64,000 nt of DNA from Antitrichia curtipendula. Taxonomy: Eukaryota > Streptophyta > Bryopsida > Hypnales > Leucodontaceae. Below, in pieces: positions 1-64,000 of this stretch. A program made the translations under genes and the position numbers. The stretch lies in assembly GCA_951230915.1 (NCBI GenBank), contig OX579637.1, positions 4,340,001 to 4,404,000 on the forward strand, in the 5' to 3' direction. The notes below the pieces were generated by a model, which was not told where the DNA came from, ran no database searches, and was given only the letters and a program-made list of their open reading frames with translations. Position 1 is the stretch's first letter. Every line of letters starts with the position of its first letter.

Positions 1-50
1 AGTCCGTGCCCAAGACGAGAGTAGACGCAACAAACGTGTCACTGTTCCTG

Positions 51-189
51 GTAAGTTCATAATCCTTAACTCGAGTCAAGTCAAGCGTGCAACCCTGACG
101 AGTTCCCTGCATGCGGTTCAACACTCTAACTCGAGTCAAGTTAAGCTCCCTTACTAACTTCATGTGCATTTTCGGGAACTACTCTTCAG
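51..189 (+). other. Intron with two CTCGAG-type palindromes (copy A)
   Basis: A donor GTAAGT follows position 50 and an acceptor TTCAG ends at 189. Two imperfect palindromes built on TAACTCGAGTCAAGTTA lie at 65-85 and 126-145. The corresponding intron of copy C (16411-16614) also carries a palindrome, but of the TTTAGCGC family. Confidence 0.6.
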
Positions 190-1519
190 GAATTCAAGAA
201 TGCGATCAAGCTCAGGTTCACCATGATCGACATCAAGAAGAACCAGGGGTATTTGGGAAAGAAGAATTAGAGAGACATTGACATCCACAATGAGATGAAG
301 CTCATTACGGCATCGCAAGATGTATATGACCTCTAGGCTGAGGTCATTTCCAATAATTCTCAGGGGCAACTCATCGACCCGGATTCTACAACTGCGATTA
401 GGCACACAAAAGGGTGGAGCTCGAAGAAAGACGGTGTCATGACCCGAGAGTTCTTCAAGTGGATTGGGAACGTCACGGAGGGTGACCTGAAGAGGCTCGC
501 CCTACATCTACTTAGCAGGACCCCAAACCGCAAGGCGCCGCACTCGAAGGTAACAATGAGAGCTCCAAGGTCCGTTCTCCTTGATTGCTACATTGTGAAG
601 GAGTGGCTCGAGAGGACAAAACGGAAGGCAGCTACACTACCTTGACGACAAACTGAAATTTTTTGACAACGATGGCAATTACAGGAGGAGTGCCTGGAAG
701 GCCTTCAAGCGTAAGTACAACATCACCAAGGCAACAAAGAACACACTTCTTACAGGTCCCGGTGAATCCTTCTTTTCTTAGGCCAAGATGCCATCCAACA
801 AAAAGAAGACCATCGAGGAATTGTTGCCAGTGGCCCAGGAATTCTTCAAGGTCTTCATGGAGAGCAAAGGAAGATTCATGAAGCCAAAGGCTAGGGCGTT
901 CTACCGGCCCTTTGAGATGAAGGATGACAAGTTGGGTGACTGGGACTTGAATGTCTGGAACAAATCCTTGAAGTCCAGAATCAAGTTGGCGATAATAGAC
1001 TTCAGAAACATCCCGGAAATCATCAACAAGGAGAAGTCGGCGACATACTTCGAGAAGTTCATGGGCATTCTTGAAGAGGACGTTGTGGAGGAGCTGATAG
1101 ATCCCGAAGTTTGGTTGTGGATTGTCGGTGACAAGGATGTCGAAGTGGATCTCCGGAGTTACATTCGGACATCCCCATTTGCAGGAACATACTCAATGCG
1201 GTTTGCAGAGTACATTCCATCTGCTTTCGAACGCATTGGGGACGTTTCCGAAAGGAGCACCCGTGCAAAAGAGCCTGTACAGATGCTCTTCTTGGTGAAG
1301 AACGGAGCGGCGATCAAGACTCGCCAAATTCCCAAGACGTTTAGTGTGTCTCCGAGTTCGCACTACAACTCCAAGAAGCAGACCGTGGAGGTGGAATACA
1401 GAATGTATGACACGGAACTGCAGGTGGAGTTCTACTTGACCGTCATGGACTTGTTCGTCTCGTCCAGGGACGTAGTGTTGTCATACTTCGCGGGAGGGAA
1501 AGCAATATGCGCGGCGTGG

Positions 1520-1709
1520 GTAAGTGTACCGAGTTGATACTTTAACTTGGGTTGAGTTGAATTATCCGGCTGGTGGATTGTTTGCTGTGATTGATGCATG
1601 TAAAGATCGCAATACTTTAACTCGGGTCAAGTTGAATGCATCCTCATCGTAGCTGGTTCAGTCTTGTGTCTTGTAGATATTCTAATTGTCTCTGCTCTGC
1701 TCCCTATAG
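1520..1709 (+). other. Intron with two TTTAACTCG palindromes (copy A)
   Basis: GTAAGT donor after GCGGCGTGG and CTATAG acceptor before ATGCTATCC. Palindromes lie at 1539-1562 and 1614-1637. The intron interrupts the protein just after the motif I-like CAAW, exactly where copy C has its 193-bp intron (14912-15104), which also has two palindromes. Confidence 0.7.
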
Positions 1710-2771
1710 ATGCTATCCCTAGACCGTTTCGCCATCAGCGACAGTTCAAAGAAGGCCATGTTCTTCTCCCTCTACGTGGAATCGGAGAACATGGACAAGG
1801 ACGACTTCCTGGATTCCGTTTACTTTGTGGACGAGCAACAAATTGAGGATAGTCAGGTCAGGGGGCCGTCCTCATCTCGGGGGAGGGTCGTCTCGGAAAG
1901 AGGAAGGAGGTCCATTATTGACGATCCCGATAGTATGCCAAGAGCGTCCTAGCGAGACAACATTGTCGACCTAGACGGGGACCATGATGATGTGATGGAT
2001 TGGGTTGATCCAGTTCATGAGGGGATGAATTTGACGCCGACTATAGTCGCTTCGTCGGCTAATCTGCAGGAAAGTAGCGATATGCGGGGCTTATTGGGGT
2101 CTTCTGCACGGGATACTCAAACCCCGGTCTTCCGACCAAGGCCTATGCAGAAGAGGAAGCCAGAACCACCTGCACCTAACTCCCCCATCAATGCAAAGTT
2201 CATATATGATATAATGAGGCAAAACAACAAGGAATAGGCCAAGGCTCGAATGGAGGAACGTGAAGAGCAGAGGGAAGAAAACAAGCGGTCTTGGCTGGAA
2301 AACATGGATATGATGAAGCAATTCTTGGACAATCTTCTCGCGATCATGTCGCAGGTGGCAACTGCAAGTGTCTCTTCCATGATGAATGCGAGGCCCATGC
2401 TGATGATTGACTCGAACGCAGCCGCTCCGCAGCTGATGATCTCGAATCAAGCGCAGGGGTCCGTAGATAGTGCGAGGCAACCGCAGACAGGGTCTGCACA
2501 CATCACCGGAGGTCCGTGTGCGTTCGAGAACTTGTTGGCGTAAGCCTCCCCCAGCTTGGCTCCAAATCAAGTGGAGTTTGCGGAGGACGTGACAAGGACA
2601 GTCGCTAGTAGCCAGGTCGAGGAAGTTCCCGCGCCAGTAGTTCCTCCGCAACAAGTCGTATCGTACGACGGATCCACACCGAAGGTTGTCGCTCAGGATC
2701 AGACTAAGGAAGCTGCCACAGACGCTGTAGTGGCCAAGCAGTTACAGGGCCCTGTGACTGATGATCCTCCA

Positions 2772-2982
2772 GGTTGTTCCCTGTGACTCTTTGAGCCTGA
2801 GTTTTAACTCAATTTGAGTTAAAACTCCTCAAATGTTTTGGTGCACTTTAGGCAGGATGTAGTGGTAGAATAACTCAGTTCTCCCAGTACACTATGCGTA
2901 ATGTAAATGTTTTTATCTCTCAATGAGACATTGTAGTATAATTGTGTTCTTACATTTCATTGTCTGGCTCTGATCTTTCGTA
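2772..2982 (+). other. Probable intron with a perfect palindrome (copy A)
   Basis: A donor-like GT follows GATCCTCCAG and an acceptor TTCGTAG precedes the next open frame. At 2799-2827 is a perfect palindrome with 13-bp arms (GAGTTTTAACTCA) and centre ATT. At the equivalent place of copy C a palindrome lies at 13815-13838. Confidence 0.5.
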
Positions 2983-3280
2983 GTTGCAAGCTTGTTGTCT
3001 TCGGAAATTAAGGGCCCCCTTGTTGTATGCGATGCCGAAATCCTTGCTTTGGAGACGTCTCCCGCTTGTATCATCGTCGGGACTGTTCCACATATTCCTG
3101 ATCAGGTGGTGGGGACTCGTCCGCCTTGTCTTGTGGAAGAGAAAGTGCAAGAGGATGTCCGGGTTGGCAGAGAAGTGGAGGATGTTCCCGAAGACCCTCT
3201 TGTGATGCCGGTGGTTTCTCCATCCAATGATTTGTTGGAGACAATAAATTCGACACCGGTTCCACTACACGACGATGCGG
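2983..3280 (+). pseudogene. Copy A: acidic linker exon between methyltransferase-like and FCP1-like parts
   Basis: Open frame flanked by an acceptor (TTCGTAG) and a donor (GATGCG then GTACGT). The product is rich in Val, Pro, Glu and Asp and has no recognisable domain. It probably joins the upstream linker to the FCP1-like exon that starts at 3487. Whether this is one gene or two cannot be decided without transcripts. Confidence 0.4.
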
Positions 3281-3425
3281 TACGTTCTTAGTGTTCTATG
3301 TGTACTTGTTACTTTCCCTTCATGGATGTAAGTTGAACGTCATGGAGACATAGCTGACCTACTGTAAGTTGAACGTCATGGAGACATAGCTGTACGTTCT
3401 TAGTGTTCTATGTGTACTTGTTACT
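3281..3425. repeat. Two nested direct duplications in an intron
   Basis: GTACGTTCTTAGTGTTCTAT and its next 14 bases occur at 3281-3314 and again at 3392-3425. A 29-bp unit beginning GTAAGTTGAACGTCATGG occurs at 3329-3357 and 3364-3392. The duplications repeat the intron donor. Confidence 0.85.
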
Positions 3426-3486
3426 ATAGTTTTCGTCCGAGGTGCATCTGTTTAATCGGCACTTTGTCTTTGTTCCTCATGGGCAG

Positions 3487-4389
3487 GGTGAGAAAGCCGT
3501 TGCTCTAGGTAATGTGGAAGGACGGAGAGTTCCCCCATTCAAATCCAGGTTGACAGAAAAGTGGCTCAATGTCTTCCTGGATCTGAATGGTCTACTCATC
3601 TTGTGTGATGATTTAAGTTATCACATGGTTAAGAGAAGATTTTGCTTTCCCGATGAAGTAGTCCGTGATCCAAAAGACATTATGGATATTAATAGGGTCA
3701 CTCTTCGGCCATACGTAAGGAGGTTCCTGAGGGAACTATCCTCCATTGCAAACGTAGTAGTGTGGAGCTCCATGAACAGAAGCTACGCCCAATATATTTG
3801 CAATTACGTATTCAGCGGCTTGCAGCCGCCGTTGCAAGTTCTCGGCCAAGAACTGTGCAACGTTATAAAATGGAAATGGAGGTACAGAAAGCTATTGAAC
3901 TACAGGTTGACGGGCTTGAACAAGGACCTCTAGATCAAGCCTCTGGAAAAATTGTACAAGTTAAAGGGGTCCATTTTTACGGAGGATAACACAATTATAG
4001 TGGACGACATGCCAGAAAAACACTTCATGAACAACGCCACTAATGTCGTGCTCTTAGATCCGTGGTCGCCTGAAGGAATTGGGTTGAGAGATGAAATCCT
4101 CATGAGTGAACATCTGCCCTGGATTCAAAGAGTGCACGCGGAGAGGCCTTGGGGATTTCACCTTTTTTGTAGGGACAATTCTGTGGGGGGCGTCCACCTC
4201 CTGCATGAACTCGACCAATCCAAGTACAAAATGCTTTATGCGGCTCTTGAAGCATCAAATAGACTTCTTGATGAGTGGAAAGAGAATAATGATGAGCATG
4301 ACGGCCCTCCGCCAATGTCAAACGTGTCGCGCCGCAAGGACCTTAAGCTATCAGACATCTTGTTTGTGCTTAAACCAACTCCGCGCTAA
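3487..4389 (+). pseudogene. Copy A: FCP1-like (NIF/HAD family) phosphatase domain
   Basis: The exon opens after an acceptor at about 3486. FLDLNGLL (around 3578) is HAD motif I in the plant FCP1-like form, where the second Asp of DxDx is replaced by Asn. VVVWSSMN follows as motif II and TIIVDDMPEKHFMN (around 3992) as the last acidic motif. FCP1-family enzymes dephosphorylate phosphoserine, classically on the RNA polymerase II tail, but the Asn for Asp change argues for weak or no activity. One in-frame TAG at 3931 interrupts it; copy C has Phe there. After the core is a roughly 110-residue tail that copy C shares (WGFHLF against NGFKSF). The frame ends at TAA 4387. It is linked to the methyltransferase-like part in copies A, C and D. 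Confidence 0.75.
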
Positions 4390-4595
4390 AGCAGCTCATA
4401 GGTGCCATAGAAATCTGGCTTCCGTGGAGTTGTAGTGTATGTACTTTGTGTGGAAGTTATAGTGCAACTATTCATTAGTAAATGTACAATTTTTTTTTAT
4501 AATGCAGGCCTTTGTTTTATGTCCGAGATTTATGTGTTTTGGTGGCATCAAAAGAACATTGTGAAGACAAAAAGTGTGGCCTTTGTTGATTTGCT

Positions 4596-5314
4596 TGTTG
4601 ATTATGGGCAGCTCGCCATATCGCAAAGGGGGGTTTGACATATCATGTATTCAGCGGCCACGGGGCAGTCTACGATGGATTTCTTTGTAATGGATGTAGA
4701 TGATGTGTTGTTGATAGTCCTCCCAATGGAGGAAAATGTCCTGTAGTAGCGCACTCTCCATCTTGTCTCAAATCTCATCCGTAGTCAATGTCCCCACAAG
4801 ATCACTCGAAGATGAATCCCGAACTGTAGAGGTAGCTTTACGTTGATGAAATGGGTGTGCTGGCCCTTGTGGAGGTTTGTTAACAATCCGTGTCTTTGCA
4901 CTCTTTTCTGTTTCTAAGTAATGCTTTGTAGGCGGGTTAGATTGTATGTCTCTCTTACAAATTCTATATTTGCAGGTGGATGACATAGTACCTATGTCTG
5001 TCGCCATAATTGACAAGACTTTCAAGGACGTCGAGCCTACGAGTCACGGAGACCAACCAACCCCATCGACGGGCTTGCCTCATCCTCGATTTAAACTGTC
5101 TTCATTGAATCTTGCCAAACAGCAATGCAAAACACATGATGGATTGCCTCCTTTTCATTGTGGCCGTCATCCGTGGGACGCTTAAGAGCGGAGGTCCTTG
5201 CAGAAACAAAGGCGGGAAACTGTGCACCAAAGATCTGCTAGTAGTAGTGGATATAGTCGAGGGCCAGAGTTATTGAAGGCAATGGAAGTGTTGAAGAGTA
5301 GGTCGCACTCGTAG
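4596..5314 (+). pseudogene. Copy A: C-terminal module shared with copies B and C
   Basis: Two coding patches are visible: VDYGQ...STMDFFV (4600-4700), and 4976-5314 after a GCAG acceptor, ending ERRSLQ...GYSRGPELLKAMEVLKS. Copies B and C carry the same pattern (YGQ..ILSTGNFLC, TMDF, SPP, then ERRSLQ-like and GYS.GPEI). A TAA at 5183 stands where copy C has Trp. I do not recognise the module. It lies directly after the FCP1-like part in A and C and may be its last exon. Confidence 0.55.
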
Positions 5315-5779
5315 TACATACTAGCTTGAAGACCATCACCAAAAACTTTAGTCTCCCATAAGTACATTGGTGTAAAATTTTAATGAATCATTCAACTATT
5401 GATGAATGATTCCAAATTTTGGATTCTAGGTTCTTTGCTATTTTTCAAGCAAAGCAGCAAAATTATATTGTGCATAGCACTACCGGCTCATAGATTGTTC
5501 CAAAACTTATTAGCAATGTATTATATCTTCCTTAGTTGTAGTAGATCAGTAACTGGAAGGTTAGGATGAGTAAGCAATGCTTCTGCAAACATGCATTTTG
5601 CAATGTAAATAACCTTTATATAGAAATTTGATGAATTTTTTTCATTAACTATATTGTATGTTTCATGTAGTGCATGCTATTTCATAATTCTTCATTTTCA
5701 AATATGTTTTAGGTGTCATTCCATTACTTTTTATAGGATTGCAAACAAGAATTTCTTCTTCATTTAACACTTATGAATG

Positions 5780-5866
5780 TTTTGGGATTGACTTGTCGCT
5801 ATATACAAGCTCTCATTTCATTGGAAAACTCCCAAAATAATGAATATGATGTTCTTGGTGATGTTC
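5780..5866 (+). pseudogene. Scrap of the second methyltransferase-like subfamily
   Basis: The plus frame reads YIQALISLENSQNNEYDVL, nearly the same as the segment encoded on the minus strand at 11147-11260 (TLISLENSQNSEYNVLVDV). It is too short to be functional and marks a relic of that subfamily next to copy A. Confidence 0.4.
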
Positions 5867-5893
5867 AATGAGAAATACCTTCTCATTGATGTT

Positions 5894-6118
5894 CTAATTT
5901 AAGTATCCTTTAGAGTCTCTTATTCTATAGCGCAAATACACGTCGTCCTTGGCCAGGTTTATGCCAAATGTCCACGATTGGACAATAGACGAGAATTGCC
6001 AGAGTTTGCCATATACACTTTTCATATCATCAAAAAATGGCTCATCTTCCACCCACTTTGTGAGTGGTTCTATGAATGGCTCAATTGCTGAATAGTCGTA
6101 ATTGTCTTCTTTGGCCAT
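5894..6118 (-). pseudogene. Short open frame, possible exon of a decayed gene, unknown
   Basis: A 74-codon frame of balanced composition (MAKEDNYDYSAIEPFIEPL...). I do not recognise it. It lies between the scrap at 5780 and the TTATCTTCG palindromes, so it may be a first exon of the second methyltransferase-like subfamily. Chance cannot be excluded. Confidence 0.25.
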
Positions 6119-6172
6119 TTCCTTATGTATCTGGACACAAATAATTCAAGTTCAGTTAGAATCCTTGCACGA

Positions 6173-6958
6173 TTATCTTCGAGCCGAAGATAAAGATTGA
6201 TATTGTAATACAATAGTTTGGCTATGTTGTTAGAGTTACATGGTCTCAAGGTTAGTTGCCACGGTGATTATGTGGTATATTTGGTTGAGGGGAGAATTCG
6301 TTGCATGTTTATTGTAGGATTAGTTTTATGATTGGATGTTGTGACTAATTGGGTTTCTCAAATTTATCCTTGAGTCAAGGATAAATACTTTCACATTTTT
6401 TTTTATAGACCTTGTCTTCTACTCGTGTGACAAATTTGTTTATCCTGGCGCATTCATTTAGTTTGAGGTTAACTTTGACTCCAAAATAATTTTTTGGTTT
6501 GTTAATAATTGCTTAGATTAAGAGTTTACTTTATGTATATTTAAATTGTAAGTTTGTACAATTGTTATCTTTGGGTCAAAGATAACATTTTCATTTTTTT
6601 TGCTTTGCTACTGTGGTTGTTTTAGGATCCTATCTCCTTGACTCCTAGAGAGTACTTTCTATTGGTTATATATTGTTACTTGCTTTGTTATCTTCGAGCC
6701 GAAGATAGTTATCCTCAACTCAAAGATAACTTATCATGTACAAGCCTAATTAATTAATTTATATTTTTTCCTATGCAACTTTCTGTTTTTTGCTCTATTA
6801 GGATTTTAGACACTTGTCAACAATATTTTTGGGATTTTTTTTTTTTTAATGTTTTTGTGAAGTTATTTGTGGAATTGTCTTAGAACTGTAATGTTTATCT
6901 TCGGCTCAAGGGTAATTATCTTCAATGTGAGGGTGATAATCTTGAAGCTGAAGATAAG
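6173..6958. repeat. TTATCTTCG palindrome family, eight copies
   Basis: The best copies (6173-6193 and 6688-6707) have arm TTATCTTCG, centre AGC, then the inverted arm. Others are at 6363-6385 (TTTATCCTTG arms), 6563-6587 (TGTTATCTTTG arms), 6708-6730, 6894-6915, 6916-6939 and 6938-6955. The last three are back to back. They lie in AT-rich, gene-poor DNA. Confidence 0.85.
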
Positions 6959-8232
6959 GAAAATGTTGACTTTACAAGATAGAAATACATTTTTCAACAA
7001 GATAACTTGACAATTATGCTAAAAATTCTAATTTCAAAAGTCATGTTCTATGTTGTTTATTTGACTAGAGTTGTGGACACAGACTAAACTAACGTGCTGT
7101 ACATGTCTAGTACTTTAAAAAAAATAGAGCAAATTGGATTTCAAATCACACATTTTTGTTTAACAAAAGTTTAGGGGAAAAAAAGAAACCACAACAAACA
7201 TTATATTCATCAAAATGAGAGTTTTCCAACGAAACAAGAGTCTTTTTCCAATAGTATGAGAATAGTAAGAGGCTATTGAATCATAGACAAAGAGAAATCA
7301 CATGTCCGTAACCATAAAAAAAGCAATGCAATGTCATGCAAAATAGATTTTCTAATGAAATTTTTTGAATTACCATGCAGTAATTGCAATATGCAACATA
7401 ATTAATGACAAATATTCATTAAATAAGGATGTATTGGACCAATACATTTCAAATTGGACATTTGAAGAGGCATTGCCTATCGTTACACTCCTGGAAGCAA
7501 ATTATTTCATCTCCATAATTTGTGTTAGACACTGCAAATAGATTGCTTCGAAAGACGACGCCATGGTGACAAAAGAATGAAGTGGATGCTAAGCTTATGT
7601 TCTAGAACTAAGCACAAAAATGATAGAAACAACTACCTCACAATCTATTGCAACACTCCTCCAAATGGCACTCAAGGCTTAGGTGGTTTCAAGTATTGCC
7701 TACAGGAGTGCTTACAATGGATCTTAAGTTAGTTTGTCTCAATAATTTCCTTATCCAGATTCATGTCAAAGCTCGACATCCACTTCCTTCTTCCATTACC
7801 ATGGCGTCCTCTTCCGAAGCTTCTATTTGCAAGACTATGAAGATTCGATACTATGTCTACCCGGTTTGTAATATTTGAATGGTTTGCATTGCAATCAATC
7901 TAAATATGAGCCTTTGCTACATAATAGCCTAGAATATGAAGTGTATTTTTGGCTCCCTAATATGCTGAAATGGTGTCTATAATCCAATATAAGGAGTCCC
8001 ATAATACTTCCCCTTCATAAACATTTTCAAATGATAGTAAGCCTTTCTATTTGTTGTTATATCTCTCTTACGTTTTTTAAGTTTTTGCATCTCCAAAAGG
8101 TATACTAAAAATGTATACTAAAAATGTATGTAGCTGTCGTGAGTGTAATTCACTCCAGCATTGAATTTTTTATACTAACTGCACAATGCTATTTTGTACA
8201 TATAGGTTTGAAATCTACAATATGAACAAATA
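6959..8232. other. AT-rich spacer
   Basis: No convincing gene. At 7190-7243 (minus) is a scrap reading TLVSLENSHFDEYNV, related to the segment at 11147-11260. Nothing else was seen. Confidence 0.5.
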
Positions 8233-8820
8233 TTACATGTGTGATTTACTCTTCAACATTTCCATGGCCTTTCAAATTTCAGGTCCTCGACTATAACCAT
8301 TATCACTCTTCTTATATTCTTGTAATGCTTGTCTTCTCTGCAGTTGTATAAACTTTCGGTCCTATACATCCACAACCGGTAGTTCACGTCCACTCGGGGG
8401 TAATCCGTCGTGCGTCTTTGTCTTCCGCACACTGAAAGACCTCAGATGTTGTGCTGGCAGGGGTGGTGGATGAGAACAGCTAGCAAGTATTTTATTGCGT
8501 ACTCCTTCCAATGCCACTGCCTCCACTACAGGCAAGGTCATTTTCACACTACCATCATTATAGAACTTTCTCTGCGACACTCTATTGGAGGCAGACGACA
8601 ACATTCGTGACCCCCCCACCATAGTGGGTCGTAAAGGAAAAAGGGAGCATGATTTGGACAGACGCAGAGTTCCACTTGGCGGACTATCCACCATACCATT
8701 GTCCATGGGATTCAGAGAGAAGTCCATCGTTAAATTTGTTGTCGCCACCAAACATAAGAAGTTCCCCGTGCTTAAGATTGCATTTTGGCCATACTCCAGG
8801 AAGCAAGATTGCTATTTTGT
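8233..8820 (-). pseudogene. Copy B: C-terminal module only
   Basis: The minus strand encodes YGQNAILSTGNFLC, TMDFSLN, VDSPPSGTLRLS and, near the end, GYSRGPEI and KAMEMLKSKSH, which follow the module of copy C (11614-12255) step by step. Stops are TAG at 8362, where copy C has Trp, and a TGA near the end. No FCP1-like or methyltransferase-like sequence of the copy A/C type lies upstream, so this is a truncated copy. Confidence 0.55.
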
Positions 8821-9443
8821 GAGCGTGAACTTGTGAGCTTGTGAGCATATAATTCCATCTAAAAATTTATGTCAAAATTTATTATTATTATTAAATTTTA
8901 GTACCTACATACTATCATGGACCTATTCCCGTGGACCTATTTCCGTGGTCCCTTGAACAACTACGCTATTGTGATGTGCTACTTATTGGAATTTCTTGGA
9001 TTTTAAATTTATTTATTTATCAAATTTTTTTTTGGCCACGGCTTAGTGGCTCCCCTTGGCTCTGAGGGGAGCCATGCAACAAGCGGGGAGTGATTATAAA
9101 AATCGCAATTGCAATGGACCAACTTCTTTCAATTTCAAACAAATCACCAATGTAATGATGTCCAACAATTTATTGTTGTTTATTGATGGTCTGACTTTCA
9201 TCCGAAAAAATAATATCATCATAATTATGGTCCAACTAATGAAATATAGCTTACAAAATTGGAATTTTATTCCAACTGAAAATTTGGTAAAACATTGAAA
9301 TTTCAATACTTCTAAGCAAAATGAAGTTGAACCTCGAATAATTTGTTGTTGATTTGGGTTTAGGAGATACTTATAATTGAAATACAAGAAACAGTGTATA
9401 ATAGACGATAAAATAAAATCCAACAAGTGCAAAGCAACTAGAG

Positions 9444-11260
9444 TCACATAGAATGAGAGTGGTCATTATTACCTGTGGATGAAGTCTCCTGATCTAACTC
9501 TAATGTTGTCTCATCTATAAATTGTAAAACTTGAGGATCTAAAGATTTAGACTTTTCCCGTATAGGAGAATGTTTCTGAGAGGCAAATGTCAAAGTTAAA
9601 GCCTCTGCATATGATGGCAACACAGAGGACTTTCCTGGGCTTGGAAAAAACCTTGGTAAAGTGAAAAAAGGCCAATGAGTTGCCGCTTTAGAAATCATGT
9701 TGCAAAAAGAATACTGATTATTAGAAATGATTTGAATATCACATTCATGATGAAACAAACATTCAACATAAATGTAAATGAAATTTAGACAATGGTTTAG
9801 AACAACACATATCAATTGGAAAAAAATTACAAGCTTGGATAGACTTACTTACTAAAACGGGATTTCTTCACGATGTGGGGAACTTCAACTTCCAATGCAT
9901 CTTCATTGTTAGAACCTAGTACCACTACCGCAATTGATGTTGGAACATCTAGAACTGAGCAAATTTTGGGTCCAAAATTGCGTCAAAGATTGCCTTGTCT
10001 TCTTCAAGTGCAATAATGTGCTTGCTGAGGATCCTACAAGCCTAGATGGAGGCTCCTAATTCCAAGAACAGAACAAATTCAGTTATTAGAGAAGGCCTAA
10101 AGAATAAAAGAGAACATGAAAATCGGGATAACAAAAAATACATTGTAAAGGCATCTGGAAGGACCTGTTGCAGCAATGTAGTTGATAACAACGTCATTGA
10201 GAAGTGTCGATGCCTCTATCAACATTTGGAGGAATCGGGGATCCTTTTCTTGTGCTCCACTCCAAAGCTTGAATTTGGAATCCATGGTCAATGTCTCTTT
10301 CTTTCTGAAATTTTGAAGAACATCATCAACAGCTACGTCGATCCCTAATTCCTTGAGCCTTGGGCATAGCTGAAATTGGAACTTAGAAGGACCAACTCCT
10401 GGCAAGTTCCTCACCAACAACATAATACCAAAGCATTGTGTCTGCAGGAATGATGAGGTAGAAAAACAATCAGTCTATAACAAAGGCATAGATGTATACT
10501 ACAAGCTTACTTTAAAATCAATACAAACTAAAATATCTCAAAGCATACTATTCAAAAATAGAATAAATCATAATGTACACTTTAGTATAATTAAAAATGT
10601 TAGAATTGACCTAGTAATATATTTGACTTCACCAGAAAAAGATGATAGGAAAATAACTACTTGCAAGTGAAATGACTAAAGACTATATTGTTTTTGAAGG
10701 AGAAATAGGTGAGGCCAGATGTAACCAATTCATTTCCTACTAGTCCTTTATCTTCTTGAAAGAATATGTAGTACCGTACTTGAGAATCATGGCCTTTGTA
10801 ACGGCTCTCAAAGAATAAATAATGATAAGAGCTCCATCGTCATGTAGATGACCATCAACAAATTCAAAAATTGCCTCTAGCTAGGAAGGATTGTCCACAT
10901 TCCATTTTGGAACGCTAGTTGCAAGCACTGACAAATAAAGGACCGGTAAACCCTCTCCCATGTCTGCAATAATAAGCTCAATCCGTGGTTTATCACTCCT
11001 CTTTCTTTTGAAGAAGCACTGCTTGTCCCCTTTGTGTTGCAACAGATTTTTAGCTGTCAGACCATCGAAGCCCAAAACAGAGTAAAAGCTCAAGACTAAT
11101 ATCACAAGCAGAAGCTAAAAGTCATGTAAAACTACTAACCTTATCAATGAATTTTAGTATGCCATTGCACACTTGGGGCAAAGGATCAGCAATTACATCC
11201 ACAAGAACATTATATTCACTATTTTGAGAGTTTTCCAGCGAAATGAGAGTTTATATTTAA
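9444..11260 (-). pseudogene. Second-subfamily DNA-methyltransferase-like gene, C-terminal half
   Basis: Read from high to low coordinates. 11147-11260 encodes TLISLENSQNSEYNVLVDV. 10740-11105 encodes RIELIIADMGEG, then LEAIFEFVDGHLHDDGALIII, matching a Rossmann strand with motif IV (IADPP-like) followed by helix and strand. 10140-10423 encodes EASTLLNDVVINYIAATG, resembling motif I (GDxVLDPFAGSG). 9470-9700 is a Ser/Pro-rich tail. An in-frame TAG at 10881 would be Gln if it came from CAG. Catalytic Pro and Gly residues are changed. Introns separate the parts. No ParB-like segment was found upstream, unlike E at 29557-32247. Confidence 0.45.
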
Positions 11261-11613
11261 TGCCTTAGAATTTTGCAAAGCAAATAAAAGCAAAAAAGAA
11301 GAATTAAACGTCAGCAAATACATAAAATGCATTCAATGACAATGAAAACAAGCTTCCAAATGAAGAATTCAGAAATGATATGCTCAAATTTGCACACTGC
11401 ATCTCTATTACCCCAAAAAATCATATCGTTTATATATATTTTGCTTTGCAATGCGTGCAATATATACTCCTCTATATGATGACATGTGTAGGATCCAAGC
11501 AATAGATGCGTGATAAAAGCAATCCCTTGGACCCACCTAAGATAATAGTGGACTAGAATTCAGATAAGAAGCATAAAAATCATGTAACTAGAATGCACAT
11601 GTATTATAAACCA

Positions 11614-12255
11614 CTAGCAACTACGTGATGTACTCTTGAGCTTTTCAAGGGCCATTAAAATTTCAGGCCCTTGACTATACCCCCCTTTGACACTTGCACC
11701 TACCTGACGCATGTGTTCTCTTTCTTGCGCTTGTAGTGACCTCCGTTCCCAAGAGTCCCAAGTAGGAGTGGAGGATTGAGTACACAGTGACCTTTTAGCT
11801 TTTTTTTTTATCCTTCCTGATTCAGTCAATGCACGACAACGTGGAAGTAGAAGACAAGCAACCACGGGTTCAAGAATTTCCGCAGGCAGATCACTTGGCG
11901 TATGGGATTCTACATCCGGTGTAGACAGTAAATAATTAGCATCTCCATAAAGGTTCTTTTGCGTCCCTTTCTCTAAAATAGTTGGCAACCTTGACGAATC
12001 CCGGACTGTCCGAGAGCGCAGAGGAGATGGCCAGCAAGAAATCGACAAGCGCGGCTTCTTGTCTGGGGGACTATTTACCACTCTGTCCTCGATCTGCTTG
12101 ACAGGGAAGTCCATGGTGGAATTAACAATAGGAGCCGAGCAAAGAAAATTCCCCGTACTAAGTATCACGTACTGCCCATAGTCCAGAATGGAGTCCTCAG
12201 ACGCTTGACATGGGAGGATCCCATCCAGCCTAGATCTTATAGACGCGTTTTTCAT
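11614..12255 (-). CDS. Copy C: C-terminal module, intact open frame
   Basis: The frame is open from an acceptor CCCTGCCAG at about 12256 to the stop at 11614. It contains YGQYVILSTGNFLC, TMDFPV, NSPPDKKPRLS, a basic RIKKKAKR stretch, and WDSWERRSLQ...GYSQGPEI near the C-terminus. Copies A and B match all of these blocks but carry stops where C has Trp. There are no membrane segments. The basic patch could be a nuclear localisation signal. It probably forms the last exon of the copy C transcription unit. Function unknown. Confidence 0.5.
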   Translation of the reverse strand: MKNASIRSRLDGILPCQASEDSILDYGQYVILSTGNFLCSAPIVNSTMDFPVKQIEDRVVNSPPDKKPRLSISCWPSPLRSRTVRDSSRLPTILEKGTQKNLYGDANYLLSTPDVESHTPSDLPAEILEPVVACLLLPRCRALTESGRIKKKAKRSLCTQSSTPTWDSWERRSLQAQEREHMRQVGASVKGGYSQGPEILMALEKLKSTSRSC

Positions 12256-12497
12256 CTGGCAGGGAAAAATAAGAAAATTAGCCATAGAACTTTGAATAGG
12301 TCATAAGTACATAACGTTCAGTATAAGCTCTAGCCAGATCAGAGGACCTTCGAGCTGTACAAACAAAATCGACCCAAAGGACACGATACCGCGAAGGCCG
12401 AAGGGTGCTAAAATGCAACAGCGAAATACGAAAAAATAAGCTGTTTTAGGACACTACATTTTTGGTCGACTTAAGCTGCATACCTCCAAAACTAAGT

Positions 12498-13296
12498 CTA
12501 ACTAACACTAGCAGACCCACGAAGGACCTTTATAAGATTGTCATACTCTCGGCAACCTTGTTCTTTGCTCAGCATTCGTCTTCCAATCCTCCATTTTTTA
12601 TTCTCTCTGAAGGACTTGAAACCATTGCTACGGTTGAAGTACAACTGTTGGAACCAAGGAAGTAGAACTGCCAGAAGAAACGTGTCCCTATCACCATTTC
12701 CTCAGATACTCCAGGAATCTGATATTATTACATTCTCAGGCCTGTTCATGATGTGTTTACACGGGCTGTCGTCTACTACGATTGTATTATGAGAGGTGAA
12801 ATTCTCATGGAAGCCAGCGAAAAGGAAATCTAGGTTCTTAAGGAACAAATCCTTGTTTGTTCCAGGTTCCTTGTAAGAGGTCAACTTCCCGGCTCTATCC
12901 CTGCACTTGATAGTCTTGCACGAGTCTTGCCCAAGAACGAGAAAGGGCCATTTTCCCTCCCGAAAGAGGTATCTACAAATTTAATTGGTCGTAGTTTTTT
13001 TCATGGAGCTCCATACAGTAATTTTTGCTATCATCTCTAGCTCCTTCAAGAACTCAGCGCAATTTGGACGAACATATACTGCTTTGGGTCCAATAATTGC
13101 AGTGATTGTAGCAGAGTGCGGCTCTGAGGCTTCGCAAAAATGCTTGATTGAACTGTTGGACTTCCAATCCGCGCAGCAGCATAAAATGCCATTGAGGTCC
13201 AAGACGACGTTCATCCACTTTTCTGCCACCCCGGACCTCAATGGACGATGGACGCCCTCCGTATTTCCTTTACGGTTTACTGTAGGATTGGACCCC
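12498..13296 (-). pseudogene. Copy C: FCP1-like (NIF/HAD family) domain
   Basis: The exon starts after GTTAGCAG at about 13297. VVLDLNGILCCC (near 13200) is the plant-type HAD motif I, ITVWSSM follows, and NTIVVDDSPCKHIMN (near 12770) is the acidic motif near the end. Key positions match copy A. Breaks are a TAA at about 12980, where A has Tyr, and a TGA just after DSWSI near 12700. The tail to 12498 matches the tail of copy A. It lies between the methyltransferase-like part and the C-terminal module. Confidence 0.7.
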
Positions 13297-13864
13297 TGCT
13301 AACAAACGTACAAATGTGCATCCAGTTACGCTCGTGAAACTGGCTTAATTTGTACGTCATGTGAAATCATTTCATTGCTGAAGGACAAACGACAATGTAG
13401 AATGTCCAGTTGTGCCATTCAAAGACAAGAGATTATACCTTCTCCAGTGCCGAACTTGAAGGCCAATCAGCAATTTCACAATTGGTTGCCACACAATGAG
13501 GCGCTGAAGTATCTTCATCCAATTCAACAAACTTAGCTGAACATATCGGATTATTATCCTTAGCCTGATTTTGTGTAGAAGGGAGAATAGAAACCTCAGG
13601 TCAACTTTCCAGATTCATAAGTCCTGCAATTCATGATTGTGGAGAAGGACTCTCTGTAAGATATATATTGCATTTTCAATGATAATTGTCCTTTACAATA
13701 TAGAACTCAATCCACCAGTGTCAAAACTACAACTAACGCCAACACAAACAATGTCCGGATAAAAATCGAGCACTGCATCTATAGACAAAGCTAGAGCTAA
13801 AACTCTATCAAACAGTTTAGCTCGAGTTGAGCTAAATCTACATCAGGCAATGCTCACTAAGTGT
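13297..13864. other. Intron or spacer of copy C, with one palindrome
   Basis: No good coding frame. At 13815-13838 is a palindrome with arms GTTTAGCTC-like and GAGCTAAAT-like, a variant of the TTTAGCGC family. Copy A has a single palindrome at the matching place (2799-2827). Confidence 0.5.
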
Positions 13865-14911
13865 TTATTGGGCAGAACCTGTAGGTTGATCTTCGGTGGG
13901 CAAGGCATCACTTCCAGGCTCTACCTTGGAAGCATCTCTGGACAAGTTCTGCCCAATCTCCATCTCCGCAGCTTTCACGTTGGGACGTGGACTCCTCACT
14001 GGGTCTTCTTGCTGAGCTTCTGGAGGAGAGGGATCACCAACAAAAACTTTGGATGGCAGAGGTGCGGGCGACTCGGGTGCGCTACCAGGAATTGCCGTAT
14101 TTGGCTGCGACGGACTCGAGGCGTTGCTTATGTTAGAGCTGGACGGCTGGCCCAACAGTTGCAGCATCAAAGTTTGTGGAGGAGGGGGCACTGTTGCGGA
14201 CGGTTTAGGGTCAACCTTCATGATCAGGATTTGAAGCATTTCCCTGTTCTGTTGGGCTAGCTCGCGGTTGTTTTGGGACTCCAACCGCATCCACTCCTGA
14301 TTATGTCTGTGAAGTTCAAGGTTTTCAGCCCTCTCCTTTGCGTTGTCCTCCCTCATCTGCGCTAGTGCAAGCTCATTTTGGTGCTAGTTCAGCTGAGCTT
14401 GTTGTTGCATATTCGCTAGCGATAAGATAGTCTGGGCTGTAATCTCCGCCAACTGCTTTGTAATAGTTGTAACTGTTTTGCGCTTCCTCTTCTTTTGTGG
14501 GTGTCTAGATGCAGTAGGAGTCTTCTGTGTTACAAGCAAAGGAGGTAACATGGAGCTCGCCGATGATCCTGGTATATCTGTAGATGGGCATCTCGTCGGT
14601 GTTGCCATTTCATCGAGCCCTTGAGGCCCGTCGTCTTCAGTGTCTTCCTTGTCTTCCTCGGATTCGGAATCAGAGTCTGGTTCTACGTAAAGCGGAACCT
14701 CCATCCGCCGCTCACTGAATTGGAAAGTCTGGCTCGACCTCAAATTCCTCTTCGAGGATGAGGGCGTTGAACTTGGAACTTTACCAGCTGACCTTGGGTA
14801 CCCACTCTCAAAGAAGTCGGTTATGTCTAGCATCATTGCCTTCTTACAGATTTCTTCCCACCAACCCGATTGAGAACCTAGACCAGTGGCAAAGATATTC
14901 ACGTTAGTCAT

Positions 14912-15104
14912 CTGCGAAGAAGAAATCTTATTGTTAACGCAATCGGCAAAAGATGCAAGACATTTTAGCGCCGCCCGCTCTAAAGCGACAACTCATTCGA
15001 GTGCTTAGGATCAGAAACAACAATGACAAGCATACAATACAATGACTACATACATGCAACTCAGTTTAGCGCGACCCGTGCTAAAGTACAGTCATGATGC
15101 ATAC
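14912..15104 (-). other. Intron with two TTTAGCGC palindromes (copy C)
   Basis: Donor GTATGC at 15104 and acceptor TTCGCAG at 14912. Palindromes lie at 15064-15089 and 14963-14985. The position in the protein equals that of the 190-bp intron 1520-1709 of copy A, which carries two palindromes of a different sequence. Confidence 0.75.
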
Positions 15105-16410
15105 CACGGCTGCGCACGTTAGCTTGCCACCCGTGTAACCGGAGAAGATCGACATGCCAGACTTGCAGAATGCCTGCACAAGCCACAAGTAGAATTCCAT
15201 TCTCAGTTCTGTGTTGTGAATCCGATACTCCAGCTCACTGTACGCACGTGCTTTCATATACCGTGCCGTTTCTGGACACTCAAACTCGGAAGGGACTTCC
15301 ACCTTGTTCTCGTTCTGTAGATTCTGCAAAAAGATGAGGAACACTTTCTTGGGCGTCCTCGCTGCTGGTACATTTTCAAGCCGGTCATTTTTTCCAACGG
15401 AGTACACGGAATAGGAGATCAAGAACAATTTGAAAACCCTGTTCAATTCGACATACTTCAGGGCTTGAGCTTGCTCCTTCTCGTCACCACAAATGAAGAG
15501 CCACGACGGAACATCACCAAGTGCAGGTTTCTTTGTGTTGTCCATGGACGTGAGTACTTCAATGAAGTACGGATTGTCTACGGTAGAGCTGACCTTCTTA
15601 TCAATCCCCGGCAAGGACCTAAAGTCAATCACCCCGAGCGCAAGATGATTTCCGATCTCCGTAGTCCACACCTTCTTTGGCCATTCCATGTGACGATTTT
15701 CGACCCAATCATAGGATTGATAGTGGCCATTTGCTGTCGGTTTCTCAAACTTTTCTTTGTGTTCAAGGAACACCTTGAAGAAATCATAGGCGTCTTGGGA
15801 TAGCTCGGTGATCACCTTGTTCCTTGCCGATTTGTTCTTCGCTCTCCCAAAGTAGGCTTCACCGGGCCTATCGAGCAGCACGTCCATAATGGCGCTGGAG
15901 AAAAGGCATTCCTTCTTAAAGGCCTTCCAATTCTCACTGATGATCTCGTTTTGTGCGTTCATAAGCCCAAGTTGAGGCTTGATGCCATGCAGCTCCTTGA
16001 TCATGAGATTCTACCGCTTACGACGTTCAACCCACTCCTTTGTGCTGAAACAGTCATGGAGGACTGACGTGATACTCTTCACTGTGACCTTCGGATATGA
16101 ATGAGTGCGTTTCCCGCCCGATTGGTTGAGCAGATGTTTTGCAAGTTTTGCTATTTCATCGTAGCTTAGATTACCCAAGTGCTTGAAGAATTCACGATTC
16201 AACAAGCAACTTTCGGGATTCCAATCCTCCTTAGCGTTAAACATCATATCCGTGTCAGGATTGAAGAGCTCTTTGTGCGCGGCGGCGGTGATCACCTCAC
16301 TCCACAGCTTGTATACATTGTCGGGTGCCGTGATGAGCCGTAATTCGAGCGTCAGCTTCAGCTTCTCTTCTTTATACTTCGTCTTCGAGATCTTCGAGAT
16401 CTTCGAGATT

Positions 16411-16614
16411 CTTGACATTCAACATCAATCATGGAGAATCTCATATACATTGCCCTCTCGAACACTTATCACATATTTTGGAATATGGAGTTAGAAATGG
16501 TAGCATAATTTCATGTAATTCAGTCGGAATACATGAAGCAAGAAATTCAGCAAGGAATGAACTGATCCACATCTTAGGGATGCAGTTTACTGCGCCTTGC
16601 GCTAAAGTGCTTAC
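16411..16614 (-). other. Intron with one TTTAGCGC-type palindrome beside the donor (copy C)
   Basis: Donor GTAAGC at 16614, acceptor TCAAG at 16411. The palindrome at 16582-16610 starts within five bases of the donor and could fold over it in the transcript. Confidence 0.6.
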
Positions 16615-18126
16615 CTGGAAACTCTCCTTTTTTTGCCTGTTCTCTACTGTCCTTCTCGTGGACGCGAGAGTACCAACTGACTTTATTGGCGTCGGATTTT
16701 CAGGCCTGCCCATATCCTCCAGGACATTCTGAGCTCCCAGAATATTGGTCGCCCAAGATGGTTGAACAGCCACAAAATGTTTTGTGCGATTATAATATGC
16801 GGAAATGCTTCGCAACCTCTCAGCATCTTCTGACCACACGATGAAGCAATTCCATTTTCAAAAGTGCTCCCTCTCATCCTTGTCGATGTTGTTTTCGTTA
16901 TCGAATATGTACTTGCTAGCTTCAACACTATGCTGCTCGTTGATGATGTAGAATTTCCCGGCCTTGATTTCCTCCCACCTTGTAGGCTTCTTCTTCAGAC
17001 TGACGGGCATGACGTAGAGCGTTTGTTTGGTGCTCTTGTTTGGAATATTTAGGAGCACATTCACCATGTCTTCAACAATGCTGCTCTGCTTGGACCGTAT
17101 GTTAAATGTTGGCGGCGCCTCTATGAGCTGAGCGATGTCAATCTCTTTCTTCTCACCAACACCAAAGACATATGCGTCTTCACAGGTGGTCCAGAACTTT
17201 TTGTACACTTGACTTATATGCTCATAGTCAGGTTTCTTCTCTATCGCCCGCAAGTGTGGCACATTTTCCATCTCGTCCGCGTAACTCCCTTCTGCAACCT
17301 CTGAAGTTTCAGACTCCTTTGCATAAGGTGTCTTCTTAGACGGTATTGCAGCTTTCTTTCCCTTCCGCGTGTCGGTCTTCAGGGCTGGCGTCTGAGTACT
17401 TTTGTGACCCCAACTTGCACCCAATTCCAACTTTCTTTTGATTTTGGAGGTCATACTGCTGCCTTGGTTCATAATCTCCTTTGACACAGACCGGGCTCTG
17501 TTATTCTCCTTTTGCATCTCAAGCTTCCCCTTCAGCGTGTGTAAGTCATTGAATAACATACGGATTTTGCTGCATAGCTTTTTCCATGTGAGGGGGGTCC
17601 CATTTGCATTCTGCCACTTGTTGTTGTCTAGTTTCTTCTCCAGCTCCTTGATCTCATCGCGGTATGGAGTAGGTTCAAGACTTGACAGGAAAGAGCCAAC
17701 TGGAAGGGCACAAGAATGGAGTTGATGCAGATTGCGAAGTGGTAGTTATTCTGCCTACTCTCACCGGGAATCGTTGTCATGCATTTGACTTTGATCATTG
17801 GATGCGTGTCTGCCTCTACATCCTTTATCTTTTCGTGAAAAGAGAGTTGCAAGAAGCACTGAGCGTTTTTAAATTTATACGAGATGCAGAATTGGTTTAC
17901 GAATGGGATCATGAATAGGCTCCAAGCCTCAACTCTCTCCAGCTCTTTGAATTCCCAATATTCTCCTTCTATGAGATGGTCGTCTGCACTTTTGTTATTG
18001 TCGTGGAACTGCACTTCACATCTCTTGAAGTACATCTCTAGTGCCTCGATTTGATTATCCATCCTCCTAACAGAACAAAGTGGGAAATGAAGTTAGTCGA
18101 CAATGGACAATGTTGTTTTTTACCAG

Positions 18127-18160
18127 TTGCATTTTAGCGCGACACGCGCTAAAATGTAGT
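18127..18160. repeat. TTTAGCGC palindrome upstream of copy C start
   Basis: Arms TTGCATTTTAGCGCG-like on both sides of a short centre, about 65 bp upstream of the copy C start codon. It is the nearest unit to the gene and precedes the array at 18391. Confidence 0.8.
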
Positions 18161-18282
18161 TTCATGCACAATGTCACATTCAACCTGATTGATGATCTTG
18201 TCTGCCTTGAATTTGCACGGCTCATGCTAATCAACCTTTTATTCTGGTGCCTTAGGACTTTTGTCCTGGCTGTTGTTTCATG

Positions 18283-19094
18283 TACAGCGGTGGATCTCAG
18301 TCTTTTACGCTAAACTGTCCCCCTCCTAGCAACTCCTGTGAAATTGGGTATTGCTCTTTAGGTACGAATGTCTTGTAGTGTATGTCTACTACACTTTAGC
18401 GCAACTCGTGCTAAAGTGTCTTCTGGCAAGCAGATTGTATTTGCTTAGGTGCTGGTCCTTGATTACTAATTTAGTTGTGGTTCCGTTTGGTCGACTTTAG
18501 CGTTGTGCTCGCTGAACTCTCTTCCAACCAACGGATCTTCTAGTTTGGGTACTGGTCTTTGTTTATTGGTGTACCAGTGGTTCCGTCTGCTACATGTTAG
18601 CACGTCTCGCGCTAAACTGTCCCACTCCCTAAGGCATGTCTGGACTTGCGTTTTGCAGTTGAGGTACTAACTTACTCTTTCGTCCCTCGGCTATGCTTTA
18701 ACGCGAGCCGTGCTAAACTATATCCCTGTGATTGGTACTCGTGGACATGCGTACTGGAATTCTAGTACTGGTTTATTTCTTGGTTTGTTGACGACACTTT
18801 AGCGCGGCTCGCGCTAAACTGTCTCCCTAGCAGTGTTGTGTCTGGATTTGCGTGCAAAAGCTCAGGTAGTAATCTGACTACTGGGTCGGTTGACTATACT
18901 TTAGCGCGAGCCGCGCTAAAGTGTCTCCCTGTTAGCAATGTCTGGACATGCGTACCAGTGTTCTGATATTTATTTACCACTGGATTTATCGACTACACTT
19001 TAGCGCGGCTTGCGGTATAGTGTCTCCATGTGAACGATACTCTTGGACATGCGTGCTGATTTGCTGCACTTTAGCGCGAGCCGCGCTAAAGTGT
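18283..19094. repeat. Tandem array of TTTAGCGCG palindromes, ~100-bp period
   Basis: Palindromes start at 18391, 18493, 18594, 18695, 18794, 18896, 18995 and 19066, with a weaker one near 18290. The perfect copies (18896 and 19066) have arm ACTTTAGCGCG, centre AGC and the inverted arm. Between them a less conserved spacer repeats GTCTCCCT, TGGACATGCGT and a T-rich stretch. Spacing is 99-102 bp except for the last step of 71 bp. The array lies upstream of copy C. Confidence 0.9.
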
Positions 19095-19729
19095 CTCCCT
19101 ACCATCTGTGCGTTTCGTGAGGTTTTATGCTTTCCGACGATTGTTTTAAGGTTAAGTTCAGGCTGTTCAGGGTCCGGATTCATTATTGAATTAACGAGAG
19201 TGCTTCCAATAACATTTGTTGCAGAATCACTGTGCATTGCAAGGGAATTAAGAATTCAGGCAGAAAATTTCGGACAACGTCGGAGAGAGAAAATTGACAA
19301 CAAACTCAATGACACACTTTCATATTAGTCAGATTTCCAGTTGCTACAGTGTTTTCCAATGCTTGCTACCAACAGTGAGACTATCATGTGAAGAATCTAC
19401 TGTGTTCGAATGAGAGCAATTTGGAATTTGTCTTCAGAAATAGCATGAAGAATATAATGCAGAAGCACAAGTCATCAGAAATTACCTGAGATTGAAGGTA
19501 TGATTTGCTTCTCGCTGGCCTTCACGAATTGCCGAATTGCAGAACTTGTTTCCACCTTCCAATTACATGTTTGCTGATTGATCAAATGAACACTAAGACA
19601 TCGAATTTGACAGTTTTGAAATGCATGAAAGAACATTAAGAATGTGATGAGGAATTCAAACGTCAAAAACAAAAACGTGCACTGATTTAGAACTTTCATG
19701 CACTTTCTTTCAGACAAGCACCTCTCACA
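19095..19729. other. Spacer, nothing recognised
   Basis: Moderately AT-rich DNA without a supported gene. Open frames here overlap the end of the palindrome array and show no family features. Confidence 0.4.
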
Positions 19730-19830
19730 AAAAACCGCATGAACATGAACATTCGATCACTCACAAGACACCGCATGAACATGAACATGAACATGAACAT
19801 GAACATTCAATCACTCACAAGACACCGCAT
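19730..19830. repeat. GAACAT hexamer run inside a ~60-bp tandem duplication
   Basis: GAACAT is repeated twice in the first unit and five times in the second. Both units end in ATTC(G/A)ATCACTCACAAGACACCGCAT. Confidence 0.9.
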
Positions 19831-19919
19831 CCTACCACTTCTTACAATATGTACGTCTGCTACAAGGCTTCTTCAACCATAACAAAAAACACAACAAGAG
19901 CACACTTGACCACATTCGA

Positions 19920-20700
19920 CAGTCCAAAATTGAAAGGTAAATTTTGAACCCTTATCCTGAAGCACACTCCAAGCACGCTGTTGCAATGGTTTAGGACAAC
20001 TCTGCTCCACGCTTCACGCACTTCTCTGAGTCAATCCGAGCAAGGTTGGAGCTCAGTTGCACAAGCCCAAACCTAAACCACAAACAATCCAAAATTCAGT
20101 ATTGCACGACAAAAAACGCAGAAGAAACTCTACACTCCCGAATTACACTAATCCCGCAAACTGAGGTTGACACAGACATAAAACAAGACCACAGGAGGTC
20201 GACGAGGACCGTGAACCCCAAGGCCCCAAGGCTAAAACCGTCACGCATCTACTGGAGCTCTTCTTCAGTAGAAACGGAAAAAAAAGCAAGAGCACACCCG
20301 ACATTCCAAAATTAAAAGGGAAATTTGAATGCTTACCTCGAAGTACACTCTAAAGCACGCTGTTGCAGTGGTCAAAAATAGCTCTTTTCTACGCTCCACG
20401 CACTTACCGGAGTTGATTGGAGCAAGGTCGGAGCTAAGTCGCACAAGCCCAAACCTAAACCACAGACAAGCCGAAATCCAGTTTAGCACGACAACAAACG
20501 CAGAAGAATCTCTACGCTCCCAAATTACACTAATCCCGCAAACTGGGGTTGACACAGACAAAAATCAAGACCACAGGAGGTCAACAAGGATCGTGAACCC
20601 CAAGGCGACGCTCGTCACGCATCTGCTGGAGCTCTTCTTTGGCAGAAACGGAAGAAACAACAGGAACACACCCTAAATCCAAATTTGAATTAAAAAAATA
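19920..20700. repeat. ~381-bp tandem duplication, two copies plus part of a third
   Basis: Landmarks CCAAAATT, GCACGCTGTTGCA, GCACAAGCCCAAACCTAAACC, ATCCCGCAAACTG and ACCACAGGAGGTC recur about 381 bp apart (for example at 20050 and 20431). A third copy begins near 20660 and stops soon after. The open frames here are repeats of each other and look non-coding. Confidence 0.85.
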
Positions 20701-20869
20701 ATTCAAATGCTTACCCCCAAGCGAATGCTTAGCCTGAATGTTTTCCCCGAGGCGAATGCTAATCCCAAAGAAAATGCTTACCCCGATTACTTACCTTGAA
20801 TGCTTACTCCAATGACGTTGTGGAATTGTAGAAACTCATATGCTCCACGCTCCACCTAATTGCGGAACC

Positions 20870-20970
20870 TCTGCACGCACTTCCGGAATTCTTCCGAACA
20901 ATCTCCAGGATCACTCGCAAACGCACTTCCGGAATTCTTCCGAACAAGCTCCGAGATCACTCGCAAAGCT
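20870..20970. repeat. 46-bp tandem duplication
   Basis: ACGCACTTCCGGAATTCTTC and its continuation to CACTCGCAA occur at 20875 and 20921. Confidence 0.9.
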
Positions 20971-21044
20971 TCAACTCCAACAGCGGACGAGCTCAACTTC
21001 GAAGAAACAACAAAAATGTCGAACGACAAGTGGGAGCCAAACCC

Positions 21045-21260
21045 TAGAGTAGAACGTCACCTCGCACCCTAAACTGATATCCTAAATCCATACCCTAGCC
21101 TATACCTTGATCCATAATTTGGCCCGCCAATACCCTGAACCCATATCTTGGCCCGCCAATACTCTGAACCCATATCCTGGCCCAACAATATCCTAAATTC
21201 TAAACCCATACCCTAAATCCATACCCTGGCCCAGCAATATCCTGACCTACAAATATCCAG
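21045..21260. repeat. Telomere-like and ~29-bp satellite-like repeat
   Basis: Degenerate CCCTAAA motifs mixed with two full ~29-bp units beginning GGCCCGCCAATAC.CTGAACC and a third, more diverged one. Confidence 0.75.
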
Positions 21261-24200
21261 CAATATCCTATCATTATCAATACAAAGATACCTATAGTTT
21301 TCAAATGGAAATAAATATTTTGTTGTTAGAATGTGGTTTGTAATATCCTTGGTCAGTATTTCTCTAAACCCTAAATGCTAGTCGTTCATTCAATATAAAT
21401 AATTGTAAGAACTCAATATATGCGGGTTTTACAGAACATATACCAATCCATAACCCCCTATTAGAATTCAAAGTTCATAGTTACGCATCTCTGCATTGCT
21501 TATCGTAAACCTTACTCATATGCAAATTGTTGTGTAAAGCATACATAGAATATGTCTCAATTATCTTGGCCCATTTAGCCTATTTTGTCAACATCTAACA
21601 CTACATTCATGTTTTAAAATATAGTAACTAAGAATAATAAATATTGTTTAGGTAACAAGGATTAGAGTTTTCATTTGCATTTATGAACCTCCTAAAGTGC
21701 AGACATCGATACATTTCATTCTTCACTATGTATTTGATTTAGTGAAATTGTTGTGTTATCCTTCGAAAATGAATTCAATAAAAAAATATTCTTCACTTTA
21801 TCTTAAACCCTATGATAAAAACGTAGGAATTTTTGTATTCAACCAAAAGTTTTGTATAGAAATCACAAATATTCAAACTATAATATATTATTATAAATTT
21901 TTTGTTAAAAAATGATTGAAAAATATTGGTTAAGGGTCTACTTGATCTAACCATTTGCGTAGAATGCACAAATCATATTTTACTACTATTGTCTGAGAAT
22001 TGTTATTAAATCATTCTTATAACTGAGTTTTTTTTTATAATGCATCTTCACAATTTTAGTAGAACAAAGGCTATTTTGTATCCCTTCAAGTATAACTAGA
22101 AAATCAATATATTAAATAGTATAACTAGAAAATCAATGTATTAAATAAAGACTCCTATTGATTTTAACCCTACATCTTCTAGAGTAAGACATATCTCATA
22201 ATGTATTTGGAGTTTTTAGTGAGCATCAATAGGCTCTATTGTTGAAGTAAATTTCAAATAACTGCAAAATAATCATATGATTTCATAGATTTGAAAAAAA
22301 CAGCATACGAAGTCTTAAGAGAATATAATTTATTTATACATGAGAATTTATGTTTATTCATTTTACCCTCTAAACATGACTTTGCACATATAAGGGCAAT
22401 GGTACTATTAGAAAATAGAATAAAAATGGATCACAATGGAAATAATATTTCATCAAAATTCAAAGTAATATATTGAGGATTTAGGGTTTAGAGTTTAGGA
22501 TTTAGAATTTAGATTGTGTTTGGGAGGGATGGTTCTAATTTCTTCATTCTAGTACTAACATGGTTTTTTGGAAAGAATGCAGGTTCTCTTGCATAGGAAA
22601 AGGCCTACTTAAAGTAGCAACAATTATGTTTGTGGATGAGTTTTCAAAATTTTGTGTATTTGCAACTTCTAAATATTTTTTGTTTTCATTTTACTAATTT
22701 ATTTCATGTGTTTTGTGCTTTGAAATTCTTAAACTACAACACATGGTATGTCAAATGTTCTTGATTTAAACTTCACAGTATATTCATGCTACTTTTTTAG
22801 GAATTGGGCTTTCATCCCTAAAGATTTTATGAACCATTTTTTTGTCATTGCTTAATTTTTGAATGGGAATTGTTGCTTGAAAAATAAATCTTAAATCAAA
22901 TTCTAATAATTTTTGTGCAAACTAGTTGGGATTGCCTTTCAATGAATTTGTAAATATGTTCAAATCAAACATCAATAGTATTGTACAAAAATTAAAAGAA
23001 TTTCTTGTAAAGTGTTTAGAATTTAATTAATAATGGACTCTAAACTATTTCAAAAAGGTGTTCACTTTGACATCTCTAAAATGTATGTCTATTTTCACCA
23101 ATCAATTTACCAAAAAAATTAGACTATTTAAGGAAATTTTCAATGCTAGAGGTAGAAATTATAACCCTAAACCCTTTTTCAAGATAACTCTTTGAAATTC
23201 ATTTGAATCATATCTAGAAATAGTTTCAAACTTCTAACCATATGCAAGGATTTTTTTCATTATGCTTCACGTGGTCTTCTTTGATGCAAACTTCAAGAAT
23301 TTTTTTTACATTTCTTTAGAACACATTTGTATATTGTTCAAATTCCTTAATTCTTTAAGGGATTAGATTTCAAACATTAAATACACACAACACATAGAAG
23401 TACACCAAATTGTGATTTTTTATTTATTTGTCCTACATTGATGGTTATGGGGTTAGTTCTCTAACTTATGTGTAGATTTTTAATATGTTGTTTTTTAGGT
23501 ATTCTATGAATTTGTATTTTTATGAGGGAGTTTGAAATGAATTTAGTCATTTCCATTACTTTAAGGGTTCTAATTAAAAAAATTCATGGACTTCATAGCT
23601 TAATATATAAAGAAAAGGCCACAGCAAGTTGTAAACATTTGAAATAGTTAAAATTCATGATGTTACAAATTTAAATGCTTTTTCACAATTTCACTTGCAA
23701 TATGAAAGCAAAGTCACTTATTTGCTATACTTTGTTTGATTGAGTATTAAGTGTTCATTAAGAGTTCATATTTGATTATGAAATGTATGAAGAAAATATC
23801 GAAAGAAGTTTTGAGAATATTACTACTTACAATTCATGAAAATATAGAATCCAAGTGTGTATGCAAGTTTGTAATAGTGAGTTTGAAAATAATTTATTCA
23901 TTATTTTGGTGTACATAATTAATTATATTCTATTCTATACAAGTGTCTTTAACGTACAACAAAAAATTACTCCTAATTTATTTTGCACTTGTTGAATTTG
24001 ATGTCTCAAGAAAATTTAAATTATAATCTCACAGACTTTATCTATAAAAATTTTGAACTTCACGCATGAATTTGTTTTTGCATGTGGTGGCAACTTTTTC
24101 CCTAAACGTCAATTTCGTAAGAATAGTGAACAATCACTCCTAATTCTCGTTGGCATTTGATGAATTTGACCTCACTTTTAATAAGTTGTTTTCATTACCT

Positions 24201-25300
24201 AAACCCTAAACCCTTACCCTAAATCCTAAACCTTCACTCTGAACTTCCAGAACCTAAACCTTGAATGTCATGATGGTAAAGTAGAGTTTGAGCACTATAA
24301 TATATAATTATTCAGAGTCATATTTCGGTTTGTGAAATATTTTTTTACTATAAAAGGAAAAAGAATTTCCTTGACGTATACACTATACAAGGAAAGAAAC
24401 AAAGTAACTTTGAAAAGAGCCCAATGACATTCCAGGAAAGCGAGAATCCACTTAATATAAGAAAAAATATGTATTGTGTGCTAATTAAGTATTCCAGAAA
24501 AGAAGTGCGAAAAAAGCGAATAAAGTAGGATAAGGCTATAAATTAGAATTCTACCTGGCATTGATGACATTTCCAGTTGCAAAAGGACACGTTAGTAGAC
24601 GGAAGTCAACAAGCTTTAATTGAGGGAATCCTTGAAAAGCTGCTCACTCCATAACATCCGTGAAGCTTGTGGTTTATTCTAAAATTAGATGGCACTTCAT
24701 TATTTAGAGCTGCACAAGGCATGAGGAATCCTGGAGCTCCTGAACTTAGAAGCATGGATTTCAAACTCATGGAATGGGTTGGCGTAATTTTGTTCCCGCC
24801 AATAATTTAGTTGTGCATCATCAATCAAGATGCAGCAATCTCCTTCCACCTTTCTCTTCAACCAAGTTGATTTTTATGCGCATTGCTCTCTTTGTGTGCG
24901 TGTTGTACTTGCATTGTTATTTTCTATGGAGAATTCAGGAGTTTCTCTTCAGAATCGCATCACGACCGTGTAGTTTTTGTCCGCTTCCTTCTTTGAGGAG
25001 GTACTTCATCTCATCTTGTTTCTGGTAATATACTTGTACATTCTCAGTCAGTATTCAAACTTCAATCATGAACTTGAACAAAATTCACATGAATTTTCAT
25101 TTGCTTCACAAGGACAACTGAGTGCGTAGGTATTCACTTGTCAAGTGTGCATTTCATGTTGCTTCTCTTCCAGTGCACTGGATTTTCATTACGTAAGGTT
25201 GTTACACAAATTATAATGACCAACGTATGATACAGTCTGAGAGTGATGCCTTAATTTTCAAAATTACTAAAAATAGTAATGTTTACTGTTGGAATATGAG
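21261..25300. other. AT-rich spacer between the two TTTAGCGC arrays
   Basis: No gene is supported. Telomere-like tracts are at 22479-22515 (TTTAGGGTTTAGAG) and 24196-24240 (CCTAAACCCTAAACCC). Open frames are short and AT-driven. The stretch at 24540-25130 is less AT-rich and could be leader sequence of T1, but nothing proves it. Confidence 0.4.
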
Positions 25301-25391
25301 TTAGTTCTGTAAAATACGGGATTGCTGAGCACATAATGGGTTTATTCTTGATTGTTGTGATTTTGACATGTTGTACATAAAGGCGCCCGAT

Positions 25392-25883
25392 TGCACTTTA
25401 GCACTAGTCGCGCTAAAGTGCATATGCCATGTATGTAAAATCAACGGACTGCCATTTAGTGCTCGTCGCGCTAAAATGCTTATGCATGTGCATTCAAATG
25501 CCAACATTGCACTTTAGCGCGACTAGCGCTATAGTGCATAATGAGTATATGTATAACCAATGAGTTGCCGTTTACCGCTGGTCGAGCTGAAATGCATAGT
25601 TATTCTCTTTAAAATGAGCTGATTGCAGTTTAGCGCTAGACGCGCTAAAGTGCATGTGCCATGTATGTAAAGTCAAGGACTTGCACTTTAGCGCTAGTCG
25701 CGCGAAAATGCATATGCATTCTCTGTAGAATTACACAATTGCATTTTAGCACTAGTCGCGCTAAAGTGCATATGGCCTCTATAGATGATCGCCCGATTGC
25801 ACTCTAGCACTAGTCGCGCTAAAAACAATATGTACTTCAATAGTCACTAAATTGCACATTGGCCACGGTCGTGCTATGGTGCA
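25392..25883. repeat. Tandem array of TTTAGCGC palindromes, 58-bp period
   Basis: Nine palindromes start at 25392, 25451, 25508, 25567, 25624, 25682, 25740, 25798 and 25853, so spacing is 55-59 bp. The consensus half is TGCACTTTAGCGC with a variable centre containing TAGTC. The array ends about 185 bp before the T1 start codon. Same family as the arrays and introns of copy C. Confidence 0.95.
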
Positions 25884-26066
25884 TACATCCTTTACATGTC
25901 CTAAATTTGAATTGCAATTTATGACTTCTATTAATTGCACAGAATTCATGATGAATATATGATCAACAACATTTGAGAACTAATTAAGAGAAATGACGTG
26001 ACGATTATGGTTCATGTTTTTTAAGAGCCTAAAAATATCTTTGGTTTACTGTGTTGTTCAAGTGTC

Positions 26067-28904
26067 ATGGATTCTATAGAGGATCCAGCCACAAACATGG
26101 ACTTATCGGACAATGAATTCCAGGTTCTTCAGCAAATGAATGCTGGTGTTTCCTGACTATGAAGGTATTCCGCGTCGGCTGTGGAATACGAAGTGTGTTA
26201 AACTGTATAACGCTGAGGGGGTACTTGTTGGTGAAGGTACCTGTCATAGCGTGAACTCCAATCTTGTTCTTGGTGCCACTGGGCCTCTTGGTGACACTCA
26301 TGTATCAATGCACATTTCAGTGTCACATTCTGAATAAGACCTTCCAGAGGAACGTGTTTATTCATTGCTAGCTTGGCCTATTCAACTGGTTCATTATCGT
26401 GGAGCAAGTCTGGATGATCATGAGGCTAGGGACAAATTCAATTGTCTACAAGCATCGCTTCTAAACTCGCCTTCTGCAACATCTGCAAGACAATATGCAA
26501 GTGCCATTAGAAACCCGCCTCGTGAGACCGCTGTCAAGACAAAAGACCTCCTAACGCAAGAGTCAATTAACTTAGTGTCCAGCAAAGTATGTTGCAGCAA
26601 GAATTGTGTTCAGCCGTTTCCTAGGGAAAAAATTCGAGCTTTTCAAGAACGCATGTATCGAAATTCTACTTTCAAGCATAGAACTTTCATGAAGACTGAT
26701 GTGCACAGACATATTCATGAAGGTGCACGCAGAGGAAAGATGGTGACAATTGAAGAGATAAATGTGTGTTTGCTTGCATGGATGCATATTGCGGGGGTTG
26801 CTAAGTCTACATTCTATTGCTATTTGAAATACATGAAGGATGAACGGGAAGCAAGGGATCACAGTAATACGGGACTGCTGAAGCCTAGAGAGCATATCAA
26901 ACAAGCCACAACTTCCTTGAAGTGCATCCTAGACAAGGAGGCCGATCACATGACGCATCGTACACGGACTTTGAAGGCAGATAATAAGATTGTGTCTAAT
27001 ATTCTTTTGGACTCATTTCAATGGAAGGATCGGTTGAAGAGACTTAATGAAACCAATGCGGCTTTTGGTTTGAAGGGGATTTCAACTTCGAACTTCAGCA
27101 AGATTAGATCAACCAAGTTCCCAGAGTATGATGTGAAGAAGCCAGGAGACAATTTTGCTCGGTGTGCTACTTGTGACAAATATAATGAGCTCATCAAGGG
27201 TGCTATCAGTGGATCCCAAACTGCTATGAAGTGGTCTAGGAGGTTAAATAAGCATCTCACCATTGCTCGTGCCCACAGGGATGTATATTACATTGACCGA
27301 GACTTGTCATTCAATTCTCTGCATGAATGTGTTACAATCATACACAACAAGATGGATCACGCAAAAACCGCTTGTCCGGTCTTTTCTCACAAGAGTAAAG
27401 AACTTGATGGCTTGATGAAGCTACCCGTTTCTGTGACAGGCATGATTGCGCATGGTCATGCAGATGTGCGCTATGCACATTACGGCTTGGATGTCTTCTC
27501 GCATGACTCCAACTATATCATTGGTTCAATGGCAAAGTTGTTGCGAGATTTAGAATTAGCGCTGAAGTCTTCTTCTCAGGAGTTGTTCACAAATTCAAAG
27601 TCCACAAATTTATTTAAGGCCGTGCTAGAGGGTACGGACATGTGCTATGGTCGTTACCGCCGCCGCCAAATACCTTAACTCCAGCCACGCGGCTACTGCC
27701 CATTTTAAATGTGCAAATGAACAATGCCACTGGAGACAATAAGAATAAATATGTTTTTTGTTTTTGTTCTCTACTTGTTCCAAACAAGATCTTCCGAGAA
27801 GTCTATGTGAACTTCATGATTGTGGGTCATACACATGACGATATTGATGCGCTATTTGGAAGATGGAGCATGGATTTGAAGAAAGAGAATTTCCCGACAG
27901 TTCCAGCACTAATGAAGTCATTCATGGATGTGGATTCCGTCCCCACTATCCCTCATCTTATTGAAGAAGTGCCCGACTTCAAGGGTTTTATAGCAAGGTC
28001 ACTTGTAGATGGTGATGACATCCTTGTTGGGCACACGAGACCACATCAATTGAAGTTCTATCTAGATTCAACGGGGTGCCCTGTCATGAAGTACAAACTT
28101 TTTTGCACTGATGCCGACTGGCTAGGGGAAGACAGAAGAGGCATTAAGTTGTGGAAAGAAGATGCTGAGGGGCAAAGTTTGTGGCCATGCGGTGCACCTT
28201 TGCCTGTTCCGATGAAGCCTATGAAAGGCTTGGAAGAAATTGTCAAAGGTATCATGGGGTTTGTGAAATATTGGGACAATTTATGCAATGTAGACGTCAC
28301 CGGGGATTATCGAAGACGTTATGAGCATTTGGTGAAGTATTGGCGTGGCGTGAAGGTAGGGTTGATGGAACCGTTACCTACCTTTCATGTTTTGAGGGAC
28401 GGGTTTTGGCCAACTACACGTATTCAAGCAAGTGAAGTGAATGAATTAGACAATGACAGTGACGAGCGTGAAGAGTTTGGGGAGGATGACCCATACGTTG
28501 GGCCATTGAGTGGTCGTCCAAATCCATCCTTCCGAGTGGCTTGAGATTTGTTCAAAGGCTATTTTGTTGCAGTTTGACCCACAGATGCTGACTCTCACCC
28601 AGTTTGGATTGCAAGGGCATTGTCTGATCCAAACTCGAATCCAGAGAATCCGAATTGTGTTCTTATTCAATACTTCCGTCCAACATCAAGGAATGAAGAT
28701 GTTCAAGATTTCTACACCGGATGGGATAGCGAAAGAGGTCTACGTTGGAAGGTTGATGAAACTGAACCTCCTGTTTGGCAACATATGGATGCTCTTATGA
28801 CAGCGTGGAAGTCAAGGATCCAGAAAGACACTGTGGAGTGCATGATCAAGATCCCTACTATACAAATTGAAGTCCTCAACCAGAGTTTGGTTTCATATAA
28901 TTGA
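26067..28904 (+). pseudogene. T1: DUF7869-type, DDE-transposase-like gene
   Basis: The start is ATG 26067, matching T2. A Cys-containing N-terminal part (CCSKNCVQPFPREKIR near 26590) is followed by the catalytic-like core. HNKMDHAKTA (near 27345) supplies a first Asp, LNVQMNNATGDNKN (near 27700) stands at the second acidic site but with Asn where related proteins usually have Asp, and VGHTHDDIDALFGRW (near 27822) follows. The C-terminal block ends WKSRIQKDTVECMIKIP. Breaks: frame changes before 26365, a one-base loss near 27645, TGA at 28542 and TGA at 28575. At the last two, T2 has Arg. The DDE reading is an inference from motif order; the family is usually recorded only as a domain of unknown function. 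Confidence 0.7.
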
Positions 28905-29280
28905 GAAGCCATATCCACATATGTGTATATGTGGCATGATTTGTTTTGTATTTAACATATTTATATTGTGTATAATAGATGGAATTTATGTATTGTAATA
29001 GTTGGCATAGGTTTGAATTTTGTTGGTTTGGATTTATAGTTTGGTATTGCTTGTATGTTTTGAAATGTATGTCTTGTTTTTATAAAACAAGAATATTCAA
29101 TTTCAATTTTAATCTATTTTTTCATGTACTTTTGAGTTTAATTTTATCTCTTTTTCCATCATTTTACTTTATTTTTCGGGAGCATCTATGTTACGATATC
29201 TATGAACATTATATTTGGAAGTGTGATGCAATTGAAAAAATGAGTAGTGTGTATAACCACTTTGTTTTTGATAACCATGT

Positions 29281-29670
29281 TAAGCACTTGTCACATTCCA
29301 GATACTTAGGGGGCTAGTTGGTTGTTACAACTTTCCTAGTTGCCTGCATAAGTCATTAAGCAGCACCAAATCATGCATGTCTCTTAGTCGCTCATACAAA
29401 TTGAATGGGAATTGAACTCAGACCGCCTATGAGATATGTATATTAATAAAAACATTGATCTCCGAATTTCAACTCATGTTGATTAAAGACTCTGTGTGTC
29501 ACTACACTCTCATTTTAATGGAAATTGCACTCAAAAACTAATATTTATAATATTTGTCAACCTAAATTATCTATAGAGATTCCATTTGTAATGATATTAA
29601 AATCGACAATATTATTTTGGGAGGGTCCAATACTTCCAAAATGTTGAATATGATGTTCAAGAGAGTAATT
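29281..29670 (-). mobile_element. tRNA-SINE-like repeat downstream of T1
   Basis: On the minus strand, GGTCTGAGTTCAATTCCC (29407-29424) resembles a polymerase III B box. The plus side carries GGGGGCTAGTTGGTTGTTA (near 29311). A related copy sits downstream of T2 (49250-49690), and similarity continues through ATTATTTTGGGAGG to GAATATGATGTT. It overlaps the 3' end of E. The SINE label is tentative. Confidence 0.45.
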
Positions 29671-32247
29671 GACAATGAACTCATTGATGGAAATCTCGGA
29701 ATCATTTAGATATTCTACAACTGATGGTCCATGTTGCATTCTCTCTTTGCTGAGTGAAGCATATTGAGCATCACGCTTGGTGCCATACAAGATAGAACAT
29801 TGATGCTGGGATCCCTCATTTTTTGAAGATGAATGCAGAATTTGCTTCTTTGTCTTCCTCCCTTTGTTCTTCTCCGCAGCTGGTGATTTCTCAACAAGTT
29901 TATGTGCTTTCTTGGTGATCCTCTCTTTGGCCTTGTCCACTGCCTCCGAGTTCTTCAGTGCAATCTTCTTGTAAGCCTCGTCTCTCCTCTTAATAGCTTT
30001 GGCTTTTGCCTCATCATCAAGGCCGGCAAACTCATCAAATTCCTCAACGACCTCATGAGAATTGATCGACTGCTTGATGCACTTTTCAGGTAGTGGAGTG
30101 AACTCTGGTGGACAATCTTAATACCAAGCACCCAATTTAAGGTGTGCACTCGTCTACCAGAGCAATTGCACCAGTGAGAACATGCAGTGCTCAGAAGAGA
30201 CATCTAACCACGTTCCAAGAAAAGGAGGCAAGTCACGCCTTGTGATTGCTCCCTTTGGTAGCAGCTCATATTTAAAATACCTATACAAATCAAATAAAGT
30301 CAAAAGAAATAATGGTCAAGGTCAAGAATTGACAAATTCACCTAAGCATACCGCAACGACAATATGAAATGGATTTCTTACTAATAATCTGCACGTTTGA
30401 CAACCCGGTCGGAGCCTTTGTATTTCTTGAAATCATCTAACTTCCTGAATACATTGTGTCCTCGGAATTGCGTAAAGAATGCGTGGTCCCACGCTCGAAT
30501 TCGCCATCCTTCAATATAATCCACAAAATTCTTTGGCTCATCAAGAGAGTCCATAGCCAACGTCAACTGGTCCTTCTTCACAATGTTATCAAGCATTTCA
30601 ATTCCCACCTCTTTGATCTGTGCAAACATATGAAATAATTAGGCACGTGCAACAATCTCTGTATCAGCACTACAATATGGAACTGATGTCGACAAGGACT
30701 ACATAACACGCCTGAATAAAACTTAAAACAACGTCAAGAAAGGCTCTTATCCTTGCATACCAGCATGCCTTTGGCAAAAACAACCTTAATTCGATCTCTC
30801 CAATTAGCTTCAAGGGAAATCTTCAAGCCTCCCTTGTCTGAATTGATGAGTTCCACCAACGCAGCCATTTCACCTTCTGCTCTTTGCTGATGTTGGCAGT
30901 TGCAATCAACTGCAACTTCTCCAACGTCATTTCCGGGGTGATGTTGGAGCTCCAGTGGCACTCAGTCTGAAGCAATAGATCTTTGGAGTAAGATAGATAC
31001 ATAATAAGAGAAGAACATAAAAACACCGTGAGAATTGGCAATGTCGTCTTACCTCCTAAAGCCATTCGTTTCCGAGATTGGGATTGGCAACGGCTATTAG
31101 CTTCTCCAGCTTCTAGACTAATTTTGATGTCTTTTCCTTTGTTCCCAACCTTATGGCCGCCAAGACGCCCTCCTCTGATTGATTCTCTTCTAGTGTTTTT
31201 TCTTTGTACAGCCTTACTGCAACATCAGCTACCGCTGCTATTTCGTACTACACAACAACATTGAGATAAGTAAATCTTGGAAGAAAATGTCATATTAAAA
31301 ATACCAATAGAAGTCACTAGTTCAATATGAATTATTTCCCGAAAGGTAAATGAAGTAAACACTTCAATCGACATAGAGTACCAGCTCTTCCAAAGATTAT
31401 GTTGGCATTCACACATTTAGTGTCACTCAGGTGCTCAGAGAACTTCTCTAGTGGCAGTAGTCCATATTTGTACACACAATACAACGTGTGTACCAGACTG
31501 GTCTTGATGAACAAAATCTCCTTATGCCTAAAAAAGGGAATGAAATCATTAAATTGGACCTACATTACTGCCAAAAATAACCAAAATGAAAAGCACAATG
31601 AAATTTGGCACTTACTTGTTGATGGCGTACATGGCGTGCATGACTTCATCGATTCTTCTTTTTGTCTCAAGAATAATGGAATCAACCAAAATGTGCCAAT
31701 CCTTGTCGCTATCATGGTATTTTTTTATATAAAAAGTCCATAAAAGCAGTTTGTAGTTACCGTCACAAATGAAAAACTTGGACTTTTGAAAATCCTGCAA
31801 GCCTGGAGTTGCACTGAGAAATGCATTGAAAAGGTCGTTCTCCTCATTCCACATCAATCCCCATGTCTCTTTCTCTGCATCAAAAACCATCTCTGTTTCT
31901 CACTACTCGTTAGTAACTGACACATAAAAAATGCATGGTCCATCTTTGTAGTCGTGCACAAACTCTTGTTCCAATTTTGTGAGGTCACATTGAAGCGTAG
32001 GCCTAACCATTAGCATTGGAGCAAGATGGCACAATGGAATTCTTAGCCGAGATATGGAATGAGGTTTCAATCTCAAGTCGGCTATGGACGCAACATAATT
32101 GACTTTTTGGACTTTGCTGAAGGCATCTTCGGATTTGTACTTCTCCTTGATCTCCTCCACGTCCTCAACAGAAGTGTTACCCTCTTCATTTCCTTCTCTA
32201 GCGATAACATAATCCCCTGGAGATTGGATCTGCCGATCAGCGTCCAA
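29557..32247 (-). pseudogene. E: second-subfamily gene with ParB/sulfiredoxin-like domain
   Basis: Start ATG 32247. Blocks in order: RIPLCHLAPMLMVRPTLQ and CIFYVSVTN (like the ParB N-terminal strands), FQKSKFFICDGNYKLLLW (31760; ParB signature DGNHR with Tyr-Lys in place of His-Arg), then DWHILVDSIILETKRRIDEV. Further exons lie at 31330-31529, 31050-31260, 30770-30975, 30381-30629 and 29557-30290, the last with a Lys-rich tail. The donor at about 31617 is GTAAGTG. Breaks are adjacent TAG/TGA at 31903/31900, TAG 31113, TAG 30154, TAA 30118 and a probable frameshift near 30860. Most of these stops would be Gln or Arg after one C-to-T reversal. The methyltransferase-like half seen at 9444-11260 is not clear here. 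Confidence 0.45.
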
Positions 32248-32325
32248 CTAAAATACATTAGAAGATGGAAAGATACGCGTTAGCTGTAAAATGAGATGAC
32301 ACCAAACTAGATGGTAACCAAGCAC

Positions 32326-33899
32326 CCCTCGACATTGAGGGCAAACCCCAAATTAGGCTATTCTGATAAAAAAAAGTCAGGACAAATACAATATGAAATA
32401 AATTAATATGAAATAATGGTGAACGTGAAACGAAAAATATAAGAGCCAAAATAAGAACTACTTAAAAAATAAATCATACATAATGATATCAGTAAGTGTT
32501 AGTAAGATATGGCTGAAATTGTCATCGTGATAATCAACCCCTAGTCAGCGAAGGCAGGAAGCTCTGAGTACTTTCAAATTATCAAAAGGAAATGATTGAA
32601 GTAATCTTGATATTCAACTAGTGAAAAATACGAACTAACTTGACTATACATTCTTCCAAAACTAGTTTTCCTACATATAAGTGCCAACGACTTCAAGCGG
32701 TTATATCAGTGCAAGGGACCCATTGTTTTCTCCTTGGTGCCGAGGGAAGTATTTCAATGACCAAACTTGATTGTCACATTAGATATCTTGCATGAAGCAC
32801 AAAATCGCATTCGCCTATCTGAGTCCAGACGTGAACATTTCATTCAAAAGCTTCTGAGCTCCTTCATCGCCAAGGGCTGCACTACACTAGAAAACAAGAA
32901 TTTTCTAAATAAATCATTTATTTATACTAGCCAAATTAACAATGACACATTCAAAGAAGTCGAGACAGAAATTCATAGGATCCAATTCCTGGTTGTCCAT
33001 GACACAATAAATCAAAGATAAACATCATCTTATTCTTATTCCCATTCTGTTGAGAAGTATAGAGTTGATACAACGTCAAAGACTTCAAAAACTAAATCAA
33101 GCGTACCAGACCAATACATGGCCTCGGTGCCAAAGGGAACCTCATATGGAGATGTTTTGATAATTTGTCATTGTAAATGTAAATCCATCTGAGGTACTGC
33201 AAGGTATACTGTTTCCTAATTTTTGATGCCATTAATGTATCACCGCGACCCTTGTCCCTTTGGGGCCAAGGGGTGTCCACACTTTCCGACTATAGTATAG
33301 GTCATGGGAAGAAGCTGATGGCATATCGGAGAGCTGGGATAAGGGTGGATCAAAATTTCTCACTAACTGCCTCCCATCGGCACCAAGGGCAGTGACCAAT
33401 TTTGCTCTTTTGATTTATATTTTGGAAGACCCCAGTTCCTGATCATCCTGCTCGGTGTTGCCTATTTCATTCCTAACAGAGGCTAGTGTATATTTTAGAT
33501 TCTGCAAGAGGGACGTCCTAGTGAAGGAAAGAGAGGGAGATGGAGAGACTTGTGAATGTCTCGAGATTTTTCCCTAGGCATCGACGGATGATTCTTGATC
33601 GCGTGTAGTTGATTAACAATTATGTACTCCAACCTAAATCGATTTGACCGAGACAATTTATAATCTGAACCTCCTAATTTGGTTCGACCTCAATACCGCC
33701 TATTCTGTTGTGACCCCTAATGGATCCAAATTAAGCATACAAAAAAAGAAGCGATAAACACTATCTGCAATGCAAAGATGTAGAAGCAATGTAAGATAAC
33801 CTTCCTTCAAGTTGTTCCAAAATGATTTAAGGTATCAACTTGGTGAGATCAACGAGATCTATCACATGTGGATGGACTCCTCCTATCGATGCCGAGGGA
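32326..33899. repeat. CCTCGG/CCGAGG palindrome family, seven copies
   Basis: Copies at 32326-32341, 32731-32747, 33121-33138, 33255-33274, 33373-33389, 33571-33587 and 33881-33899. The consensus is CCCTCGG, centre TG or CA, then the inverted arm. All lie upstream of the E start codon. Spacing is irregular. Confidence 0.75.
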
Positions 33900-34681
33900 T
33901 ACCCTAAATCTTTGCGAGGTAATCTATGTTTAGGATTTAGGTCTTCAAATTTACCTCATTTCCTGCAGAGGTTGGTGTAGCTACGACAATGGACACCACT
34001 CCTCCTACTTGGTCAGCATTGCTCCGGCTTGCATCATCTTCACCTTCTTGCACCCCCATTGCTACACTTCTGGTTGTTGGTCTTCTCGCCATTCCCTCCA
34101 CTTTGTATTGGAGCCAAAGAACCACTCACAAACCCTAACTGAGAAGCAAACTCACACTGCAAAAACCCTGACCTTGAATTCATTGTGTAAAATACTCCAA
34201 GAACGACTAGTCACAAGTGAATACACAATGGGAAAATCCTATAATGGCTCAAACCATGCGCAATACTGCCAGGACAACTAGTTGCAAGTGAACACACAAT
34301 GGAAAATTACAATAACAGATGAAGCCGTGTTTAATACTCTAGAACAAATATACAAATGAAACCATGCACGATACTCCTAGATCAATGTGTCGCAAGCCGT
34401 GGTCGCAATGGACTAGTTGCTGCATCAGACTGGTTTACAGGAGACCTTGATAGGTTGCTTGTTCGTCAACGGATAAGGTGACTGGGACGTTGGGTATTTC
34501 ACGGACCCTACTTCTCTTCGGGCAGATAATACATTGTAACCATAAAGTTTCATGTGTTTGGTTTATTGTAAATATCAAACAGATATCAATGTCCAAAAGT
34601 GATTTGAACAGTGATTGGTCCATACAAATGAAATTACTTTCCAAAAAAGTACGTAGAAAATATGGGATCATATCATGATTC
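33900..34681. other. Spacer with short direct repeats
   Basis: No gene is supported. ACTAGT(C/T)(A/G)CAAGTGAA(T/C)ACACAATGG recurs near 34207 and 34278, followed by looser repeats up to 34420. Confidence 0.5.
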
Positions 34682-34689
34682 ATTTTGCT
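34682..34689. other. Target site duplication, left (ATTTTGCT)
   Basis: The 8 bases ATTTTGCT directly precede the left terminal repeat and recur directly after the right one (38751-38758). Confidence 0.95.
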
Positions 34690-34839
34690 CAGGGTTGTCA
34701 TAGTGGACGGGTTGAAGTGATCGGACGAGACGGACGGACGGGCAAACCGGACCAAATGTCCGGACGTCTCGGACAACCTGGACACCTTTCATTTTTCCAA
34801 TTTTCCAATTGACAACTCGCTTCCACGGTGACGGTCCAT

Positions 34840-35036
34840 GCTAGAATAAGAGCACGGACGTGAAAGTCGAAGCGTAGACGTCAGAGCGGGGAGTTTATAG
34901 GGCAGGAATGTCATCGTCAGGGCGTGGACGGATTCGTCAAGGTGCGAACGTCTGGTCAGGGCGCGGACATCTAGACACGGTGCGGACGCCAGGGCGCGGA
35001 CGTATGGACAAGGCACGGACGCAGGGCACGGACGTC
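34840..35036. repeat. Left subterminal repeats of the hAT element
   Basis: About ten diverged copies of a motif like CAGGGCGCGGACGTC in direct orientation. These are probable transposase-binding sites by analogy with plant hAT elements such as Ac. Confidence 0.8.
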
Positions 35037-38000
35037 CCACTCCTCAGCCACAGTATGTGGGGAAGTTGAAATAGAAGTTGAGCTTGGTCATGGAATTCTT
35101 CTTTTCCATAGAGAGGGAGAATCCATTAATGCAGCTAGCCTTTAATTTGATTTCAGGGGAATATCTTCAAGTCAATTGCTGCATTAAGGGGTCCAAACTA
35201 CTTTTTGAGTTCAAAGATCATGTGTGGTAGCATGTTACTCCCTTCTTGGGCCTGGACCTCTCCTCCATGCACTTGCAAACTAGGACCCACCCTGTAGAAA
35301 AGGAAATTTCAGAAAATGAAAATTGACTTACTCGCTTCAATTAAAAAAAATTTGAAAGTAGACGCTAGAGGTTTTTGGATTTATAACAAAAGATAAGGTA
35401 CATATTTTTTTAATTCAAATTGAAGGATGCATTTATAAATTATCCAAATAGAAAGTAAAAGGGTTATGAGTTCAAAAAACAAATGAACACGTCTCCTATT
35501 CTGTAGATTCTAATTGAGTGGGTTAATTTTTGGTAATAGAGGCTACAAGGGTTTGGTAATAGGAATTCTCATCATTGACGTATTACAATGTATTCAAATG
35601 TATTTCAAGGATTTATTTTTGAAAATAGAGGCTACAAGGATTTGGAAAGGAAACAAAATGCAAGTTCTAATGGTTTTGAAGCAAGTTCAAGGCTTTAGTC
35701 TTGTTACTGGATGCTACAAGGGTTTTGATTTCAAATCATATAGAAGGTATGTTTTATTTAGTTATTGTTGAAGGCTTTATGGTGTTGATAAATTGTTGTT
35801 CTAAGTATTTAAAATTCAAATCAAATACAAGTTAAATGCTATGCGCTTGTGCTTCAAGGGCTTCAAGTTGAAGTACGGGACTACGGGTTATAAGGATTTG
35901 GAAATCCCTTCAAATACAAGTTAATATTTTTGGGTTCTACTTCAAGGGTTCATTTGTGTATGGGATGTATTTGAAATTTTTAATAGAAACGTCCCAAAAA
36001 GAAGACTACTATGTTTAAAATAATAGGATGTGTGGAATTAATTATAAAAGATATTGACTGTTGGATTTTTAGATTTTAACAACTATTGATGCTCAATTAT
36101 GGAGGCAAAAAATGCATCTTTTGGAGACGAATAATTATAAGAAGATGAATAGTGCTTTTATTCCCTTGGAAAAAAATTATTTTGGAATCTAAAGCAAATG
36201 CAATATTTCTTTGTTTTTAAAAATGAGAAATAAAAAGTTCTCTAGAATTTATACAAATTTGGAAACAGAAGGAATAGAAAGCTAGAATTAACCGAATTGG
36301 ATCATACTAAAAAAAATTTAATTTATATATACAGTTCTTTTAAAATTTAATAATTGATAGCTGATAGCATATTGTTTGGAACATTAGCATAATGTTTGGA
36401 AGATTCCAAAAGATTTGGAATTAGTCCAATTGATTTTGTGTTCTTAAGTCTTAACCCCTAAAGGACCAAACATCGTTTATTGGCAACATAGTTATTTTGG
36501 GCTGCTCACTACGAATGGAATTTTTATTTTTTTTCTTTAAAATTTAACAAAACATTTTTCCGAGTAGCTTTAAGGGCCAACAATTTTCATAACTTTTCAC
36601 TATACCGTTAAAAAGTTATTGTATGATTTGTAGTTTTCATTGCTCGGCGGGCAACCCGGACAACAAATACAACTTTTTTTAAAATCACTTTTAAAATTTA
36701 AAAAAATTTGAAATTGGTTCTCTAGATTTATATATACATGGGAAGCTTTGAATTATTCTATTTTGATTTATGAGATGAAAGTTATGAGGAGTTTTAGTTG
36801 AAGGTAGTTAGCGGGGAGTTATGGAATCTCCACTCTAAAATAAACTTTGAAGTCCTTCATTTAACTCAATTTTCAAAATTTTTGGAAAAAAATAAAAAAT
36901 TTAGGTGTAGATAGTTTATTACAACATTACAACCATTGGGATTGGCATTTTTCAATTCTATAACTAAATTGTTACCAATTTAGTATTTTGAATCATTCTC
37001 TACTTCTTTCTACTTACAAATTTTATCCTATATGTTGTAGAGTTCAAAGTGATCTAAAATTTTTTAGCATGTAGCCAACTTGCCTTGAAGAATGAATCCA
37101 AAGAAGCACCACCATTTTGGACATTTTTAAAAAAAAGGGTGGGACCTTGTGAAGTGCAACTGCCTGGATTTTCGCATAGGAAACAAAAGAAATTTTTGTC
37201 TCCTTTGACGCCTATGTCTTGCAATCTGTAAGGCGGAAATTTCCGAATTTTTTTCTTCATCTTCTCAAACCAGTTGACTACAAGATCCTACAGTTACATG
37301 TGCCCAAAGATGTTTTTTTCTCCAAAACTTGGTACTTGTACTAGAAATGGCAGTTTTGGAGCGTTTTTGTTGAAAACATAGTCAGAAACCTTTATGGGAG
37401 AGGGCTCTAAAACAGCCCAGGCATTTTCAACCATCCAGTAGGGGCCCTAAAATGGACATGTGAATTGTGGAAAATGGAAATGTGAATTACAATGGAGCTT
37501 GATGAGATTTACTTTAACTTCTTCAATGGATGGTTTAAGAGCCACATGGAGTTCCTTCCTAACTAAGTGGTCAGGTGTCTACTAATTTAATTCAAAATTA
37601 GAGTTTGTTGTTCAAATACCTTCTTACAAGCACTGAAAAAACTAAAATAATGATTAAATCAAGCATTCATTTCAGATTTAGAAAGGATGCTTTTAGAAAC
37701 GATTTCAATTGCTTTGTAGATGTTGTGGGCATCTTAAAATTTTAAAAGAATCGTAGCCCGTAGCCCATAAGATGCAGGAAGGAATGACTTTGAAATATAT
37801 AATACTCTTCAATATGAAAATGAAGTGAATTCCTAACTGTTTTAATTCACCAAGCTTCCAACAAAAAGCGGGTCTGAGTGAGGCAGTCAGTGAGTGAGCA
37901 AGCCAACAAGGGCCCCGTTACCTTTACTTTGAAATTCACAATGGAAAAAAATATGGTTTGATTGAACAAGGGCCTTCTTTCATTCCCAAACAAATTACTT

Positions 38001-38526
38001 GAATTTGTGTCTTATTTAAAAAAATGTAGTTTGCGTGAACAAGGGTCCCTCCTTGTTGGAAGTTATTACTTATAAATTCAAATGGAATTATTAACTTTTT
38101 GCCTACAATGGAAAAAAATATGGTTCAATTGAACAAGGGTCCCTTTAGTGCTCGTTAATGGCGAATGAATTAAATTCATTCGCCTATAAGGAAAAAAAAT
38201 ACGGATCCACGGAGCAAGGTTTGTCCTCTTTACTTTTAACTTTACAAAAAATTAGTTTTTCAATACATTGTGCGACTAGATGTTTTGACTTTGAACATTT
38301 TAAACTTTAAAATTTTGCACTAATAAGTTTTGAGCTTTAAATTTTTACAATGGAAAATTGAATTGAGAGTCTAGCAAAAAAAAGAAAATTCAAAAAGGCT
38401 TCATTTTCATTATTAAAAAAATTGTTAAGTAGAAGTAGGTAGGAGATAAGAGTAATATCTAAAATAATATCTTTTATATGGAATGAAAATGCATTAATTC
38501 CAATGGTGAGATTGTTCTAGCAAAAA

Positions 38527-38605
38527 ACGTCCGTGCCCCGACTACTTCCATCCACGCCCTGACTTCCGTGCGTGCCCCTACCGGTGACGTCCACACCCTG
38601 GATCC
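38527..38605. repeat. Right subterminal repeats of the hAT element
   Basis: About five copies of the same motif in inverted orientation (ACGTCCGTGCCCCGAC, ATCCACGCCCTGAC and similar). Confidence 0.8.
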
Positions 38606-38750
38606 TACTTGGCAACCAGGTGGCGTCAAAGTGGCAACCACATCACCTGTTTTTTCAATGGCAGAAAGTCAACTTAGTGTTGACTACATCGGACGAACGA
38701 GTCCTCTATTGGAAGGGCGAACCGGACATCCGTCTATTATAACAACCCTG

Positions 38751-38758
38751 ATTTTGCT
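38751..38758. other. Target site duplication, right (ATTTTGCT)
   Basis: Exact copy of 34682-34689. Confidence 0.95.
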
Positions 38759-39159
38759 TGATTAGAGAGACAAAATTGTAAAAAGGAATTCACAATTAAT
38801 ATTTGAAAGATTACAATGACAAACCTAATGGTCCATTGTATCCATGTTACTGAATGAATCTTAGATTATAAGTAAGTAGATTTTTAATAAGGTGAAAGGA
38901 CTATTTTTAAAATGCATATGAATGCCAAGAATTGATAACTACAGTAATAATTAAATGAATTATTCGTACCATTACAATATAGAATGTGTTTCCTAGAATT
39001 TTATCATGACTAGAGCTGAGAAAAATTTCCTTATGTCCAAGATTTAAGGGTAGTTCGAGATAACTTTAATTCGACAACATACAACAGGTACGGTTGAGGA
39101 CTTTGGATGCAGTTGTATAACAATAGAAATGGAATTGCAGACATAGACAACTAGATTTA

Positions 39160-39720
39160 CTTACAGAGCTGAATGATGTTTCCCCCACACTGCAATACTT
39201 CAGCATATCCTTCTCGATGGTTATTATTATGAATTGATTCCCTTCTAAGAGATCACCAACTTGTTCACATTCTTGGATTTGATTGTTGGCAATGCCTCCA
39301 TTAGGCGGGGACTTACAAAACTGAACAACCGTTGTACTTCTATTCCTAGACCGTTGCAACTCTTTCCTTGAATAGTAAAGGAGTTTCCTAACCTTCCTCC
39401 TCTTCCTATAGCTGCACTGAGAACCACCATTTGTAATACAGTTTGGCGTAAGCATAAGACTAATAGTACATACTTCGGAACAACAATGAGAAGGGTGGAA
39501 CAAAATATGGAAAGAAATGTGAACGATCACTTATCATTATATAATGATGATGCTTCAGGAGTGTATCTCGATGATTCACCTATTGCAAGCACTGCATTTG
39601 TCGCAATATGACTAAGGCCGTCATGTTCTCATATTATGTAATAACTGGACAATATGCTGAATAAAAACTTTGTGCCCTCTCTAAAGTGTTTGGGTTTAAG
39701 GCTGCGCAATTCTGAAGACC
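39160..39720 (-). pseudogene. Possible exon remnants of an unknown gene
   Basis: The block around 39165-39450 encodes QCSYRKRRKVRKLLYYSRKE and ends before a GTAAGT donor (minus, near 39163). Upstream, 39540-39720 reads SSELRSLKPKHFREGTKF, then a TGA, then HDGLSHIATNAVLAIGESS. Composition looks protein-like but I recognise no family. It could be a host gene relic or another element. Confidence 0.25.
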
Positions 39721-42700
39721 ATTGACAAGGATTACAATGTAAAGATACATAAATTAATTTATAAATGACTAGAATTAAATAAATAAAAATTAATATCTGT
39801 AAAATTTCCTTTAAAGAACATTTAATAGAATTCCAATACATCAACGTACAAAAGTCCATCATGAACCACTTGCAATACAGCCAAGTCCAGTTAAATAATT
39901 TATGAACTATGTATTTCACTCTTTCTAAGATTTGTACATATTATTTATAAAAAAAATGGGTATCTCTTGATTTGCAGAATTAATAGTCAATTCGTACTTT
40001 CAATCAAGCATTCCAATACTCAAATTTTTTCATTTTCGGTGAATAAATTACTAAAGTTATTTTTTAGCATACTACATTTTTGAAATCAATTGATAATGAC
40101 TTTTTCTAATTCAATTGTATAGATATGTAGACATATAGATTTCAAATTACCATAAACCTTCTAAAGTAACAATGAAATGAGCAATAAAGTGTTGGGCCAT
40201 TGGAAAGTCTCATATGCCTCAACTTTGAAGAAATGAATATCTCTATGCTAGAATTCTAAATTTTCTCAAAATATCTCTAAATCTCTAAACTTTCTCAAAA
40301 TAATTGTATCATCATGCTCAATGTTATGATATTAGTTACCATGAAAAGGACTATTAGAAAAATCAAATTACAATTGAAGATATCTCTTATCCCAAATTCA
40401 GACATTATCCTGCCAACATCAACATCTTTGTAGAGAAAATTGTGAAACTTTTTTGAAGACACTCATTCTAGGGAAATTGTGCATGTGGTTGTTTTGTACT
40501 ATGTGTATAAGCACTACAATTAAAAAGACTCCTCACCAATGTTTGTCAATGAATATCATGAAATTTAAATTAAAAAAATCACCAGAAACAAGAATATGGT
40601 CTTTTGAAATTGAAATTTGGTGTGCTCATTAATTTGCATTTGCATAAGGCTAAATTGATAATTATGTTGAACAAAACAGAACAATTCAAATACAACTTAT
40701 AGAAACACGTATGAAGAAGTCATTCCATAGCAAGTGTTCACAAAAAGTAGGTCTCCATTAAATTTTAAGCACTCATGTTCCAATTTTAGGATTGCATGCA
40801 TTTAATGCACAAGATATTTGCATTCAAAAGATTTAGGGTAAAATACTTTTATTGCAACTTGCTTGATTAAAGTTTCTGCCTTATAAAATTTTGAACTTCA
40901 AATTTTTGTACTCTTGATTTTGGTTTTTTAAATTTTAAAGTTGAATAGTCTACTTTAGAATCTAAAAAAAGAATTTCAAGGAAGAATACTAAATTATTTG
41001 GATTCAAGGTACTAAAAGATTATTAAGTACAAATACATTTAAGATTGAAGAAAAGACTAAACCATCCATAATTCTAAGATGGAAATGAAATACAATAATC
41101 TCAACGGTGAAATGGTTCTACCAAGCAAATCTAACCCTATGTATGAATTTATTTCTGTAATTGTAAAAAATGCATTGACAAATGAATTGTATAAGTTATT
41201 TTTTGAAGAAGATTCTTATATTGCTCCAAAAAATAAGGTAGTCTATAGCTTTCTCATTAATTGTCCTCACAAAAGGAATCAAATTTTCAAATGGAGACAA
41301 AAAAAGAAAGTGAAAGGACAAAATAGATTAAAAAATAATGAATAGTTTGGTGATTATATTGTATTGCCCTCCAACCTCCACTTTGGGCTCATTGTGCTAA
41401 GTATAACCTTTAGTCCATGTCACTAATTGAAATAAAAATTATATATCCATGAAGCATTGGACATCTTTAAAAAGGTTAAAAAAATTCAATACAAATTCAC
41501 TTGAAACAATAGTAAAGTATTTGGACTCAACTTATCCTTTGTAGATTAAGGCAAAAAATACTTTTGGAGGTGAGACCCAGGGCCATTTTTTGTTTCACTC
41601 TAAAAACCATGTGTTGAAAATTTTGCTATTAATGTACAAAGCAAGCCCAAACAAGTACTACAAGTTGTGAGTATGCTGAAGACTTCAATTTCGAAACCAA
41701 ATTAAACTGTATGCAAATGTATTTTGTTTTAGGAATGTCATGCATTGATGAGCATGCGCCATTTGCCTATTTCTTGTCCTTTTGGAAAACCCATAACAAC
41801 AATTATTGACAACTATTGTGCAAACGAAGCACAAAATAAATTGGTAATATAGAAGTGAAATATTTATGGTTTCAGAAGTTTATTCTCTTCTTGAAAGCCA
41901 TGTGTATAAAAAAAACTTTACGTTCTCACTTGTCTGTCCAACTAGTAATTGTGGAAGTATGTTTTACAAAAATTATTAAAGTTTTGAGAGCAAAATACTA
42001 ATTGAAAATCCTCTTTATATCCAAATAAGTAATTATGTCAAACTTTGTGGCATAGGGAGTACCCTTTAGTCACATTCAATCATAGATTAAATTGATTTAG
42101 TACATTCAAATGAATGGTTCATTTGATGGCCTTCACATGAACTTAAATCAATCATAATTTGTCCTTCATGTGAGCAAGCATTAATCAAGTTCAATCATTC
42201 ATGATTAATCATGAGAGGTTCAAACTATTACAAATGACTCTAATGTATCCCATGGAATCATAAATTCATGTGAGAGTATAGAAAATAAATTGTTGCAACT
42301 CAAAGAGTTTTGTAGCAACCGGCATATATTTAACTCACAATACATACACTTATGAATGTTCAAAGAAGGGTAATGAAAGTCCTAATTTGGTAAATAATTA
42401 GGAATGCTATACGTAAGGGAAAAATTCTTTTGCAAAAAGCCTTTTTACTATACAATATATACATGTACGTTGTAACAATGTGTTTCATAAAATAATTGAA
42501 TTCAAATAATAAAAGTAAGCGACTATTTCATATGACAAGGATGAATACAAAAAAATTCTACAAAAGTGAGTACTTTTAGGAGTTGTTTTTTAGAGAGCAC
42601 AAAATAGTTATTATATAACTTTTAAAGTTCCAATGACTTAGAGAATACACACAACATGCAATGTATTTTTCAAAGAGAATTAAAATGAACAAAGCATTTA

Positions 42701-44300
42701 CAGTGAGTATCCTAAAGCTGGAAAAAAAAATGGATTTTCATGTCCACATCTTTAGTTCTTCATACTTGTTGTAAATTTGTCATGGAAGTGCATGGTGAAG
42801 CATTTATGACATGTTTGTCCATAAAAATAGTTTGTAAAATTTTTCATGTGTACATATTCATGAGAAGAGAATTACAAGGATAAAACAAATAGATCATGCT
42901 TAAATATGAACATCGTATTTTCAATATGCTCTTGAATGAATAGACTTCTGCTCTAACCCCCACACCTTCATTAACTAGATTTTTTCAGCTTTGCATCTTT
43001 TTAACTAAAAACATCTGCACTATTGTTTTTTGATTTTATAATGGTCTATGCTGAAGAGATGATCTAGTGAAAATAAATCTATCAAAAAAATTTATTTCCA
43101 CTCATGAAAAAAATATTAAGTACAAGTACATTCAAGATTGATCCTTCAATTAAATTAATGAACAAGTCTAATATGGAATTGAAACATGGTAATTTTAATC
43201 GTGAGGTTGTTCTTGCAAACAAAATTAACCTTCCCTAACCTTTTTTCATTAATTTTTAAAATGTTAAATTAAAGAATGGATTTTAGAAAGTATGTCTTAA
43301 AGAAGATGCTTCAATTTCGTTAAAATTGAGATTATCCATAACATCCTCATCTCTAGTCCAAATATAATGAATTAAAGGTTCTCATGTAAGCAAGAGGATC
43401 ATCTTTGAGATTAAAATATAAAATTAAAAAACTCAAGTTCATTTATTCTGTATTTTGGGATGCCCGTGGTTTTGTTTTTTATACTCATTGTGGCATACCT
43501 TTGGTTCCATGGCACCTATTGAAATAAGAATTACATTTATAGAAAATGAATCGCATTTCCTATCTTCAAAAACAGTTATACAAAACTATGTAAAAATTGG
43601 AGATTACATGAGCATACCCAAAATCTAAAGAGCCCCCCCCTAACTAGGAACTTTTTGGACTTTAGAGATTAATGGTTTCAAACTTCTTGAGAATTAGTTG
43701 TAAAGTTCACTTAGACATGCCAAATGCAAAAACAATCACATATGCAATTAAGTTTTGATGGAAATATGTTCATTTAGGCATTCTCAAATTAAATTTTCTT
43801 GAACAAACCTGACCTATGTGGACCACTCCTAAATCCTAAAACCCTAAATATTGTGTGAAAGTTAAGGAATTTTCAAGTTTCTATGAAGTCAGAAGTTCAA
43901 AAACTACTCCCCCCCCTTGGAAGCAATGGCACACTACACACCACACATTTTTTAGAAAACACTTTCGGACAGAAAACAAAAGTCTCGCACGTTGAACCCT
44001 AAATTCTAAATCCTAAACCCTGATTCCTAGACCCTAGACCGTGAACCTTAACAACCCTCTAGCCATAGACTATGACCTTTCCCCTAAACCTTAAAAACCT
44101 GACCTGTGTGGACCACCTACTTTCCTTAGATTCCTTCATTATCTTTTATAGAGGCAAAAATAGGCTTACATTTTACTTAGAATAATCTCCGGAAATAGGA
44201 TTTTTCTCGCGCGCTTAAAAAGTTGTACACATTGACAAAATTATTTGGCAGCTACTGTATTTGGAAGATTCTAGGTCGTGAGCATTTAACATTACAGCTG
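39721..44300. other. AT-rich spacer with telomere-like tracts
   Basis: No gene is supported. An 80-100-bp segment recurs diverged at 41030-41135 and 43125-43235 (ATGGAA.TGAAA.A..GTAAT.. then GGTGA..TGGTTCT), with a shorter match at 38480, so the open frame at 41079 is probably repeat-derived. Degenerate CCCTAAA tracts lie at 43833-43855 and 43994-44100. Confidence 0.45.
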
Positions 44301-44832
44301 CCAAGGCCAGAAAGTGCTTCCTCAGTTTTTTGCAATGCACCTCACTTGCGCGCTTTGTAATCTCAGTTCAGTAGGTCTCCCGGGTTTGCATTCATCTACA
44401 TTCTTATCCACCGCAAGAGTTGTTGCAGTTCTTGTACATTTTGGTCTTGGTATGCTTTAGTTATCTCACTACACTTTCACTGCAGTGGACGTTGTATTCT
44501 CAGTCGCAATCGACCGTCATGTGCTTTGTAGATTTTGAATGTATATATTTTTCTTTGGTCGGTTCACTCGAGCACTTCAACACTTTGAAATGTGCAAATT
44601 GAAGTGTTTGTGTCACAAATGTTCTCAAGTTCTATTGTCCTCAGACTCAAAATTTTATGAGTCCGTAGTGTAGTGTCTATGATGCTCATGATTTTCTATC
44701 TTTTTTGACCTAGAAATTTGTTTATTTGCAACAATTTCGAGTTCGAGAGCACGCTTCTGAGAACATTGCCGAAATTATCGGGATGCACTGTAATATCAGC
44801 CTTATCATGACCTCCGCAAAATGCGGGACATC

Positions 44833-45194
44833 ATTTCACTCGACCCGAGTTAAATTAGCAATTGTCCACCCGAATAAAAGAACTAAAGCCACAACTTAAA
44901 ACCACAAAAGCATTACATTTAACTCGACCCGAGTTAAATGTAACCTATCTTCTGGCAAATGCCAAGAACACCTGTAATCTGATGAAATACATTTTAGCAG
45001 TTTTAACTCGACCCAAGTTGAACTGGCTAATGTGTGGGTCCCGTGGATCCGTGTCTGCCAGACAGACTTTATAGTCTGGGTGTACCGTATTCCTGCTATC
45101 TAGATGTTTTATCTCAATCCGAGTTAAAGTTGTCGAGTAGCATTTCATACCAATAGTTGCAGAATCATTTCCTTCAACTCAACCCGAGTTAAAT
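44833..45194. repeat. Array of TTTAACTCG palindromes upstream of T2
   Basis: Copies at 44833-44855, 44913-44943, 44998-45025, 45107-45130 and 45173-45194. The copy at 44913 is perfect: 14-bp arms TTACATTTAACTCG around centre ACC. Weaker units follow at 45737-45760 and 45911-45939, the latter about 80 bp before the T2 start. Same family as the introns of copy A. Confidence 0.9.
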
Positions 45195-46016
45195 ATTCTA
45201 CCGTTATAATCTACATTGATGGTTGGTTGGTTTGTATGCTTTCAATGTACATAGTCGTGACTTATAATCGGAAATAGGCTGTAGGACGATAAATTTTTCA
45301 TTTTCTTTAGCTGGGTCCGTATTATACCTGAATTTTAGTACGGGTGGTGGATCAATGTTGCTTTAAGCTTCCTTTGTTATTTGATATTCTGTTTCTACAA
45401 ATTCAGTTTACCAGTGTGTAGTTTTATTGGAGGTGGGAGATGTTTCTGCATTTGTTCCGGCTGTGTTTAATATCTCGGGGCTTATTAGCACTGGGGTAAA
45501 GTATATCATCTTGTCCTGGAGGATTGTATTTTGTATTTGCAATGTTGATCTCAATTGGAGACTGGCACTGTATTGTTTTTGTGAAAGTTGCTCTTGTCGA
45601 TTTTAAGTACATATTCTGTCAAAGTGTGATGGTAATTGTAGTTCTAATACAGTCATTTGGAACTAGATTGGTTACTATAATTCTACCATTCTACCTTTCT
45701 ACATGTTAGTCGTTAATTCCTACACACCAGTGAGTCATTTAAGCTCGTCTTGAGTTAGTCTGACTACTGGCACTAGTATCCCCTCAGTAATAGATGTTCA
45801 GGATCATTTGTTCTGTAATGCAATGATTTGCAGTCATAAATTCGGAGTTTGTTCTTGATTTCATAGAGATATTGTTGGTCATGGATGAATAGAGACTTGT
45901 TTTTGTTGAATAAATTTAACTTGCCTCGAGTTGAATGTATTGTTATCTGTGTTTATTATATTGATCTTCTCTGACCTCTTGGACCGTCGTATATTGAATA
46001 TGTTGTCGCAGGAACG

Positions 46017-48855
46017 ATGAATGTCTTAAGAGAACTTCTTCATGATTACGCCTCCGATGAAGGGGAGGTGGAGAACATGATAGTGCAGGACATTCCCATT
46101 CCGGAATGTGCTGGTATTCCAAGACGATTGTGAAGCACTAAGATTGTAATCCTGAAGAATGAAAATGGGGTGGCTGTAGCTGAGGGCATCTGTCACAGTG
46201 TCGATTCCAATTAAGTTCTGGATAGTAATGGTCCTTTAGGAGATTCTCTTGTGGCAGTTCACATCTCCAAATCCTTAAAACCTGACGAGGTTCCGGATGA
46301 CTGGAAATACTCGCTTTGTGCTTGGCCCATTGACCGGGTCTTTTTGAATGGGGCAAGTCTAAAGGATCATGACGTTAGAGACAAGTATAATCGTCGACAG
46401 GTAGGGCCTTTGCGGCCATCTTCATCCACTATGAGACCATACACAAGTGTTGTGAGGAATCCTCCCGCCCCTCAATCTTCTTTGAGGGCCAACAATGTAC
46501 TCACTCAAGAATCGATTAATTCTGCATCGAGCAAGGTGTGTTGTCCGAGCAATTGTGTCCAACCTTTTCCTAGAGAGAAGATTCGAGCTTTGCATGAACG
46601 TATGTACTACAAGACAATGTTCGAGTTTCGTTACCACATGAAGTTGGACATGCACCAACAGGTCCACTGTGATGCTCAAGGCAAGAGGGTGGTCACTTTG
46701 GAAGGGATTGATGTTTGTATGGCGGCATGGCAGCATATTGCATGCGTCTCAGAATCCACCTTCCATCGTTTTCAAACATATGCTGCTAGAAGTGATCGAG
46801 CTCAACCGCATGGGAATTTGGGGACACAAAGGACTAGGAAGCATACGCTTCAAGCTGCTGCAACGATGAAGTGCGTACTTGAGAAATCAGCTGACCATAT
46901 GCCGCATCGTACGCATACTCTTTCTTCTGGGGAGAAGGTGGTTTCTAAGGTTTTGCCAGCCACTTTCACATGGAAAGAGACACTTCCGGAGGTGAACACA
47001 ACAAATGCTGTGTTTGGGTTGAAAGAGGTCTCTACCTCAAATATTAGCAAAATACAAAAATTGAACTTTTTTGAGTATTGTGTAAAAAAGCCGGGAGATA
47101 ATTTTTCTCGATGTGTTGACTGTGATAGATATCATGCTCAGAGGAAGACGGCTCCAATTGGATTACGACGGAAATGGAATCATCTATTGGAAAAATATAA
47201 TGCATGTGCTCAGGCTCATCGAGATAATTATTATGCAAACCGATATATGTCAAGTGCCTACCCTCACAAATGCTTAATCATCATGCATGACAAAATGGAT
47301 CATACAAAAATAGCATCTTTGGTGTTCTCCCACAAGAGCAAGCAACTTGATGGACTCACAAAGTTGTTGATATCAGTGGTTGGAATGATTGTTCATGGAC
47401 ACGGTGATGTACATTACGCTCATTACGGTCTTAATATCTTCCTTCATGACTCAAATTATATGGTGGGATCATTAGCAAAGCTCTTGTAAGACCTACAACT
47501 CCCTCCAAAGTATTCTTCTAGGGAATTGTTTGTTGAATCAGGCTCTGCTCCTCTATTTGAAGTAGTGTTGAAGGGAGCTGAAATGTGCAAGTCGTCGCTT
47601 CGCCCTGGACCTGAAGTTCCTAATGCAGCGACTCCTCTTCCTCCAGTTCTGAACGTAGAAATGAACAACACCACAGGTGACAACAAAAATTGTTATGTCT
47701 TTGTGTTTTGGTCCCTCCTTGTTGCAAAGAAGATCTTTCAGAAGGTGTACGTCAGTTTTATATTAGTCGGTCACACGCATGACGACATCAATGCCTTGTT
47801 TGGGAGATGGAGCATGCAATTGAAGAAAGAAAGTTTTCCAACCATTCCCACCCTAATGAAGTCCTTCATGGATGTGGACTCTGTTCCTACAATTCCTCAT
47901 TTGATTGAGGAGGTACCAGATTTTAAAGCCTTATAGAAGGCTTCATTTTGGAAGGGGACAAAGCACTTGTTGGCCACACCAAGGCGCAACAATTCAAGTT
48001 CTATTTGAACTTGGCTAGTGTTCCAATTATGAAGTACAAGAAGTATTGTACGGATAGTGACTGACTTCCAGAAAAAGGGGGTATCAAATTGTGGCAAGAA
48101 GACTAAGAAGGACGAAGCCATTGGCCTCGTGGGGAGCTAGTACCTGTTGCCCACCTCCCAACACGGAGCGTGGATGACATTTCTAAAAGAATATCCGAAT
48201 TCATCAAATACAAGGAGGCTTTGTGCAACAAAGATGGAAGTGGCGAGTATAGAAGATGTTCCGAACACTTGGTGTTCTATTGGCGGGCAGTAAAAGCATG
48301 CTTGTTGGAACCTATTGAACCATTTGAGGTGTTGAAAGATGGCTTTTGGCCTTCCACCCGAGTCCAAGCTATCAAGGAGGACGAACTTGATGACAACGGC
48401 AAAGTTCGTGAAGAATTTGCTAAGGATGATGTCTTTGTAGGGCAACGTCGCAATTGCCCGTTGCCGTCTTTCCGTGTAGGGCGTGATGTTGGGAAAGATT
48501 TTTTTGTTGCCCTTCGACCAGCTGATCGTGATTTGAAGCTTGTATAGATTGCTAGAGCTTTATCTGATCCTTTCTCTAACCTGGAACATCCAAATTGTAT
48601 CTTCATTCAGTACTTTGGCCCCGCTACACGAGGGCAAAATGTTCAAGAATTTTACACTGGTTGGGATTCTGCCAATTGAAAGGATTGCGTTGGAAAGTAG
48701 ACGAGACCCAAGAACCGGTATGGGAAGACACAAATTCTTTGATCACGGCATGGAAGTCCAAGGTCAAAAAGGACACAATAGAATGTGTCCTTAAAATTCC
48801 TGCGGCTCAAATTAATGTCAGCAATAGAAGTTTGTCTACATACATTTCCGATTGA
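46017..48855 (+). pseudogene. T2: DUF7869-type, DDE-transposase-like gene
   Basis: ATG at 46017 follows a GTCGCAG acceptor-like sequence. The product aligns with T1 throughout: CCPSNCVQPFPREKIR, HDKMDHTKIA (near 47285), LNVEMNNTTGDNKN (near 47650), VGHTHDDINALFGRW (near 47770) and the C-terminal WKSKVKKDTIECVLKIP. Breaks: TGA 46131 (Trp in T1), TAA 46212, TAA 47487 (Arg in T1), a frameshift near 47932, TGA 48062 (Trp in T1), TAA 48104, TAG 48545 (Trp in T1) and a frameshift near 48678. T1 and T2 are diverged rather than recent copies. Confidence 0.7.
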
Positions 48856-49249
48856 CCAAGTACAAGATTTTATGAAGAGTCTTAATAGTATTTGAAGCTA
48901 AGTTTTATAGTTTTTGTCCATGATAATAGTATTCTATAGCTATAGACAATTTTATATGATTCTATAGAGCATGTGTAAAGTAGATGGTGTGGATTGTATT
49001 ATGATTAGATTTTATAGATTTGTATTGGAACTACTTCTATATTTTTGGTGTAGTCACTTGTGCAGCAAGTGCATTTAATATTAATAATACATAATATATT
49101 TTTTATTATATTATACTTGTGATATTTTCTGTGTTGGTGTCATTAAATTATTAATTCACTTTTACTGTAATTCACTGTATTTTAAAAACACAATGCAAGT
49201 TCAAAAAATTTGGTAGTGGGTAAGACCATTTTTTGTTTTTTTAACGTGT

Positions 49250-49690
49250 AAAGCACTTGTCACAATTTTTGATAGGGGGCTAGTTGGTTGTTATAACTTT
49301 CCCACCTTCAAAGTTCAGTAAGCAACCCCAAGCCATGTATATCTCATAGCCGCTTGGGCAAATTCAATGGGAATTGAACTCGGACCACCTGAGTGACATA
49401 TGTAGCCTCTTCAACCAATAGTTCAGCTCATGACTTGGTGTTCAGTAAGGACCATTCATCGCATTTATATGGAAAATGACTATTACCACCCTAATCAATA
49501 ATGTATCTCGGACACCCAAACTACATGAGACTATCATTTTAATGGAAATCGTAACTAACAACTGGAAAACTAAGCTCCCATAACTTCAATGTATCTAAGC
49601 TTTAATTCAATTTTTGGAGCACAGAAATGGACAATATTATTTTGGGAGGTCCTCAATCTCACAAAATAATGAATATGATGTTAATAGAGC
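49250..49690 (-). mobile_element. tRNA-SINE-like repeat downstream of T2
   Basis: Counterpart of 29281-29670. On the minus strand, GGTCCGAGTTCAATTCCC (49369-49386) resembles a B box, with TTGGTTGAAGAGG about 35 bp before it as a possible A box. It starts about 400 bp after the T2 stop, like the copy after T1. Confidence 0.45.
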
Positions 49691-49744
49691 AAAAAAACCC
49701 ATCCATTTGAATGATTTAAAATGAGAAATTGTAAACCTTCAATT

Positions 49745-50540
49745 ACACCTCTAGAAGCCAATGTGAAATTATCAAAAGACATGTGTCCTCAAACATCTAA
49801 GAAAAAGGAATTCATAGCTAACATTCTATACCGAAGTGTGGTAGGAGGTTTTGTGTATGCCATGATTTGTACATGACCAAATATTGCGTTGCAGTTGGTA
49901 CTGTAAGCCAATATCTAGAAGACCTGGGTGTCAAGCATTGGAGTGTAGGTAAGCAAATTATGAGATACCTACATAGTACCGCCACCCATGGAGTGCACTA
50001 TGGTCCAAGTACAAATGTAAAAGACATTCAAGTTGTTGGATACTGCGACTTTGACTCGGCAGGTGACATAGATTACCGTAAATCAACAACCGGATACTGT
50101 TTTCTACTAGGAAAAGGGGCTATAAGTTGGCATAGTAAAAAACAACCAACAGTGGCTCTTTCAAGTATAGAGGCGGAGTACATGGCTTCCACACATGCAA
50201 CTAAGGAAGCTATATGGCTTCAACAACTTTGTAAGGGTATTGAAATTAACCAAACTAAACCAACTATCATTTTTTGTGACAACCAAAGTTGTATTGCTTT
50301 AACTCAACATCCTAGGTTCCATGCTAGAACAAAGCACGTGGAGATTCAATACCACTTTGTACGAGAAAAGGTGCTTTAAGGAGATGTGGAAATCAAATAT
50401 TGCAATACAGAAGAGCAATATGCAGATTTCCTTACGAAGAGTTTATCTTGACTAAAATACAAGTTCTGTAAACTTAAGCTTGGAGTTACAAGTACAAAGG
50501 GGGAGTAGTAAGTAGCTAAATTTTAAACTACAAGGGGAGT
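49745..50540 (+). pseudogene. Ty1/copia polyprotein 3' fragment (end of reverse transcriptase and RNase H)
   Basis: The fragment begins in the C-terminal end of reverse transcriptase (LEANVKLSKDMCP, YRSVVGGFVYAMICT) and continues into RNase H: YCDFDSAGD, TTGYCFLLG, SWHSKKQ, LSSIEAEYMA, CDNQSCIALT and ADFLTKSLS. Breaks are a TGA after MICT (a position usually Arg), a frameshift near 49870 and TAA near 50377. Gag, protease, integrase and most of reverse transcriptase are missing, so it is 5'-truncated. Confidence 0.92.
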
Positions 50541-50764
50541 GTAGAAATGTAGTGTATTATTTAGCTTAGATAGTATAAATATGTGTCTACTGACACGAAA
50601 CATCAAAGGCTATATAAAAGGTAGTGACTTTTTATATAGCCTTATGACTTGTAAAGTTATACCCATCGGTGTACTATAAAAAGGGATTCTTTCCTTTATA
50701 AATACAAGGATCATTTCCATCTACTATATATCTAGTCTTAGCATGTGTAGTCTAATATTTTACA
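50540..50764 (+). mobile_element. Copia 3' LTR
   Basis: A polypurine tract AAGGGGAG (50532-50539) precedes TGTAGAAATG, and the LTR ends ATATTTTACA, giving matching TGTA...TACA ends over about 225 bp. A TATA-like ACTATAAAAAGGG lies near 50668. A hairpin AAGGCTATATAAAA pairs with TTTTATATAGCCTT (50608-50645). Confidence 0.8.
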
Positions 50765-53709
50765 CATTCAAGCTAAATTCCTTCCATATGCACTTCAATG
50801 CTAGCAAAGCAAAAGGTTGCAGAGACAAAGTTGAAATTGTAGAAAATCTCATGATGTTTAGCTTTGCATCAGTGTACTCTTCTGTGAGACAATTCCTCCT
50901 GCCTAGCCTACTTTCCAGACAAATGCCAACTATTAGGACAAAATGAAAGCCCTCCCATGCTCATTCATGCATGCACATAAGCATAAACATGGCAATTAGG
51001 TAAAGAATCAACTCAAAATTGAAGCCTTAAAACTTACCTACAAAAAATCCTAACTTCTTGCATCACTGCACTAATCAACAAGATAACAAGGTAAAAAAGA
51101 TGTTTGAATATATTTGATATGCAATGTGTAGAATAGACTTTCAATCTTAGTTCAAGCAAATTTAAAATATTACTAATCTGCCAACAACTAGTGGAAAATT
51201 CTCGAAAGCAAGAAAAAAATTTGCAACTTGAAATTACAACTTGTAGTTCAAAGCACAATACAACAAGAGTCAATCATATTTATTGAAACTCATTCTTCAA
51301 ACTAATCTTACAAATAATTAAATGAAAACCCAAACTCACTCTCCAAACAGAACTGAAGATTAAACTTCATTTAAATTGTGCTCTGGTTTTAGATAGAATC
51401 CATCATTCTTTCAATGCTCACAGAGTTCTACCTTAACCTACAACCAAGAATGGTTTGTTATATTGATAGACTTCTACCGTGACCTATACTTAAGCTATTT
51501 TTTTTTATCTTCATTATATGCATAAGCTATCTTAAATTAATGAAGGAAATGAGTTTGCATTCCTTGGATTAGGTTAATTAAGATGAGTTTCAAATGAATT
51601 ACAAGTTGATTTGCTTATAAAACGCAGAATATGAGATTCAAATTTGATGATGCTTAAGTAAATTAAATTCTTCATTAACTAACAAACCTAGGTATGATAA
51701 CCAAGAATGAAAACTTATTTTGTAGAGGACTGCAAATTACACTAAGTTTTCAAATTGTTGCCTTGAAAATGAATGCTTAAAAATTGACAATTTCCTATCT
51801 TGATTTTAGCACAAAGCAAAGTCCAAGCATAATTTGAACTCCAACTCAAAGCATTCAGAGTTCCATACTCAATGCATTATTAAAAAAGATTGTTTCAAAA
51901 GATTGCTTGAAAAGATAATATTGTATCAAAAAGTCTGATTTATTATATTGGCGGAGATTGACGAGCCAATCCACTAATAGAAACGTCCAATTTGTAATAC
52001 TCGCGGAGATTCATTGCATTTCAAGGTGGGCATCTGAAGATCTAAATTATCCAATCATTCTTTGTACATGGAGACAAACAACTTTTTCTTGGATGAGCTC
52101 CAGTGACACTCCGTTGCCTCTGAGGACTTATACTTTCGAATTTGCAAGTACCAAGTGGGGTCAGTCTGATATTGCGTTTATGAAGGAGACGCATCCATGG
52201 GCCAGAGTGAACTAACCCCCTCACTGACTCACTTGGCCTTTTGGAAATACACTGAAATTTTTGATTTTCTATGTATAATAAAATTTGCAAATTTTGAATT
52301 CATATTTGCATTAAAAGACTCCAAATTAGGCAGAAGAGGTGTATAAGGAAAATTAATCAAGCACAAAATAGAGGGATTTTTCTTTTACTTACATCTCTAG
52401 AATGATTTGGAGGGGCTGAGTGAGGGGACCATTTCACCTCAACCCTCCCATAGGATATAGTGACCCTAATTAAACCACACTTCAAGCACAATCTATTGTT
52501 TTATATGCCTATATTTGTGTAAATTATTATATATGCTTTTATTGAACAATATGCACACTTGAGCAACTTAAAGAAAAATTCTAACTTTCTTTGAAACTAA
52601 ATCCCAATGCAAATATGGATCCATTCTAAATAAAATTGAAAATACACCAAATTTTATTGGTTGTTGACTCATTTGGATGCCATTTCACAAGTTCATATAA
52701 TATGGCAATTGATGTTGTTAGAATTAAAATATAATAAAAATAAAAGCAATGTCCTAATTTTTTATTCATGAAAACTTTCAAATTCAAAATCTTTTTTGCC
52801 AAAAGTCAACTAAAACCTAAAGAAAGCTCAAGCACCCTCCTAATGCCCACAAAGACAACAAGCACTAACAAGTTAAACCTCTGCAATTTAGTATAAAAAT
52901 CCCAAAGCTTTTTCTTCACCAACTACCATTGAAACTCTCATTTCTATTGCAAAGTGCCATAAACTTTATATATTTATTTTTTGGATATAGTTAGACTTGT
53001 ATTGAAGGAATTATAGAAATTTGGCCCATGTACTTTGCAAGATATTTGCAATTGAAGTAAAGATATTTTTTTTAACCAGCTAACTATTTGCTTCATCCCA
53101 AAGTCACTTTCTTTATTTAATGTTATCTTCTCTTAAGAATTTTTGAGTGGATGAAAGAAATACTTCCTAGTAACTAATTTAATTTAGGGTTCAATGAATA
53201 TATGCAATGTTCTTCATTGATTCTAGTGATATAAAATTTAGAACCTCTTGTAATCACGCTTCTTACAATATGATCAATGAAATTGGCTCAAAAAAATACC
53301 CAAGAAACTGTGAAATATCCTTTTAAGGCTTCTATTTTCTTTATCTTAAAATATATTTCTTGCTTATGGTGAATTTAATATTTTTATGGGCCCCTCCAAG
53401 AGAGGCTTACGCTCCCCAAAAGGAGAACTTTGGCGCTGCTAGAGAACTTTCGGGAAACAAACTCATCGAGGGGAACTCAAAGCATTGTTGGCGCCAACAC
53501 AATATCCTACACCGATCACGCTGTTGTCATTCACCAAATTGAAGAGCATGGAGTTGTAGGGATGTGATTTGTCCACTTCCGAAGCTCGTCTATCACAATT
53601 CCACCGTAAGTAACCCTGCGATCAATCCGTATGTCCTGTGATTTGAGAATTCATGAATTGAGAATTTGTGAAGAGGATTAGAGAGTTCTTTAAGAGGGTT
53701 TGATGTTCT
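50765..53709. other. AT-rich spacer
   Basis: No gene, array or transposon end was recognised. Open frames are short. Confidence 0.45.
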
Positions 53710-53892
53710 CACTATAAGAAACCCATGTTTTTTTTGACGTCAAAAACTAGACGTCCACTTTTTTGGACATCAAACATAACATTAGGATGCTAGTTTTGAC
53801 ATCAAAACTAGCATCCTAATGTTATGTTTGATGTTAAAAAAAGTGGACGTCCAGTTTTTAGACGTAAAAAAAAACACGGGTTTCTTCTAGTG
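53710..53892. mobile_element. CACTA-type foldback MITE
   Basis: The left end reads CACTATAAGAAACCCATG and the right end, on the minus strand, CACTAGAAGAAACCCGTG. The two halves are nearly perfect inverted repeats over about 90 bp each. The target duplication TCT (53707-53709 and 53893-53895) has the 3-bp size typical of CACTA elements. Confidence 0.9.
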
Positions 53893-54005
53893 TCTCAAAG
53901 TGCCCTATTTAACTACTTTTGGACTTTGGGCCCAATTTTGGACTTTTTGGAAAATATCCCATGATGATTACAACCTACATTATGGAAAAAAACACCGTCA
54001 TGACG

Positions 54006-54059
54006 GTAGAAAACATAGGAATTTTGACAGAATTCTGTCAAAATTCCTGCGTTTTCTAC
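54006..54059. repeat. 54-bp foldback, CACTA-like relic
   Basis: Arms GTAGAAAACATAGGAATTTT and its near inverse meet at GACAGAATTCTGTC. The right end continues as ACTAGTG, giving CACTAGTAGAAAAC on the minus strand, like a small CACTA MITE whose left tip has decayed. Confidence 0.7.
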
Positions 54060-54372
54060 TAGTGTCATGATGTTGAAAGTAGCTAGGATAATAGGTAATA
54101 GAGCACATGTGTATATTAAAAGCCATACGACAAAATGTGCTTTAGCATTGTAAGCGTTTATTTTGCGTTTTTTGCTATTTTACTCATTGAAACAAATCCG
54201 TCATCTAGAGATTTCCTGATGTAGAGGAATACTTGTCCACAAATTTACTTCTGAAAATTGCATACCATGTGTAAGTAATGTGAATTCAAATGCTAACATG
54301 TCTACATGCTTATTTCGTTAGAAGCATTGAGATCCACAACAAAATGGAGGTTTGAAATCCATCACTAAAATT

Positions 54373-56440
54373 GGGAATTGGAGATCAAGAGATCTCCAAA
54401 TGAAATTCCCATAGCATTATACAGACATATAGGAGGACATGTTCAATGCATGCAAATAGAGAGATTTTGCAAAATAGAGACTTTTGTATAGTGAAATAAG
54501 GTGAAATCACCACAATTCATTCATAAAGATATACCAAAGCATATTTAGGCGTGCGCCTTTGAAATGAAAATGAAAAAAGCTTGCATTTCATAATCTAATG
54601 TACAAGTTATTGGAGTCATCTCTAACATGTACAACTGGGGGGATTAAATGCATCCGCATGTTCATAGGATCTATATCAAGGAAATGAATCGTTCAATTCC
54701 TAAATACCTCCCTGGCATGAGGATCACTAACGAGGGTCTTCAATACATATTGACGATGAGGATGATGCAGTTGTAACTTGCAATGTAATTCACATCCACA
54801 AATTATCCGCCATAACCTCGAAATAAGTTTTTGTAGAAGAAAACATGCAAGTATCTCTTTCAATGACAACCAATGCATATTCGACCAGAGAAAAATGAAA
54901 GTCGTTGTCAGCAAAAGACTAATGAACGCCCTGAAGCGTGATAATGTCTTGACATTAATCTAGAGATCCGAAGGAGCACCGTCACTGCAGAGAGCACCCG
55001 TGAGTACCAAGATCATCACCGCCTGCAGAGAACAACACCCACCTACAGTCAAGGACACAATACCTATAATGAAAGGAAACATGACCTTAATTATTGAGAG
55101 ATCTCCTGATGGAATATATCCTATGAAACTGTCTCTAGCATACCCAAACAAGGGATCAATGTTCCATGAACTGTAGTAATCAAGCATTTCGATTTACTAA
55201 TAAAATTATAAAGAACACAGAAAAAAATTCGTACTTCCGAAGACCCCCAGAAGGTTTGGGAAAAAATGTGAGACTTGGGTAATTTTTTTCCCATCTGTTC
55301 AAAGTAATTCTGGGATGATCGAGAAGAGTAGGGCTTCCATTTTTAAGTGAACTGTTTATGGAGAATGTAGATCATTCATAAACTAAAATGAACTACAAGC
55401 TACCTCTACATATGGTGGTAAAATTAGAGGAATAAAATTCGGACTAAGGTAAAACATGAAGATCCGTATCGTGAATTCCCGTGATGCAGACTGTAAAAGA
55501 GTAATACTCCCGTACCCGAAAAGCAGAATTTTCAAACATGCGGAGATCTCCGGATGAAGTAATGGACGAGCTTATTACAAAATAACATCCGAAGAATTTA
55601 TGTAGAAGAGACCTGAACCAGTGTCCATACTACTGAAGGACAAATTAATTAGTAAGAAAAATAAAATATTGTAAGAACGAATTCTAAGCGAAAGAAATGA
55701 GAAACAATACAATGATACCATATGCATTGAGAATAAAGATATGACATGTATGGGGAATCATGTAATGGGAGATCTTCTGATGAAGAATCATCAGCGGGAG
55801 GGCTAAGGGCCCCCACTTACCACATTTCAAATACGATTTAAATTTTTTTTCAAATGAAGTAGAGGGGTAATAGAATAGCGAGAGTGTAATTGAAGTATCT
55901 GTCAAAAACATAATGAAGGACTCATAAACGGAGAACATTTGTAAGATAGATCAGACATCTACATCTCTTCATAGAAAATCCTAAAACTACGCAAATTTAA
56001 TGAATTGAGTCAGCGCAAAGGATTATCATTTACATATTACAGGATCATAGAAAACAGAAGGAAATACTAAGAAATGAACAACTACATTAACAAATTTGCC
56101 GGAAATTCCTATCATACCAGTCATAGTCATTAGAAAATTGTAACTCATAGTAGGGACGGAACATAGAGTACTTTAAAGAGAAAACAAGAATAGCTTGGTA
56201 TTCGACTACAACAACACTGAAGTTGGAGAAAGCATCGTGAGATATCACAATGATCGCATTACTATGAAAACTACAAGTACATTTACAAGGTCACCTAGTT
56301 TCACTATTATGAACATAAGCGTCAAAGTCATTTACAGAAGTTGCATTTATTATGATTACAATATGTTCTACAAAAATCGTGAGATCCACTATCTTTTCTT
56401 ATATACAAGTCCCAGATATCATTGTGAGATCTCCTAATAA
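54373..56440. repeat. GAGATCTC-centred palindrome family, six copies
   Basis: Copies at 54373-54411 (long, TGGGAATT outer arms), 55096-55111, 55538-55557 (CATGCGGAGATCTCCGGATG), 55766-55783, 56233-56252 (CATCGTGAGATATCACAATG) and 56418-56440. The consensus is CATCGTGAGATCTCACGATG. Two more are inside copy D at 61478-61501 and 62319-62340. Confidence 0.8.
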
Positions 56441-57428
56441 CGCCTACCGAGTATGAAAAAACAACCCTATTGAAGAATTCCACCCAGAACACTCTTCACC
56501 AACTTGGAAAACTTATTCTCCGACCTCTAACCACCCAGAAATGGATGGTTCATGACGTAGGAGACAACAATCTCGCCTGACTGAAACAGACCCTGAAGCC
56601 ATGGCTTCAGCTTTCCCTCCAAGAAGTGGTCCCTTGTATCATTGGCCCATGTTCTTAGATGAACGGCGGTGCATGGATCATTTAAAAGGTTCTTAATTGA
56701 ATTGTCATCAATTAGAAGAATATTGTCTAAGGAATCTATTTCTGCGATACTGGCAAAGGTGGTCAGATCCTTGTCATAGAACAAAATATGAAGATAAGTC
56801 TAGTTACTTAGGAAGTTGGGGGAAACATTTGATATTGGTACATTTTTTTTTTCTAGATGTCTAAACAAAGGATCTTATCAAAATTAAGGTTCCCTACAAT
56901 AGAAGTAGTGTTAGATAGTCAATAGGTTAAGAAGCAATTAAAGGTTTCTTGTGATTACTGGAAACCGGAACCGGATCCAGATCTAGTCAACCAGTCAAGG
57001 ATCGTTTTGTATACCAGAAACCGATCTTGACGCCTACCGGGCTGTACTGGAAGATCTATCGGAGGATAACAATACCATCTGGGCGGTCAACAGCTCTATT
57101 GGACCTTTAGGATAGCCGTTAAATGGTAGGAGTGTTCCGCAATCATTTGTGGAAACAGCTACCCTAACCGACTAGATGCAGCTTTTGAAACTTAGCTAAG
57201 GATCAATTCCCCCACTCGCCATTCTCACTTAGATATTGTTTAGTATCCTCTAAGCAAGAATTACATTCCTAACAGTGTTTACGAAAGGAGAGGAAGAAAA
57301 GAACTGAGTTTCTGATTCCGGTCAAGGAGAGAGGATCAATGCAAGAGGAAGAGTTTTTGTAGCTTGGCATTTCAGAAAGATTGTGTGAGGACTATTATTT
57401 GAGAGGAGGAACAGAGCCGTAGGAAAAG
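56441..57428. other. Spacer upstream of the coiled-coil gene
   Basis: The minus-strand frame at 56527-56784 (MFYDKDLTTFASIAEIDSLDNILLIDDNSIKNLLNDP) has a pattern like the end of an FCP1-like domain (LLIDD, then N-DP), so it may be the missing distal part of the copy D FCP1 gene. CCGGATCC-type motifs begin near 56965. Confidence 0.3.
56527..56784 (-). pseudogene. Possible distal part of an FCP1-like domain
   Basis: NILLIDDNSIKNLLNDPCTAV resembles the last HAD block of the FCP1-like copies (TIIVDDSPCKHIMNRPENV). It is on the same strand as the D FCP1 start (60683-60198), which stops before this block. The gene at 57429-58978 lies between them on the other strand and would then be an insertion. 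Confidence 0.4.
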
Positions 57429-58978
57429 ATGGTGAAGGCGGAAGGGAGCGGAGCTGTATAGATCAAGGTGAAGACCGTCAGCCCGGTCATCCCAAAGGAT
57501 GAGGAAGGGCAGAAAGAACTGGAGGAGGATTTGGGGCAGATTGGATGCATAGGATTCCTGCGCTGACCATGGAGCTTGAAGGATGAAGAGATGATCTAAG
57601 AGCTGATGCGGGAGTAGTCAAATGAGTAAGACAAGACAAACCGTGCTCTTTTGAGCAAATGGACTCTCGAAACCTGGAAGAGGGTTTACAACCTCTATGA
57701 CTACTTAGGGACTTTGAGAGGCCATGAGACGACCACATATAAGGCAACAGTCACTCTCCCTAAACTCAACATAACTCCACCACAAGAACGGGAGAGTGAG
57801 GAGAGGAAGAGAGGACAGGATGAAGGATCAGGGAAGGGCTCATTAGAAAAGAGGAAAGGAGATGAGAGGCTCACGCAATTCGGTAAAAAGAAAAGATCCT
57901 ATCGAGAGAGGAATGTGTCCTCGGATCCGAAAGTGGATAGAACGGATCCACTAGGGAAGGTCATCGAGAGAGGGTCAGTCCGAAATGTCTACAGTCTGTT
58001 AGGAGGGATTGATGTGTCTGACCTTGCGAAGAAAGTAGAGGATTTGATCCGGGATAGTAATTCCCGGAAGTGGGAGAATTGGATTAAGGAACTGACAAAG
58101 AAGAACTTAGAGCTCCAAAGACAATTGGAACGAAGTAAAGAGGGCAATAGGGAGACAAGAAGATTGTCGGCAGAAGCCGAGGGTACGCTTAGGAGGATCC
58201 GGGTTTTCATTGAACATTCCGGGGACGTTGTGAAGAAAGCCAAATTGTATGACAAAGAAATCCATATGGTCGAAACGGAAGTAGAAGCAAAGGCAGTGAT
58301 GGTAATGGTTGAGTACTTGAAGGCAATGGAGAAGATCATGTACAAGATCCAAGATGCCCTACACCAAGTGGGACAATATCCAATTTTCGGGAAAGGAAAG
58401 GAGTCCGAACCAAGACAGGAAGAGGTGCCAATTCCGCTGGCCTCACTTATGTCACCACCACCACCACCATCTAAGAAGCCGAAGAGTAAGCTGGAGGAAG
58501 AAAAGACTCCAATCAAAGAAGTTTCCAAGTCGAAATCCAGAGCTGAGGAAGGTTCCGCACATGGATCCGGATCGAAGGAGCGGTTCTAGAAGGTCAAATC
58601 TCAATTCCAGACTCCACAAAGTAAGATTTCCAAAACCTCTCCATATACATCTGGCACCACAAAGAAGAAGGTCACTCCAAAGCGAGGCAGGAAGCATCCT
58701 CGGGGAGTCAAGGGTCGGAAAACGGTGAGTCACCGAGCAACTCAGAGGACGAGGGGAGCATGACTGGATCGGATCCAAGTCCAGATCTCATCACAACGAG
58801 GGTTCAGAAGAGGATTCCAATTCGGTACCGCTTTCCCCATTGAGCTTTAAAGGTAAGGCTCTGACGTCATCCAGGGAAAGAGCGACACCAAGAGGGAAGC
58901 CGTCTGCAAGCCGGGTCCAACCACCGAGGAAAGGATCTGCAAAGCTTGAAGAACCTTCCTTGAAGCGACTTAGGAAGT
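57429..58978 (+). pseudogene. Coiled-coil, basic-tailed gene with five early in-frame stops, unknown
   Basis: From ATG 57429 one frame runs to 58589, broken by TAG 57459, TGA 57564, TAA 57597, TAG 57615 and TAA 57627. All could derive from CAG, CGA or CAA by one C-to-T change. It encodes KWTLETWKRVYNLYD, a charged linker, a coiled coil (about 58080-58350, with KKNLELQRQLERSKE), then a Pro- and Lys-rich tail. After TAG 58587 coding continues in the same and then another frame to 58978. The KWT.ETW.RVY block with a coiled coil recalls gag-like proteins of plant repeats, but I cannot name a family. Confidence 0.45.
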
Positions 58979-60197
58979 AGATAGGAAGTTACCTAGAAGT
59001 TATCATAGGTAGTAGTATGAAAACCAGTTGTTGGAAGTAGATAGGAAGATACTAGTAAGGGACTTTTTAATTAGATGCACTTAGACTTCCTCTTTCCGGG
59101 AATTTTGGATTTGAGATCCACATTTTGCGGAACGGCAGGGTTGGTAGGAAAGTCAACTAGGAGGATAAGGAATGACATCTGTCATTCCTTGGTCCTTGGC
59201 TTTTGTTTTCTGAGACCTTTTAGGGTTCCTTGGAGTTAGTATTTAGGAGTTCGAAGTTAGTTTCAACTCCGGACAGTTCATACTCTTGTTTTTCCTATTT
59301 TCAATTTCTACAAAGAAAGCTTGGATTTCAACTCCATGAGTATTGGTCTAGAAAGTCTTGATCTTGTGTTGAGGGGAGAAGCAGTGTTTTGTCCATTGCT
59401 AGTTCAGGTACTTTGATTGTAGAAATGTGAGAGGAGAGGTTATCCCCAGATTTTGTCTGAATTTGGTACCGGAAATTGAAGTGAGCTGGTTGAAAGGCTG
59501 TGTGTGTACTAGGAATGAAATCTAGCATTGTAGTACTTGAAGACTTCTGGGGAGGATAGCCACTCTTAGATTGGGTGCATTTTGTAGGAGGCAGGCATAC
59601 GTTGACCGATGTATTGATGAGGTCTTCTTACAACCGAAAGTGAGTAACGTGCAAGTAGTTAGGATTGCCTAGTTATTCGGGTCATCAGACTCTGCCTTAA
59701 AAAAATGGATCTAGATACATCTATTGTTGTAGTAAGAGAGGAATGTGGAGGTTTCCTAAGTGATCGGCCAGTCTGGATCGACTTCCGGTCTGGTTGTGAG
59801 GAAGAATCCGCATTCTGGATTTTCTTGTGTGTTTTGTGTGTGTTTTCTAAGAGGAACTTCATTCACTTTAATCCATTGAAGGGTAGGATATATTTTCCCT
59901 TTCTGAAGTCAAAGAGCGGAATCCTCTGATACAAGAGGTTAAACTATTACGTCGGATACTTTACTTACTGAATCCGGATCCAGAAAAGGTACAAGATTAG
60001 GACACTCCTTCCAGTTCTGCGTTTAATACAGTTATTACTGCGGATAAGGAAGTACAATTCCTAGTTTTAAGATCCGGATTCCCTTGTCTTGGGTTTGTAT
60101 TCCGGATCCTGTTTCGGGAATTTTGAGGAAACTACAAGTTGAAATCCTGTGAGAATGATACACGAGTCATCTTAGGTGTTTTACGCTAGTTTAATTT
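58979..60197. other. Spacer with CCGGATCC-type motifs
   Basis: No gene. GAATCCGGATCCAG near 59970, AGATCCGGATTCC near 60066, ATTCCGGATCCTG near 60093 and TTATCCGGATTG near 60247 continue a loose palindrome family that began near 56965. Confidence 0.45.
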
Positions 60198-60683
60198 CTA
60201 AAGGTAGGATTTGTGCTTTCTTGTGCTATGACAATCCTTCAGAAAGTAGGGCTTATCCGGATTGCGGCGGTCTCTAAAGGACAACTCTATGCATTCTTCT
60301 TGCAAGAGAACAACGACGTCCGCTACTTTAAATGAGGTGGGCAGCAGCAAGGTATCCAGTAGAGACCTCACATTCCGGCTCAAAGCGCTGCTCCAGAACG
60401 CAACGGTTGCATGTCTACGCAACCAGTCAAGGAACTCTACAACACCCGGACGGGGTACACTCTTGCGTCGACTAAGAACATCAAAAGATATGTGAAGAAG
60501 AAGCCCATTGAGGTCAAGGACCACAAAGTACCATCTGAAAACTACCTCTCTCGATGAACTCGCCACAGGCAAGGAAGGCATTCTAAGCTCTACAAAAGGC
60601 AAGGGAACCATGTAGTTAGAATCAACTAAGAAGACATAGCTTAAAAACATGATACCATTCAATGAAACAGTAGAGCACCTCAA
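60198..60683 (-). pseudogene. Copy D: FCP1-like domain, N-terminal part
   Basis: FVVLDLNGLLLHI is HAD motif I of the plant FCP1-like type; ATVAFWSSALSRNV is motif II; then QEECIELSF and NPDKPYFLKD, the segment before the last acidic block. The frame ends at 60198 before that block, so the domain is cut. A matching block may lie at 56527-56784. Confidence 0.65.
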
Positions 60684-60744
60684 ACACCTATAACGTCTTC
60701 CGTCTCATTTCCCGTCGGCTTCCGTGCATCACTCTCTACTACTT

Positions 60745-62213
60745 TCAAAACTTCTCGTGACGGTGCCCCTGTTCAAGACTCCAGACAAACACCTCTTCAT
60801 ATATGAAACGATGTGCTTGCCTTACAGCTTCCAGATGCTTTGACTTTGGATTATCTAGTTGTCGCGTATAGTATGAGTTTAGACTTGGAAACTGACATAA
60901 TCCCTTGAATTTATCCAAATTGCTAATCTTCAGAAGCTCTGCCCCATCTGAGGGCAAGGCATTCAAGACCCTCGTGCCCACACCTCTATTGTTGTCTTGA
61001 GCAAACTCACCTGCTGCCTCCAAGGCGATGTTCACCATAGATGCCTCCTCAAGCCTCGACGAGTCCCTACTTGGTACGGGATTGAATAAGTCCAAGTCCG
61101 TCATGGCATCCCTTTGAACGTCAACACTCATGTCCACCTGCACTTGCTTATCCATTGGCACTATCGTGGGATTCCCCGATGAAAGAAGGTTCTACTCCAC
61201 TGGCTCTATACCCTTCCCTTTGCAACCCAAAGTAACATAGTCATGCAAAATAACTGATGTCTCTTTGAGCATCTCTCTTGATACCACAGTGCCGGTTGCA
61301 TGTTCTGATTCCTCTTTCCCTAGGCTCTGCGTCTGACTTGCAGGACGCGTTAGGAGCTCAGATTCTTTAGTCATCAAAACATTTTCCTCTTTGTGTATGC
61401 CCGGAAGCTCCAGCGTGTAGCCAAATGCAGGGCTAAGTGAAAGACCATCTTGCCCAAAGACAACCGGGCCCTCCTGTGTCATCGTGAGATCCCCCGATGA
61501 CGGGTGAGCCGGTGGGCAGCTTCCTCTTGGGGGCGTTCCATCTCCTTCATAGGTGACTCTATGTTCCGACCCTCTTCATTTCTGCGTTCCGCATCAAACA
61601 CCTGAGGATGCTCGCCCCTTGTGAGTGTATCGTCGGCCGGCTCCAAATGTGAAGGTCGAGAGGCGTAGGAAACAAGTGTCTTAGCGGCCTTTGACGCTTC
61701 CAGCAACGGCAAATCTGATGCATCGTCGTCGAAGTCCTTGCCCTGCTGATTTTTTGTTGCCATCGTCTCAGGATCTGTGCGACCAACAAACTGGTCCTTC
61801 TCAATCTCTTCCACGTTAGGTGACGAGATGTTTCCGTCCTCCACAAACTTCTCCGCCGCTTGCAATGCAGTGCTCTTGCTCTTCTTCTTGGCAGGAACCT
61901 TTTTCTTTACTTTCTCGCCTACTTCAGAGAGTTTCTTTTTGAGCCCTGGTTTTTTCCGCTTCTCCGGCGTCGATTGCTCTGGACCGCCAACTAACTTGGC
62001 AGACTTCTTCCCGGCTTTCTTACGGAGTCTTCTTTTGTTAGCATATGTTGGCTCGGCCGCATCATCCTCCAACTCACTGTCAGGTCGAGCAGCAACTGAA
62101 CCAGCTGGTGTATCCTGAGCTCCCTTCCCATGCCTTTCTCTCACACACTCCCTTGACAGACGAACTTCCTTATCTTCTTCATTGACCACAGGTAGACTCC
62201 CGATGTCCTCCAA
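60745..62213 (-). pseudogene. Copy D: disordered linker region
   Basis: 62213-61479 encodes a very basic, Lys-rich stretch (RRLRKKAGKKSAK, KKPGLKKKLSE, VPAKKKSKS), probably nuclear and DNA-binding or disordered. 61482-60745 is a second frame with a TAG at 61192. It fills the same place as the linkers of copies A and C, between the methyltransferase-like and FCP1-like parts. A GAGATCTC-type palindrome lies at the switch between the frames (61478-61501). Confidence 0.45.
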
Positions 62214-62318
62214 CTGCCTCCTTTCTCGCGGAGAGCTCTCCTATGTTGGAACATGCCAACCACATTGGAAATGAGATAGCCATTGGGGGTAGTGTATATC
62301 ATTTATATGTGTTGCCAA

Positions 62319-62340
62319 GCATCCGGAGATCTCACGATGG
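62319..62340. repeat. GAGATCTC-centred palindrome within copy D
   Basis: GCATCCGGAGATCTCACGATGG lies in a non-coding gap, probably an intron, between the linker and the upstream part of copy D. Confidence 0.75.
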
Positions 62341-62553
62341 CTCAACAAGTAGTGCATACTAACCTTATTGTTCCCATGCAATAGTCTTGTTCTTCCTTCT
62401 TATTCTCACTCGTCTAAATTGTCCAATTCCACGTACGCTTCGTCCTCCTCATTTGAGTCCTCCTCCTCGTCATTCACTACATGTTGCTTAGACAGTGGCT
62501 TAGGCTTTGAGTGGAAGTGGTTCCACATTTGTCTGGCAAAGGCTTGATTTTCA

Positions 62554-64000
62554 TTGGCTGCCTCCACAAAATATACCACTTCGAGGACTTTTACTTTTGT
62601 GATCTGCAGCAGAAGACGAGGAAGAGGACGTCAATATTTGTTACTTTATGGGGACAACATAATATTGGAAGGCCGCAGAAACAAAAGGGACAATCAGTTG
62701 CGTACCATTCCAAAGAATGTGAACTCTGGTCCACCGTTTATGTTAACGAGGATAAGGTCTCCATATACGTGCTCAAAGAAGATGGTCATGGCCGTCGAGA
62801 TCTTCAAGTACAACACATTCTGTCGTCTTCAATATGTGAAGTCATCTTGATGCTCTTTTGACCTATACACTTGCTTCATCCTTTTAGATTCTCCCAGGAA
62901 GAAGGAATTGAAAGACATTTGCGGACCATAATCCTTGTTGTACCCGGAGCAAAATACAATGAAGACGTTGAAGCCCTCCCCGACGACAGCCTCCGGGAAT
63001 CCATCCTCAGGTGCCGTCATGTAATTAACGACGTGCAGGTCCCACACTTTAGTGTTCGCTTTTCCAAATGAAGACACAGCATGTGGAATCCCTCTGCATC
63101 AATAAGAAGTATGGCCGCAGATCGGGCTGTGACAAGTTTAGTACATGGGTCGTAACACTCCAAAGCGTCAAAGAATAGTCTCAGTCTTTGGTCCTCCAGA
63201 AGTTTCGCCCGTGATCCCAAATCCGTCTGCTCAAAGAGAAACCAAAAGTACATGTGCGGCTTACTTCCGCCTCGCCAAGAAACGACGTCGGGGTTCTTCA
63301 GAACACTGCTAAGATTTCCAGAGTGGTCATCCAAGACTCTGCACATGTAGTTATCTAAGTACCCCTTTTTTAGTGCCTCCTCCACTTCAACGGTCATTGT
63401 CGCATTGAAGTATGCCTTCCACATGTCCTACACAAATTGTGAACAGTCCGCTAGGTTGATCGTCTTGTTAAAGCTCACTGTGCAATCCAGCAGCCATTTC
63501 GATCTCGTATGCATATCTATGGCCTTGTTCACCCAAAGCTCTACTTGTTCAGGATTTATTCCCTTCTCTTTCGCGAAGTCGTCCCACTCCATTGCGGCTT
63601 GTACTCCGGCTTCTTGTTAGGTAGTGGATGCTTCTTGTAATGTAGCATCAACTCGTTCTTCATCCCCTGAATGAGGCGCTCCCTGGTGCCTGCCGAAGCA
63701 AGAGTCGTGAGGGGTTTCGAGGTCTTCACCTTGGAGCTCTTTACGGAAACCTTCTTTCCTTCTACGAGCCTCGCAAAGTAATTGATGTCTTTGGCTTGAA
63801 GCCCATACAACGTCTTGAAATCGTGTGCATTAAGGGGTTTGCGCTTTAGAGATCCGATCTCACTGACTGACCCCACGGTGTCTGGAAGCAACCCCGTCAT
63901 GAACTTCTCCTCAATTTTAATCCATCTATCAACATCTTTGTCATCTTCGAGAAAGGCAAGTGGAATCCTCAGCTCCTTGTTGTCTTTCGGTTTCTGACCT
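62554..64000 (-). pseudogene. Copy D: methyltransferase-like part, cut by window edge
   Basis: Blocks parallel copy C: ELRIPLAFLEDDKDVDRWI (63900-63990), YFARLVEGKKVSVKSSKV (near 63770), then WKAYFNATMTVEVEEALKKG (63424 on) and KVWDLHVVNYM (63040; KVWTTEIGNHL in C). GDLILVNINGGPE (near 62770) sits at the motif I place. Breaks are a frameshift near 63605, TAG 63428 and TGA 62829. Sequence identity to A and C is low, so homology rests on block order and on the neighbouring FCP1-like domain. Confidence 0.4.

Follow-up and report, generated by a model that had tools for sequence, protein, structure and literature searches.

Two copies of a gene, A and C, lying in a 64,000-nucleotide stretch of genomic DNA (the window; C5:4340001-4404000 of a source genome of 400.19 Mb in 303 contigs) carry short palindromes in a homologous intron, raising the question of why the place of such sequences should be kept while their spelling changes. 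The initial annotation proposed that the gene product recognizes its own palindrome and that both change together. The palindromes belong to a DNA transposon bounded by inverted ends and flanked by 4-bp target duplications. With modest confidence, they are interpreted here as putative DNA sites of a dimeric, co-evolving protein encoded by the element, most likely its methyltransferase-fold/NIF protein, which would oppose silencing.

Palindromes in introns and upstream arrays

The lengths and coordinates originally assigned to the two introns (190 bp in A; 193 bp on the minus strand in C; Table 1) were reproduced, as were the two palindromes in each, of the TTTAACTCG type in A and the TTTAGCGCG type in C, and the presence of further palindromes in introns 1 and 3 of both copies. 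The four intron-2 palindromes exist as described but are all imperfect, with 6/9 to 8/9 pairs. Their place is kept while the spelling switches, both arms together, between A and C as well as among further genomic copies.

All sites share a common layout of 21 bp, namely, two 9-bp arms around a variable 3-bp center. Scanning the window with TTTARCKCGNNNCGMGYTAAA identified 30 sites at three or fewer mismatches, compared to 0.2 per Markov shuffle (10 shuffles), and the exact pattern occurs 451 times genome-wide, where the reversed control pattern has no occurrence. Random palindromes were rejected as an explanation on the basis of shuffles and reversed controls covering the window, the genome, and the intron-2 copies described below. 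Since 22 of the 32 tabulated window sites are located upstream of genes, mostly in arrays, introns hold the smaller share. CpG dinucleotides are enriched in these 32 sites (2.19 per site versus 0.52 expected), and in the array upstream of gene D the arms are more conserved than the flanking spacers (0.85 versus 0.56). Half-site positions 5 and 7 are A and T in 21/22 half-sites associated with A and E, and G followed by G or A in 35/42 half-sites associated with C and D; among the window sites, no A/E half-site has G-G and no C/D half-site has A-T at these positions. Separately, a direct repeat of ~440 bp (19908-20721, 80% identical) lies within element 2 between its two arrays.

Table 1. Features of the window, with three miniature elements from elsewhere in the genome
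Feature	Position or length	Strand	Details
Gene A	1-5320	+	Limits approximate; degenerate; starts before the window near C5:4338592; right end of its element at 5853
Intron 1 of copy A, two ACT-type palindromes	65-145 (65-85, 125-145)		
Intron 2 of copy A	1520-1709	+	GTAAGT...TATAG, 190 bp
Intron 2 of copy A, palindrome	1541-1561		TTTAACTTG GGT TGAGTTGAA, 6/9 pairs, +21 from 5′ splice site
Intron 2 of copy A, palindrome	1616-1636		TTTAACTCG GGT CAAGTTGAA, 7/9 pairs, +96 from 5′ splice site
Intron 3 of copy A, palindrome	2803-2823		9/9
Third palindrome array	6173-6957		9+3+9, half-site TTATCTTCG
Element 1	7197-49682		Contains remnant B (leftwards), gene E (rightwards), and the nested element 2
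Element 2	11206-29657		18.45 kb; gene C runs leftwards and gene D rightwards; ends AACATTATATTC / GAATATGATGTT, inverted; CAAG duplicated at 11202-11205 and 29658-29661
Gene C	11617-18061	-	Limits approximate; degenerate; in-frame stop near 16011
Intron 3 of copy C, palindrome	13816-13836		Spelling TTTAGCTCG, exception inside the GCG family
Intron 2 of copy C, homologous to intron 2 of copy A	14912-15104	-	GTATGC...CGCAG, 193 bp
Intron 2 of copy C, palindrome	14964-14984		GCG type, 7/9, +120 from 5′ splice site
Intron 2 of copy C, palindrome	15065-15085		TTTAGCGCG type, 8/9, +19 from 5′ splice site
Intron 1 of copy C, palindrome	16586-16606		6/9, +8 from 5′ splice site
Palindrome immediately upstream of gene C start	18133-18153		9/9
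Eight GCG-type palindromes upstream of gene C	18395-19090		~100-bp spacing
Eight GCG-type palindromes upstream of gene D	25397-25823		58-bp spacing
DUF7869 gene D	26068-28904	+	Limits approximate; degenerate
Five ACT-type palindromes upstream of gene E	44834-45193 (starts 44834, 44918, 45002, 45108, 45173)		
Sixth ACT-type palindrome upstream of gene E	45915-45935		Set of six looser than the other arrays
DUF7869 gene E	46018-48853	+	Limits approximate; degenerate
MITE L001	290 bp		Element ends; duplication TTGT (by script); one palindrome
MITE L002	358 bp		Element ends; duplication TCAT (by script); two palindromes
MITE L031	~430 bp		Element ends; duplication AAAG (by eye); three palindromes

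A multicopy transposon with two divergent genes

The palindromes reside in an element of 18-24 kb that is present in multiple copies in the source genome. A, B, C, D, and E all terminate in the outward-pointing motif GAATATRATGTT, and comparison of genomic copies showed that the similarity between them ends at this motif or no more than 13 bp from it. Comparing the printed flanks of full-size elements by eye revealed exact 4-bp duplications for six of the seven elements with both ends read (AATA, ACTT, CCAT, GAAG, AATT, and CAAG), while the seventh, element 1 of the window, has flanks AACA and AATA that differ by one mismatch. Element lengths range from 18.5 to 24.3 kb, with element 1 omitted, as another element is nested inside it.

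Eight mapped elements (I-VII and element 2 of the window) contain two divergent genes. The long gene encodes an N-terminal domain, a methyltransferase-fold domain, a tail, and a NIF-like domain, and its partner encodes a DUF7869 protein. Copy C follows this order, with an N-terminal exon, a methyltransferase-fold exon (to 15105), the tail, a NIF exon (~12600-13298), and the last exons. Palindromes precede both genes in the mapped elements, with the exception of element VII, in which the first part of the long gene was not found. An additional 21-mer, CCACATGTAGAATCCATGTGG, itself 8/9 symmetric, occurs nine times in element IV (C1:2832623-2851189; L008, L013, and L029).

The DUF7869 proteins of genes D and E are ~50-68% identical over their aligned pieces, and the DUF7869 proteins scanned match DUF7869 only in Pfam. 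This protein is a possible transposase: among the 120 DUF7869 relatives listed, one (P0136) carries a transposase name from its source, and the sole organism named, in two rows, is Physcomitrium patens. Its structure model is poor (pLDDT 61, pTM 0.31), and fold comparison gave no usable match. A literature search for DUF7869 returned no matches; novelty in print is claimed no further than the searches made. Downstream of both DUF7869 genes of the window is a SINE-like repeat (29226-29440 and 49193-49404, 75% identity), possibly with a tRNA B-box.

Concerted spelling among genomic copies

Homologous proteins provided one view of the introns beyond the window, since open frames that overrun the 5′ splice site end in residues that are translated intron. 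Among 82 homologues, 42 have a recognizable exon end and a tail of at least 8 residues, and 40 of these 42 tails fit the palindrome better than their own shuffles (no more than 10 of 200 shuffles reach the fit), a result that is partly circular because the half-site model was written after the tails had been viewed. By symmetry alone, 24/42 tails permit a perfect palindrome, compared to 12.4 expected. The 61 homologues of the N-terminal exon yielded six usable intron-1 tails (P0227, missed by the pattern, was omitted), all six fitting best at +8 from the splice site, the position also seen in copy C; 0 to 6 of 200 shuffles reach this fit, P0224 being the weakest. Testing spelling against the protein phylogeny, as had been suggested, showed that it tracks clades on the protein tree, positions 5-7 changing seven times across the 42 labelled rows.

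Intron 2 was then read directly in 20 of the 93 scored genomic copies, chosen across the identity range (47-75% identical to P0001). A palindrome of at least 8/9 is present in 16 of the 20, compared to 138 of 6,000 shuffles (2.3%), and the first site is located at +18 or +19 in 10 of the 20, three of these being 7/9. Spellings among these copies include TTTAGCGCG, ATCAACGCG/ATCAGCGCG, TTCAGCGCG, TTTAGGTCG, ATCAGGTCG, ATCAGCTCG, and TTCAGCTCG. The expectation that homologous introns of other copies carry palindromes held at 8/9 or better for most copies but not for four, namely, L037, L049, and L051, with 7/9 only, and L040, with none. Intron 1 of the same 20 copies has a site in 13 and none in the pieces from the other seven, and both introns have sites in 12 copies. 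Within these 12, agreement between introns 1 and 2 at positions 5-7 is 0.849, which 0 of 5,000 re-pairings reached, versus 0.628 after re-pairing; this number is not a clean probability, as the copies share ancestry and the test treats kin as separate. The within-copy signal comes from positions 6 (0/2,000 re-pairings), 7 (11/2,000), and 3 (22/2,000), and position 5 gave no such signal in the 12 copies. Switching of two different introns in the same way is what a shared reader predicts.

Spelling is likewise concerted between genes, the long gene and its DUF7869 partner having identical spelling in every mapped element. Symmetric sites with the general core in these elements comprise 58 ACT and 2 TCT in the ACT family, and 32 GCG, 3 GCT, 2 GCA, and 1 GTG in the GCG family, a count that omits 52 of 150 symmetric 21-mers lacking the core, among them one palindrome each of copy A and element VI that are apparent members with a changed core. 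The proposed joint change of protein and palindrome is supported in part, insofar as spelling follows the protein phylogeny and is shared by introns 1 and 2 and by both genes, but not for intron 3 of the GCG family, which keeps TTTAGCTCG in 3/3 elements and has not switched with the rest.

Miniature elements and a third palindrome family

Palindromes are also carried by gene-less miniature elements (MITEs) of 290-430 bp, three of which were read (Table 1); those of L002 and L031 lie within a repeated unit of ~72 bp. A hand count based on a shared AAT/ATT center assigned 18 loci to such MITEs among the 50 listed of the 451 genomic sites. Since gene-less copies have kept and multiplied the palindrome, it appears to matter in cis to the element and not to the gene alone.

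A third palindrome family is represented by the TTATCTTCG array between A and B, upstream of a minus-strand fragment (~5930-6133) resembling exon 1. Similarity of this fragment to the N-terminal exon is weak (hhalign E 0.0026 over 52 columns, probability 11%), and, judged from sequence, array and fragment represent a putative divergent relative of the element. The exact TTATCTTCG palindrome occurs 206 times genome-wide (control, 0), and at least seven pairs of site groups, separated by 6.9 to 16.7 kb, are among the sites listed, a pattern shared with the other families.

The methyltransferase-fold/NIF protein

Residues 242-457 of P0001, from the long gene, are assigned to a degenerate beta-class DNA-methyltransferase fold as predicted by a structure model of moderate quality (pLDDT 70, pTM 0.55), for which the top Foldseek match has low TM-scores (0.24 by query, 0.46 by target). 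The fold so predicted is that of the beta-class DNA amino-methyltransferases M1.HpyAVI, CcrM, and M.BceJIV and of MTA1/METTL3-type relatives. The catalytic motif of beta-class DNA amino-methyltransferases is (D/N/S)PP(Y/F/W). In contrast to these enzymes, the element protein has neither this motif nor motif I, D.(F/Y/W).G.G, in any of the 82 homologues (many partial), and it is therefore probably not a working methyltransferase. The protein exon is under purifying selection; the dN/dS of 0.44 for the closest pair (I-II) counts among the points against the interpretation favored below.

No Pfam family scored above cut-off in P0001, P0031, or P0048, and sub-threshold Pfam matches to PYRIN, Tugs, Spectrin_2, and Med13_C, among others, were disregarded. 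A PDB sequence search gave no relatives, Rfam gave no match at the gathering threshold, and IMG/VR contained no confirmed relatives and no occurrence of either exact palindrome pattern. The NIF phosphatase-like domains of the window (3430-4386, 12600-13298, and 60201-60704) read DLNG at what is presumably the second catalytic Asp of the NIF phosphatase motif, and from this sequence they may be inactive or altered.

Searching the genome for the methyltransferase-fold domain gave 812 candidates, of which 93 were scored; 26 of the 93 rows list no stop and are open frames. Contig C5 (37.2 Mb, 9.3% of the genome) holds 50 of the 93 scored exon copies and is possibly a sex chromosome or another transposon refuge.

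A putative self-recognition system and its alternatives

The interpretation favored here is that the 21-bp palindromes would be read as double-stranded DNA by a sequence-specific, dimeric protein of the transposon itself. Each monomer would read one 9-bp half-site (WTYARSKCG in its general form), and subfamily specificity would reside around positions 5-7. The binder would most likely be the methyltransferase-fold/NIF protein, the gene of which hosts the site-bearing introns. Sites in introns, arrays, and MITEs would allow the protein to tag both autonomous and non-autonomous members of its own subfamily and to activate them, most likely by counteracting silencing in the way VANC proteins act on Arabidopsis VANDAL elements. 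Joint change of protein and sites would lead subfamilies of one genome to cease cross-talk. A more specific form is advanced tentatively: a catalytically dead DNA-methyltransferase fold combined with a NIF-type phosphatase domain may constitute a dimeric reader of 21-bp palindromes distributed over the noncoding DNA of the element, lifting host silencing from its own subfamily alone, with many mutually exclusive, co-evolving specificities side by side in the genome, unlike any system described.

Recognition by the product of the intron-bearing gene itself, as first proposed, fits this interpretation. Sites of the same kind accompany the DUF7869 gene, and the DUF7869 protein of an element might bind them instead, or the two proteins together. 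The palindromes might then be binding or synapsis sites of a DUF7869 transposase, acting as internal enhancers and co-evolving with it, which would account for the arrays upstream of the DUF7869 gene, for the sites in MITEs, which need transposase recognition only, and for the divergence between the DUF7869 proteins D and E. This reading is considered unlikely, as the outer ~2.5 kb on either side of the mapped full-size elements are free of sites of the palindrome family, and the introns of the long gene carry sites no less regularly than the region before the DUF7869 gene. The arrays upstream of both genes and the location of sites near intron 5′ ends could also suggest promoter or enhancer elements for host transcription factors; however, several spellings coexist, each nearly uniform per element, a pattern that recognition by a common host factor would not call for, which renders such a role quite improbable. 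Concerted spelling could even be functionless if a palindromic repeat had been duplicated in tandem and homogenized by gene conversion, given that the arrays are tandem repeats, but arms are conserved above the spacers of the same units, the single sites of introns 1 and 2 are spelled alike within a copy, and the site is kept in MITEs, making this origin very improbable. RNA hairpins in the pre-mRNA, for example for splicing control, would agree with the near-constant distances from the splice site in introns 1 and 2, but were rejected as scarcely credible, since sense-strand mismatches have no G-U bias (13 GU versus 21 AC; 5 versus 9) and the same sites occur in upstream arrays and in MITEs.

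Comparison with known systems

VANDALs are Mutator-like transposons with target duplications of about 9 bp. The element described here differs from them in its DUF7869 protein, its 4-bp duplications, and its methyltransferase-fold/NIF protein. Two reports (PMC5735166; PMC10398659) describe VANC as an accessory protein of a multi-gene DNA transposon that recognizes short motifs and removes DNA methylation, these motifs being gathered as tandem repeats in VANB/VANC introns and upstream of VANA and differing among related VANDAL families. According to the same reports, the VANC6 motif is also present in an unrelated element, AT9TSD1, and the VANC21 motif has nine bases, YAGTATTAY, arrayed in one orientation (PMC5735166; PMC10398659). 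Likewise, the motifs of the window are found in introns and upstream regions, often in tandem, with a spelling that differs between families and is uniform within one, except for intron 3 of the GCG family. In contrast to the nine-base VANC21 motif, they are 21-bp palindromes of 9+3+9. The best reading, by analogy, is that the element would act like VANC in anti-silencing with unrelated parts; its layout is alike, but proteins, transposon type, and motif form differ, and it is not classed as a VANDAL member.

Fungal DNA transposons that captured TET/JBP dioxygenases are thought to be aided by them in escaping silencing, according to the abstract of the report (PMC12730594). The present element similarly carries a protein related to DNA modification, but the protein and the hosts are different, and that abstract mentions no recognition motif. 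If the proposed reader is real, sequence-specific self-recognition would have had no fewer than two origins among transposons, one in the Arabidopsis VANDALs and one here, built from other proteins. The presence of open-frame copies and several half-site spellings in one genome would make residue-base co-evolution directly testable, and orthogonal palindrome readers might come from these elements.

Other features of the window

Within 58500-64000 lies a minus-strand gene whose NIF-like domain occupies 60201-60704 and which has a block resembling motif I ahead of an intron. It was rejected as a fourth gene copy (copy F, 58-64 kb), as its piece 63020-63427 has no domain similarity by hhalign; no palindromes of at least 8/9 were found between 57 and 64 kb, the four at locus L026 lie outside the studied family, and the gene is retained as a lead only, for its NIF domain. 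The source is a eukaryote with plant-type copia remnants and, given the Physcomitrium patens rows, probably a moss or a relative of one. Two inverted structures, at 53710-53892 and 54006-54059, are 91% and 93% self-complementary, respectively, and are unrelated to the palindromes studied here.
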